NCBI GenBank assembly: GCA_019722365.1
Contig: JADFUC010002313.1
Location: 186,001 to 250,000, forward strand
DNA length: 64,000 nucleotides
Direction: 5' to 3'
Source: Lithospermum erythrorhizon
Taxonomy: Eukaryota > Streptophyta > Magnoliopsida > Boraginales > Boraginaceae
Shown here: in pieces, positions 1 through 64,000 of the stretch
How the letters are laid out: the number at the start of each line of letters is the position of its first letter
Position numbering within the stretch: the stretch's first letter is position 1
Notes under the pieces: generated by a model
The model's input: the letters and a program-made list of their open reading frames with translations, nothing else
Database searches by the model: none
Told to the model about the DNA's origin: nothing
Made by a program: the position numbers and the translations under genes

Positions 1-1629
1 CTCGAAACAGTATATCGAAATATACAATAGGAGCTTGGAATTGCGTAACATAAAATGTGGAATTTGAGGGAGAATGTCCGCTCCGAGGTAAAGTCGTCAT
101 AGGTGGCTTCAGACTTAGGGCCATTATCATCCAATTATTCCTTGTGCACATTGATTATCACATTGAAGTTTGAATCAGATTGATCTCCATATTATTTTTT
201 ATACTTGGGTCATTTGGTGAGAAAATTGTGGACTATTATGAATTTTTAAGATTGAATTTTAGGGTTGTTTAGAAAAAAAATCAACTAGCTAGTTAATTTT
301 AAGTAGAACAAAATATGCCTTTAAAGGATATTCTAACTACTAATATGATATGTTATTTATTTGAAAATCGATTCAACTTGTTAATTAATCAAGCCATGTG
401 AATAATTATTTCTATGTATTATTCATTATTAACAAATCAAACAAGTAAGCTAAGCAAGTAGGAGTATGATCTAAATAGATATGTAAGTACATCAATAATA
501 TATTGAAGCATGAATTAAGTTCGAGCCTTAACAGTTATAATGTGTAAGTTTTACTCATTCGATAAAATCGTTACGAATATTAAATATTGAGTTTCATGAT
601 AGATACTGTATATCTTAAATATCGTAATTTATTATTACTATTCTATCGGATCAAGACATAATTGCATTCAAGATATTGTTAATTTTTTATTTAATATTTG
701 GAGGAAGATACATCAAACCACTTAACTACCTATTATCAACCAATAACAACCGAATAGTTATCAAGGTACTAGACTTATTCACAACTACACCACCAGCATC
801 CCACAAAAATACATAAAAGTGATTTTTTCATGAGTAAGGAAAGAAGTAAAGTAAATGTAACTATTGTATCATTTATCACTTCGTTTTGGATAAAATCCAA
901 CTGCCAAGTTAAGCAAACTCATTCTACCACTTACCAAAACCGTTGAAAACCATGGCCCTACTCCATTCCAAACCTAACCAACCCCCAAATTCAACTCCAT
1001 TTTGAATTATTTGTTACACTTCATTTTATATTTCATACTTACTTCGATTTTATGTACTTGTTATTCACTTTTTCTATATATATAAAAAAAAAGGTGATGG
1101 ATGAATAAAAAAAAATTCAGCTTGCAATAACTATTAAAATTGATTCATTAGCCATTTAGTATGAGTGAATATAATAGGGGAAACATAGCTATTTCTTGGA
1201 TATTTATAAAATTTTATAAGTATGATGCTTACTTCTATCCTAACAATTGGATACCGTATTTTAAATGGATTTTTTTTTTTAAAAGCTACATCTTATATGT
1301 TTATTGAAATATCGTAATTTATCGATAATAATATTTCTTAATAATATTGAAATATCATGGTATGATAATGGTATCTGCATGGCGGTAATCACGATGATTA
1401 CAAAAATTTACTTAAGCATTCAAATCGGACTCGACAAATAATAAAACCCAAAACAAATATTCTACCTAGCATTTCGTTAATATTATAAAACATATTTTCT
1501 TTCAAAATATTTTACTAAAACATATGTCATAATAATAAATCACCATAACCTTATAACTACATAAAGTATAAAATAATATCAATACCCGGCCCCACCCCCA
1601 CCTCTTTGTTCAGACAAACACAGTACCTT
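1..1629. other. AT-rich 5' intergenic region
   Basis: No coding exon could be supported here. The stretch is AT-rich with many stops in all frames. A short phrase (ATATCGTAATTTAT) occurs near 618 and again near 1310, but nothing larger repeats. The last few hundred bases are presumably the promoter of the armadillo-repeat gene downstream. Confidence 0.6.
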
Positions 1630-1635
1630 TATAAA
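1630..1635 (+). promoter_or_regulatory. TATA box of the armadillo-repeat gene
   Basis: TATAAA lies about 120 bases before the ATG at 1751. A transcription start about 30 bases downstream would leave a pyrimidine-rich leader of roughly 90 bases (CCCCCCTCCT and similar runs), a common plant arrangement. The role is inferred from motif and position only. Confidence 0.5.
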
Positions 1636-1750
1636 CTCTGACTAATTCAACCCACCATTGTCATTTGTGCCCCCCCTCCTAAATTCACCTCTCCCAACTC
1701 AGATTTTTCCTCCACCCCCACCCTTCCATTTCTTCACCCAAAAACCAAAT

Positions 1751-4700
1751 ATGGTTACAGACACCATTCTTGTTACTCCTCCTCCTTACTCAGATGCCGA
1801 CACAGCTTCTAGTACACCTCGTACCTCATTAACCAAAGTTAACGATACCCTTTTGCTCCTAACTCAATCCAACCCTCCAAATTCAAAGCTTGAAGCTGCT
1901 AAAGAAATCCGACGGCTCACAAAGACTTCTCAAAGATATCGCCGACACTTTTCCAAGGCGGTTAAGCCTCTTGTCGATATGCTTCGGTCTGATTCTGTCG
2001 AAGCTAATGAGGCTGCTTTGCTTGCTCTGCTTAATCTTGCTGTTAAAGATGAAAAGTAAGCAAATTAAAAAAAATATGGGTTTTTATTGAGTTCTTGATT
2101 GGATGTACATTATGTGTTTGAATTGGACAAACTTGGTGTTTTTTATTGAGTCCTTGATTGGATATTGTGTGAAAATATGTGTTTGTTGTGGATTGTGTGT
2201 TTTGATTGGTTAAGAAAGGTGAAAAGTAAGCAAATTTGTAACAAATTGGTGTTTTTATTGAGTTATTGATTGAATATGGTGCAGAGATTAGAGAGTCTCT
2301 AGATTCATTTTAATTGTGTTTTCGTTTTTCCGGTGTCAAACTTTAAACATCAATTAGTTTTTAATTATATTGTGAAGATATTTTTGAAGATCAATCTAAG
2401 GATATCGAATTTATATTATTTTTTAGAATAGAGATTAGGAAATAATTGATGATCAAATTAGCGTAGGAAGCAAGCAAATTAAGAGGAGTAGGTAATTATT
2501 GCTGAATATGTGTTTAGATTGGTTGAGAAAGATTTTTATGAGGTGGGGTTGCTTCAATTTGGATCAGTTGTAGGTCACAATTGATAATATTGTTGTCGGT
2601 CATTTTTCGTTTTTATTTTTTTACTGAATCTGTGTTTGGGTAATTCTATGTATTGGTTTTGGTGTTAAAAAAATCAAAGCTTGATGGTTGTTTGTTGCAA
2701 ATGAATAATTTCTCCCTTTTCAGTTATTGATTATGGTATTTACTGGTTTTATATTCCTTTTGCTGCCTCTTTCTTCTTGTAGTATTAAAAAGAGTTTTCA
2801 ATCTAAAAATTTGTTTTCAAATATAAGTTTATGAATTTTTTGAGAAAATGGAACTGGAATTTTATAGTTTATCATGTCTTATCTTACTTTTTTGAGTCTT
2901 AAGAATTTAAAGTTCCGATCTTTTCACGCCGAAGGATGAATAATTAAACCTCAAATTTGGACATAGATTTACACTCTAATCTTAATTTATTGCTTTGGAA
3001 TCAGCATTTTTTTGGGTGAAGAAAACAAGGGAATATGAATATCTTGGAACGGATAAATTAAGTCAAGGATCATGGAGTTTTCCACTTGGTTATATTATAT
3101 TTTCAAGTTTAAGTTATTGTATTTGGAATCCAAAGATTAATTAAAAAGTTCCAAGATGTTGAAAGCATATTCAGAATAAAATTCTTTCGGATGGATGCTT
3201 ACATAATGCTTTACATTTCGGATTGGTTAGGTTAATGTTGGTTGTTCTTTTGTTCACATGTCTAGCTTTATTTGTTGCTCTATCTAGCTTTTTCAATTTT
3301 CATGCTTTTTTAAATTAATTTGCTTCGTTTTCACGTTTTCTCATTTTTAGCTTTTGAAGCCACACATGACCATACTGACCCATGAGAAAGGAATTTTTCA
3401 TTTGCCATGTGCTCATTTTTTATTTAATTTCTAGTGGGGCTCTGAAAATTTGAAGTTTTCTTTTGATATGTGAGGTTACTTTTGGATGTTATGAGTTGTA
3501 TTGTCATATACTCGTAGACGGCTGTGCAAGAGCTAATCAAGAAATAAGATCTGGGAAGTGTGATATTTTTTCCTGTGAAACATTATATGGTTAACTTAAT
3601 CTTGATATAACTGATGAAAATTACATCAAGTAACCTTTTAAATGTAACCTCCAATTGCTCTTGGTTCGAGGCAAAAGTTCTACGGTGAAGAGCCTGGTCA
3701 AGTTGACCTTATTAAAGAGAATATCCGAAACATCTCTAAGTTCTGCATTCATATGAAATCAAGTGTTAATTGTGGCTCCCGTAGACAAACACAATCAGAA
3801 TATAAGATATGTAGCTGATGCCCTTATAGTTGTTGATATTAAAACCATCTTTTATATGTTACCTTCTCGCCAATTGTAGCTTCTTGGGGAGAAGTTGATG
3901 AGTTGTTGATACTTTCTTTGATCTTTTAGCAAAAGAAAGACAAGCCACACCTGTAATATCTATTCCAGTGTTATGTAGCATGTGTCTTGATCATGAGTTG
4001 CGTATTTTTAAAATGTTGTGAATAATTGTCAGTACTAAGGCTCTCTTTTATTTTTATTTTTCAGAAACAAGGCGAGTATAGTTGATGCCGGTGCTCTTGA
4101 ACCTATTATTAAATTTCTTCAATCGGAGAAGGCCGATATGCAGGAGGATGCAACTGCAGCATTACTCACGCTATCTGCTACTTCCATCAATAAACCCGTC
4201 ATTAGTACATCTGGGGCCATTCCCCTTCTTGTGAATATTGTAGAAAATGGGAGCTCACAAGCTAAAGCTGACGCTGTAATGGCACTCTACAATCTATCAA
4301 CACATCCGGGCAATCTTGACCTCATTCTACAAACCCAGCCAATTCCTTCTCTGGTCGGTTTTATCAAATCCTATAAAAAGTCTACCAAGACAGCTGAAAA
4401 ATGTATCGCTCTCATTGAATCACTAGTAGACTTTGATGAAGCTAGAACTGCAATCATTTCAGAAGAAGGTGGAATGCTGGCTGTCGTAGAAATGTTGGAG
4501 AGTGGGACTTACCAAAGCCGAGAACATGCTGTGGGAGCTCTACTGGCAATGTGTGAGAGCGACCGGAGCAGATTTCGGGAACCAATTCTTAGTGAAGGTG
4601 TAATTCCTGGTCTCCTTGAGCTAACTGTGCAAGGAACGCCCAAATCTCAGACAAAAGCGCACACACTTTTGCGGTTGTTGAGAGATTCTCCTTACCCAAG

Positions 4701-4920
4701 ATCCGAGCTTGAACCGGACACACTGGAGAACATCGTATGCAGTATCATATCTCAAATAGACGAGGAGGCTCAATCAGGAAAAGCAAAACAGATGCTTGCT
4801 GATATGGTACAAGTTAGTATGGAGCAGAGTTTAAGACATTTACAACAACGGGCACTGGTATGCACCCCGACAAATGAGCTACCTATGTCTACATGTGCTT
4901 CTGAAGTGCCTTCAAAATGA
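1751..4920 (+). CDS. Armadillo-repeat protein (U-box-less PUB4-like)
   Basis: Two coding exons, 1751-2055 and 4065-4920, are joined by a GT-AG intron of about 2 kb; the frame closes exactly across the junction (LAVKDEK | NKASIVDAG). The product is 386 aa. Residues ~30-100 hold the first helical repeat, followed by tandem armadillo repeats (NKASIVDAGALEPIIKFL, NKPVISTSGAIPLLVNIV, AVMALYNLSTHPGN and so on) to about residue 330. The C-terminus (QMLADMVQVSMEQSLRHLQQRA) is helical and basic. Plant proteins of this group (At3g01400/At5g58680-like) resemble the ARM half of U-box E3 ligases but have no U-box, and none is visible here. They are thought to be protein-interaction scaffolds; the exact partner is unknown. 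The ATG at 1751 was chosen because upstream in-frame sequence has only a TTG and is proline/pyrimidine-rich leader. No frame damage was seen. Confidence 0.9.
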
Positions 4921-5059
4921 GTCTGTTCTATGCTTTATGTTTCGGTTTCACTGGTTTTTTATGTTCTTCATTTATAGGAACAAGCTTTGTGTTGTTGAAT
5001 ATCTTACTGTAGCATGTAGGAAACAGTTACATGAAGAATGCCGGTCCAGGCCTTAGAGA

Positions 5060-6559
5060 CAGGTATCAGGTGATTGGCTATTGCTAATTAAATGGAACAT
5101 TTTATAATGTGTATAGGTTTTGCTTTGCCCTTATAGCTGGCTTTTTCTCTGTGAAAAATGTTGTAGTGGCTTTTGAAAATATATCATATTGTTCTCCCTC
5201 AGGGCCTTGTTTCAATTGGGAACTTGTGGCATGAAATTATAATTTAACTTATGTTTGATTTGAGGTCAGAGAAAGCTACTCTCTATATCTTCAAAAAATT
5301 GTCTGCATTTGTTTTTTGGTGCTAATTCCCTATATCTTCACATGAAGATGTGATTGTAGTTGTGATGATACTGTACTGGAAGGGTCTAATATTAGGTATG
5401 GATGTTGTTGGTAGTTCTCAATTCTCAGCTATAATGGAGTAGTACATTATAGAATTCTTCAATCATTGTCATCAATCATCATTACTCCTATTGTACTTTT
5501 ATAGGTAATTAGTAAATTGGTAATTGCGTTTCACGTGGAATAAATATGACGAGAGTGTAATTGTTTATCGATTATAAATCTTATCTAAATGCCCAATGTA
5601 TGTTAATTATTAAGAAATATAGAAAATTAAGTGATAACTTAAATGTGATTTTTTCGATTAACATATGTTGGATAAGCATGATTTAATTTTAATATGATGA
5701 AATAAATCGAAAATAGACGTTTATGTGTGTAGTGTTTTTGAGCCAATGATTAGAGATATCGAAAGCTGTATTTATCTTATATATTCGAGCATTAGAATAT
5801 TGAGAAATGCGTTTTCGTATTTAACATTAATGTGAATCAGTTCTTTCAAGCAATATTTAGTATCGTATTATCTGATTCGTCTTGTCGAATAGTAGTATTA
5901 TAAGATAGATAAATGGTCAGCCCAAAACTAAACGTATTTCATTATTAGCTTAGTTATTTCTTTTGGTCTGATAATAGAATAATTAGTAGTTAGAGTTGAA
6001 GTTCGTATTTAAGTGTTAATTCTGGTATTTTTCACTACGTTATTACGTAATAAGAAAGTTAAGCATCTTTATTAGATATATAAAGAAATTTAGTGAGTTA
6101 AAAGATTATTTTTTACGCTTTATGTAAGCTTAACAAAAAATTGTAATGTCGGGTTAACAGCTTACGTGCAATTACATATTTTTTTTATATTTTGTTACTG
6201 CATTATGATAGATGAATTTATCTTCGCATTTTTATACGTAGGTGTTTTTCGTAGCAGTCTATGGTTTGAGAATGATGGTTCGAAAGTGTAACGATGGTTA
6301 ACTTTAAAAAAAATTCTTTATCCATTTGTTTTTATAATAGTCTAGTTTTAATCTGATTTCTACATCCGTTTATTTTATGTAATCGATTCATTATAATGAT
6401 TTAATCTGATGATGTGGTTGTAGTTTTTGAATTAATAACTTTTAACATATAATAATCATAATAATAAAATAGTAATAAAATATAAATAATTAATTCTATT
6501 AGAAATGATAAATGGTCAAAACAAAAATGAAAGAAACACATATTTACCTATTCTTATTC

Positions 6560-6590
<31 letters not shown>

Positions 6591-7350
6591 CAATATAAAT
6601 AGTTGATTTTTTAATTCGTGATAATGTTACTTAAAGTAGATTATATGAATAGATGGTGAAAGAATGTGAGAGTTATGGATTAGTAGTTCAATTTTGTCCA
6701 TTTTGTAGCTTAGATGCATTAGATGAAGCACTTTGAAGAGTTTTCGATTTGGCGTGTAAGTTATTTAATTTGTTAAGTTTATTCGAGTTGTTGGGGTCTT
6801 TCGTTTTATTCGTATGATTCTTTCGTTTTATTCTATAAATAAATTTTGTTAAAGAAAGTCGTAGTTAAAGTTAAAGTTAAATGTCATTGAGACCATTGAT
6901 AGTTTTTTAATTTTAAAACATATATGATATGATAATAATATTAATCATCGTTAGTTAGCATAGGCCAGTGCAAAAAATATAAAACAAAATACATATAATA
7001 TAATTGGTAAATTTGAAAATGAAAATATACATCAATTCTTACTAATTGTTTGGAGAATCAAATTCTGAGAAAAAGTTTAAGGCCGGTTCGTCATAGAAAA
7101 ATATAATCTACTAAAATAAAAACAACTAATGAATACATAATAATTTTTTCAAAATCATAAAATTATGTATATTCATTAGCATATGCAATCAAATTACTGA
7201 ATTTATATAAAATATAAAGCGATAATTGAATATATTAAGAAAGAAATGTATAAATCTTGCTCAGTGCTTGCTCAATTATATTAGAAGATTGTAGTAATAT
7301 ATGAAATGAAAACACTTGTTTATTTAAATCACCAAAAGAAAGCAGCTATT
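5060..7350. other. Intergenic AT-rich spacer
   Basis: It begins with the 3' untranslated region of the armadillo gene. The rest has no supportable exon. It contains the TTA microsatellite listed separately and otherwise low-complexity AT sequence. Confidence 0.6.
6556..6590. repeat. (TTA)n microsatellite
   Basis: About eleven uninterrupted TTA/ATT units. It is a simple sequence repeat with no evident function and a potential length-polymorphic marker. Confidence 0.9.
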
Positions 7351-7352
7351 TT

Positions 7353-7690
7353 ATCAAAGTAAAAATAATTGAAATTGATTTATGCAATATAAAATATAAT
7401 ATATTGAAAAAAATAATCACTACGCCGAGTCACGATTCACTGATTAACATCGGTACAAAAACAATGGCCTATCAAGTAAAAATAATTGAAATTGATTTGT
7501 GCAATGTAAAATATAATATATTGAAAAAGAATAATGAAATGCGCCGATGCCAATTTCTTGATTAGCATCGGCTACAAAAACAAATTCAACATCAAAGTAA
7601 AAATAATTGAAATTGATTTATCACAGTGGCAAATATAATATATTGAAAAAGAATATCTTCTACTCGAGTCAATTTCACAAAGTGCTTGTC
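7353..7690. repeat. ~119-bp tandem repeat, about three copies
   Basis: Units start at 7353, 7471 and 7591 (spacing 118 and 120). Each opens with ATCAA(A)GTAAAAATAATTG, continues through AAATATAATATATTGAAAAA and closes with a GC-richer segment. The second unit contains a perfect 8-bp hairpin, GCCGATGC ... GCATCGGC (about 7543-7573). The opening phrase resembles the outer end of the adjacent long-TIR element (ATCGAAATAAAAATATTTG near 7774), so the array looks like multiplied copies of that terminal sequence. Confidence 0.8.
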
Positions 7691-7770
7691 AGTTAATACC
7701 GTAGATTGTGTTCAAAGTGATGAAGGCAATAGTTTATTCGTCACAAATAAAGTAAATTGTCTATCGAAAT

Positions 7771-8232
7771 AAAAATATTTGAGAATTGTTTGTGTCAAAG
7801 GAATGTAAATAGTCCTAATTAAAGTTATGAATGATTTTTTTAATTTCGCCCAAATCTTAAAGTAATCTGAACTTTATTGCAGAACTTAATCGTTTGGTTT
7901 TCGTTAAATGTATATGTAACATAAACTTTCTGTTTTTATTGATATTTTTTCTTTATATTATTGAATTAAAGAAAAATATACCTCGTAAGAAAATAAGCCC
8001 AATATATTATTATATTTTACTTATTATTTTCTTTTTATTTCATATATACATTAGGTGTATGTTAGATAGTATTTGTGAAAATTAAAAACTCGTTAAGTTT
8101 GAGTGTAAATGAAATTACAGGTTCTTTTTGGTATTTAAGGTAAATTAAAAAAAAATCATTCATAACTTTAATTAGGACTATTTCATTCGCTTTGTGCGAG
8201 CAATTACCGAATATTTTTTATTTTGATAGGTG
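7771..8232. mobile_element. Long-TIR MITE (about 460 bp)
   Basis: The left end 7771-7840 and right end 8155-8232 are inverted repeats. The inner part is nearly perfect: AGTCCTAATTAAAGTTATGA on the left mirrors TCATAACTTTAATTAGGACT on the right. The outer part diverges more (CTATCGAAATAAAAATATTT against the complement of AATATTTTTTATTTTGATAG). TIRs of roughly 70-80 bp without a transposase recall Mutator-like MITEs. I could not identify a target-site duplication with confidence. The interior ~300 bp is AT-rich and non-coding. Confidence 0.7.
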
Positions 8233-8321
8233 TATTTATGAAACAGATAAAGTTGCGTTGAATTAAATATATGATCGATTAAAAAGAAATGAGAAATTTT
8301 CTTCTGTGTCGAAGTAGAATT

Positions 8322-8336
8322 GGGACGGAGGGAGTA
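8322..8336. mobile_element. Solo Stowaway-type terminus
   Basis: GGGACGGAGGGAGTA matches the right-end consensus of plant Stowaway (Tc1/mariner) MITEs including the TA target. No matching left terminus was found nearby, so it is a broken copy or a chance survival of one end. Confidence 0.5.
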
Positions 8337-8339
8337 TTA

Positions 8340-11300
8340 GTAACTTTTTATTATATTATATTGTTATTATTAACTACGGTGTATAACTGCTTAGGCGTAA
8401 GAACTGATAAGTCGTGTTTAAATCATAAATATATTGAAATTTTTAACTTGATGTAAGAGGGACATATAAATGATATTTAATATTATTGCAAATTCTATAA
8501 GATGAAAAATAAATATTTCTGATCAAATTTAATTATATAAATATGTAATCATTAGGCGAAATGACATAATGTTTAAGTATTGAAAACCTAAAAATAAATG
8601 AGCTTCCTTTTTACACTAAAATGATTGTAGATTGACATGAGGCTGGCAGTCTTGTATTTCTAATTCTTTGATTAAACTCGCCAGAATTAGAATGAGGGCC
8701 AGGGGCAGATTGAATGTGTGATTTCTTTTATTAAAAATAATTATAATATAAAATAAGTTGTGGATAGAAATTTATGGATTGGCCAATTCATTAAAATGAT
8801 TTAATGAATGACTAAAATAGATATAACTTATTCGAAATTTAAGCTTGTGAAATGCTTGTTTTTACATGTTTGAAGTGACTATTTATTTAGTATTGTTGAA
8901 ATTTAATAATGCATTAGTGTGTTATAATTCGTGCGTTTGGAATGTTTAGAACTTTGAGTTTAACTGCTTATATTGCTCAGCTTTTATAAGTACATAGATA
9001 TAAATTTTTTTCTTTGAATAACCTTCATTACAATATTTTTTTCTCGATAAATTTTTTTTTTAAGTACTTAAACGATCATTCTAAATGTCAATCTTGAATC
9101 CGTCATGATAACACGTAATCTATTACGGATCATTCTCCAAATTCATCCAAGTTTGATGTCAAAAGTTAAATAAAGGTAATATTTGCTAAGAAATAATTTT
9201 ATAGCAAGTGTATAAAATAGCATTCCAGTTTTCAACTGCTCCCAAATGGTCACGTGGTAAAGCAGCCGTCCCTATGCAAGTGTGATCCACCTTGGATTGA
9301 CTCAGATGTCAGAACTCACCAACAAGATCTTCAAGGTTATTTTTGTCATTCCCATTATCCCATCTATGCCAAGACAGAAAAAAAAAAACTGAGGTGGCAG
9401 CAAGTGACCAACTACCACATATAAAATAATAAACTCATTGTTGATTTATTTAGGGTGTTTGTTAGGCTCATTAGCAAGCAAAACAATTAATTTATGATTA
9501 GTTTATTAAATTTATTCATTAATGAATTATTTAAGTCTTAATAAATTAAGTACTTATCAAATCCTTAGCAAAATTAAGTTAAAATTTATAGTTTATTTTC
9601 TGCATCTTGTCCGAATGTCATGATCTCACTTCTTTACACAATTAAATTTCTAAATCTGCTTCTTTCTTGTATAAATTCTTGTACCGATTTATACATGGGT
9701 TAATAATTTTTATAAAACTTCTGCAATTGACTTTATAATCTTCGAGATGTGTTATTTTTTGATTGAGTTAACTTGTATTTTATTGATGTATTGTATTGTT
9801 AATATGAAAATTGATTATTTTGTCGTTGTTTTGTTAATTAACATATTTTTCGAATTTAATTCTTAGTATTTTTTATTGATGTATTGTGCAGTATTGTTAT
9901 CTTCGAATTTGTTATCACTTGTTAATTAGAGAGCGAAGTGGTTGAAGCTTTTTTTTAAATGTGTGTTTTTGGTTTATTTGTCATATTAACGTTGTGTAAT
10001 TGAGATGGATTTGATTGAGGCTGGAACCCAATTAATGCTTATATGTTGTGGTTATATTAGGTGACTTAATTTAAGTAAATTAGATAAATAAGTTAGTTAG
10101 GCTAACTTAATAAATTTTGTGGGAAGCTTTGTGAGTGATTGGTATTGTAACAACATTTCACTCGCTTGTTTTACTCGGGATGGAGGGAGTAGTCTCGGTC
10201 CAGCTCTGCCCAAGCGCGATTTAACATTAGATGTTGATGAATTAAGTATTCGTTTTTTTTATAGTGGATATGCAGATTATAGGTTGAATAAAGGCAAGTG
10301 GTTATTTTCTTATTAATTGAAGAATTTGTATTTGATATCCAGATTTTTAGGTATCATGCTTGATCGATTCGTTGAATTATATATATATATAAATTTTAAA
10401 TATTTATTTAATGATATTTGAAATTATTTATATTTTTAATATTTATTTAATCAAATTATTATATTTATACTACTATTTATAATCTAATTAATAAGATTTA
10501 TTATTATTTAATTATCTATTATAATATTATTTATTTAATATATGATTCATATCTGAAATAATAAATTAAGGTAGGAATAAGTTGGCCAGCTTAATGATTT
10601 AAGTTTTTCTTTGAGCTGTTATCGAATCTTAAATATTTTTCGATGCTCGAGATTGTGTAATTCATATTCGATGAATTAATTCAGTCATTCGGTTTCGAGC
10701 TTGATTTTTAGGTTTTGATTTTGATTTAGCAACCTTGTAGTGTGATGGGAGTAATGATATCATTAAAATTGTTAAAATTCTATATTAATTAAATTTTATT
10801 AAAAAATTCTTTATATAACTAAAAAATTAAAATACACCCATTATTTTTTAAATTTCAAAATTGCCCCAAATTTGTTATTTTAGATATAGTTCATGTCTAT
10901 CTGAAATTGTTTTTTTGATATATGACACAAACTAATGATGAAATTGGAACTACCGGTGTACTTCTCAATTAAAAAAATAAAGTACGCCATCTTGATTTTT
11001 GAGTGATCGAATCGATTATTTTACAACGTTAACAAGCCATTAACCCTCAAAATAATATATGTGCAAATACTACCTGACACACAAATAATATATTGTCAGA
11101 AAAATAATAGATCACTTGTCTCAATATTTAATTACAAATTAACATATGTTTTTAATGAATTATGTCATATTCCGATATATGTGATATTATACTCACAAAA
11201 ATAAGGAACCAATTAATTAATAAATTTCTCATATAATTCAATTTTTTATTACAAACTAACACGTGTATTATGGGATCCTATAGATTGATTTCATACCCAA

Positions 11301-11340
11301 AATAATGCGAGTAACTAAATTTACTGAAAAGCCCTGACGC
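8340..11340. other. Intergenic spacer upstream of DEG7
   Basis: No coding exon could be supported. Around 9230-9425 a less AT-rich block carries a CACGTG G-box (near 9251), and a second Stowaway-like end (GGGATGGAGGGAGTAG) lies near 10179-10194. The remainder is low-complexity AT sequence. Confidence 0.55.
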
Positions 11341-11368
11341 CGGGAAAGTCTCTTTCCTCAGACAAAAT

Positions 11369-11387
11369 CTCTCTCTCTCTCTCTCTC
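11369..11387 (+). repeat. CT microsatellite in the DEG7 leader
   Basis: An uninterrupted (CT)n tract lies about 30-50 bases upstream of the DEG7 start codon. Pyrimidine (Y-patch-like) tracts are common in plant core promoters and 5' leaders, so it may contribute to transcription initiation. The role is inferred. Confidence 0.7.
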
Positions 11388-11418
11388 ACATTAATTTCAA
11401 CTAGGGTTTCATCAATCA

Positions 11419-14400
11419 ATGGAGAGATTGGGTTCAGAAGGAGGAGGAGCAGCAATGGAATCGAGGGAGGATTTATGCATGGACCTTGACCCTCCATTTA
11501 AGGAGAGTTTAGCTACACCCGATGATTGGAGAAAGGCGCTTAACAGGGTTGTACCTGCCGTAGTGGTGCTACGTACCACCGCGTGCCGCGCCTTCGATAC
11601 GGAGGCGGCTGGAGCGAGCTACGCTACAGGGTTTGTGGTGGATAAACGCCGCGGGATTATTCTCACTAATCGACATGTTGTTAAGCCTGGTGAGTTAGTC
11701 GGGGGAGATCTCGTCTCGTCTCGTTTGGTGTGTCAATTCGTGACGTATTAATGTTAATGGGAGTGTGATAAGTGTGGGTGGATTGAGGGTGAGGTGATTG
11801 TCGGGTTTAGTGGCGGAAACAGAAATTTTATATTGGACGGACAGATTCTACTCTCGTCTCATTTGGTGTGTCAATTCGTGACATATTAATATTAATGAGA
11901 GCTTGACAAGTGTGATGATTAAAAAAAAAATATGGACAGTGTGTTAACATCTTATATCATTTTGACCTTTGTCCCTGTGTCAGGATCCGAAACAGAGGTT
12001 TATACTGGTTATTGTGTTTGTGGTGATACATGGAAGGCGAAATGCGCTTTTTGGTAGTGGATGTGATCGGTGGCAGGACCAATTTTTTTATATTGGTGCC
12101 GAAAGAATTGAAATGAGAAAAAGAAAAACAAGGCAAAATATAAAAATTTAGGGGGCGAATGGAATATTTTTTGAGTAAATGTACACAAAAATTAATTTCT
12201 CAATAGTAGAAGTTAGTAATTTTTTTTTTAGTATTTTCTATATTTGTTTTAAATATTGACTTGATGATTTTGATACTCCATCCATCACTGAAAGAAAGAT
12301 TGTCGGATTTTGGATTTCAATGATTTGATTTCTCAATATTGAACTCAAGCATTTTGAATATGTTGTATGGTGGTAAATGTAACAAAATATAGTTTTTTCA
12401 ACCCTTTTTACTATTAACATGATAAATTTAATTCGAGTCAAAGTTTTGTGTTAATTAAGCAAGTTTGTTAATTTAATCATTGAAAAAACAAACTGGATGA
12501 CTTTTTGAGGATGGAGCTAATAGCTTAGTAATATGGAATAGAATTTCTAATGATTGGTGATTGTTCTAATATAGGACCTGTGGTGGCAGAAGCTATGTTT
12601 GTTAATCGTGAAGAGATTCCAGTATATCCGATATACAGAGACCCGGTGAGGTTTCTTTTGATGATTCTTTGATGCCGCTACAATGGTTCTGCTTTATGGA
12701 ATATATGCTAAAGTGGTTCCTTTTTGTGGAGTATAAAAGCAGATAAGAGGTTGCACACGAAAAGTGCCACAAAAAAGAATATTGATATTCAACTTGGGTT
12801 TTAGTAAAACATTACAAGTTAGTTATGTCAGGTTGTTGCATCTCATGAATTACGGAGTATTATTTTTTTTATTTTGTTTTTATTTTTTTCTTCAATACAC
12901 TAGTGACAAGGTCATTTGCTTTGATTGAGTAGTCTTGTGCTCAATAAATATTATTATTTTTGAAGGACCAGTAAGGTATCTCGATTTGTATAATACTATA
13001 ATCATTGAAGTTAGCTTATCCAAGTCCGGAGCCATTTTTAAGCATTTCAATATTCTTTGAAACTTTGAAATGTATAATACATGCTGAGTTAGTCTGAACT
13101 TTCTGTTGAATAGATTCATGATTTTGGTTTCTTCCGGTATGATCCTGAAGCTATCCAATTCCTGAACTATGAGGAAATTCCGCTTGCGCCTGAGGCTGCA
13201 TCTGTTGGGCTGGAAATTAGGGTTGTTGGCAATGACAGTGGAGAGAAGGTGTGCAATATGTTATCTTTTATTTGACAAGTTATTCTAAATATTAGGAAGC
13301 CTTGAATTTTTTGTTTGTCGTGTCTATTTCTTATGGATATGCAGGCTCAATGTAATTGATGGAGTTCTCTACTCTCAGAAAGATTGGATGTTATTTGCAA
13401 AATTGATACCTGAAGATGAATTAAGAAATCTATGTTTTCTTGCATTCTTTGACGTGTGGACCAACATCACCAATTGAATATTGTTGTATCAAATATTTTT
13501 ATATAGGAGCAGAGTAATAGAGCATATATGAAGTTGTCATTCTGGAGATGTTACCGAAGATGCTACTCTAGACATAGCTTAATATTAAGGCAGCATTTAG
13601 TTACTTGCCAGTACATTATATGAAAGTCCAAATCTATTACCTGTTTGCCTTACTTTAATGTGATTACTTCTAATATATAGTTACTCTGCACAGATATATT
13701 GTCAGTTTCTTCTTTGGTGTCATGTTGCATATGTAGTTTTTCCTCGCCAAATCTATATAATCTTATCCATATTGAGTGATCAATTTGCTCTCGGACGTGG
13801 GGGCACATATGATAATGCCTGACTGGAATTGTTTAAATTTGTAGGTCTCTATCTTGGCTGGCACCATTGCTCGACTGGATAGAGATGCTCCTCATTATAA
13901 AAAGTACGCATATTCCATCTCTTTGATCCTATTTTATGCATTTCACATGGAATGGCTAATTGAAAATTAGACTAAGGTACTAGTCCTAGTTAGGCCATAG
14001 TTCTGGAAGTATTAACTAGTCTTCTTATGGTCGAAATAGAACTTAAGTATGGTAAAATTGTCTAATCTCTTTATCAATTTCAAATATATTTTACCTCTGT
14101 AAAATCATGTTTATGTTTTGACCGCATAACATTAGAATTCTGGATTTATTATTGTAGTCATTTTCCACTGTTGGATGTCATCCAAGCTCTCTCACATAAG
14201 ATTCTCCTAATTATTTTACATCCTGTTCTGATAAGTGTTCCTTGCTTCCCCATCCCTCTTTGCTATGGTGATATACTATACCAGCTTCACATTGTTTATG
14301 TTAATATTTTTGAATTGATATGTGACACTGAAGAAAGCTGCACCATTTCAGATTTCCATGACCACTTTCCTAATAAGATCTAAATTGTTGTGCTCTATTA

Positions 14401-17400
14401 TATGTACGTGATCTAAACTAGAGTCATTAGCCGTTTCATAATTTCAATGATTTAGGTTCCACATCTTACATAAAAATTTCAACTAAGTTTTCCAATGTCT
14501 ATTACTATCGTAATAGAGTGTATTTATTATAATTTCTTGTGGACAAACTGGTATTTCTGTTCTGTTGTCTAGCAGTACATCTTTCAACTCCAGGGACATC
14601 TTGTTGATGATCGGTTTCCTTGATGCAGGGATGGTTACAATGACTTCAATACATTCTATATGCAAGTAAGAAATATAATATTGGATTCTTTTAATGTAGA
14701 AACTGCAATAATGCTACTTTTTGGAGTTGATGTGATCATGTTGTTTATAATTGGTTTTAACTTCTTCTATTGTCTTGCTATGTTCAGAATTTTTTTTATA
14801 GTATTACAAACATGTTCTTTTAAGACTCAGTTTTCATATATTTGGAACTGGAAATTTACAACCTGATTCTATAAAATAATGAGATCTCCATGTGGCATCA
14901 GATAATGGTGGTAAAGATGGGGATGCTCCAATTTTTCAATGGTTTTTTTTGTCATTTACCTAGTATTTGCTTGCACTTTATATTCATCTTCGCATTGCAC
15001 TAAACTTGATATGTGGGATGAGATTAAATTTGTTAAATAAACAGCTTTTTAAAGAAAATGAGGTGCCCTTTGGATGCCATGTCTGAAGTTTATGCTGGAA
15101 TTATCATATTGGAACTTAGTTGTTCTGTTTCTTTTGCCATGCTTCATATCATTCTTATTACTCAATTACAGGCAGCTTCTGGAACCAAGGGTGGCTCAAG
15201 TGGGTCCCCTGTAATTGACTGGCAAGGTAGAGCAGTTGCTTTAAATGCAGGAAGTAAATCATCAAGTGCTTCAGCTTTTTTTCTACCTTTAGAACGTGTG
15301 AGTAACCAATCATTTCCCGACATTTATGTGCTATGTCCTACGGAGTATAATTTTTCTTTTTCTAGACAAGTAATTGTTTATATTGTTGAATGCCATCAAT
15401 AATTTTTATTATTTTGTTCCCAGATACAAAGCAATCTTAGCAAACATAAGAACTTACTGTACTCATCATTAAGTTTATAAGTGTTTTAATAAATAACAAC
15501 TCATGGTGGGTATTTATGTTTTAGACAAAAAAAGTGAAAGTGCGTATCGTGTGTTAAGAATCGAAATTAAAATGCCCAAAAAACCAATTGGTTATAGATG
15601 GATAAAGCCCAGGACCTTATTAATACACCCGGAAGGTCTTAATCAACCAATGTCGGACTGGGTTCGCAACACTATGCTTAACAATCTTAGGAACATTTAG
15701 ATTCAGGTCATTGCCAGTTTAAGCCTTAGGGAGTTAGATTTTCCTTGGATTGCAAAATGCGAAATTTTAGAGAATGAGTTGCGCTCAATCCGGCCCCTCT
15801 TTAGGCTGAAAGCCTCTTCCCGAGGCGATGGAACATCATGTTGCAAAATGCTTTGTATGTCAGTGACAGGATTTAGAAGTTCGTGCAGTGAATAATTTCT
15901 TGTTTATAATAATTAAGTCCAATGTAGCATGCTTATAATTTTTTAAATTCTTTCTCAATTTTAAAAAGTTCACTTTATGTTTCTGCAAGTTGAGAGTTGA
16001 GACCGTTATCAATTAGTCTAGTATTTTATTCCATGAATGTGACTAATATTTGCATTAATCTGGTTCCAGGTTGTGAGGGCATTAAAGTATCTACAAGAAG
16101 CACGAGATTCTTCTGAAAATAAATGGAAGGCGGTCAGCATTCCTCGTGGTACTCTGCAGGTTTGTTTTGTTCATGACAGTGCTTAAATGTTGCACCGCTT
16201 GAGTTATCTGTATAGTGGGTGGGGTTTTTTTGGCCCTTTGTTTTATCGTACAAGAAATTTCATGCTTTAATAGTGTTTTGGATTCCTCTGTACCATCATT
16301 TTCCATATATAGGCAAGGAAGGAAACATATGATCTCCATTTCTATTACGTGAATTCATGATATCGATTTGGATTGGATTGAGATGAGTACCAATATTTCT
16401 CGTTCCTTCCGAGCTATAATAATTTTTTCCTTAATTGATGTTTATGGGCACTCTGCCACATGTTTATGTTGCAGGTCACTTTTCTTCATAAGGGCTATGA
16501 TGAGACTCGTCGGCTTGGCCTCCGGACTGAGACAGAACAGGTAAATATAATTTGGTCTGTTGCTACCTTGTTATGTTGGAACATAAACTTAAGACTGAGG
16601 TTGTTTATTAAATGTATTAGCTGGTGCGTGATGCATCTCCGCCAGGGGAAACTGGAATGCTTGTTGTTGATTCTGTGGTGAGTATAATCCAACTTTCTCT
16701 AGGCTTTATTTTGCTTCTAGCATCTAAATATGCGGATATTTTTTCCTCTGAATTGGCTGCAGGTTCCAGGTGGTCCTGCATATAGTCATCTAGAGCCAGG
16801 TGACGTGCTTGTGCACATAAACGGAGAGGTATATCATTTAAGATGTGGAGTGTACATTTGTTGCACCTACCATTTTGAAGTCCAAAAGCACGCCTACAGA
16901 TCCAAATTATTTCTGACGACTGTTCATCTAAAACTCTATGATATATTATATTAGATAGGAACAAACATTTGTGTTCTGCAAATATGTGGTTACCTTAATT
17001 TTATGTCTTATATTACTTTTGTGGCAATGATGATTCTGAATCATGCATCTTCTGGCAATCTTTCTGCCTACCGTATTAGCCTTTTCTGTTTATGTTTGTT
17101 TCTGAATTTTGGAACGCTGATGTAGGTCATTACACAATTCCTGCGAATGGAGACACTATTTGATGACAGCGTCAATAAAGCAATTGAGCTCCAAATTGAA
17201 AGGGGTGGTGCTCCTTTGACTGTCAACCTGATGGTAGGTTTATAAGTTGTCTTCAAGATTTTCCGTGCTAGTTTGTCCCTCAACAATTTGCTCTTGTTAC
17301 ATTCGGCTTCTGCTAGTACTTAGAGATGCTTCAAAATAGATACCTTTCAGGCTGCTCTTCGGTTTTGTGTGAGTATGTTATTCATTGGTACTATATGTTT

Positions 17401-20400
17401 ATGCTCGGACACGTCCAGAGAAATGGTCACTTTGAGTAAATAAGTAACAGCACGTTGAAATTTAAAGGGGTGGTGCTCCTTTGACTGTCAACCTGATGGT
17501 AGGTTTTTAAGTTGTCTTCAAGATTTTCCGTGCTAGTTTGTCCCTCAACAATTTGCTCTTGTTACATTCGGCTTCTGCTAGTACTTAGAGATGCTTCAAA
17601 ATAGACACCTTTCAGGCTGCTCTTCGGTTTTCTGTGTATGTGTGAGTATGTTATTCATCGGTACTATATGTTTATGCTTGGACACGTCCTGAGAAATGGT
17701 CTCTTTGAGTAAATAAGTAACAGCACTCTTGGACACGTCCAGAGAAATGGTCTCTTTGAGTAAATAAGTAACAGCACGTTGAATTTAGAACCTCCCTGTT
17801 TATCTCCTTTTATCTCTTTGTTTCAAGATCAATGGGGTGTAAATTCATGTGTAAGCATTCTTATGATCCCTTTCTGGCCCTATGGATAGGATGTGGAGGA
17901 TTCAATGCAAATACATGTGGCGGTATTCTCAAGTCTTTTTTTATATGTTGGCCTATGGAAATAAATGTTATAGTTTGCTATTCGCGTATCGTCCCTTCAA
18001 ACCTATTTTTAGATTTCTGAATAAGTTAACATATAAGGCAATAAACTACTACTCCCTCCGTATCAAAATAGTTGATTGTTTACAATTTTACTTTTTCACA
18101 ATAGTTGATTGTTTACAATTTTAATATACTTTTTTACAATTCAATGTAGCTTTTTACATTTAGAGTAAAAGCAACTTTACAATCACGTGTAGTTTTTTAA
18201 CGTCAGCAATAAACTTCGTTAAACAATCATCTATTTTGAAACAGAGGGAGTATTTGGGTAGCCAACTGCATGGATGCATTACTGGGTAAATCTCCCTTGG
18301 GAGAAGCCAAGCATGCAAATCGTCCCTTCAAACCTATTTTGAGATTTCTGAAATTTCTGTTCTTATGTGCTGGATCTTTAGACCTGGATGCTATTTGGAG
18401 TTACTTTTAGCTACCGATTTTTTGTTCTATTAGATGAAGTTTTCTGGTTAAACTGAATAAAACATATCCACTCAAGCTTCTCCTGAAGTGAGAATGAATG
18501 AATTGTTAGGGTTGTTCATGACTTGTATTTGTTGGTATCTCCATCTCTGTCTCATATCTTGGTGTCACTCCAGGTTCAGGATTTGCATTCTATAACACCT
18601 GACCATTTCCTGGAAGTTAGTGGTGCAGTGATACATCCGTTGTCTTACCAGCAGGTTGGTTTAGTTGAAAAAGAAAGGCAAGGATGTGAATTTTATAGTG
18701 GCCAGGAAGTACTAAATCTGATAGAAAATTGTCATTCACCTGATTAAATAAAAACCTGACAAAACTAAAAGAAATTGTGCAGCTAAATGGAAAAATGATA
18801 TGGTTTCTCTTAACAGAGTTTTTATTATCGCAGGCTAGGAATTTTCGTTTTCAATGTGGTCTTGTCTATGTTGCAGAACCTGGGTATGCACATCCCCTAT
18901 TTTTCTTCCCTTTTTATAGCAACAGGTGGCTTATTTGATATAGTGGTGCTGATACGATCATATTTAATAATATTGCATATTGTTGTGTGGGTTCCTTTAT
19001 GTACTTTGTGTAGGTATATGGCTTGGATATTCTTCTAAGTATTTCTTGAATGCTAATCTTAGGTACATGCTCTTCAGAGCTGGCATTCCTCGCCATGCCA
19101 TCATTAAAAAAGTTTCAGATGTGGATATATCTTCCCTTGAAGACTTCATAACTGTTTTCTCTAAGTTGTCCAGAGGTGCACGTGTCCCTTTAGAGTATAT
19201 AAGCTACATAGATCGTCATCGGAGAAAGGTATCTATACTTTGTTCCAGATTGCTTAGTGTTCGTCTATGCTTTGTGGCTCACTTGTTGATGGTGCTATTA
19301 CCTGCAGTCTGTCCTGGTTACAGTTGACCGCCATGAATGGTATGCTCCTCCCCAAATATACACCCGTGTTGATTGTTCAGGTTTATGGACTTCCAAATTA
19401 GCTCTGGCCCCCAATTGTCCCAATTTATCATCTGGTATTGGTCCTGTTGGAAATGCTCAAGCTCCAGGTAATAGTAGAGTTGGGGCTACTGCTGGGGAGG
19501 AGAGTCCAATGGAACAAATAAATCAATATGATAATGCAGAGGTGAGCCATGGTGTTTCTAGTATGGAAACTAGCTATGATCCTGTTGCTGATGAACACAT
19601 GTCTCATGATGAGTCTGATCTGGGAGCAAAGAAACGGCGGTTGGAGGATGATTTGTCAACTAATGGCTCTATCGCAGAGCAACCTTTACAGGAACCTAAC
19701 GGCTGTCAACTGGAAGGCGGAGGAACTACGGATACTGCAGTTCCGGGAGACTACAATGGTGCAGTATCTACAGCCTCTAGTGCATCAATTGCTGAGCGTG
19801 AGCTAGAGCCTGCTCTTGTGATGTTTGAGGTGACATTGCCTTGGACTTCTGTCTTTCTGCTCATGCATAAAGAATCAATTCATTTTGTTGTCTGTAGGAG
19901 TGGAGTTGTGTGGCAGTGGACTTGTTTAAGATTTTTTGTATCATCTCTTATTTACTTATGTTAGCTGCATTCTTTATAAATGTTCTCATGTGCTGATTCA
20001 CACAGTGTGGTTGTACGTGATATTTGAATTCCTTTATTAGAGATGTGAAATATATACGACGTAGATACAGGAGTTGCGTTTTAACATGAACCAGCTTTGA
20101 TGTGGTGGAATCAGATTCTTCAGATAGTTGTTAGGTTTCATTTGTTTGTAACTGGCACTTCTAAACACCGGTTTGGCATACACACAAATCTCTATTTAGG
20201 CCATGGTCATTTTACACTCAGAGTACATCTTCAAGAAGTATGAGTGCTTATCATTTAAGCATATATGTGATGTAGTGTTAAGTTCTTTGGAGTTCCCTGA
20301 GACCATCTTTGCTTGAATTAAATTGCAGGTTCATGTGCCATCGTCATGTATGCTTGACGGTGTCCATGCACAACATTTCTTTGGAACTGGAGTTATAATA

Positions 20401-23400
20401 TATCATTCTCAGACAATGGGATTGGTTGCTGTTGACAAAAATACAGTTGCAGTTGCTGCATCAGATGTGATGCTTTCTTTTGCCGCTTTCCCAATTGAAA
20501 TTTCTGCTGAGGTCAATTCTTGAGCTGACTGACTTTCACCAATTTTCTGAGCACACAGTTCTCAAGCAAATTTTGTTTCTGCAGGTGGTTTTTCTTCATC
20601 CTGTCCACAATTTTGCTCTTGTTGCATATAATCCTGCAGCACTGGGAGCTGTTGGTGCTTCTGCTGTCCGTCCTGCTAAACTTCTTCCAGGTTTTTAATT
20701 ATTCTTTCGTTAGAGTACTTTTTTTCTGCATTGAGATAGTAAACAAATCCATAAAATGGTAAATATGGGAGCTTCAAAGAGTTCCAAATTGGGTCATGAA
20801 CTGTATGTCATTCAAAGTATTGAATAGCGAGAGAGCGGTATAGTGATGTAGCGGACGGAATGCCATATAGCAGACTGCATAGTTGTAGCGAGCGTGACTA
20901 CAGGCGCTTTAACTAGCGACATGCACTTTTGGACTTTTTAACTTAAGAGGGCTCCTTTGTATGGCCTTTTCCCCGTTACTGAAAAATACAGTCCATTTTA
21001 AAATATTGTCCATTAGGAGGGAAGACATGTTTCTAGTGTTAATGATACGAACCAAGTCCAATAGAAATATTCTAGAAGATCAAGTCAACTATTTAGTTTT
21101 TTACCGTCATATAACTATCTGTTAGTTATTTCATGCATTACTAGGTTAGTCCTAGAATTCTTCTATGATGGGTTCATGTAGTGGTAGTAGTGGGTCAGTA
21201 GATAACTATTGTCTTAGTATTTAAATGTCATCCTTTTCAATTGTAAGGCTATTCAGAATTCATTGTTAATATATCAAAAAATTTCGGAGATCCTCCTATC
21301 TATTCCTGTTTGTGAGATTCTCTCAAACAATGGTCTTATCATTTGGTACTCGGAGCTATTCGATCGAGATGGTGAACACAAGAAATTCCACCAACAACCC
21401 ACCACCAGCCCACTACAAACAGTCATCTACCTTCCAGTAACGACCATTCACATACACCTCCACTAAACACCTCTATAAATAACCTTTTACCTTCCCCGCC
21501 ACAACCAACTCCTAATACATATACTCGTCTACCCATATAACCACCTAATAACATTCTGCATGATCTTACTGTTGCAATTCAAGCCTTATCTGTCCAAGTT
21601 TCGGCCATGTCAACACAGCCCCAACAACCTCTGAACATTGACGATAACCCTAAAAGTTCCCACCGAGGCACAACAAGGGTGTGTTCTTATGACCGCGGTC
21701 GTCCACAAGGGTGGGATAAGCAGGATGAAGAGGACAACTCTAGAAGTTTCCAGCTTCTTGGGCAACCGCGGGCCAAAATTGATTTTCCCAAGTTCAATGG
21801 TGGAGATCCACGAGGATGGGTATTGAAAGCAGAAAAGTATTTTCGTTATTTCCAGATTCCGAACGAAATGAAGGTTGAGGTGGCAACGATGCATTTGGAA
21901 GGCGATGCCCTTGATCTTTATGCTTGGATCAATGGTGAAGATGAGATTTTACTTTAGAAAGAATTGGTCAATTTCAAAACCCAGATGAGTTTCTGTGCTC
22001 TTAAACAGACCGGCACGATCAAAGAGTATTGCCAAGAATTTGCACGACGGGTGGCAATGGTAAAAGATTGGCCGGACCATTGTTTATTGGGGTGTTTCTT
22101 ACTGGCCTGAAAGATGAACTGAAAACTGAAGTTCGCATCCACAAACCTCGTATTGTTTTCAAAGCAACAAGCTTGACACTAGAGTTTGAGGCCAAAGTTG
22201 GCCTAGCAAGAAACTTGAACCTTTCAAGAGTTAAAGCTCTACTCAATATAATTCCTCTCAATCAACCATCCCATACAACCCACCCTGTCCAACCATAATC
22301 TCTGCCACTACACCCACCTCCACCGCCCTATCTACCATTCCGAAAGCTCACACCCCGCCGTTGTCAAAATCATGGGAAAGCGAACGGCAACAAAGGAAGG
22401 ACAAGGGTTCGTGTTACTGTTGTGGGGCTTCTTTTTCGTCATCGGTGCAAATCTGCCCTCTCCGTCATGAATATCGGGACAGCACCAACAACCTCATCTT
22501 TGAGGTAGCAGATGAAGAAGCCGGGTTGTATGAACATGAGGCGGCAAATGATAGTGCAACAACAATCCCTTACTTTCTTCTTCTGTCTTGAGAACAAGTC
22601 GAGTTTTCAGGGAGTGTATTGATACGAACCAAGTCCAATAGAAATATTATAAAAGATCAAGTCAACTATTTAGTTTTTTACAGTCATATAATTATCTGTT
22701 AATTATTTCATGCATTATTAGATTAGTCCTAGTGGTAGTAGTGGGTCAGTAGATAACTGTTGTCTTAGTATTTAAATGTCATCCTTTTCAATTGTAAGGC
22801 TATCCAGAATTCATTGTTAATATATCAGGAAACTTGGATATCTTACTATCCATTCCTGTTTGTGAGATTCTCTCAAACAGTGGTCTTATCAGTTAATCTC
22901 CTCTAATCTTAGAGACTTATTTTCTATCAATTGGAATGTCTACAGTCCAGCGTGTAGCTGATATACTTCAATTCATTTTGCATTTCTTTTTTATATTGGA
23001 GTTGTGATGAATTGCTGGAATTAAACTTGTTAAAATTCTTTTATTTGCAAGGATCTTAGTGGAATCTTTTATTTTTATTTCAATCTTTTCTGCAGAGCCT
23101 GCTCTTCGACGTGGAGAGTCAGTCTATCTCGTTGGCTTGAGTCGCAGCCTACAAGCAACTTCAAGGAAGTCCATTGTTACAAATCCTTGTGCTGCTTTAA
23201 ACATAGGGTCTGCTGATTGTCCTCGGTATAGAGCAATCAACATGGAAGTAATTGAGTTGGATACAGGTAGGTGGGTCAAAACAGCCTAGTGCTTGCTGGC
23301 CTATGCTTATTCTTTAGTCCATATATTTCATATTTTCTTTTCTTTTTTGGTATAGATTCTTTTTTCAGTAAATTCTGTAACATTGGTCTGTTCATGATAA

Positions 23401-25859
23401 TTCAGATTTTGGTAGTACATTTTCTGGTGTGCTAGCTGATGAACAAGGAAGAGTTCAAGCAATATGGGGAAGCTTCTCAACCCAGGTTTCTGTTTTTCAA
23501 TCTGACTTGTTATCTACATAATCTGGAAATGCTCTCTAACATGTCTTATGACGTCCAGCTGAAATATGGTGGCAGCTCATCTGAAGATCATCAATTCGTC
23601 CGAGGGCTTCCGATCAATACAGTCAGCCAGATTCTTGAAAAAATTGTATCTGGTGTTGATGGCCTTCCTCTTCTTATTAATGGAATTAAGAGGTCAATGC
23701 CACTTATAAGAAGTTTAGAAGTTGAACTTTACCCTATGTTGCTTTCCAAAGCTCGAAGTTTTGGTCTCAGTGATGTCTGGATCAAGGTATACAATTTATG
23801 GAGGTGTCTCTTTTTTGTCATTGATGTATCCTATGCTCCACATGCCCTATATTGATTTAATCACAAAAGAATAATCGATTCCTAGGTTCCGGGAAGAATG
23901 GATTGTTGTGTTGATTGTACTCCTGTACCTTGAAGTTACCTTGGGTATTGTCGTTTAGGGAACCACCAATTTTGTATCATGAATATCATATGTTCCTACA
24001 GATATTCATGATACTAACAAATAATACCTTTGATTGAAGTTACATGTCTTAGATTCTCTCACTTTTCTGAGCACCGCATATCTTCATATTTTCTTTGGTC
24101 AATGATTTTTACACTCCATTATGTGATAATGACACTCCACTTTAGTCTAAAAATTGATGAAAAATAACAAAGAAGTAGAGTGTTATAATCAAATTTTGGA
24201 GTGTAAAAATCATTAGCCTTTTCTTTTACTATGAAACAGTTAAATTTAAAATTGCTGCTTTAACTTAAAACAAGGGTAATTTTTGTAAGTTATATTATAT
24301 TTGGAGTTAACTGTTCTATTCTTTTCCGGATGGAGAAACTATATCTCCAGGTCAATTTAGGTTTTAATAGGCACTAATGGTAAATCACTTCTTATAGAAC
24401 AAAAAAGCAACATCTGCTCTTTCTTGAGACTTGCATTCTTCTTCCTGTTTCTTGAGCTTTCAAACCTAACAGTAGGTTTCATTTAGATAATAGGACAAAG
24501 GTTTGGTGACACTGTGAGACTGTAATGCCCAACTTGAAGTGCTTAAAGCTATGTTCTGTTTTTTGGGTTTAAGCTTATTGTACTATTTCTTGATGGTGAT
24601 ATGAAATATATAACAGTTCACTCTCTAGATGCTCTATCTGTTTCACCAATTTCAATGTTCATCTGCTGAAGTTCTTGTCAGTAACATACTTATTTTTCCT
24701 TGCGGTTCTTAATTACAGGCACTTTTGAGGAAAGATCCTGTTAGACGTCAGGTTTTGAGAGTGAAAGGTTGCTTAGCTGGGTCAAAAGCTGAAAATTTGT
24801 TGGAACATAATGATATGCTCTTGGCAATTAATAAAGAGCCAGTTACATGCTTCCGTGATATAGAAGATGCTTGCCAGGCATTAGACAAGAGTGGTGACAT
24901 TGATGGGAAACTTCATGTGACTATATTACGTCAGGTGAGACATTATTGATTTTCTTCTTCCGGAGAATGATCATGAACTATGTTGGAGCTACATTTTTGT
25001 GTTAAAGAAATATACTCTTATCAGAGTAATTGTTTATGTATTCATTACATAATTTCTCAGGGGCGTGAAATTGAACTATATGTGGGAACGGACGTAAGGG
25101 ATGGGTACGGAACCACTCACGTGATCAACTGGTGTGGTAGTATTGTACAGGATCCTCACCCAGCTGTACGTGCGCTTGGGTTTCTTCCCAGTGAAGGCCA
25201 TGGTGTATACGTGGCTAGGTAATACTACATATTAGAATCAATGACCTTGACATGTGGGTTTGTAGCATTTGTCAGAATCATGTTCTCCGACTTCAACTTG
25301 CCAGAAAGGTCAAACAATTATTTCCTTGTTTGCTAAATTCTAATGGAATCTTACTTACTGATTCAGATGGTGTCATGGGAGTCCAGTTCATAGATATGGT
25401 CTCTATGCTCTTCAATGGATTGTTGAAGTTAATGGGAAACCAACCCCTGATTTGGATGCCTTCGTTAGTGCGACAAAGGTTTGAACCTTCACCTATAAGG
25501 AAACACTCAACTGTATATGGCTGGGTTGGCATGATAATCAATATTTATCAGTTTGTGTTACAAGTTATTTTGAAGCTTCAATCTTGATGGATAAGTTGAT
25601 TTATACCTGCTGCATGCAAGTGATTTGTATGGGTTTGCTCAGCTTTTTTTCCTTCATGTTCTAATGGTGCAATTCCTTCCAGGAAATTAAACATGGAGAG
25701 TTTGTACGGATTAGAACTGTCCACTTAAATGGGAAGCCTCGAGTGCTAACCTTGAAGCAGGATTTGCACTACTGGCCAACATGGGAATTGAGATTTAATC
25801 CTGAAACTGCAGAGTGGCGCCGCAATATAATCAAAGGGCTGGATATCAATGATTTGTGA
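11419..25859 (+). CDS. DEG7: DEG7 / Do-like 7 serine protease
   Basis: Trypsin-fold DegP/HtrA protease; in Arabidopsis, Deg7 acts on the stromal side of thylakoids in photosystem II repair. Exons read here: 11419-11689, 12575-12645, 13114-13248, 13845-13903, 14629-14665, 15172-15297, 16070-16159, 16475-16540, 16621-16677, 16763-16828, 17126-17233, 18574-18654, 18834-18883, 19063-19228, 19308-19829, 20329-20511, 20585-20690, 23096-23266, 23406-23485, 23559-23786, 24719-24934, 25061-25218, 25367-25478, 25683-25859. All junctions are GT-AG and keep frame, giving 1,111 aa against about 1,097 in Arabidopsis. Active-site His86 lies in LTNRHVV and Ser201 in GGSSGSPV; the Asp is probably D124 (RYDPEAI). 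PDZ-like regions follow at ~286-375 and ~390-470, then an acidic linker (~500-625), the degenerate second protease domain (~636-890) and C-terminal PDZ-like regions (~885-965, ~990-1090). No frame damage. Introns 1, 6, 11, 17 and 20 carry duplications or transposons. Confidence 0.95.
11707..11913. repeat. Direct duplication in DEG7 intron 1
   Basis: A ~68-bp phrase around GGTGTGTCAATTCGTGACGT followed by a ATTAATGTTAATG(G)GAG motif occurs at about 11707-11775 and again at 11847-11913 (GGTGTGTCAATTCGTGACAT), a period of about 140 bp. It lies wholly inside intron 1 and does not touch a splice site. Confidence 0.75.
15552..15683. mobile_element. Possible solo LTR / TRIM fragment in DEG7 intron 6
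   Basis: The 132-bp segment starts TGTTAAG and ends CTTAACA, a 7-bp inverted TG...CA terminus as in LTRs. Inside are phrases typical of short plant LTR elements (CCAATTGGTTATAGATGG, CAACCAATGTCGGACTGG). No matching flanking duplication was found, so a truncated or old copy is possible. The following ~150 bp (to about 15860) is also unlike its AT-rich surroundings and unexplained. Confidence 0.4.
17199..17787. repeat. 265-bp tandem duplication across the DEG7 exon 11/intron 11 border
   Basis: Copy A (17199-17463) starts in exon 11 at AAAGGGGTGGTGCTCC and runs through the donor site into intron 11. Copy B (from 17464) repeats it almost exactly, including the last ~35 coding bases and the GTAGGT donor. 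Copy B has no acceptor of its own, so the parent exon should still be used. A further nested duplication of about 50 bp (GGACACGTCC(A/T)GAGAAATGG ... AACAGCAC) extends the end of copy B. Confidence 0.9.
17988..18351. repeat. 33-bp direct repeat flanking the Stowaway MITE
   Basis: ATCGTCCCTTCAAACCTATT followed by TTTAGATTTCTGA lies at 17988-18020, and nearly the same sequence (TTGAGATTTCTGA at its end) at about 18319-18351. The two copies bracket the MITE but are far longer than its TA target duplication, so they come from a separate local duplication of about 330 bp. Confidence 0.8.
18052..18250. mobile_element. Stowaway MITE in DEG7 intron 11
   Basis: Left end CTCCCTCCGTATCAAAATAG and right end CTATTTTGAAACAGAGGGAG are inverted complements, flanked by TA on both sides (18050-18051 and 18251-18252). 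Length is 199 bp with no coding capacity. This is the classical Stowaway (Tc1/mariner-derived) structure. It contains an internal direct repeat of ATAGTTGATTGTTTACAATT (near 18067 and 18101). Confidence 0.9.
21043..21341 (+). repeat. 5' LTR of the gag-only element
   Basis: Starts TGATA and ends TATCA. Compared with the 3' LTR it has scattered substitutions and an extra ~26-bp block (GAATTCTTCTATGATGGGTT region near 21157-21182), so the insertion is not recent. Confidence 0.88.
21607..22591 (+). pseudogene. Ty3/gypsy-type gag-like sequence, disrupted
   Basis: The segment 21607-21957 encodes a capsid-like gag domain ([20 protein letters not shown] ... [11 protein letters not shown]), typical of plant Ty3/gypsy retrotransposons. 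It is broken by an in-frame TAG near 21955. Homology continues ([20 protein letters not shown]) until a frame change near 22080, then [15 protein letters not shown] ... to about 22298. A zinc-knuckle-like stretch near 22396-22470 (CYCCG ... ICPLRH) lacks the usual His spacing. The product is therefore non-functional as read. Confidence 0.8.
22620..22891 (+). repeat. 3' LTR of the gag-only element
   Basis: Same termini as the 5' LTR and followed directly by the target duplicate GTTAA. It lacks the ~26-bp block present in the 5' LTR. Confidence 0.88.
24097..24218. mobile_element. MITE with 8-bp target duplication in DEG7 intron 20
   Basis: The 122-bp element has ~22-bp inverted termini: GGTCAATGATTTTTACACTC on the left and the complement of GAGTGTAAAAATCATTAGCC on the right. 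TTTTCTTT flanks it on both sides (24089-24096 and 24219-24226). An 8-bp duplication suggests the hAT superfamily, though the GG start is not the usual CAG/TAG of hAT elements. The partial DEG7 copy at 28.06 kb has the uninterrupted site (ATATTTTCTTTTACCATG), which confirms the boundaries. Confidence 0.85.
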
Positions 25860-25994
25860 ACCTAAACAGAGGCTAGGGCATCATGATGCGCCATTCGTGG
25901 ATATGATCACTCCATTGCAATTGATAATCAGTAGGAAGAGTGAATATCTGGATTTTTGAACCTAGAGATGGTTACAGTTATGCATTGAGAAACT

Positions 25995-26979
25995 ATGAAG
26001 GATGCATTTGTTGTCAGAATTGATTTGCTATTCTACAGGATAGGGAAATCCTAGAACTGAAAAGAGGTGTTAGGTTCAATCCGATGATTAATGAGAACAT
26101 GTAAGATGTGAATTCCGTGATTGTTTACTATAGCTTTTCTTGTATAAAGTATTATATACTTTATTAAAGAGATTTCTGCTGAGGGAGAAATGTTAATTAA
26201 ATCATATATACTCCCTCCCCTAAAAGATTGTCACATTTTAATTTTTTAATAGTTGAACTTTTATCATAAATATTTTTGTTTGTGTTGTATAATATTTGAT
26301 GAAAAGAACTATATCAATATATGGAAAAATTTGAAATATATTTTTATAAATTATTATATAAAAATATAAACAAATATATCTACGGTTAAAGTTTAATTAT
26401 GTTTATTTTCTGCCTTAGACAATATGTTTCATTATAAGTACATGACAAAATAAGGTTTGAAATAATAACAATAACAAGTGTAGTCATTACATAACTATAT
26501 CATTGATCTCATTCTATCACAATAATTTTGCCAGAAGAATTGATTCACTATTAATTCATTTCATTCTTTATAAGTCATATAACATCCACAAGGAAATCAT
26601 AATTAAGTGAATAATGATGATTTCTTTGTCGTTTGACACTTGATTCTATATTTTGTGATCACTTTATTTAATTATATGTCACTTACGATCACTTTGTTTC
26701 TTACCTTTTTTATTTCATTTTAATTCGTTATTACTTCATGTAGAAGGAACTTGAGAGAAAGAAAATAAATTGAACACAGATATGAATGTATGTACTTTTT
26801 ATGAAGTGACATCGAACAAATATATCCTGACTAACGAAGCATGTCAAACTATGCATGTTTACTTTAAACCAACATACTTGATATATGTAGTATATACCCA
26901 ATAGTCTTATTTGGCATTTTAAGCATATGCCAATGGGGGCTGATTTAACATAAAAAAATTGCTAAATAAAAGCAAAAAT
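25995..26979. other. Spacer between DEG7 and its partial copy
   Basis: It holds the DEG7 3' flank and about 1 kb of AT-rich sequence. A Stowaway-like left end (TACTCCCTCCCC, from about 26209) is followed by AT-rich sequence, but no clear right end was found. No coding exon could be supported. Confidence 0.55.
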
Positions 26980-29400
26980 TGGTAAATATGGGAGCTTCCA
27001 GGAGATCCAAATTGGGTCATGAACTGTATACGTCATTCAAAGTATTGAATAGCGAGAGATAGCGCTATAGTGATGTAACAGACTCAATGTCGCTACAAAA
27101 TGCCATCAGCAGACTGCATAGTTAGGCCATAGCTCTTTAACAGTGCTACAGGCGCTTTAACTAACGACATGCACTTTTGGACTTTTAGCAGAAACCCTTT
27201 GTGACCTTTTTCCCGATTCTGCAAAATACTCATTTAAATATAGTTTCCTTGGGAGGGAAGACATGTTTCTGTAGTGTTAATGTCACTAATGTAGAAAGGA
27301 ACTCATTTTCTGTCAATTACTTGAAATGTCTACAACGTGCAATAGCTGATAGTTGATCTACATTCCAAATTATTCAATTCATTTGCATTTCTTTTTTATT
27401 GTTGTCCTTCGGGATAGTTGCTGGAAAACTTATTAAAATTCTTTTATTTGCAAGGATGTTAGTATCTTTAATTTTTGTTCAAACTTTTTTCTGCAAGAGC
27501 CTGCTCTTCGACATGGAGAATACAAAGCAACTTCAAAGAGTCCATTATTTACAGATCGCGGTAACGCTTTATAAACATAAGGTGACAGTGCAATCCGCTA
27601 ATAATGTATGATTACAAAAGATTCAATGAAAGAACTTTCTAGTACGGGACTCTTAATAATAACCTGACTCTCTACAACTTTAAATTAATCTCAGTGGATG
27701 CAGTGAAGTTTATTTGAGTTTAACTCTTCTTCGTCTAGCGGGTGAGGAAAGAATGCGTCATGAAATTCCAGCAGTCCGGGATACACTTAGCCGTCGGACG
27801 AAAGTGTGGCCGTGTGAAAGCGATCATGGCTATTTCTGACGTCAGTCTGATTATTTGGAATTTATATGAAGGTGTTTTAAATCCCCAATGATTAAATCAC
27901 AAACAGGCATTAATTTGATTCTTAGGTTCAAACAATGGTTATTTGTGTTGATTAGCACTCCTTACCTTCAAGTTATCTTGATACCTTCAAGTGATATCTT
28001 TAGGTGAATACTCGACATCTTAGATTCTCTCACTTTTCTGAGCACCTCACATCTTCATATTTTCTTTTACCATGAAACAGTTAGATTTTAAAATTGCTGC
28101 CTGAACATAGAACAAAGAATTGTATGATTATATTATATTCTTTAGCAGGTTGATGTTCTATTCTTTTCCGGATGGAGAAACTATATACAAAGGTTTGGTG
28201 ACACCGTGGGACTGTAATACCCAACTTGAAGTGCTTAAAGCTATGTTCTGTGTTTTTGGGTTTAAGCTTATTGTAGTATTTCTTGATTGTGATACGAAAT
28301 ATATAACAGTTCACTCTCTAGACGCTCTATCTGTTACACCAATTTAATGTTATCTGCTGAAGTTCTTGTCAATATGCCCAATGCTTTCCTTGGGTTAATT
28401 ACAGGCGTTTAAGGAAGATCACCATTAGACGGGTTTTTGAGGGTGAAGGATGGCAACTGGGTCAAAAGCTGAAAATCTGTTGGAACATAATGATATGATT
28501 TTGGCAATTAATGAGAGCCGATTTTTGTCTTCTAGTATATAGTCTTTGCCAGGAATTAGACAAGAGTGGTGACATTGATGGGAAACTTCATGTGACTACA
28601 TTACGTCAGGTGAGACATTATTGATTTCTTCTTTCCAAGAATGATCATGAACTATGTTGGAGCTACATTTTTGTGTAATTGTTCTCAGGGGCGTGAAATT
28701 GAACTATATGTGGGAACAGACGTAAGGGGTGGGTATGATCGACTGGTGTGGTAGTACTATAGAGGAGCCTAACCCAGCTGTACGTGTAGGTTTCTTCCAT
28801 GGAAGACCATGAATTGTATACACTTTAGTTAGGTAATACTACATGTTAGAATCAATGACCTTGACATGTGGGTTTGTAGCATTTGGCAGAATCATATTCT
28901 CTGACTTTCCTTGTTAGCTAAATTCTAATAGAATTTTACTTACTGATTCAGATGGCGTCGTGCGAGTCAGAATATTCTCTGTTAACTTTCTTCAGTAGTT
29001 GTTAGAAGTAATGGAAACCAACCCCTGATCTGGACACCTTCGTTAGTGTCATAAAGGTATAAACCTCCACCTGCTGCATGCAAGTTATTCTGTATGGGTT
29101 TCCTTATCTTTTTTTCCTTTATCTTTTAATGATGCAATTCCTTCCAGGAAATTGAACATGGTGAGTTTGTCCAGATAAGAACTGTCTTCTTAAATTTGAA
29201 GCCTCCAGTGTTTACATTAAAGCAGGATTTGCACTACTTTCCAACATGGGAATTGAGATTTAATCCTCAAACTGCAGTGGCGTCATGATATAACAATTAA
29301 GGCTAGAAAAAGAGATGGTTTAACATAAATTCCCAGAGTGAATATTTGCATTTTGTAATGAGAGATGATGGTTGGTCATACATCAAAAACTATGCTGTAG
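26980..29400 (+). pseudogene. Partial tandem duplicate of the DEG7 3' half
   Basis: The block copies DEG7 from intron 17 (parent about 20754) to beyond the stop codon (parent about 25995). Matches follow in order: GGTAAATATGGGAGCTTC at 26980; exon 18 remnant at about 27499 (GAGCCTGCTCTTCGAC); intron 20 at 28000-28350; exon 21 at about 28405-28612; exon 22 at 28689; exon 23 at 28951; exon 24 at about 29149-29310. Many small indels break every exon (for example, the middle of the exon 21 copy is garbled and exon 22 loses a segment before GATCGACTGGTGTGG). Exons 19-20 are barely recognisable. Exons 1-17, with the whole active protease domain, are absent, so no protease can be made. It lacks both the gag-only LTR element and the 8-bp-TSD MITE of the parent introns. 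Confidence 0.9.
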
Positions 29401-30700
29401 AAATGTGGGCACTCTTTAGGTTAATTAAAGATGATAGGTTGTTGTGAAAATCTACGAGTTGATAGGTTGTTGTGGCGTCTCTAAGCTTTTCCTGCTGTGG
29501 CGTCGAAAATCTTTAAATTAATAAACTTTTTAAGATAATAAAAATTATCGATCCCAACCGTAATAAAGTCTTTAAATTAATACTCCATAAATTAATACAT
29601 TTCACTTTGTCAACATTATTATTATACTGAGTTTTTAAAGTAATTGTTGTCGGGTGATTTTTATCACGATTTGCAGAGTTCAATCCGTGTGATTGAAATA
29701 GAACATGTAAATATAAATCTTAAACAAGTATGTTATCGATAAGATTAGTCAAATATATCTGCCAAAGTTAGAAAATACATTTCAAACTCCATCATAAAGG
29801 TTTGAAGTACTCTATGTTGGACTAGGATTTGGTGGGGTGTGCCAGGCAGAGCAATAGTGCAACGCCCAAGCATACATGAAATCCAGATAGCAAACTTCAT
29901 CTGACAGATTTTCCCCCTTAAAAATTGAGTTAATATCATTGTATGACATTAGGTACATGCTCCGGATGGCCCGATAGAGCAGAATCTTTAAACGTCTTGC
30001 TTAAAGAAGGCCGAGAAAGGTATGAATTTTAAGACCGATGGACTTCCAAATTTATAGCACCTTCTATCAATTCATTGTCTTGGTTAAGCGATGTGGGATA
30101 TGAAAGTAACCTCAATCTTCATTCTTCTCCTCGAATCTTTGTCCTCGTAACAAAAGCAATGAACAAACCTTCTCTAATCATAAGACCCTCTCGAATAGTA
30201 GGCAAATAGTACTATGTACACCCTTCATCCCAAAAAGATTGTATAATTTTGAATTTTTCAAAATTTTAGAAATAATAATTCAATATGGAGTACTAAGTTA
30301 ATGTTGACATATTTAGCCAAATTACATGTAAGTGAATCAAACTGAAAATATTCCTAAACCCAAATAAAAAGTGTGAAACTAACTATCTTCGGCAAATAAA
30401 ATAAGCACAGAACAAAATAATAAGAGGAGTTGCTTCAATTGCTTTTGTGATTCATTGTTTTCCCTTTCTAACCAGAAGAAGAGGCACAAAGAGTAGAAAC
30501 TATTGAATCCAAGTTACTTTTAAGGAAAATGAAAATGTATCCTAGCTAATAACATAAACTGTATTTGTAATCCTGTTTTTTTTTCTAGTACAAAAATATA
30601 ATTACTCACAAGAATAACATATCTAAGTCAACTACTTTCTTTCTAGTCCATTCCTTCCTGACAAACACAATTTCTACTCCGACTCCTTCCTAAGAAAGCA
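29400..30700. other. Spacer between the DEG7 copy and the PPR gene
   Basis: No exon could be supported. Around 30080-30110 the phrase AAGCGATGTGGGATATG resembles the ends of short plant LTR elements, and near 30222 a Stowaway-like phrase (CCCTTCATCCCAAAAAGATT) occurs without a partner. A 64-codon open frame on the minus strand (29745-29939) has no recognisable domain. Confidence 0.5.
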
Positions 30701-30706
30701 AAGAAC

Positions 30707-32470
30707 CTATGCTAATATTTCGGAATATATTAAATTTGTTCCGCGATATTCATAACACTTCTCCTCGAAGAGTCCAAATAAATGATCTTTTAGTAAATGT
30801 CTTCCCACAATTTTTCCAATTGCCCAGAGTTTCTGCTCATATAAATCACTTATACCATCACATTGATGACAAGAACCAAGTGTTTCACATACTTGTTTTG
30901 CCCTTGGATGCAAGAAATCACCGACAAGAAATTCCTCGACAACTCCATTCACCTCAATGACACTGCAACCAGGTTGTTTCTTTGTTCTTGTATTCTCAAC
31001 CCGGTTTCTTACTCTCTTTGCTTCAACCTCCCATCCAGCTTCCTTATACATGTTATATGAAAGTACATGCATTCCGTAATCAGTCACTCCCATTTTAGTA
31101 AGTGCTCTCCAAATTCTGTCTCCAATATCAACATTCCCGTACGTTCTACATGAATTCAATAACGCTCCCCACACATTAGCATCCCCTCTACCAAATCCTC
31201 CCATTCTTTGTTCTATAAATTTCTCTGCTTCGGCTAACTTGCCAGATTTTGCTAACAGATCAACCACAGAGGCATAGTGTTCTAGCTTCGGTTCAATTGC
31301 AAATTCAATGCTCATTCTCTCAAAGAACTGAAGCCCCTTGTCGACTAATTTCATATGCGTACAAGCAGTAAGGATAGCAACAAACGTGGCCTCTGAAGGT
31401 TTGGTCCTACTCAATAACATCTTATCAAATAATTCAAGCGATTTCATTGAATGACCACTCAATGCAACACCAGCTATGATTGCATTCCACGCTCCACTGT
31501 CTTTATCTTTAATCCCCTCAAAAACTGATAATGCCAAATCAATGCAACCACATTTAGAGTACATGTCGACCAATGCCGTGGCCAATATGATGTTCCTTTC
31601 ATATCCACACCTCTTAGCATACTTATGAATCCAAACCCCCTGTGCCAGTGCTCCAAGATGTGCACAAGCCGTGAGAACGCTCACCAGAACCGATTCATTA
31701 GGCCTTACCCCATCTTCTTCCATTCTTCTATACAAACTCAACACCTCCTTAAAATCACTACTCCTCGAATAAGCTGCAATAATCGCACTCCACGAAATCA
31801 CATTCCTCTCACCCATCCCCTCAAACAAAGCCCTCGCACGTTCCACCTCCCCAACTTTCCCATACCCATCAATCATCGTGGTCCACAACACAACATCTGG
31901 TTCAGGAATTTCATCAAACACCTTCCGTGCCCCATCCATATCAAGATTCAATGAATAAAATTCAACCAACGCACTAGCAATAAACTGATCGCTACAAAAC
32001 CCCAATTCAACTAAATGGGCATGTACCAACAACCCCATTTTCTTCAAATCACAAGAAACCATCGAACAAGCCTTCAAAAGCGGCGTAAAAGTGTACTTAT
32101 TTGGCAAAAAACCTCTATTTGCCATCTCTTTATAGCATAAAATTGCAGATATTGCAAAATCTTGCTGCATAAATCCTCTGATCATGTTGTTGTACATGAA
32201 AGTGTTGTGGTATTGAATTTGTTGGAAAATGGCACGTGCGTAATTGAAGAAGGTGGGGTTGTTAGATGTGGCGGCGAAGGAGAGGACGGGGGCAAATGCG
32301 GAGGAGTTATGAGGGTGGTGGAGTTTGAGGATGTGGGCATGGATTTGTTTGAGATGTTTCAAAGTTGTGCATTTTATTACAAGGTTTGAGATGGTTATTT
32401 GTGTTTGGGTTGACATGTTTTTTGAATCATCCCAAGATGTTGGAATGAAGTCATAACATTCTTCCACCAT
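30707..32470 (-). CDS. PLS-class pentatricopeptide repeat protein with E/E+ tail
   Basis: Intronless frame of 587 aa. PPR proteins of this class bind organellar RNA and usually specify C-to-U editing sites in plastids or mitochondria. Alternating P, L and S repeats run from about residue 30 to 430: TFMYNNMIRGFMQQ, NKYTFTPLLKACS, QFIASALVEFYS, DVVLWTTMIDGYGKVGEVE, NVISWSAIIAAYSR, NIILATALVDMYSKCG, DSGAWNAIIAGVALSG. E and E+ motifs follow (ANVWGALLNSCRTYGN ... GCSVIEVNGVVEEFLVGDFLHP). There is no DYW deaminase domain, so a trans-acting DYW partner would be needed if it is an editing factor. The last ~55 residues after the HPRAKQ motif are unlike the usual short E+ end. Translation may start at residue 1 or at Met19 (MSTQTQ). 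No clear transit peptide can be called by eye. Site and target are unknown. Confidence 0.93.
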   Translation of the reverse strand: MVEECYDFIPTSWDDSKNMSTQTQITISNLVIKCTTLKHLKQIHAHILKLHHPHNSSAFAPVLSFAATSNNPTFFNYARAIFQQIQYHNTFMYNNMIRGFMQQDFAISAILCYKEMANRGFLPNKYTFTPLLKACSMVSCDLKKMGLLVHAHLVELGFCSDQFIASALVEFYSLNLDMDGARKVFDEIPEPDVVLWTTMIDGYGKVGEVERARALFEGMGERNVISWSAIIAAYSRSSDFKEVLSLYRRMEEDGVRPNESVLVSVLTACAHLGALAQGVWIHKYAKRCGYERNIILATALVDMYSKCGCIDLALSVFEGIKDKDSGAWNAIIAGVALSGHSMKSLELFDKMLLSRTKPSEATFVAILTACTHMKLVDKGLQFFERMSIEFAIEPKLEHYASVVDLLAKSGKLAEAEKFIEQRMGGFGRGDANVWGALLNSCRTYGNVDIGDRIWRALTKMGVTDYGMHVLSYNMYKEAGWEVEAKRVRNRVENTRTKKQPGCSVIEVNGVVEEFLVGDFLHPRAKQVCETLGSCHQCDGISDLYEQKLWAIGKIVGRHLLKDHLFGLFEEKCYEYRGTNLIYSEILA

Positions 32471-32499
32471 ATTACTAATGTTTAAAGATCAAATTGCGG

Positions 32500-33600
32500 T
32501 TTAGTTTAAGAATAATATTGTTGGTGATGAATCCTTGAAATTGGTATAAATATGTAGCTTTTTGAAACCTATATTGCTGGTCCGATTGGTTTTGGGTGAA
32601 AAAAATCGAGCTTAGGTTTTTCTTTTTTAGCGAATGGGAAAAAAATGGTCGGTTAATGTCAACCGGGCTGAGACGGTTTTTCGGTTTTGGACAGTTTCGA
32701 TTCGTTCGGTTTTAGGCCTTTCATTGGTACTCATTAACAGACATACTTGTTTTTGGATAAATTTATTTATAGTCTTTGAACTGCTAACAAAATTACTAGA
32801 TCATATGAAATAAATATAGGTATCTGATGCAATTCGTTTCTAATGTAAAACACCAAAATGAACAAAACAAGCAAAATCAAGTAATTGACAAAAAGCCTGT
32901 AAAATCACCAAAATCCAAAATATATAACAATAATATAGAGTTCGAAACTCCAAATATCAAAAATAAGAATAATAATAAAGAGTTTAAAATGTCCAAAATA
33001 CAAAGAAAATATTGAAATAATCATCGTTTAAAAGGTATATAAACAGAGAAGCTTTTAATGCTTATAGTCATAAAAATAAAATAGATATAATTCTTAAATA
33101 TAAACATGTAAAACAGATATATTAGTTAATTTTTAATATAAATGTTAAATGAACGATAGGTTATAATCGGTTTACAGCGGAGAATCAGCCGGATCGGATC
33201 CGCTCAGGCCCCAAAATGGCGGTGATCCAAAACGGTCAGATCGACGGGTTTTTATCGGCACCACTTAGGTTGGTGATTTAATCCAAAACACGACGAAGCT
33301 CTAATATTTTTGTAATCTTTTTAGAGGACTAAAATGTTATGTAAAAATAATTCTTAACAACTCACTGTCAGAATCTTTGTTTTTTCATTAATCTGAGAGT
33401 TATCTTGCAGCATTTTTGTATCACTTCTCAAAATTAATAAGGTGGACTTTGAAAATCAATAGTAGTGTACATAATTGCATTGATTTACTCACAATAGGAA
33501 CGACTAATCAAATATATAAACAAATCCTAGGGAAGAATTTAAGTTTTAACCCATATAGACAATGTTTCACCCAAAAGATAAAAATAAGAGACCGACGAAA
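32500..33600. other. Intergenic region upstream of the PPR gene
   Basis: It contains the divergent promoter side of the PPR gene and AT-rich sequence. A GC-richer patch at 33170-33260 (GGATCGGATCCGCTCAGG, AAAACGGTCAGATCGACGGG) and a CGGTTTT-rich patch at 32640-32720 stand out, but no reading frame or known element could be assigned. Confidence 0.5.
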
Positions 33601-33610
33601 ACAGGTTTTT

Positions 33611-34003
33611 CTAGGGATTGCGCAATTCCATGGAGACAGACAAGGACTTATATATCTCATATATCAACCTATTATCAAATTCCGTATTTGTCATTTTGGG
33701 TTGATTTTGCCGAACTCTAGGAATTCTCTTTGCATTATTATCACCACTAGCCCCCAAATGAAGCATCATGTTAGTATAAGCATTCTTGAATTTGCTCCAA
33801 ATCTTCACAGGTGACATCAAACGCAACTTAGGAGTTGCTACTCTAAGCTTATAATAATTCACCGCCTCGGCTCTACCCCCAAGCCTAACAACCTTGGTGG
33901 TCCTTTTCGTGCTATACACGCGCTGGCTCATCGTCCCTCTCCTGCTTTGCCCCGCCCATGACCTATTCAATCCACCATTATTGCTTAGCCTAGCAATTTC
34001 CAT
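33611..34003 (-). CDS. Small basic protein of unknown function (KVVRLGG/SPVK motif family)
   Basis: Single-exon frame of 130 aa that I do not recognise by name. It is strongly basic. Visible features are KVVRLGGRAEAVNYYKLR (about residues 37-54) and SPVKIWSKFKNAYTNMML (about 64-81), followed by a polar tail. A short minus-strand locus 5 kb away (38919-39163) shares the order KVVRxGG ... basic ... SP(I/V)K ... NAYxNMML, so this is a real local gene family and not a chance frame. A TATA box lies about 140 bases upstream of the ATG. No signal peptide or membrane segment is apparent. Function is unknown; similar short basic proteins with an NMML-like helix occur in other plants as far as I recall. 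Confidence 0.65.
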   Translation of the reverse strand: MEIARLSNNGGLNRSWAGQSRRGTMSQRVYSTKRTTKVVRLGGRAEAVNYYKLRVATPKLRLMSPVKIWSKFKNAYTNMMLHLGASGDNNAKRIPRVRQNQPKMTNTEFDNRLIYEIYKSLSVSMELRNP

Positions 34004-34141
34004 TTTTGTTTCAAAATTCTATGTATTCTTGCTTGAATATTATTGTGTATGATAATGAATACTTTAATTTTATTTTTGATGCAAAATGAATGATTAAGTT
34101 ATGTTGTTTTAACTTGTGGAGTGTAATGCATGTTGAGTGTC

Positions 34142-34149
34142 TATTTATA
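34142..34149 (-). promoter_or_regulatory. TATA box of the 130-aa protein gene
   Basis: Read on the minus strand the sequence is TATAAATA, about 140 bases before the start codon at 34003, leaving a leader of about 110 bases. It supports this small frame being a transcribed gene. Confidence 0.5.
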
Positions 34150-34159
34150 TGGTAGTTGG

Positions 34160-37100
34160 TCAATAAAGCCAGCCGGGAGAGTTTCTATTATTTTAACGTG
34201 TGTAAAATAAGATTTATTAAAAAAAATTACTTTTGTTTGATTGGAAAAGATGTAGAAATTGAAATTAAATGCCAAGGAGAAGAATGTTTGATCTTTGAAG
34301 TTTTCAGCTCACTCTATGGGAAAAAAGAGACGACTGCTTCAAAGATGTTTGGATTGAGTATTTATTAAGTATTTTATGCCTTGCTTGTAATTTATGCAAA
34401 GAACGTTAAGTTGCCATTCAAACTTGTTGGTGATATTTTAATTATTTTGAATAGTTAATTTAAGAGATAATTCAAAGCAACCTTTTGTTTGTGATGATGA
34501 GTATATGTTCAAACTTATCATTTCACAAAATAATATATTTAACTAAGTTGATAATTATATAAATCATAAGATAATTATATATGCATGTATGTATACGTAT
34601 GATGGACCGTTTTTTTCTTTGAAACCAAAATCTGTACTTGTTCAAACTTCAAAAGAATCAATTGATATTTTTATTGAGTGATTCTTGTTTGATTGGGTCT
34701 TCAAAATTTGCCATGTATAAAAATCTTGGCCAAGAAATAAATTACGAAGTCTGGCTTTTGGTTATGCCATTTCTCACCGGTAGAGGCTATGTATGGAATA
34801 AAACTATTGTTGTTTTTGTTTTTGTACATTACATTTTTATATTAAATAATTAAATAATATAACGTTATTTTTTGATAAATGATCATTAAGTATGTATTTA
34901 GATCTAATCATTTACACAATATAAAATAAATCATCGATGTGTATCTATATAGAATTGTTTCTTTTTTGTATATAAAATAGTTAATTAGTCTGATTGTGAA
35001 AAATTTATTTTATGAATATTGATGATAAAAAAATAAAAAATAAAAAATATGAATTTTATAGTGGCAATTATTAAAAGGGACGAGAAGAAGAAAAAATATT
35101 ATAAATTAGACATTGATGGGTGTCTTATTGGAATCAATAATACTTTATTGGCTTTAGTCTGAGAACAAACGCTTGCCCCAGCGATACTCAAGCATTGATC
35201 AACCCTCCATGACAGTATGTAGATCCACTACTTTACAAAACGATAAGTGGCTGCAGACACTAAAAAACATTATAAAACAATGAAATTTGGCAATGTGTTT
35301 ATCATAATTTTGTAAGTTAGTGAAGCTTAGTTTTGGAACTCTAACCTTCCCCTGTATTACTTACTCTCACTAGCTATCCTATAAAATTTCAATGGTATTA
35401 TTAACTTAAGAGTAATAATTATCTCTATGATAAGGGTAAATGATAAAATATATGAATACATCCTTAACAAAATACTTTTAAAATAAATAATAAATTACTG
35501 TGATAGTCTCATACGTACTCTTTTAGCATCAGCTTAGTCACCGGACACCTACATGTACCTGAGACCTTTTAATTGAACTCTTGGACTGATGTGGATAGCA
35601 TGTTCCCTGTTATTTAAATGGTATTCATTATTCTGATTGCTTTTAAGCTATTTTACGGCACGATCCAATAATGTTTGTCTTAACTAAATCTAATATATAA
35701 ATAATAAATAATAATAGATAAGATGAACATGGACTTTAAATCACATTTATACAAAATTCTGGGAACTAAATTGTCAGTTCAATCATTAAAGTATTCGACA
35801 TTATTCTGTCACCCCTTTAATGATTGGTAATGTTTATTATATAGTGTTTTTGGCCACAATTAATGTAGAGCGATGTTATTTTTTACCTTATTAATCGATA
35901 TAATTTACTTGTTTTAGTTTATTTCGTGATTTAGGCAATTGCTCTAAACAGATTAAGGAGAAGTGACGAAGAGGTCAGTTTTGAATTAGAATGACGGTCC
36001 TTTAAAATTCAAAGTAGTCATGATCCAAAGATAAATGAATTTAGAACCATTAATGATAGGTCATGCCAACTACAAAGAGGAGGAGTTAGAGTAAAAAGAA
36101 AAGATCTGAATTTCCCGGAAAAAGAAGTCATCAACTTTGTTTAGACTTTAGCTTTTCATTAGTGGCAAGAAAGTGAGAAATTAATTACATTATACGAGAG
36201 AGCAAAGTTGGAGTTGATTACTTTTAATTGGTTCGAATAATAATTTTAATTCAAGATATTTTATTATTAATGATGAATACCATTATTTCATGTGTTATTT
36301 ATGTCTTTTTATGAATAATTTATTATTAGTCGGGACCATGATGTGGATCAGGATAGATTTCTGAGTTAATTTATTTGAGTTTCATAATTCGATTGTGTGC
36401 ATAATTAGTATTTAATATCTTGAAATATCAATATTAATTAGACTATATATAGTGATTAATTACTAGAAATAGGGTTGTGTCACTTACAAATTATTAATAG
36501 GAACACATGTTTTTTATTCATAGAGATATAATTAATATGAATGTGCAATTTAATAAGCATATATTATAAAAAGATCTCTATTTAATATCATGAGATATAG
36601 TTAAATTTCTTAGGAGACTTAGCTAGTGTCTATTGAGCAGTCTGATTTAAATTTAATCTTTAATTATTAGTTAATTAAAGATTAAAGAAAAGAACCTAGT
36701 ACTAGTATATTGGAATTTGTGAGGCGATACTCGTTATTATTCGATTATATTCTTGACTTGACAGGACTCGACTTACAGGGTATGCGTAAATTTGTGTCAA
36801 TGGTCATTAGTTAAGTAAAAAATATATGTATATATATGCATCTACCAATTCTAAATTTATAAACTGATATGAGCAAAACTTCTTCTTCAATAAAGTTTCG
36901 TATATTTGAAGGAGTTTTGACTTATAACAAAGTATTTTTTGGGGGTACTATCTTTTAGAACAACGTATAATTCTTCATAAATGGTTACAATTAGCGTAAC
37001 ATTATTAAATGGATAATTACGAAAAAAAAAAAAAAAATAAAATTAAGTAGTTTAGGTATAATGGAAAGGATTCAAATATATAGAGTAATGATCAACAGAT

Positions 37101-38900
37101 TTTCAAAGACAAAATATGATGAGCCTATATATATATGTATTTCATGATAATGCAGTAAATATGATACATACTGTTGCAGGCTGATAGAAATATTCTCAAT
37201 ATTCTAAGCAGCTCATTAGGGATAAAGCATTGTTGGCGGTATATTAAGCATGTCAGCATTCTTCAAAAAAGCGCGTGTTATTACTTTATGGATAATAGTT
37301 TACATTAGGATGAAACAAAATTCTTACACAGACATAAATGAACTTCTCCATGGGCGGTTTACAATGTGGATATTCAAATACATGTTACTCTTTGACTGAG
37401 TTCTTTTCATGAACTTATTATAGTTGTTGTTTAAAATGTCATCATGTTATTGGAGGACAATTGTAAATGAAAATTGACTAAAGGAGATGGACTTCTAGAG
37501 GCTGTTGTAATGATAATATATTGGTTTATGAATATAGTTCTATTTTCTAGTTGGCAGGTGTTAATGTGAACTGAATAAACTTAAAGACAATATAGAGAGA
37601 GAGGAAGAAGAATAGAGCATGAGAATAAACTTGAGAACAAAATATGAGGAGAAGGAAGAAATGGGAGCTTGGGAGGCTCATGAGAGGAAGAAATGTAAAC
37701 TTTATTAATTGATTTCTTGAATACAACCATGTGGACCGAACTGATATGCCTAAACTGCCCAACAGATAATGGCTTTGAAAAATCTAATCAGACATTGTTT
37801 ACAGTCTAATGGCTGTTTGACACTGCCACCACTTGTCAAACATCTTTATTCACCATCTACAAGCACATGCCTCCTTATAAACTCAATCTCCTCGTGACCT
37901 TTTGTGTCTGAATCCCCAAACGGTGAGCATTCCGGATTGATTACAACGGCCGGGCTCACTGAGATAGACTTGATGGTTGAATAGATAATATACATTTTCC
38001 TCTTTCTGGTTGGCGGCATTTGAGTGCTGGTGGATATATCACATTACAGCGTTTAGGGTGGTTATGGAAAGTCCGTATTCATGTTGTATCTATTAAGGTG
38101 ATGTGAGATTTTATATGGTAATGAAAGGACATAGAACTATACTTCTCTTACTGAAGAAATTCCGTTCATACTCGAACTTGAACAATTTACTAATGTCATT
38201 ATCAAGGACATACTAGTTTTACCGAGATATACAATACTTTATATGCCTACAACATGGTTTGAGGGGTGTATGAGATGATGTTTGTTGAGATAAATTTATG
38301 TGCAGGAGTTCTCTTTAACATGAATCAAAACTCATATAATATTATCATTTAACAAGATAATACATTTACAACAAACGCTTATCAATAATAATATCAATCC
38401 ACATCTGAATTATTTTCATTGAAATATATTACCATAATGAATTAAAAATAAATTAAAATAATCAAAATAACCACTCCCCTGAATTGTTTTCCTTCAGAAG
38501 ATTTCTTTAAAAGGTGTATTAAGAAAACTCTCTAATCTACAAATAAATAATTTTGTTTTAGAATCCCCAGATGGAAGCAAAATGTAATATCTCTAGTCAC
38601 CTTATAAAAATTAAAAGTTGATATTTTTAAAATATATATTGAAAACTAATCTAACACTTCATCCCCACATTCTATATTATTTATTATCAGTGTGGTCGTA
38701 GTGAAGTTTACAAGGTTGATCAGAAAAAAATTAAATGTATGATAATGATTTGGGATGGAGGGTAATAAAACTTTCAATGGTAGCTGTTCAATTCCATAAA
38801 TACAAATTCTTAATCTCAAAAATAACCTATTTTTTAAAACTCAATATTTAAAGTACTTGAAGCAACTTGACGACCTTTGGTACATTTCTCTTCCACAAAG
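34160..38900. other. Long AT-rich intergenic region
   Basis: No exon could be supported across about 4.7 kb. It holds an A16-17 run near 37022-37037, scattered AT microsatellites (near 36825, 37126) and many imperfect AT repeats. At 37540-37760 a GA-rich block and flanking TTGGCAGGTGTT / CTGCCCAACA phrases hint at an old LTR, but no target duplication or second LTR was found. Confidence 0.5.
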
Positions 38901-38918
38901 ACTAATATTAGTTTAATT

Positions 38919-39163
38919 TCAAGCCAACTGAAGCATCATATTAAATGTATGCGTTACTATATGAATTATTCAAGTTTAATGGGTGACTTTAATAATCTAA
39001 GTAAACCTTTAAACACTCTAAATCTCCAAGACCTCTTCGTTGTTCCTCCAAATCTAACAACTTTCATATTTCTTCTTCCTTTGATGCCATCTAGATGCTC
39101 ATATTTCCTCCTCCTCCAATATCTTTTTATGTTTCCATTAAATGGGTTAAGAATAATGTCCAT
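38919..39163 (-). pseudogene. Frameshifted relative of the 130-aa KVVRLGG protein
   Basis: The frame starts at the ATG at 39163 and reads MDIILNPFNGN ... MKVVRFGGTTKRSWRFRVFK ... LLKSPIKLE before a TAA at 38966-38968. The family motif continues in other frames: NSYSNAYI after one extra base near 38968, then NMMLQLA and a TGA at 38919-38921 after a second extra base near 38943. Compared with the 33.6-kb gene, the SPxK-to-NMML spacing (18 residues) is exactly kept if the two bases are ignored. Two single-base insertions therefore break an otherwise collinear short gene. An upstream TATTTAAATG-like element (minus strand, about 39269-39280) and a CACGTG G-box (about 39347) suggest the promoter survives. 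A truncated 65-aa product is possible. Consensus error is an alternative. Confidence 0.6.
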
Positions 39164-39299
39164 TTCGAGGGGTTTTTTGCTGAAAAAGTTGGGTTGTGTA
39201 CTGTGTTGATTGGACTAAAATGATAAGAAAAAGTGTGTTCTGATGAGAAACTTGGAGCTCAAAGTGTTGTATTTAAATGTGTTGTTGAGGTGAGCAAGA

Positions 39300-42200
39300 A
39301 GAAGTTGCATGCTTTTGGGGTCAAATTAGTCGACGAACAACGTTTTCACGTGTGGGTCTTGCTTAGCTTGGACCCATTTTTTACATTATTAAGTTCGCAA
39401 ATCTTGACCATAAAATTATTATTGGAACTTTGTATCATTCTCTGCTTGTACTTGTATAGAATGGAATCAAAATTTAAAGTTAGGACACATTAATATTGTT
39501 ATGTTTGTATGTTTTTGTCCTTCTAACGAAAATTTTAATAACTTGTAATTGCAAATTATTTAATGTATGCATATATACATCTATTTATTACGGAGTATAA
39601 AATTTAGAAGTATCGTTAGGTAATCGGTCTTGGCTGGATATCTTCTCCTTACTCTTTATTCTTTTTTCTCGTACTATATATGTTGACTAGTTACCGAATG
39701 TCCATATTGACCATCTAGTAATAGACCTATTGCAACTGTGTTAATATATACTCGCTCCCATTTTTTTTAACAACAAAAAAAATATTTTTTTAATTATCAT
39801 TTTACCATAATAAATACTCCATCCAATTCAATTCACAACTACTTTAAGACTTCTAACACTTTGTTCAATTTGCCAAGTCTTTACAAATTTAAAACTTGCA
39901 TAAATTACTAATTCTTTCCTCTTTTGCCCTCACTTCTCCTCTAGCTTTTATGTCACTTTCTCATACTATAATAAATCTCCTCTCTCCACCTTTCATCTTC
40001 CCCACTTTATTTTCACCTCAACTAATGAATAAGACAATACTCAAGATCTCAAATGGATTTCAAATTCTATTTCCACCTCCATAAAAATATTAGACAAAAA
40101 CTTTTTAGTTCTTAGTAATTTGTTATTTTCGAATCTGTAGTAACCACTTTCACCATTTTTAAGCAAATTGGTGAAGCAAGTTTCTCAAATCTTAATCTAT
40201 TTGCTTCATTAAATTGAACCAACATGTTTTAAGAGGAAGAATTCAAGCCTTTAACGTAATGATGTGACATTTTTCAATTTTTTCTCATTGTTTAAAGTCC
40301 TTCTTGAGCAAATCAAATCAAAATTATTTTTGTTGCTGTTGGTAGATGGTGATGGTTGAATTGGTTGTTATATGGTGGATTAAAAGGCATTTTGTGAGGA
40401 AGAACAAGAGGTAAGCATTCATGGTATTTTTTGTGAATGAATGTGGTGGATTGGACAACTGAGAGAGGTAAGGTGTTATATACACACCAAAATGGTAAAA
40501 TGATAGAGGTAAAAGTACAAAAATGCCCTAACAAACCTTATCTTATTTACTTACTTTTTCAAACTAACGGATTCTATCCTTGTTAGTTTCCTAATAAACA
40601 CCTTTGGTAGTTGTTCGCTACTTAATTAACTAACGAACTCCTTTGGTGTTAGTTATCATACCAAAACACTTTCCTTGTTTATTAGCTAATAATCGGGCAA
40701 TTTCGTTGTTGCTAACAAATATTTTGTTTTTATAATAATTAACACATTCTAATGTTCTAAATTGAATTGGGGCAACTCTACATTTATTATAATGTAAACG
40801 AATAGATTTTTCTTCATCACAAATTCTTGAATTGATTTGGTTTTTATTATAAATGGTTAATATAAATGCATTCTTAATCTTTTATTTAACTGTTTGAAGC
40901 TTTGGATGTTTCTCAATTATGAACTACCTATGTTTATATTGGTATAACGTCTTCAAACTTAAAGGCAGGCAGTGTGAAATACTGACGCCGACTCGATAAG
41001 TATGGCAATTCTGAATTAGGGTAAATAACTAGTAAATTGAGATAACCAACTTTCGATATTACAGTACCAGCTAGGTTAACATTACAAGTTTAATCTTTAT
41101 AAATTTCAATTAAACCTTAAAATCTTTGTAAAATTTATATAGCAATTGATAAATAAAACTGGTTAAACAAAATTACTACAATATTATGTAGTAGAAGAAA
41201 GCAGAATTATCTATAAATCTATAGTAGTTCTTTTGAATAACAGATTATTATTTCTATTATATGATTCTTATTAAACATATTTTTATAATATGTTTGACAA
41301 TTTGTTAACAGACAGGCTAATATAGGAGGTAGTCGGGTATTTCAAGCAATGAACCTGTGCCACTCATTAACTTTCTCCGGTGATCTGTTAATTCTGACAA
41401 TCAGTCAAGATTATACCAGTGGGTAACAGGTTACCCGGCTCCAATGCCAACTTCTTAGTCATTGCCTTTAATTTTAAGGGAGTATAGTGCGCCAAATATG
41501 GATGGTGTGACTTAGGTAAATTAGACATTGACTAGATATAACCATAAAAGATCGTATAATAAGTTCATATAATAGCATTTAATCTTTGATAATGAATTTA
41601 AATCATCATAAATATAACAAAAAGTGATCACTGTATAATAATCATATATAACGGATATCCTCGAGCCGACTACTCCGACACAGCTCTGAACCTAACAGCT
41701 TGAAGCCTTCAGTGCTAATATAACTTGAATTATGTTCTTGCATTACTTTATTCCTCAATTACATGATGATTGTCTACTTTTGATTTTTTACTAGTTGTCA
41801 TTTTTTAACAATTAATTATATTGTTTCATTTGATTGTCAAATTCTATATTTTCCATTGCAATTTGAGCTTATTTTCTTTCTTAAAATCTATAAATGACTA
41901 AAATGATAACTAAGAAAAACGAAATAAATATTATTCTTGTATTGATGCCTAGAAATTGACCAGCTATGTTTATTTACTACCTGAGAATTAATTGCTTTTT
42001 ATAGTAGGCAGGATCATCCATATTAAGGTTACGTTTGATGTTCCTTTATTGTTCAAATACTTTTGAGCGAGGATCCTACAACACATATTAGTGTTGATTG
42101 CTGGTATAGCTCCGACTACTGAAAAGAGCATCTAGATTGATGCGGCGCCTATAGTCTTTGCTTGGACACTTCCAAGTTCATGTACTCTTTCAACTTCCTC

Positions 42201-42440
42201 TAGAAGTGGTACTCACTACGGGTATAAAAGAGCTCTGAATGCAAGTGACTTCTGCAACTTAGAAATTGTAGAATGAGATCCTCATGTAGTTATATATATA
42301 TACTAGAAACATTCATTGCTCATTATAAACCATGAATAACCTAAAACATATTTACAACTTACCAATATACATTTCAGACGGTATGATGATAGAGAGAAGC
42401 CTGATGACCAGAAGTCATATATATTGTTGCCTTGCTAATT
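39300..42440. other. Intergenic region
   Basis: No exon could be supported over about 3.1 kb. Two Stowaway-like left-end phrases (ATACTCGCTCCCATTTTTTT near 39748; TACTCCATCCAATTCAATTC near 39815) occur without clear right ends. A pyrimidine-rich block lies at 39910-40030. A less AT-rich patch at 42050-42240 has stops in every frame. Confidence 0.5.
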
Positions 42441-42451
42441 GTATGTCTTCA

Positions 42452-44042
42452 TTATAGGGTGCTTTCTAGCCTTTTAAGAATTTGTTCTGTACTACCAGTG
42501 AAATGACCACTCCCACCTGGTGGCATGGAAGCATTAATCTCTGGAGGATACAAAATAAAAGTTTCAGCAGAGGCTCTCATGCCCTCAACATCCTCCGCCT
42601 TCATTGGGGTCTACCATCTGGTGAGTCTTGAACACACCATAAAGCAATCCAAGCCATTCTTTTTGCCTTTTCTATGTTTTTCTCCTCAATACCACAATCC
42701 AGTGTCATTTGATCCAATTCATCTTGATCATACTTATCCCAAACTTTTGCACAGAGCAATCTAAGCTACTTGTGGCGTCACCCCTATTAGCATCGATTGC
42801 ATTCCTTCTTCGTCCAAATATTTCAAAAAGCAGCATTCCGAAACTATAGACATCGCACTTATGTGTAATCGGGAAATTCTTCAACATGAACTCGGGTGCA
42901 GAGTAACCTAATAATAGCAGCAGGAAGAAACAAAACATTAATGTTTGGGAAATTAAAAATACTTGAGATCGACTTCTCTTAAATTGGTTAGGCGAAAAAT
43001 ATAAAATATTGTTTGAACAAAACCAGTCACATAAGTGAATGAAATTGATCACTCTATTGCTAATTAATTTTATTGTTAAACCACATAAATTCTTCTACGT
43101 GTACTGTGTACATAATAAAATAGTTGGAAGACCATAATAAACATACTCTTAAGAGTGTGAAACCGTCACACTAACGACCCCTCGAGGTCTTGCCATGAGA
43201 TACCACGAAGGAGTTAATCGAGGATGTGCTTCAAACTTTCAATTAATCAGGATACTAGAGCTAGGGGACAGTATGAGGGTACTAACCTGGGGTACCTCTA
43301 TAGCCAGAGATAGTTACATGGGTGTCATCTCTATTAATAAGCTTTGCCAAACCAAAATCAGCAACTTTAGGTGCAAACTTAGAATCAAGAAGAACATTTC
43401 CAGGCTTTATATCATAATGAATAATTCTTTGCTCACATTCTTCATGCAAATAAGCAATCCCTCTTGCAGTCCCAATAGCAATATCATGCAACTGATCAAA
43501 CTCAAGCTTCTCTCCATTTCCAAATAAATACTTATCAAGTGATCCATTTTCCATGTATTCATACACCAATGCACTCATCCAATTATCAAAGCAAAACCCG
43601 TATAGCTTAACAAGATTTATATGGTAAGTTTTGCCAATTGTGCCAACCTCAGCCATAAATTGCTCCTCTGCTTTCCTGTCTGAACTCCTATTCAAAACCT
43701 TCACCGCGATTTTCAGTCCATTAGATAACTGCCCTTTGTACACGACGCCAAAACCTCCAGAGCCTAATCGTTTCGCGTAATTATTCGTAAATGAAAAAAG
43801 TTGTTGGGCTGTGAATCTAACTTGTTTTTGCTTGGCCAAGTTTTCCAAAAATAACTCCATTGTTGGAGCATATTGAGTTAATTCTGGACGTGGAGATGCA
43901 TAATTAGCTTGCTGATTAGGCCCTGGTGGTGTTCTAAATGCTTGGACTTCGGTTCTCACTGTACTAATCAATTCATTTCTGTTTTTGGATTTGATGCACC
44001 AACATATAATGGCCACTTTTATAATCATGCTTATAATCACAC
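42452..44042 (-). pseudogene. LRK10-like receptor kinase remnant (kinase half only)
   Basis: Exon 44042-43287 encodes a membrane segment (VIISMIIKVAIICWCI), a juxtamembrane region, and kinase subdomains I-VIII: GSGGFGVVYKG loop, IAVKV lysine, HYDIKPGNVLLD catalytic loop, DFG. HYD instead of HRD marks it as non-RD, as usual for LRK10/PR5K-type (rust-resistance-kinase-like) receptor kinases. The intron 43286-42908 is GT-AG and in frame, and exon 42907-42452 continues GYSAPEF ... SFGMLLFEIFGRRRNA. After DATSS the true frame changes near 42760 (it resumes as LLCAKVWDKYDQDELDQMTL), and a C appears missing in a C-run near 42608, after which KAEDVEGMRASAETF runs to a TAA at 42452. The main frame stops at 42705, losing subdomains X-XI. 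The acceptor at 44043 shows an upstream exon once existed, but no GUB_WAK ectodomain or signal peptide was found in the 2 kb beyond it. Confidence 0.75.
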
Positions 44043-44059
44043 CTGCAATATGGGATAAA

Positions 44060-46150
44060 TAAAATTATGCATAACCCAATTTTGTCAATTTTAAGACTAA
44101 TAATCTGCAATATAACTATGTGAACTAAACTGCAACAATTGATTTCACTGATCAAATCGACAATTAAATCTTTAAATTCAAACAAAATGTATACAGTACT
44201 CCAAGTCTCCAATACTCATGATATATTTATTGCTAATTAATACTAAAAAGTTTCAATAAGTTGAGATTTTTTAATACTAGTTACTGATGAATTAATAGGA
44301 TTATGAAAATCCTCAATTACATAGATACTCAAACTGCATAAGAGACTTGAATTTTCAAGTTCTCATAATTAAATTAAGAGTTCCACAAAAAGATCATGTA
44401 TTCAAATGTGTATACGAAAGTAAGAAAAAAATTCGATGTAATATACACATAAAACATAATAATAAAAATACAATTTTATAGTTAAAAGAAGCTTAAAAAA
44501 ACAAAACATTAATAGAACCATAACTTTCTTGGTCCATACCGCCCATATAATCTTATATACATAATATTGCATACACGGATACACCGTATATATATAATTA
44601 GTTTGGTTAAACCACAAACTTCAATTTTTATTTTCCCAAAATGATAATGCCTTGCAGTATTTCCTTTGAATAAAATTCAAAATAATTCCATGACTTCTTT
44701 AACAATGGTCGACTCAAAATGGAACAAATTATAACTGGCAATTTGTGGCATGTAGCATATTACAAACTTTACTGAAAATGCAGTTTGAAATGAAAGATGC
44801 ACAGCCTTGTGAAAATCTATGCTGCCTGCCGGAGCAACAAATACTCTCTGTTTGTACAAATTATCAGTACTTTACCATTATGGTAACGTCAAACATCTCT
44901 TAAGTCGAAAAGGCTATGAAGTATTTATCAAATAAAATATGAACAATGCAGGAAGTAGTTTATGGTCTAATGGAGAATGCAATGATGAGTAAATGTGATA
45001 GCCGAGACTTTTTGCCGTCTTGTGTACGTATTAAAGATGTCCATTTAGTTTGACTTATATGGGAAATTTCAAGAACATTCTTCAAACTTCATGCTACTGA
45101 TAACGTTGTACTGGTCAGCTGATAGCTATGTCATAACTCATACGGAGTAAAGAGTAGTATTATCTTCCATAATAAAGTTATCTCATTTTCCAAGCTAATA
45201 TTAGAGCTCAATCAGGTAACATGAATAGAAATAAGATTGAGGGTATTAGACACTCAGAGAATTAGAAAGCCTTCAGATTATAAAATTTTGAAAATATAGT
45301 ACATTATTAAAAATAAAATTTTCTACAGTTATTAAAATTCAGTTGTTAATCACATAAATTTGAATATATTTTATTCATTTATATAATATAGTTCTTACAA
45401 CTATAAATATGAATTATGATTAAAGCCCTTTGGTATTAGATATATGTATGTTCTGTTATTTGCCTTATATTTTCTCTGCCATGTACATGAATTATATTTA
45501 GGCTTTCTAGACCGATCTTCTACTAACTTTAGTCACTTATGTATGTTGTAGGCTTTAGACATCAATGGGTGTCTCTAGAGTGAAATTCATTGCGACTATG
45601 ATTTTTATCTATTGTGAAGTAGATAATGCTTTCTGATTAAGTATTTGAGTCAGCTAGAAAATGACATATTATTAAAGGGGTATGATTGAAATCTTACTAT
45701 CAATCCTTTGATAATACAATTGTAGTGGAGGTAATAGATTATAGTTATAGTTATGGTATTTGTCTTAATTTCTTACACTTCCAGATTAACTATATCTCTC
45801 TTAAACAATGATCGAACAGATTGGTTTAAGAGATCCATGGCTACTTTAAGCATAGACTAATACTGTTGCATACCATCGAGTGTTCTTTACAGATTGTTAA
45901 AGTATTTCTTAACCATAACAAAGCAGAAGTGAAATCGAACCCGAAAACATACAATCACTTTCATATAAAGGCTTAGGGAGTTGCAAAATCAATTGAGCTG
46001 CATTTCAACAACATCTTAAGAACTTAACTGCATTTATAATTAGAGCCATTGTGTTCTTTTTAACAGAGATGAACCTGGACTAGCATTTGATGCATGTCGT
46101 TGACATATATTTGGAAATGTGAAGAAGCATATGACTTCTGTGACTATATC
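44060..46150. other. Region upstream of the kinase remnant
   Basis: I searched here on the minus strand for the missing ectodomain exon of the receptor kinase (Cys-rich GUB_WAK pattern) and saw none. The sequence is AT-rich, with stops in all frames and no recognisable element. Confidence 0.5.
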
Positions 46151-46156
46151 AGTTCT

Positions 46157-48581
46157 TCACATAGCTTGCAGATTTTCATGAACACCCTTTCCACTCAAGA
46201 ATTTCGCCAGATTAGGCATCACCTTTGGCCGCCTCTTGATGGAGAAGGAAGCCGGTCTTGCCCTGACCGCAGGAGATATCGACTTTTGCAAATTTCCCTG
46301 CTCTTGCCTTCTTAAGTTCATTTTGCTATTAGTTCTTGACATTGTCAACTGATTATTAAATTCTTCCATGTTCTCAGCATTCGGCCGTGAATTTTCTATA
46401 TGAGGTTCAAAGTTATTATTGCCAGAAAGTAATTGGTCTGTTCTAGTAACTCCTTGATTTTCCTTTTCCCTCGACTCTATTCCATTTTGGGCAGATTTTG
46501 TCTTCCTATGTAATGTTCTTTTCACTTGTTTCAATTAGCTACCCAAGCACTAAACAGCTGCAATCTTTTGTTTTGCAATATCATAACAACTCTTTCAGCT
46601 GATCCTGTCAAATACTGAAGTATTGAAGGCTGTGATATTATTTAAGGCTTTATGCAGGAGAAGCCGATGCTCTCACCATTGTTTTTCTAGGTTAAACTTT
46701 CAAATTCTGTGAGATTTATGCCTCCTGACCTAACACTCTTAGACTCTAGTGCAGCTTGAAACTTCTCCTCTGCTAAGTCTATCTCAGACATATTCTTTTC
46801 AGCTTCGATTTACCCCATTTAGCTGGCCTTTTCCGTATTAACGATCCTGTTCATTCGAATGCTTCTGCTCAGTTATGCTTCTCTTGGTATTTGTGGATAA
46901 ATTTGATACAATTAGTTCAGCTTTTCTCTCTTATTGATACAGCTTTCGATAACGGCTTTCCCCTCAAAGGTTTGTTGGGTTTTACATAGTTATGCTCTAC
47001 TTATTGCTTCTTTCTTGCTTAATCTTTCTGATTCTTCCATGATAGCTTTTATTTTATTTCTCAAGGAATCCATTGAATCCATTAACTGGATACTTTCTGC
47101 TTTCCTAGAGTCCAATTTTTTCTTTGCTGCCTCTAATTCTTCTGTTGTTGACAGCAATAAATCTGTATAACTTGGTTGCACCCTTTGTATCCTTTTATCA
47201 ATTTCTCTGAATTCGTTCAGTTCTTTCCCTAAAACGTTCGCTTCAGAAGAAGTGAGCCCCAATAGCCTTTGAAGTTCCTCAATGTGCCTAGTTTCTTTAA
47301 TCATACTATTGATTTTTTTCCTAGTTTCCTCCATTCTAGCCGAGTGTTTCTGCTCGGCTTCCTGCCTTTGGCGTTCAATGTCCTTCCTTTCTTTCGCAGC
47401 CTCAAGTCGAGCCAACTCAACTAGCACATGCTCTTCATTACATTTTTCAACCTCATTTGTTAATGCTTTCACCAAATTCATATGGTACTGGGCTTTTCCA
47501 TCCAAAGTTTCCCTTTCCTTCTCGGCTCGTCTCTTTTCTTCTAAAAGAGATGCCATATTTGTCTTTAGCTTGCTTAATTCATGTTTTTCTTTCTCCAATT
47601 CTCTCATCACTTCGTTGTGCAGAGGGTCTTCATCACCCTTGAGAGCTATCGGATGGTTTCTTCTTGCCCCTCTTTTTGTCTTTTGTAGCTTCTCCATGGC
47701 TTCTATCTGCGCTTTTGCACTTAAATTAGACTCTTCAATCTTCTTCTTCATTTCTTTCACCGTCTTCTTTGCACTCAGAAGCTCTCTTTCCGCTTGGGAT
47801 TTGACTGAATCCGCAACTCCTCTTGCATCCTGCAATAAACCACTTTTTCTTCTTGCTCGGTGAAGCTCACCGGTCTTTGAAGGTGGTTGCTTCTGAAAAC
47901 TTTCAATGTGTCAATAGTAGTAGTTTATAGTCCATTCAGGCTTATATAACAAACTCAAACAATTGTTAAGATTTCTAAGACTTAGATAGAGACAACAAAA
48001 TGATAACTCAGGGTTGTGTTTGTTTGAAGCATGACACTGAGATTTAGTGCAATCTAAGTACATTTTTGAAACCATTATGAATGGAGTTCCTTCCAATTCC
48101 AATGATATACCTCGAACATTATATCTCAATGAAAAGTTAATTCGAGAAGTTTAGTGTGCAATCGGCGTTTATTTTAAGAGGCTGAAAAAACAAAGATTAG
48201 TGATTCCGAAATTACTTTCTGATGAGATAGAAGTAACTCATAAGTCATACCTCAGAATAATTTGATTGCTGCTTCATAGGCATTTTCCCTTTATAAAAAT
48301 CAATAGCTGCTTTAACAGAGCCAATTTCTTGCCTCTCCTCATACCCTCCTGTACTCATACTGTCGCTTGATGTATTTACTTCCAGTACTTCTTCTGATCA
48401 TAATAGAAACTCACAACTTACGAAACATGGAAACTAGATGAAACGCAACAACAAGCAATCATGATAACAACAGTCAACGGCATGAAGTACTTCATTTGTC
48501 GTTCTACTATTAGTTCAAATTAATTGACGTTTTCGATTTTCAAAGAGTTTCCATACCTGATACAATTTCTGGACATAGCAT
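46157..48581 (-). pseudogene. PMI2/WEB-family-like coiled-coil gene with decayed 3' end
   Basis: The WEB family (PMI2, WEB1, PMI15) are plant coiled-coil proteins; PMI2 and WEB1 act in light-driven chloroplast movement. The 5' part is intact: a possible first exon 48581-48557 (MLCPEIVS), exon 48393-48251 containing GGYEERQEIGSVKAAIDFYK (the family N-terminal motif; the alternative start is Met at 48358), and exon 47892-46990 with ~300 residues of heptad-rich coiled coil (AERELLSAKKTVKEMKKKIEE ... ELEKEKHELSKLKTNMASLL). The frame ends at KKEAISRA. Beyond it, family-like sequence persists but is full of stops (TQQTFEGKAVIES; EEKFQAALESKS; GGINLTEFESLT, like the WEB 'TL..EEYESL' motif) to about 46690. 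A last open piece, 46534-46157, ends in a basic tail (FSIKRRPKVMPNLAKFLSG). A truncated protein of about 336-356 aa could still be made. Confidence 0.65.
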
Positions 48582-48599
48582 TTGAAGTATCTTGAAGGT

Positions 48600-50840
48600 G
48601 TGTCAATGCCTTGTCTTCAACATTACCAAATGAACTCAAAATAGTATGAATGGCCAAGGGAGAAGAAGGACTAGTAAGATGATGGACATTTCATTGAGAC
48701 AAAAAACAACAATGCATGACAAGTAGAGGTAACCATGAAAGACAAATTTCATTTATAGCCTTTAGAAGGTGCACAATTGGCCACGCTATTCGATCATATA
48801 ATACTATAGGGTAAGGATTTATTGAGTGATAAGGACTTGGCCAGATAGTACATTATTGCATACCATGTTTGATAGTTTGATCCCTCTTTGTGGTTCTTAT
48901 TCTATTTAATCATCAATAGTGCCAAAGTAATTTGTAGATGTATATCTCATGAGTCATGATTAAAGATTTAAAGGATTAATGTTTTGTTGTTTATTTTATA
49001 ACTCAAACAACCAATTTATATATGTTGAACAATTATGAATACTATCATAGGAACAAGTATTTTAGACTTTGATGGACCAATTTTTCTCTCAAAACTATAT
49101 ACTGTATTAACCCTAAATTTATAGTTCTGATTAATTTTTGTGTGGTTAAATGTGAGGAGGCATAAATCAATAACAAATATTTTCTTATGCCATATTCATA
49201 TTATTTGGAATTAAAATTTCATTATATTTTGAACTAATTTTCATCATTTCAAATAGCGTTTAAAGTTTCAACCTTTCTTAATATATAAATATCAGGAGGA
49301 TTTTTGACACGTGAGATTTTTGGGGAAAAAGTCTTTTTTGGCACCTAAACTCCCACTATATGGAATATAACATAGGACAAAGCAGGACATTTTTAAATAC
49401 ATTATTTTATGATTGTTCATTTTATATAACATTAATTATTGAATTGTATTACATCTAATTAATTTTTAGCGATTAAAATCAAATAAAATAATATATCAAA
49501 TATTAATTAATTAAAATTTACTGGGTGAAATAAATATTAGGCCCAATTAAATTGTTTGTTATTTAAAATGAATGTAAAAATTGTAATATATTTAAATCTA
49601 CTGTTTTGCTATGTCTTTTTTGTTATCATTGATTCAGTTGACCGCAGAAGGAAAGGAAAAAGGAAGGAAGAAGGAAGAGGACAGAAGGAAAAGTTTGGGT
49701 GCCCAATCCTGCTCAGGCTCTTGTTGAGGTTGAAAAACGATGGAGTCTTTGTTGAAATGGTGAAAATAGTTCAGTGCCCTCAATAATTAATCTATTATTC
49801 TGTAACAAACATGAACTCTATTTCAGGACCCAACTTTTTTTCATTTCGACGATGCAAAGTTCTGAGTCATCTACGATATCAGACATTTCAATTAAGTTAA
49901 GCTAATGGAAAGTCTAAGAAAAGCAATCTTATGAGAGTCTAGCTGCGTGAACTATTAGTCTTCACTGGATGAGACATCCATGAAGGTCTTGAAAAAGATG
50001 TGACGTACGAAGAGTCCCAGCATGGTAGATTGCCACGAAACTAAAAAATGTATAGTATACTCCTGTAGGAATAACAAACTTGAAAACTCTTGGATAAAGA
50101 CTCGTGGGACTACTATTATAGGCCATTGAAGCCATGGATCTCAGCCCAGCTGGGTCTTGATATGGCGAAGAATTTCTAATATCCTCCTTTCATCAAACAC
50201 GTTGAAGCGAAATTTGATATACAGAGCTGGGTTCCTCAACTCCTAAACTTACTCGCAAAATATAGTTGTGTATTAACCTGTCTAAATACCAAATAGCTTA
50301 TAGTAGTGTGATTGTTAACATGTACAGTTTTTTTAACGTGTATTAAGTCTTCCAATCGTTATATCATTTACCTAGTTGGATAATACTTTTGAAATCTCAA
50401 AGAACAAATCTTTATACTCAAGTCCCACTTGAATGTCACTCAAATAGTATTAGCAGTTTTTGACGAGGGAATTAAGAAGATAGCAGGTTATAGATCATTA
50501 TAAATAAGTATAAAAAGCTACAATATAGATTTTATATGGAATAATAAATGGAGCAACTATGTTACCTATAATTGGATACTATTTGAAAAACAGAAATGAT
50601 GGATAGTACATTGATGATACCATCATAATCCAAACTGAAGATAAGTTTCTCCATTTGATGCATTTCTGGTGATGCCATCACACTATGAAGAAATCAGAGT
50701 GTGCACGTGTTCTACTACAGAAGAAGCCTCAAATGACTAGAAATTTAATTAAAACAAAAAATCTACCATGCTATAAATCAAAAGTCCATCTCAAACACAT
50801 TGAATTACCATAATTAATGATATATAATTGTGATCATCAA
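48600..50840. other. Spacer between the PMI2-like and RELCH-like loci
   Basis: No exon could be supported. It holds the 5' flanks of two divergent genes. A purine-only-like tract lies at 49645-49695 (GGAAAGGAAAAAGGAAGG and similar). A less AT-rich block at 49800-50270 resembles decayed repeat sequence, but I could not name it. Confidence 0.5.
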
Positions 50841-50848
50841 ATAAAGTT

Positions 50849-53800
50849 ATGGATGTAGAGATCCTCATTCTCTATATGTATTATTAGTGAATTTTTATTA
50901 GAAGGAAAAATTGTTATTAACTGCGTTGGTTTGAGGCTTCTTCATGAGCTCTTAGATGATGGTCGTGATAATCAAGCTATTCGATTAAAGGAATTTTTTG
51001 CTGATCAATCTCGTTTTCCTCCCGATCAGATCTCTCGCTTCAATTCACTCAAAGGTATTATATATGCTCAATTTACTTATTTTATTTTAATAATAACTTT
51101 CTACAATTTCATTTACTTATGTGATGTGTGTATGCATTGTCATTTTTTTTTTTTGCTGAATTAAGTGTGTAGAATTTGATTTGGAGATTTAATGTGAATT
51201 TTTTCGCATTGTGATGTATATAATATAATCATGTATACACGATTTTTTTTTGTTGTTGTTGAATTAAGTTTGTAGAATTTGAGTTATTGATTTAATGTGA
51301 ATAAATTTTAACATTATAGTGTATAAATTCATAGTTTTTTGTATTAGATTAAGTGTCAATTTCATTTGTTGAGTAATTATTTTCAATTGTGATTATTGCA
51401 ATTTGAGATTGATTGATTGACGCTGATTATATATGTCGTGGTTAGATTTCATAGTATTGATTGTGTTGTTTGATTAGGCGACAAGTTTCATTTTGATTAC
51501 TGAATTTATTGCACGTGATGATTGGAGTGATTTTTTCACTCCCGAGGTGCGAGATTTGTTTTGTTCTTAGCTGAGAGGGGAAAAAGGCGATCATTCAGTA
51601 TTTTCAACTAGTAGAATATATAGTCATGAGCTTGATAGTTTCTTGTTGTGATGATTGCACATCTATATTGATTGCCGAATTATATACGAAGTGGTTAGAT
51701 GAGATAGTATTGATATTGTTAATTAATTGAGCGAGTTGTTACATTTTGATTCATTTGAGTTGAAGAACTGTGGAATGCTAAATTGATTGCATGTGATGAT
51801 CGGAGTGAAGTTCATGGTTGGGGTGCTAGATTTGTTTTGGTCTCAACTAAGAGTACAAAAAATGGCGATCATTCAGTATATACAGCTGGTAGAATATCTA
51901 GAAGTGAGCTTGATAGGGTCATGGATGTCGACCGTTATTAGTGTTACCTACTGAAGTTTCGTGTTTATTTGTTGTTTGAGATTTACTTCAATTTTTTATC
52001 TTTCACTTCACTTGTTAATGATCCGTGTACTTGTAGTTTGTAACTTCATATTTGGCTTCTATATGTGTAATTTCGTAATTTCTCTATTTTTTTGGAGCTC
52101 GTAACTGACTATTCTGTTTAGTAAATTATATATGTCCGTACCATAAGCTTGCACTCATGTAATACTATAGTTAACTACTTAACTAGTTGATCATTGATAA
52201 TAAAATTTTATTTATATGTTTTGAATTAATCCTCCAGATAATTGAGGGTTTTCCATTCCTTGCTGTTTACCTTTGATTGTTAGGTTTCAGCAGGTCAACT
52301 TAATCAACCTTAGTGGATGTCCTTTTTAAAAATATTTTTTGGATACTCAACTGCTGACCAGGACCTGTTAACTGACCTTACGTATGTTGATTTTTCTAAT
52401 ATTTTGGAATTATCATATATTTTTTTCTACATAACAGTTGCAGATCCTCAGAGCCTGCTTGAAGAGAAACTATCACTTGAAGAGAAACTTGCACTCGCTG
52501 AGTATGAGCTCAGGCTATCCCAAGAAGATGTGGTGAAACTCAAGTCCGACTTGCAGAAAAAATCTGTGACCACTGTAGATGACAGCAAAGGTAATATCTG
52601 TTGAAATAGAATTTATTGATAAATCTTGTGTTTCCTGCCTATCTAACTTCATAATGTTTTTATGAAATCATTTTTCTTGCGTTTGAAACGATTATCGTTC
52701 TTTCAATATGGAAAGGTTGTCAAACATTTATATAGCTTGTAATGCAATTGTAGAATTAATTGTCTCATACTCTCATCAGTAAATCTTGTTTAAGCTGTTT
52801 TACATACATAGGCCTGATCATTTAGAATGTTTGAGGAGTGGCACTGGGTTTTCATGTTTTGTTCTTAATATTCTCTTCATTTCTCTCTCCTGAATGGTTA
52901 CCAATTTCCCTTCTTGTATTATGGCATAGGTTTTGATTAGTATATCTATTACAAGTACTTCTCAGGGTCAAATGAAGATGCCTCTGTTAGTCATGAATCG
53001 GAGAGTCAACAGATGAAGAGGCACAATTCCTTCTCTGATATGGGCCCTCTTAAGGATAATGAACGTCGGGATCTCAACTGTGCTGTCAAGGAGTACTTGC
53101 TTTTGGCTGGATACCGTTTGACAGCGATGACATTTTTGGAGGAGGTATGTTAAACATCGGATATATTTTTGAAGAAGAATCTCTCTAGCTGTATCATTGT
53201 GTTTCCATAAATTATTTTTAAACTTCAAGAACAAGAAAAAATAGAACATATGCCATTACTAGTTGGAATTAATTTTTTGAGATATTTTATTCACCCCAGT
53301 GGGCAGTGGGGACCTGTGTTTTCGGGTTGATAGGGAAATTATTAAACTAGATCTTTAACTTCTCCAATTTGGATATATTTGTGAATAGGTTTGTCATTTT
53401 GGAATACTTCAGTGTGTAAAGAGGATCTTAAACGCATGAGGATTCCATGATTGCTTATTTATTTTCCTGTACAGCTGCAACTTCATAATAATTTTAGGTG
53501 GTTAGTCCTGCAACTGATTAATGCATATACTTATTGTTATTGTATTATTTCTGTTCTACTGATTTCATTTGGTAATTGTTTCTTACTTGACACAAATAAA
53601 TATGCGTAATGAATAATTAATTGATTCTGGATATATTAATATAGGTAACAGACCAAAATCTTGACGCCTGGCCAAACTCGTCAGCTTCCGTTAGAGATGC
53701 TCTGCGCCACTACTATTACCAATACCTATCTTCTACCACCGAGGCAGCTGAGGTACTTTCAGAAGTGTCCATTGTCTTTTGGTAAATTCAGATTGTTTGG

Positions 53801-56800
53801 AATCACTTTAGACATGTTAAACTAATGATACGTCATATTTAGTTGAATATATAAACTATTGGATTTTTAGGTAGAATGATGGCCGTCTTTCTCAAGTGTT
53901 ACTTATTAAGTGAAGCTTCTCACACATAAAAATATGTTATTGGTGTCACAGGAGAAAATTTCCATGCTTCGAGAAAATGAAAGTTTGAAGAAAGAAATTG
54001 ATAGCCAGGAAAGCGAAAAGGTGTCTTTGATGAAAATGAAAGATATTGTGGAAAATCAAGTTACAGATCTAACAAAATCATTGGAAGCTCTCCAGAAGGA
54101 TATCAAAGACAAAGAAAAATTGGTAATCTTTTTGGTTCGTAGTTAAAGTGCAAATGTAATTTGCCCGTGGTTACAAATATACTTTTAATGTCAGGTGCAA
54201 GATCTGAAGAAGTCTCTGGAGCATCAAAGAAAAGAACTAAATGACTGCAGAGCTGAAATAACTTCGCTGAAAATGCACATAGAAGGAACTCAATCAGGAC
54301 GACAAATAGTAAAGAGTGCCTCAGATTATGTATTGTCACCTTCCTTACATAGTTATGAAGAGGAGACCAAACTACCCCAGGGAGAAACAGAACCGAGGAG
54401 AACTAAATCTGTAACATCTTTTAACATAGAGAATTACAGCGTGAAGACCGAAGATGAAGAAGGCAATCTAAGTGAATGCAGTGTTTTACCATCTGCAGTT
54501 GGTATCGTGTCTGGGAATTCGACACTGGCTGATTATGAGTGCACAGGAAATCAAACCTTTGATGAGATGACCCACAAATCTGAGAAAGCTTCTGAAGGGA
54601 CAATGGTATCTTCTTCAGATGATAATGGTGTAAATATCAGTAGTGTAAATTATTCCAAGCATATTGGTGAGTTATCGCCGGAATCTAATGGGGTTATAAT
54701 TAAATCAGAAACTCCTGTTACAGAGCCAAATGCCGAAAAGATTGTAAGTTTGTGGCGATCACTTTTCACCTGTATCAACAACTTTTAACATGATGAACTG
54801 CTTCATTTTATGCTCATATCTTATATTGTTACCAAATTTCAGGGTTTAGAAACTATTCAGATCCTTTCAGATGCGCTGCCAAAGATTGTACCTTGATCAT
54901 GGAGGTACATATCTATATACTTACTTCTTTTTATATATTATCACAAAAAGGATTTTCCTTCTATTCTGTAGAATTTCCTCCCTTAACTAATGTATTTGTC
55001 GGCGACATCTATTTTCAGTTCCTTAACACATACATTGTTTAGCAATCAGATAGAACAAGGAGGTTGCAATATGGATGTAAGTCTACACAAACTAGTCTAT
55101 AAAATGTTTTCTCACGTAAATCTAGCTCTCAACTTCCTTCTGTCTTCAGGCAGGATGTGGGGAGAAATAGATGACAATTGCTTCCACAATGTTGGGAACA
55201 AATACTTTATTATCCTTTTAACAAGACTTCCCATGACTTAATGGTATGCCCAATTTTTATGGCTATTTCTGTTACATGCAGATAAATCACATGTATGAAG
55301 AACGGAGGCTGCTGGTTGCTCAATCATGTGGAGAGCTTGTGGAGTATGTCCGGCCTGAGATCACGAGGGATTCTCTCTCTGTTTGTCAATTAACAACTTG
55401 TGAGGATCTCTGGGTCAGAAACGCTCATAATCTGGCTCTGCTGTTGCATCTTTAAATCTGGGCAAATATTTCAGGTCAACTCTAAATATGCTGCCAGGGG
55501 CAATTGGCTCTGACTTGGCAGGAGCCTTCCCAACATAGCTCAGGTCTAGGGAATGGAGCATTTTTCCCTGATTAGAATATGATGACTTTCAAATACTTTC
55601 TCTTTTTACTTTGAAAGTTTGAATGAGCTCCCTTACATAAATACTTTATTACAAATAATGAGCTCTTCTTTGTTCATGCACTTTCTTTTCATAAATGGTA
55701 CACTCCACTGAATTGCGGGCAATGGTTTTAGCCCAGGGCGGACCATAGGCCAGGAAATTCTAACTTTTTAAAATTGTATACCCAACCCTTAATTTTGATG
55801 AATTTTTAAAATTTATACTCTTTGTCCCACCCGTAATTTGAAAAAAGTATTAATAAAATTATTAATATAATTCATTCGTAAATGTTTTCTTCATGTCTCA
55901 GTCTAAAAACATCTTCTAGTTGCGTCCCTGACCTTATTAGTATACAAATCAGGTGCATATACCATATAGATGGAGTATGATTGACAGTTATGAAACTAGC
56001 ATTCCCATCCACTAGCTTGTGGTTGACGACGACCTCTAAGCTCATCTCTTTGACCAGGATCTTATGAATGTCCATAAATGAGAGATCATATATCGAATCT
56101 CTGAATCAGAAAATTTTGGTGTGTTCTACAATAATTGCTTATAATATTTTTCTATGAACATTTCGAATTGAGAAAAGCGGTGTGTGCTTATAAGGGATAT
56201 CTATTATGACATTTGGAGGAAATCGGTATATGAAATTATAAATTTTCGTGTTTTGTCAATCCATACTGTTCTGCCAAGTCAAACGGGCTCATCTGAATGT
56301 AAATGAAGGTAGCAATACGTAGAAAAATAAATGAGATATCCTGCAAATATTTCAAGGTTGAGGAGATGATGTTTCAGTTGGTGTGTGATCCATCTGGAGT
56401 GGTAGTGGATACCACTATCAAGGAATTAGTTCCTTCTCTTGTAAAGTGGGGAAACAAATTGGATCATGTTTTGAGGGTTTTACTGTCTCACATCATGAGC
56501 TCTGCTCAGGTATAAAATATTATGATTATTGTTTATAGTTTAAACATAATCTCTCTCTCCACTTGCATTTGATATGCTGGCCCTCTCAGCGCTGCCCCCC
56601 TCTTTCTGGTGTTGAGGGTTCTGTTGAGTCACATTTCCGTGTTCTGGGTGAACGCGAACGTTGGAACATTGATGTCCTCTTGAGGTTGCTTGTAGAACTA
56701 CTTCCATTTGTGCACCAGAAAGCTATAGAGACGTGTCCATTTCCTTCAAATTCTAATTCTGATTCTGAAGGGTTTATATTCTCAACCTCATTGCTTGAAC

Positions 56801-59538
56801 AGTATGCGAGGTAAACAATAATAAACAAATCTCAATTCTTTTAACATGATGAAATTAGTTTGTGATGCTGTTTTAATATTTTATTAGGGAAAATGTGGAG
56901 TGGCCTACATTTGAGTGGCTTCATCTTGACTGCCTTCCTAATTTGATTCAACTTGCTTCTCTTTTGCCTCCGAAGGAAGATAATTTGCGGACTCGGATTA
57001 CACGGGTACTCTGTTATGATAGCAATTCTGTTTTTGCTAAAGCTTCGCGCCCAACTCCACTTTCTTAGTTACGAATTCAAATCATATGTTGCAGTTTTTG
57101 TTGATGATATCTGATAAGTTTGGGGAATCATATCTCACGCATGTTATGCTACCTGAACTTTTGATAGCTGTTGGAGACAATAGTGATTCGTCTTTTTTCC
57201 CTGTTACAGCTCAGCCAAGACTAAGAGGTGACTTTAGTTATTTACGCACTTATGTATTGGTTTATTATTTTGTATTTTTAAAATATTTTTCCTCATCAGC
57301 TTTGAAACCAAGAACTGCTGTAGCTGAGAGACTTGCGTCAACATGTGTCTTGCCTATCTTACTGTCTGGTGTGTTAGGACACCCCAGCAAGCATGAACAG
57401 TTAACAGAGTACTTCAGGAATCTGCTGGTTCAACCTTCAGTAGAAGAGGGTCATCAAATTAAACGCGATACAACCAATTCTATTCGCTTCCTTTGGTTAG
57501 CGCCCTATGATACTTTTTTAATCTCTTGAGTTTGTATTATCTTTGAATTTCTTGGGAAGAATTACTTCATATCTTCCATTGCAGTACATTTGAAGAACAT
57601 CACAATATGATTTTCAATATCCTTTGGGAAATGGTTGCAAGTTCTAGCATTGATCTAAAAATCAGCGCTACAAAACTGTTGAAAGTCCTTGTGAGCCTTT
57701 TCTCTCCCAGAATTAGTTTTCCTGTATCTTGATGTTATTTTTAGATGATTCTCTATGATAAGTGTTCTCGTATGCCACATTGAATCTATGCATATTGTAG
57801 CTCTTCTGTATCTAAATACTATTCAATGGTATATGTTGTCGGAAAGTCATTAATCTGTATATGTGTGCTCATCTATCCATATGATCTTGATGCTAACTCA
57901 GTTTTCTTGACATTGTAGGTTCCCTGTATTGATGCTAAGGTTGCTTCAACACATGTATTGCCTGCACTTGTAACTCTTGGTTCTGATCAAAATTTGAATG
58001 TAAAGTATGCAAGTATTGATGTCTTTGGAGCTGTAGCACAGCATTTCAAAAATGACATGGTAATTATGTCATAGGTATCCATGATATGCTTTCTTGGTTC
58101 CTTATATGCGCTTCCTGAGTACTACTTGTCCTTTAGATTGTTGATAAAATACGTGTTCAAATGGATGCTTTTCTTGAAGATGGGTCACATGAAGCCACAG
58201 TTGCTGTTGTTCGGGCATTAGTGATGGGTATACCTCATACAACAGAAAGACTTCGAGATTATATCCTTTACCATCCTCTTGGAAGTTTGAGTCATGTGTA
58301 CTGCACTTTTTTAATTGTAGTTCGTAATTTCTCTATAATGATCAAATTATTTCCTTAGCGTGATATACATCTGCTGTCAAAGATATTTCAACTTACAGTC
58401 AGTCCACCTTCTTCAAATGATTTGAGGCGCCGTCGTGAGAGAGCTGATGCATTTTGTGAAGCTATCCGGGCTCTTGATGCAACAGGTTTAATTACAGATG
58501 TCTTATTCCAGCACTTCATCTTCTAAAGTATCATGTACAAGTTAATGCTAGATGTCTTGTCTTTGGATACTATGGTTTTGATTTTACCAGAATACACTTC
58601 TTTCATTTCCCACTTACTTTTGGGGTCATGCGGGGACAGACCTAGAGGGGGGAAATTCCTCGAGGTTCTTGAAGTATTTTGGCTATCATATAGCTGCCCG
58701 CCTGGCCATATAATGAATATGTGAAATTAACTCAGCATCCCTTCCCTGACCAAGCTTTTTTATGTCATCTACCTCCACAAAATGCCTATCGAGCCTACTT
58801 AGTGACATTTCATTTTCATTCTTTAACATTTGTTTTTGTTCTACTATAGGAGAGTAATTTTTCTGTCATTATTTCTTTTTTAGTAGATGTAACATATGTT
58901 GATCTATATTGTTTAGTGGAACTGAAGAAATAAAATTCAAGTTTTTCACTTTACATGATTAGCTTTCTTTTTTTCCATAACCAATTAATAGTTGGTTCAA
59001 CCAATTTTCATATTACAAACAATAACCTGCAAATTACTTGTGAACTATAGCATTGAGATCATGCCATTCAATTACCTGTGAATCATGGTTTTGTATCTTG
59101 CAAATTACTTTGTTTCTCATTCTGCTGTGTTTGACTGCAGACCTTGCTGTTTCTAGTGTTAAGGATCTCCTTCTACCGGCTATTCAGAATCTACTAAAAG
59201 ACACCGACGCTCTGGATCCAGCTCATAAAGAGGCTCTTGAAATCATAATGAGGGAAAGGTCAGGTGGGACGTTTGATAGCATCAGCAAGGTCATGGGCAT
59301 GGGTGCTCATCTGGGGATTGCATCCTCGGTGACTAGCTTCTTTGGAGAAGGTGGGTTGCGAGGGAAAAAGGATAGTGTGGAAGTGACAGTGCCACCATCA
59401 GAAAATGTCGATCCCCCACAACCAGTTCAGCAGCCTCCAGTGGACGACACAAGATTTTCGAGGATGATGAGGGGTGGATTCGCAGACATGCTTCGAGGCA
59501 AAGCAAAAGGCAATGAGGACACTTCTAATAGCAAGTGA
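50849..59538 (+). pseudogene. LisH/HEAT-repeat RELCH-like gene, partly broken (At5g16210-like)
   Basis: Homologous to the LisH and HEAT-repeat protein KIAA1468/RELCH, which in animals links Rab11 to cholesterol transport; the plant role is little known. Intact exons: 52438-52590 (VADPQSLLEEKL), 52966-53144 (RRDLNCAVKEYLLLAGYRLT, second LisH-like), 53645-53752, 53952-54122, 54195-54743 (coiled coil and polar linker), 56590-56810, 56888-57005, 57095-57227, 57300-57495, 57585-57690, 57919-58059, 58137-~58280, 59141-59538 (ends GKAKGNEDTSNSK-stop). Broken parts: exon 1 (50849-51054), where the family start MDVE is out of frame with RSS... by a two-base loss; the exon at ~54843-54903, where KIVP is followed by a stop; and 54980-55480, where pieces such as SLTHTLF, EERRLLVAQSCGEL and AHNLALLL are joined only through frame changes. 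The RDY...LLSKIFQL junction at 58260-58400 is also irregular. It is a pseudogene as read, or a gene with local consensus errors. Confidence 0.65.
55734..55931. mobile_element. Possible small hAT-like MITE inside the RELCH-like locus
   Basis: The segment begins CAGGGCGGACC and ends GCGTCCCTG, an imperfect CAGGG...CCCTG inverted terminus. The interior (TTTGTCCCACCCGTAATTTG and AT-rich sequence) resembles the many CAGGGGCGGA-type plant hAT MITEs. No convincing 8-bp duplication was seen, so the call is tentative. Confidence 0.35.
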
Positions 59539-59599
59539 GTTTGGAATTATATTTTAAAGAGAAAGATACCCTGTTGTATAATGAACGGAACATTTCATT

Positions 59600-60500
59600 A
59601 CAATTCTAATTTGACCTTATGCTTAAATTTTTTGGTTACTACTTCAGTCTTCCCACCCCCCACCCCGCTTAGGGGATGCCTATTTAGAGACATTAGAACA
59701 TGTTATTATTGTTATTCGGAAACTCTATATTGCCCGAGATGGGTCTTAAATTTTGGAATCAACACAGGTGAAACAATCTTTAAACATCTACTTACAATTG
59801 TCATCCAAATACTTGCTACATTGGCAGAAAAGAAGCCAACCCCAATAGATTCAGTTTTTCGAATTTCACTCCATCATTCACTATGAAAGCACCTACCGAC
59901 TTAATTGAATCTATTTCAACTTCAATCGTTCTAGTGTGTCTATTTTGAGATAATTTATGTATATGTTTATAATGTTCATCATTAAGAAGCTTAAACTAAT
60001 TATCTGTACTTATAAACATGAATGTACACGTATAATCAGTTTTAAATACAGTTATAATGATAATTGAAAAAAGTGGTTGGGAGGGTGATACTACTAAACA
60101 ATTTTGAGAGAATTCTACCATTTCAAAATGTATTGTTGCTTAGCATATTTGGCTCTTTTGGCACATTAGTGAACAATTCAAATTGATAGTGTAAGGTGAC
60201 AAGTGCAAATTAAATGTTGTAGGATAAGTTCAATGAGAATTGATGTCATAGCGGTGAATTCCATAAGATCATTTCAGGATAAACATTATGGTGTCTATTA
60301 CCTACATCATTTTTGAAGAATTCATTTTTTTCTCTCATAAATAATAATCCACAAATAATTTTGACATAATTAGAGTGTACTTTTTCTATTTACTTGGTCA
60401 ATCTATTTCGTCACACTAATAAATGTGGCATTGATTTAAATCAACCATAACAAGACGTATCCAAGATGATAAGTATTTCTTCAAGTATTACAATCGCCCC
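59600..60500. other. Spacer upstream of the lipid-transfer protein gene
   Basis: It includes the 3' flank of the RELCH-like locus and the promoter region of the nsLTP gene. No other exon could be supported. Confidence 0.5.
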
Positions 60501-60505
60501 TTATC

Positions 60506-60512
60506 TATAAAT
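60506..60512 (+). promoter_or_regulatory. TATA box of the nsLTP gene
   Basis: TATAAAT (in CTATAAATTG) lies 73 bases before the ATG at 60579, giving a leader of about 40 bases. A GATAAG I-box-like motif lies near 60470. Role inferred from position. Confidence 0.6.
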
Positions 60513-60578
60513 TGAGTATTTGGCTCTTTATTTCTTATCATCCTCAGAATACCTCATACATTTCTCGATTTGTTTAAT

Positions 60579-60866
60579 ATGGGGAAGATCATTAGTGTTT
60601 CCACACTTTGCTTGATGCTGATAATGTTAATTTTTGCAAATGAAGTGAAGATGTCCATTGCTGCTTGTAATGCTTCGAGTTTAAGCTCATGTCTTTCAAC
60701 AATCCAGAAAGGTGGTTCACCTTCAGGGGCATGTTGTCAAAACTTAAGAGCTCAACGAGGTTGTCTTTGCCAATTTGCTAGAGATCCAAATGTTAGCAAA
60801 TATGTCAATTCTCCAAATGCTAGAAAGGTTGCTAGGTCATGTGGTGTATCAATTCCAAGATGTTAA
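60579..60866 (+). CDS. Type-2 non-specific lipid-transfer protein precursor
   Basis: A 95-aa secreted precursor from a single exon. Residues 1-~28 form a signal peptide (MGKIISVSTLCLMLIMLIFA ...), and the mature protein of about 67 residues starts near ACNASS. The eight-cysteine motif is complete: C30-x7-C38-x13-C52C53-x8-C62-x-C64-x23-C88-x6-C95, the exact spacing of type-2 nsLTPs. Four disulfides hold an all-helical fold with a hydrophobic cavity that binds lipids in the apoplast; members serve in cuticle/suberin deposition or defence. The start is the ATG at 60579; upstream in-frame sequence has only a TTG. The gene has its own TATA box. There is no damage in the frame, and which branch of type 2 it belongs to cannot be told from sequence alone. 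Confidence 0.95.
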   Translation: MGKIISVSTLCLMLIMLIFANEVKMSIAACNASSLSSCLSTIQKGGSPSGACCQNLRAQRGCLCQFARDPNVSKYVNSPNARKVARSCGVSIPRC

Positions 60867-60869
60867 ACT

Positions 60870-61765
60870 ATACTATGCATATGTAATATATACTTAATGA
60901 ATAATTGTTGTGGACTATGTATGACTACAACTATAAAATAATCCCACTTATGTATACCTTATAAGTGGGAATAATAAAATGAGTTCCTGCCATATGGGGT
61001 AGAACAAATACTATTGGATGTAGAAGTGTTTGTTTTGCCAATTACAATTTCATATACTTTTCAGTATCTCTACCTCAGATTTTCAGAATGTTTAGCTTTT
61101 ACAAATCATTAAGATTTACTTTAGTGTCATGCAAGTAGTGAAGTAAATTACATATTAAAAATATTGGAAACACTTATGTTGGTAGAAAAAACGCTCTTAA
61201 TGAAAATCATATTCTAATAATTATTCATAATAGAAGATTATTATATGATGTACAAAAAAATTACCTTTGTAATACAGCCTCATAAATCAAATAAAGTCTT
61301 GGAAGATAAAAAATTATCTCCGGATATAATAACCAACCGCAACGTAACGAGACATATAGAAGAACCCAAATACTTATAGTCACTAGTTTAATATTGATCA
61401 AACATCATTTTAGAATACCATAACTTAAGAAGCCAAGAGGTCAGAAAGAATAATCGCCTTTTCTAAATTATATTGTGAGAATAAAAAAAATATCTCCACT
61501 TTCACTCATTTGGAAGCAAATTAACGTTTTCATTAGAACAAACAAAATTGAGCAAATGAATTATTAAAAAATATTTAATAAATGGTAAAAACTCTGAGCT
61601 GACATCGAAATCTATTTGCCCATTTCTTAGTTATAAAAAAAGTTATACAATATATTGACATTTAACCCAACATTGTATAAAAATGTGAATCATCCCTAGT
61701 AAAAGTCCACAAATATTAGCAATAATAGTAGGGAAGTAATCACAAATTATGAAAACATTTGAGGC
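60870..61765. other. Spacer between nsLTP and the 78-aa protein gene
   Basis: The first ~120 bases are the nsLTP 3' untranslated region, with AATAAAATG near 60971 as a possible polyadenylation signal. The rest is AT-rich with no supportable exon. Confidence 0.5.
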
Positions 61766-61770
61766 TGAAA

Positions 61771-62598
61771 ATGGAACCTGAAGAAGATGAAAGAAGAGAA
61801 GCAGCAATAGCTTCTTCTCAATCTTTACGGCCCGATTACAAGCCCGAAAAGCCCACTTCTATTACTCAAACCCAATTATCCAAATTTCAGGTTTCATTAT
61901 TATTCACTCATATTTCCAATTCTTAATTTATAGCAAATTTTTTGCATAATTGAAAAATATACATCAATTATATAATATTGTAGGAATTGCACAGAAGACG
62001 CTTACAATTAAAATCCAAATCAACAATTAAAAAGAAAACAAAAGGTAAATCATGGGTCTTTTGTAGTAATTAATTTCAAAAGGTTTGTCTAGTTTTGAAT
62101 TTTTATGGTTGACTTTTTAATATTTGAAGTTAAATATTTTTTTATGTTGTGTAATATTTGGTGAAAAATATCAAATGCTAGTATTTTAAATGCAGATTTT
62201 TTGTTTGCATGAGAATTGTTATCCAGATCAAAGTTGTGATTGTCAATTAACGAAATGGTCTTCTACCTCCTTTACGTGTTTCCTTATAAGCATCCCGCTT
62301 TAGAATATTACACATTGTGTATTGAGTAGATCATCGATGGTTACATGTAATGACAAAAGGAATTTATGTGCTGGATGATGAAGCTGAGAACACATGAGGT
62401 AGAAAAGATCTCATCGGTAAATTAATTTTACGAAGTATGTTGATTTTGATAATTGAAAATCGAACTAGACAATTTTTTTTTGTTATGAGGGAGATATATT
62501 CTTTGTATTATGAGGTGATTTCATATGATTGATGTCTACTAGGTAGAAATGCGGGAACTATAAAGTCACAGAGGAACAACTCTAATGCTGAAGAATAA
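61771..62598 (+). CDS. Small basic protein with three exons (78 aa), unknown function
   Basis: Exons 61771-61890, 61984-62044 and 62543-62598 join through GT-AG introns of 93 and 498 bases with frame kept. Each exon alone is too short to stand out. The protein starts MEPEEDERREAAIASSQSLR, continues PDYKPEK ... TQTQLSKFQELHRRRLQLKS and ends in a Lys/Arg-rich tail (STIKKKTKGRNAGTIKSQRN ... NAEE). The acidic start, the central helix QLSKFQELHRRRLQLKSKS and the basic tail look like a conserved short plant protein, possibly nuclear, but I cannot name the family. No signal peptide or membrane span. Clean splice sites at the expected phases and codon-like sequence make it a better gene candidate than longer open frames nearby. 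Confidence 0.72.
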
Positions 62599-62599
62599 A

Positions 62600-63775
62600 T
62601 TAGGCAGAACAACCTCTCTCAATGGGGGAAAACAGCTCAAATTGTTCGAACAACGAAGGAGAAAGTGTGGTAGCTTTCTCTGTCTCAAAGACGCGGCAGT
62701 TTATCAGTAATCTCTTTGTCTAAATACTTTTACCCATAATTGTTTTGCACTAGAAGTCCAAGTAGTTCATTTTCAGACGAAATAGATGTAACTTGTAAAC
62801 GTTATTGCCTCTCGGTTTCTGTTAACTATCAGGTCTCCCTAGTTATTGCCATTCGATGAATATGTTTATGATTTGTAGTGATTTGAATAATTACATTGGG
62901 GGCTCGATACAAAGGAGAGGTGGGAAAGGAAGTCTAACATGTAATGATAATGCCATAACAATCAAATAGTGCAATGTCCTTGGCCTTTTAGCAATATGGC
63001 TGAATGCCGTGGGAAACTTTTGTGTCTGCTGTTCCGCTCTGCTCCTCATTCGTCGTGCCTATTTAGCTTCAAAGGAGTGCCTCTCATTGCAACCATCGTG
63101 TTGGTTGATTTTCTCTACAGTGATTGTAAATCTATTGATTGTGTCTTTGACGACGTTCGTTCTCGATTTGTGTTTTGTCAGGTCTGAGATGTTGGTTCAC
63201 ATTTTTCAGCTTCATGGTCTTGATAGTTAAAGAGTAGCAAAACTAAAACATAGCTGTATCTTCCCACATGTCTACTACCCACCATTCATTTTAGTACTAA
63301 CACTCAAAAACCCCAGCATTAAGTGACGATAATGTATCTCCTTCCGGTGCCTCGTTGGATTGAAATTTGTACGACATAAATTAAAATCTGCTATATTATA
63401 ACTACGCACGATCTCATCAATAATATTAATAAGATTCTAAAATCTAGACGAGAAAGAACTAAAATTTATAGATAATCATTTCTCAGGTCATTAACCCCGC
63501 ATTTTTGAATTTATTTCCACCGGAAATACATTAACCTAAATTAATTTAGCCCATTTATAATAACCCACTAATGGCCCATCTCACCTTCCTAACAAGTAAC
63601 AAGAACGTTAGACACAGTCAAAATCGAAAAAGTCAACAAAAGAAAAACATTAACTTCTTCAATCACTGTTGAAACCTCAATGTTTAATAATAAAAAAACA
63701 TATCAAATTTCTTAAAAACCTCAAAACTTATTACATAAACATCAAACAAAATCCCCCCCTCCCCCCAAATTGAAT
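62600..63775. other. 3' flank of the 78-aa gene and spacer
   Basis: It holds probable 3' untranslated sequence, then AT-rich spacer. Two overlapping ~70-codon frames at 62969-63230 have no recognisable domain and are treated as chance frames. A pyrimidine-rich run precedes the last gene (CCCCCCCTCCCCCC near 63754-63766). Confidence 0.5.
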
Positions 63776-63781
63776 CAAACA

Positions 63782-63994
63782 ATGTCAATGAATACTTTCT
63801 CCCTTCAATCAATTAATCAACAAAACCAATCCCTCAGCTCATTCTTTTTCCCTCTTGATCACAAACCACAATTTCAAGAATTTGATAGCTTCTACGAAAG
63901 AGGCCCTCGTTACAAAGCCTATGCTGACCTCAGAGAATCCAAACTCAAGTCAAAGTCAACCCATCAAGAAAAATACGTTCAAGAAATGATTTGA
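63782..63994 (+). CDS. Small protein of unknown function at the window edge
   Basis: The frame encodes 70 aa from the ATG at 63782 and closes with TGA at 63992-63994. The N-terminal half is Gln/Ser/Phe-rich (MNTFSLQSINQQNQSLSSFF); the C-terminal half is FYERGPRYKAYADLRESKLK, a charged motif that looks conserved. The leader is C-rich. The window ends 6 bases later. I do not recognise the family, and the true gene could continue if the stop is bypassed by a splice site not visible here. Confidence 0.5.
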   Translation: MSMNTFSLQSINQQNQSLSSFFFPLDHKPQFQEFDSFYERGPRYKAYADLRESKLKSKSTHQEKYVQEMI

Positions 63995-64000
63995 AATCAA

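What the first reader, a model, noticed from the sequence alone, without database searches (positions are those of the whole stretch)
20754..29400. Partial tandem duplication of DEG7 records the order of two transposon insertions
The decayed copy at 26980-29400 is collinear with the DEG7 intron 17-exon 24 region but lacks both the 1.85-kb LTR element and the 122-bp MITE. At the LTR site the copy reads AGTGTTAATGTC where the parent has GTTAA + element + GTTAA. At the MITE site it reads ATATTTTCTTTTACCATG where the parent has TTTTCTTT + element + TTTTCTTT. Both are clean empty sites, so the duplication predates both insertions (or, less likely, the copy came from another allele lacking them). 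This is a rare in-window molecular clock.
Basis: seen in the sequence. Interest (0 to 1): 0.75.

Follow-up and report, generated by a model that had tools for sequence, protein, structure and literature searches.

The report
Broken gene copy predating transposon insertions
Beside a plant protease gene lies a decayed copy of its last third that lacks two mobile elements sitting in the gene's introns, so the copying most likely came before both insertions; this is a neat but ordinary piece of genome history, and a poor clock.

Summary
The window is from Lithospermum erythrorhizon (Boraginaceae). It carries DEG7, with a short LTR element (21043-22891, TSD GTTAA) in intron 17 and a 122-bp MITE (24097-24218, 8-bp TSD) in intron 20. 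A decayed partial copy at 26963-29394 has a clean empty site for each. The copy's only long relative found in the 366-Mb assembly is this gene. The duplication therefore most likely predates both insertions.

Four corrections. (1) The copy does not order the two insertions relative to each other. (2) The copy is not free of mobile DNA: 27589-27873 is a truncated LTR fragment, standing where about 640 bp of the parent is missing; repeats also fill much of the gene-copy spacer. (3) Strict head-to-tail tandem structure is not shown. (4) The clock is poor. Intron divergence (K 0.079-0.133) exceeds LTR/LTR divergence (0.049-0.067) in 12 of 12 alignment settings, but bootstrap P is below 0.05 in only 8. 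Copy exons diverge more than introns, without a codon-position signal, so a symmetric clock is rejected (P 0.005-0.012).

Paralogous empty sites (RESites) are an established tool. This is a new member of a known kind, of low interest.

The parts
11419..25859 (+). DEG7 (protease Do-like 7) gene, start codon to stop; the parent of the copy
   Evidence: Stitched protein matches plant Do-like 7 proteases; last seven exons give 379 of 380 residues of the P0004 tail
20691..23095 (+).
   Evidence: Sequence and exon boundaries
21038..21042 (+). Left target-site duplication GTTAA
21043..22891 (+). LTR retrotransposon of 1849 bp without a recognised pol; gag-like frames broken by stops
   Evidence: Ends and LTR pair; reading frames; no Pfam domain above its cut-off in three pieces
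21043..21341 (+). 5' LTR
22620..22891 (+). 3' LTR, 26 bp shorter by one gap plus a 1-bp gap; K2P to 5' LTR 0.066
22892..22896 (+). Right target-site duplication GTTAA
24089..24096 (+). Left target-site duplication TTTTCTTT of the MITE
24097..24218 (+). MITE, 122 bp, terminal inverted repeats, in intron 20
   Evidence: Inverted match 24101-24214; family in the genome; TSD
24219..24226 (+). Right target-site duplication TTTTCTTT of the MITE
25998..26962 (.). Spacer between gene and copy; repeats at 26208-26400 (Stowaway-like, label recalled), 26400-26603 and 26649-26823
   Evidence: Genome search
26963..29394 (+). Decayed partial copy of DEG7, intron 17 to 3' UTR; 18 of 20 exonic indels shift the frame in the aligned parts
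27273..27284 (+). Empty site of the LTR element in the copy
28057..28074 (+). Empty site of the MITE in the copy
27589..27873 (-). LTR fragment, truncated at both ends, standing where about 640 bp of the parent (23210-23852) is missing
   Evidence: Repeat matches, ends of relatives, alignment, parent blocks

Best explanation
A DNA-level duplication copied the 3' third of DEG7 (from within intron 17 to the 3' UTR) to a place about 1 kb downstream in the same orientation. The copy had no promoter and no 5' exons and decayed as a pseudogene. Later, in the intact gene, a short non-autonomous LTR retrotransposon entered intron 17 and a MITE entered intron 20. Separately, the copy lost about 640 bp and gained an LTR fragment there, probably by break repair with filler DNA. 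Shown: both empty sites, both TSDs, no other long relative in this assembly, the lesions of the copy. Inferred: that the duplicated allele lacked the insertions because they had not yet happened; that introns prove a DNA-level and not an RNA-level copy; the break-repair step.
For: Introns are present in the copy and collinear. Both sites are clean empty sites with one TSD unit, and LTR elements do not excise precisely (established knowledge). The only long match of the copy in the genome is this gene; the 14 other places match the LTR fragment only. Intron divergence exceeds LTR divergence in 12 of 12 settings; transversions are lower in the LTR pair with Fisher P below 0.05 in 10 of 12. Of 191 fully aligned codons, 44 changed in the copy and 2 in the parent against outgroups, as expected of a dead copy. 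One deletion of the copy (parent 25495-25604) lies between two ACCT words (by eye), as end joining would leave.
Against: The divergence is not clock-like: exons diverge more than introns, codon positions are equal, the two-lineage expectation is rejected. In 4 of 12 settings the LTR and intron divergences are not separable (bootstrap P 0.09-0.26). The junctions do not fit a simple head-to-tail tandem. No outgroup genome of the region was available, so presence of the copy without the insertions in a relative is not shown.
Confidence: 0.83

Rival explanations
1. The copy came from another allele or an introgressed haplotype that lacked the insertions, after the insertions already existed elsewhere in the population.
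For: An empty site alone cannot exclude this. The bootstrap ranges of LTR and intron divergence overlap in some settings.
Against: Intron divergence is above LTR divergence in 12 of 12 settings, so the split of copy and gene looks at least as old as the insertion. The search of the assembly with the copy found no alternative haplotype of the locus. It needs two separate elements to be absent from the donor.
Confidence: 0.1
2. The copy is real, but a good part of its differences are uncorrected long-read errors, so parent/copy divergence is inflated and the duplication is younger than it looks.
For: The assembly is ONT reads at about 20-fold coverage joined with Illumina reads of another accession and polished. 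Transitions equal transversions in introns (60 to 68), indels are many (68 gap openings to 214 substitutions), there is no codon-position signal, exons differ more than introns. The repeat at 26205-26402 just upstream has about twice as many indel events per site against its family as the family members have among themselves (68 in 1649 against 162 in 7770).
Against: Changes are 1.7 to 2.2 times as frequent at G/C sites as at A/T sites in exons and non-exon columns under three scorings; uniform error would give equal rates. The LTR fragment inside the copy shows no excess of indels (63 in 1553 against 153 in 3880) and neither repeat has the longest branch in its tree (third of 11 and fourth of 7). 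Errors cannot remove two elements cleanly.
Confidence: 0.2
3. The copy was carried to its place by a transposon that captured part of the gene (Pack-MULE or Helitron type).
For: The copy is an incomplete gene piece next to repeats.
Against: No long inverted repeats bracket the copy; the eight pairs found in 25900-30800 are 18-32 nt and 72-89% complementary. Helitron ends were not searched for. The copy lies next to its own parent in the same orientation.
Confidence: 0.05

Closest known systems
[quoted passage not shown]
   Same: A paralogous stretch matches both flanks of an element and lacks the element
   Different: Here two elements and one neighbouring gene fragment are involved, and the paralogue is used to order events, not to prove mobility
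Maize p1/p2 cluster: gene duplicates with nested LTR elements, displaced gene pieces and filler DNA (PMC2686159, passages read)
   Same: Duplicated gene pieces, LTR elements with TSDs in a gene, filler DNA from break repair, dating by LTR divergence
   Different: Much larger and younger there (insertions 0.2-1.4 million years ago in the passages seen); here a single small copy, no dates given
TR-GAG type non-autonomous LTR elements (name and definition recalled; only a search listing seen)
   Same: Short element with an LTR pair, gag-like frames and no recognised pol
   Different: No gag domain reached Pfam's cut-off in three pieces, so membership is not shown

Membership tests
Paralogous empty site (RESite) | A sequence paralogous to both flanks of the element, continuous across the site | tested here: met
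   Both sites
Paralogous empty site (RESite) | Element absent without remains, one unit of the target-site duplication left | tested here: met
   GTTAA and TTTTCTTT once each; no element remains better than E 0.10
Duplicated (non-processed) pseudogene | Introns retained | tested here: met
   Intron blocks aligned
Duplicated (non-processed) pseudogene | Reading frame destroyed | tested here: met
   18 of 20 exonic indels are frameshifts; exons 18 (in part), 19 and 20 missing
Strict head-to-tail tandem duplication | Copy directly joined to the end of the first unit, second unit followed by the original flank | tested here: inconclusive
   Spacer of about 965 bp with repeats; no second spacer copy seen; downstream flank could not be searched in the genome
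Clock-like duplicate pair | Neutral sites diverge in both lineages, constrained sites of the parent give half as much | tested here: not met
   4-fold 15 of 88 against 0-fold 31 of 205; P 0.005-0.012 against the twofold expectation in three scorings; exons above introns in 12 of 12
LTR retrotransposon, non-autonomous | LTR pair, 5-bp TSD, TG...CA ends | tested here: met
LTR retrotransposon, non-autonomous | Gag domain recognised | tested here: inconclusive
   No Pfam family above its cut-off in three pieces; gag-like look of the frames is recalled
MITE of an 8-bp TSD family (hAT-like TSD length, superfamily not settled) | Terminal inverted repeats, no coding capacity, many copies, TSD of fixed length | tested here: met
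   40 places scored of 248 candidates; perfect 8-bp TSD in 16 of 30 loci, perfect 7-9 bp in 19 of 30 (offsets up to 3 bases allowed, no chance control)

The most novel reading that the evidence does not exclude
The dead copy mutates in an unusual way: exon-derived stretches change faster than intron-derived ones, with many small indels and few transitions, while the gene beside it has hardly changed even at silent sites. If reads confirm the sequence, this would be a side-by-side measurement of a large mutation-rate difference between an active gene body and its adjacent pseudogene.
Probability: 0.1. Interest if true: 0.5.

Novelty: new member of a known kind. Interest (0 to 1): 0.2.

Why it matters
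It gives a clear local history: duplication first, then two separate insertions into the working gene and a mobile fragment in the dead copy. It also warns that paralogue divergence and LTR divergence at one locus need not tick at the same rate, so empty sites should be trusted for order and not for dates.

Tried and rejected
Considered and rejected: chance similarity (787 bits against at most 35.6 in 200 shuffles). Assembly duplicate or haplotype contig: no other long match was found in the genome, and a duplicated contig piece would be expected to carry the insertions. Transposon capture: no long bracketing inverted repeats. Misalignment at gaps as the cause of the low transition/transversion ratio: the ratio stays near 1 in introns at 10 columns from any gap (21:21, 27:25 and 19:18).

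Led nowhere: Pfam on three pieces of the LTR element and on DEG7 exon 24 (two weak matches below cut-off). Paper searches on duplication plus empty site (five terms, 0 papers) and on mutation bias (six terms, 0 papers). One search (4 papers listed) gave the maize case; (DEG7 and photosystem II) was seen as a listing only. meant to compare several alignment scorings but a file-name clash left only the last one; one search replaces it. The flank downstream of the copy (29290-30700) and parent intron 20 (23786-24718) could not be searched in the genome because the machine was busy. Absolute dates are not given: no rate for this plant was looked up, and the clock fails.

Full report
What the window is. 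The stitched DEG7 protein matches plant Do-like 7 proteases; 7110 of 7995 scored candidates pass E 1e-20, and the best 120 were listed. P0004 from Lithospermum erythrorhizon, 98% identical over 78% of the query, lies on a contig of 1,229,861 bases, the length of the window's own contig C1787. The length of another contig, 314,306, equals the published N50 of that species' assembly (PMC7261806, section 5, read). The genome held here has 366,103,689 bases in 2391 contigs, against 367.4 Mb in 2465 contigs published. I take the window to be from that assembly.

The observation. Parent and copy are collinear in the blocks 20740-21044, 22967-23117, 23853-23943, 24047-24096, 24219-24344, 24495-25494 and 25605-25830, against the copy from 26963 to 29293. 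A weaker match reaches 25997/29394. The LTR element (21043-22891) has TG...CA ends and GTTAA on both sides; the MITE (24097-24218) has TTTTCTTT on both sides. The copy runs straight through both sites, and a permissive search finds no remains of either element in it (best E 0.10).

The elements in the genome. The 5' LTR has 15 matches including the element's own two; the best elsewhere is 82% identical. Two relatives with a recognisable LTR pair show 76% and 78% between their LTRs. So this looks like a small, old family, with the DEG7 element younger than the two relatives that can be compared. The MITE belongs to a larger family: 248 candidates, of which 40 were scored. Of 30 loci inspected, 16 have a perfect 8-bp TSD and 19 a perfect one of 7-9 bp (offsets of up to 3 bases allowed, no chance control). 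Its nearest relative among the 30 is at K 0.078, and its terminal branch in the 30-copy tree is 0.024.

Bases 27589-27873 of the copy match 14 other places in the genome. Of 13 relatives compared, 7 start at the same base, 27589. Of five relatives whose ends were printed, four share further sequence beyond the left end and four beyond the right end, so the piece is truncated at both sides; in L007 the left end lies next to what looks like a primer binding site (recalled knowledge), which makes it an LTR fragment. It stands where parent bases 23210-23852 (part of exon 18 to early intron 20) have no counterpart (widest scoring). In the spacer, 26208-26400 matches a large repeat family, and 26400-26603 and 26649-26823 each match another place (1948 candidates, 40 scored). 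Between parent bases 25494 and 25605 the copy has lost a stretch bounded by two ACCT words (by eye), typical of end joining (recalled).

Divergence. LTR/LTR K2P is 0.066 (13 transitions, 4 transversions, 272 columns). Parent/copy intron K is 0.079-0.133 over three scoring schemes and four distances from gaps, and exceeds the LTR value (0.049-0.067) in 12 of 12 settings; the settings are not independent. The bootstrap probability that the LTR value is the larger runs from 0.005 to 0.26 and is below 0.05 in 8 of 12. For transversions alone Fisher P is below 0.05 in 10 of 12; transversions matter because methylated elements gain extra transitions (recalled).

Why it is not a clock. If the gene is constrained and the copy is not, amino-acid-changing sites should diverge about half as much as silent sites and introns. 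Instead exons differ more than introns in 12 of 12 settings. The three codon positions differ equally (29 of 201, 31 of 206, 26 of 206). 4-fold sites (15 of 88) differ no more than 0-fold sites (31 of 205), rejecting the twofold expectation at P 0.005-0.012 in three scorings. Transitions about equal transversions in introns (60 to 68), and small indels are frequent: 68 gap openings for 214 substitutions. MITE pairs of the same assembly show a transition/transversion ratio of 2.4 and 0.09 indels per substitution, while diverged Stowaway-like and LTR-fragment relatives show ratios of about 1.2-1.35, so part of the difference may lie in element type and divergence. Heterogeneity along the copy is mild (chi-square P 0.048 over 24 bins).

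Could it be read error? The assembly joined ONT reads with Illumina reads of another accession and was polished. For error: the low transition ratio, the indels, the lack of codon signal, and the repeat at 26205-26402, which has about twice the indel events per site against its family (68 in 1649) that the family has internally (162 in 7770). Against: changes are 1.7 to 2.2 times as frequent at G/C as at A/T sites, in exons and outside, under three scorings (Fisher P 0.0000 2 to 0.006), where uniform error would give equal rates; and the LTR fragment inside the copy shows no excess of indels (63 in 1553 against 153 in 3880) nor the longest branch. I hold error to be a possible part of the divergence, not the cause of the copy.

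Placing the duplication. Of 379 codons of the last seven exons, 191 are fully aligned in the copy and 188 are not and were left out. Of the 191, 44 changed in the copy and 2 in the parent, judged by P0002 and 37 other plants, and 2 are ambiguous; in one of the two parent changes 37 outgroups agree with the parent, so it is doubtful. A stricter scoring gives 39 and 2 of 184. Two residues that differ from both P0002 and the majority are shared by parent and copy.

Order of events. Duplication first; then the LTR element and the MITE in the gene, and the LTR fragment in the copy, each on its own. LTR against MITE cannot be ordered: half the LTR K (0.033) and the MITE's terminal branch (0.024) are too close for 272 and 122 sites.

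Known or new. Paralogous empty sites are an established tool (PMC2213677, passages read). Duplicated gene pieces with dated LTR insertions and filler DNA are described at maize p1 (PMC2686159, passages read). For this locus itself I made no literature search beyond the L. erythrorhizon genome paper (abstract and sections 5, 7 and 15 read), so I do not claim that it is unreported.

Noticed in passing
11419-16500: The annotated DEG7 protein of this species (P0004, 853 aa) starts in the middle of the gene and lacks the N-terminal protease part, although the window carries the missing exons in good reading frame; the gene model looks truncated.
   Followed up: partly
26208-26823: The spacer between gene and copy holds a palindromic repeat of a large family (Stowaway-like, label recalled) that ends where two other repeats begin; probably nested insertions.
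   Followed up: partly
30213-30266: A 54-column stretch downstream of the copy is 74% identical to the left end of the repeat at 26205, perhaps another member of that family.
   Followed up: no
17193-17726 and 11714-11914: Direct repeats inside DEG7 introns, 94% and 89% identical.
   Followed up: no
51387-51916 and 7352-7655: Further local direct repeats, 70% and 84% identical.
   Followed up: no
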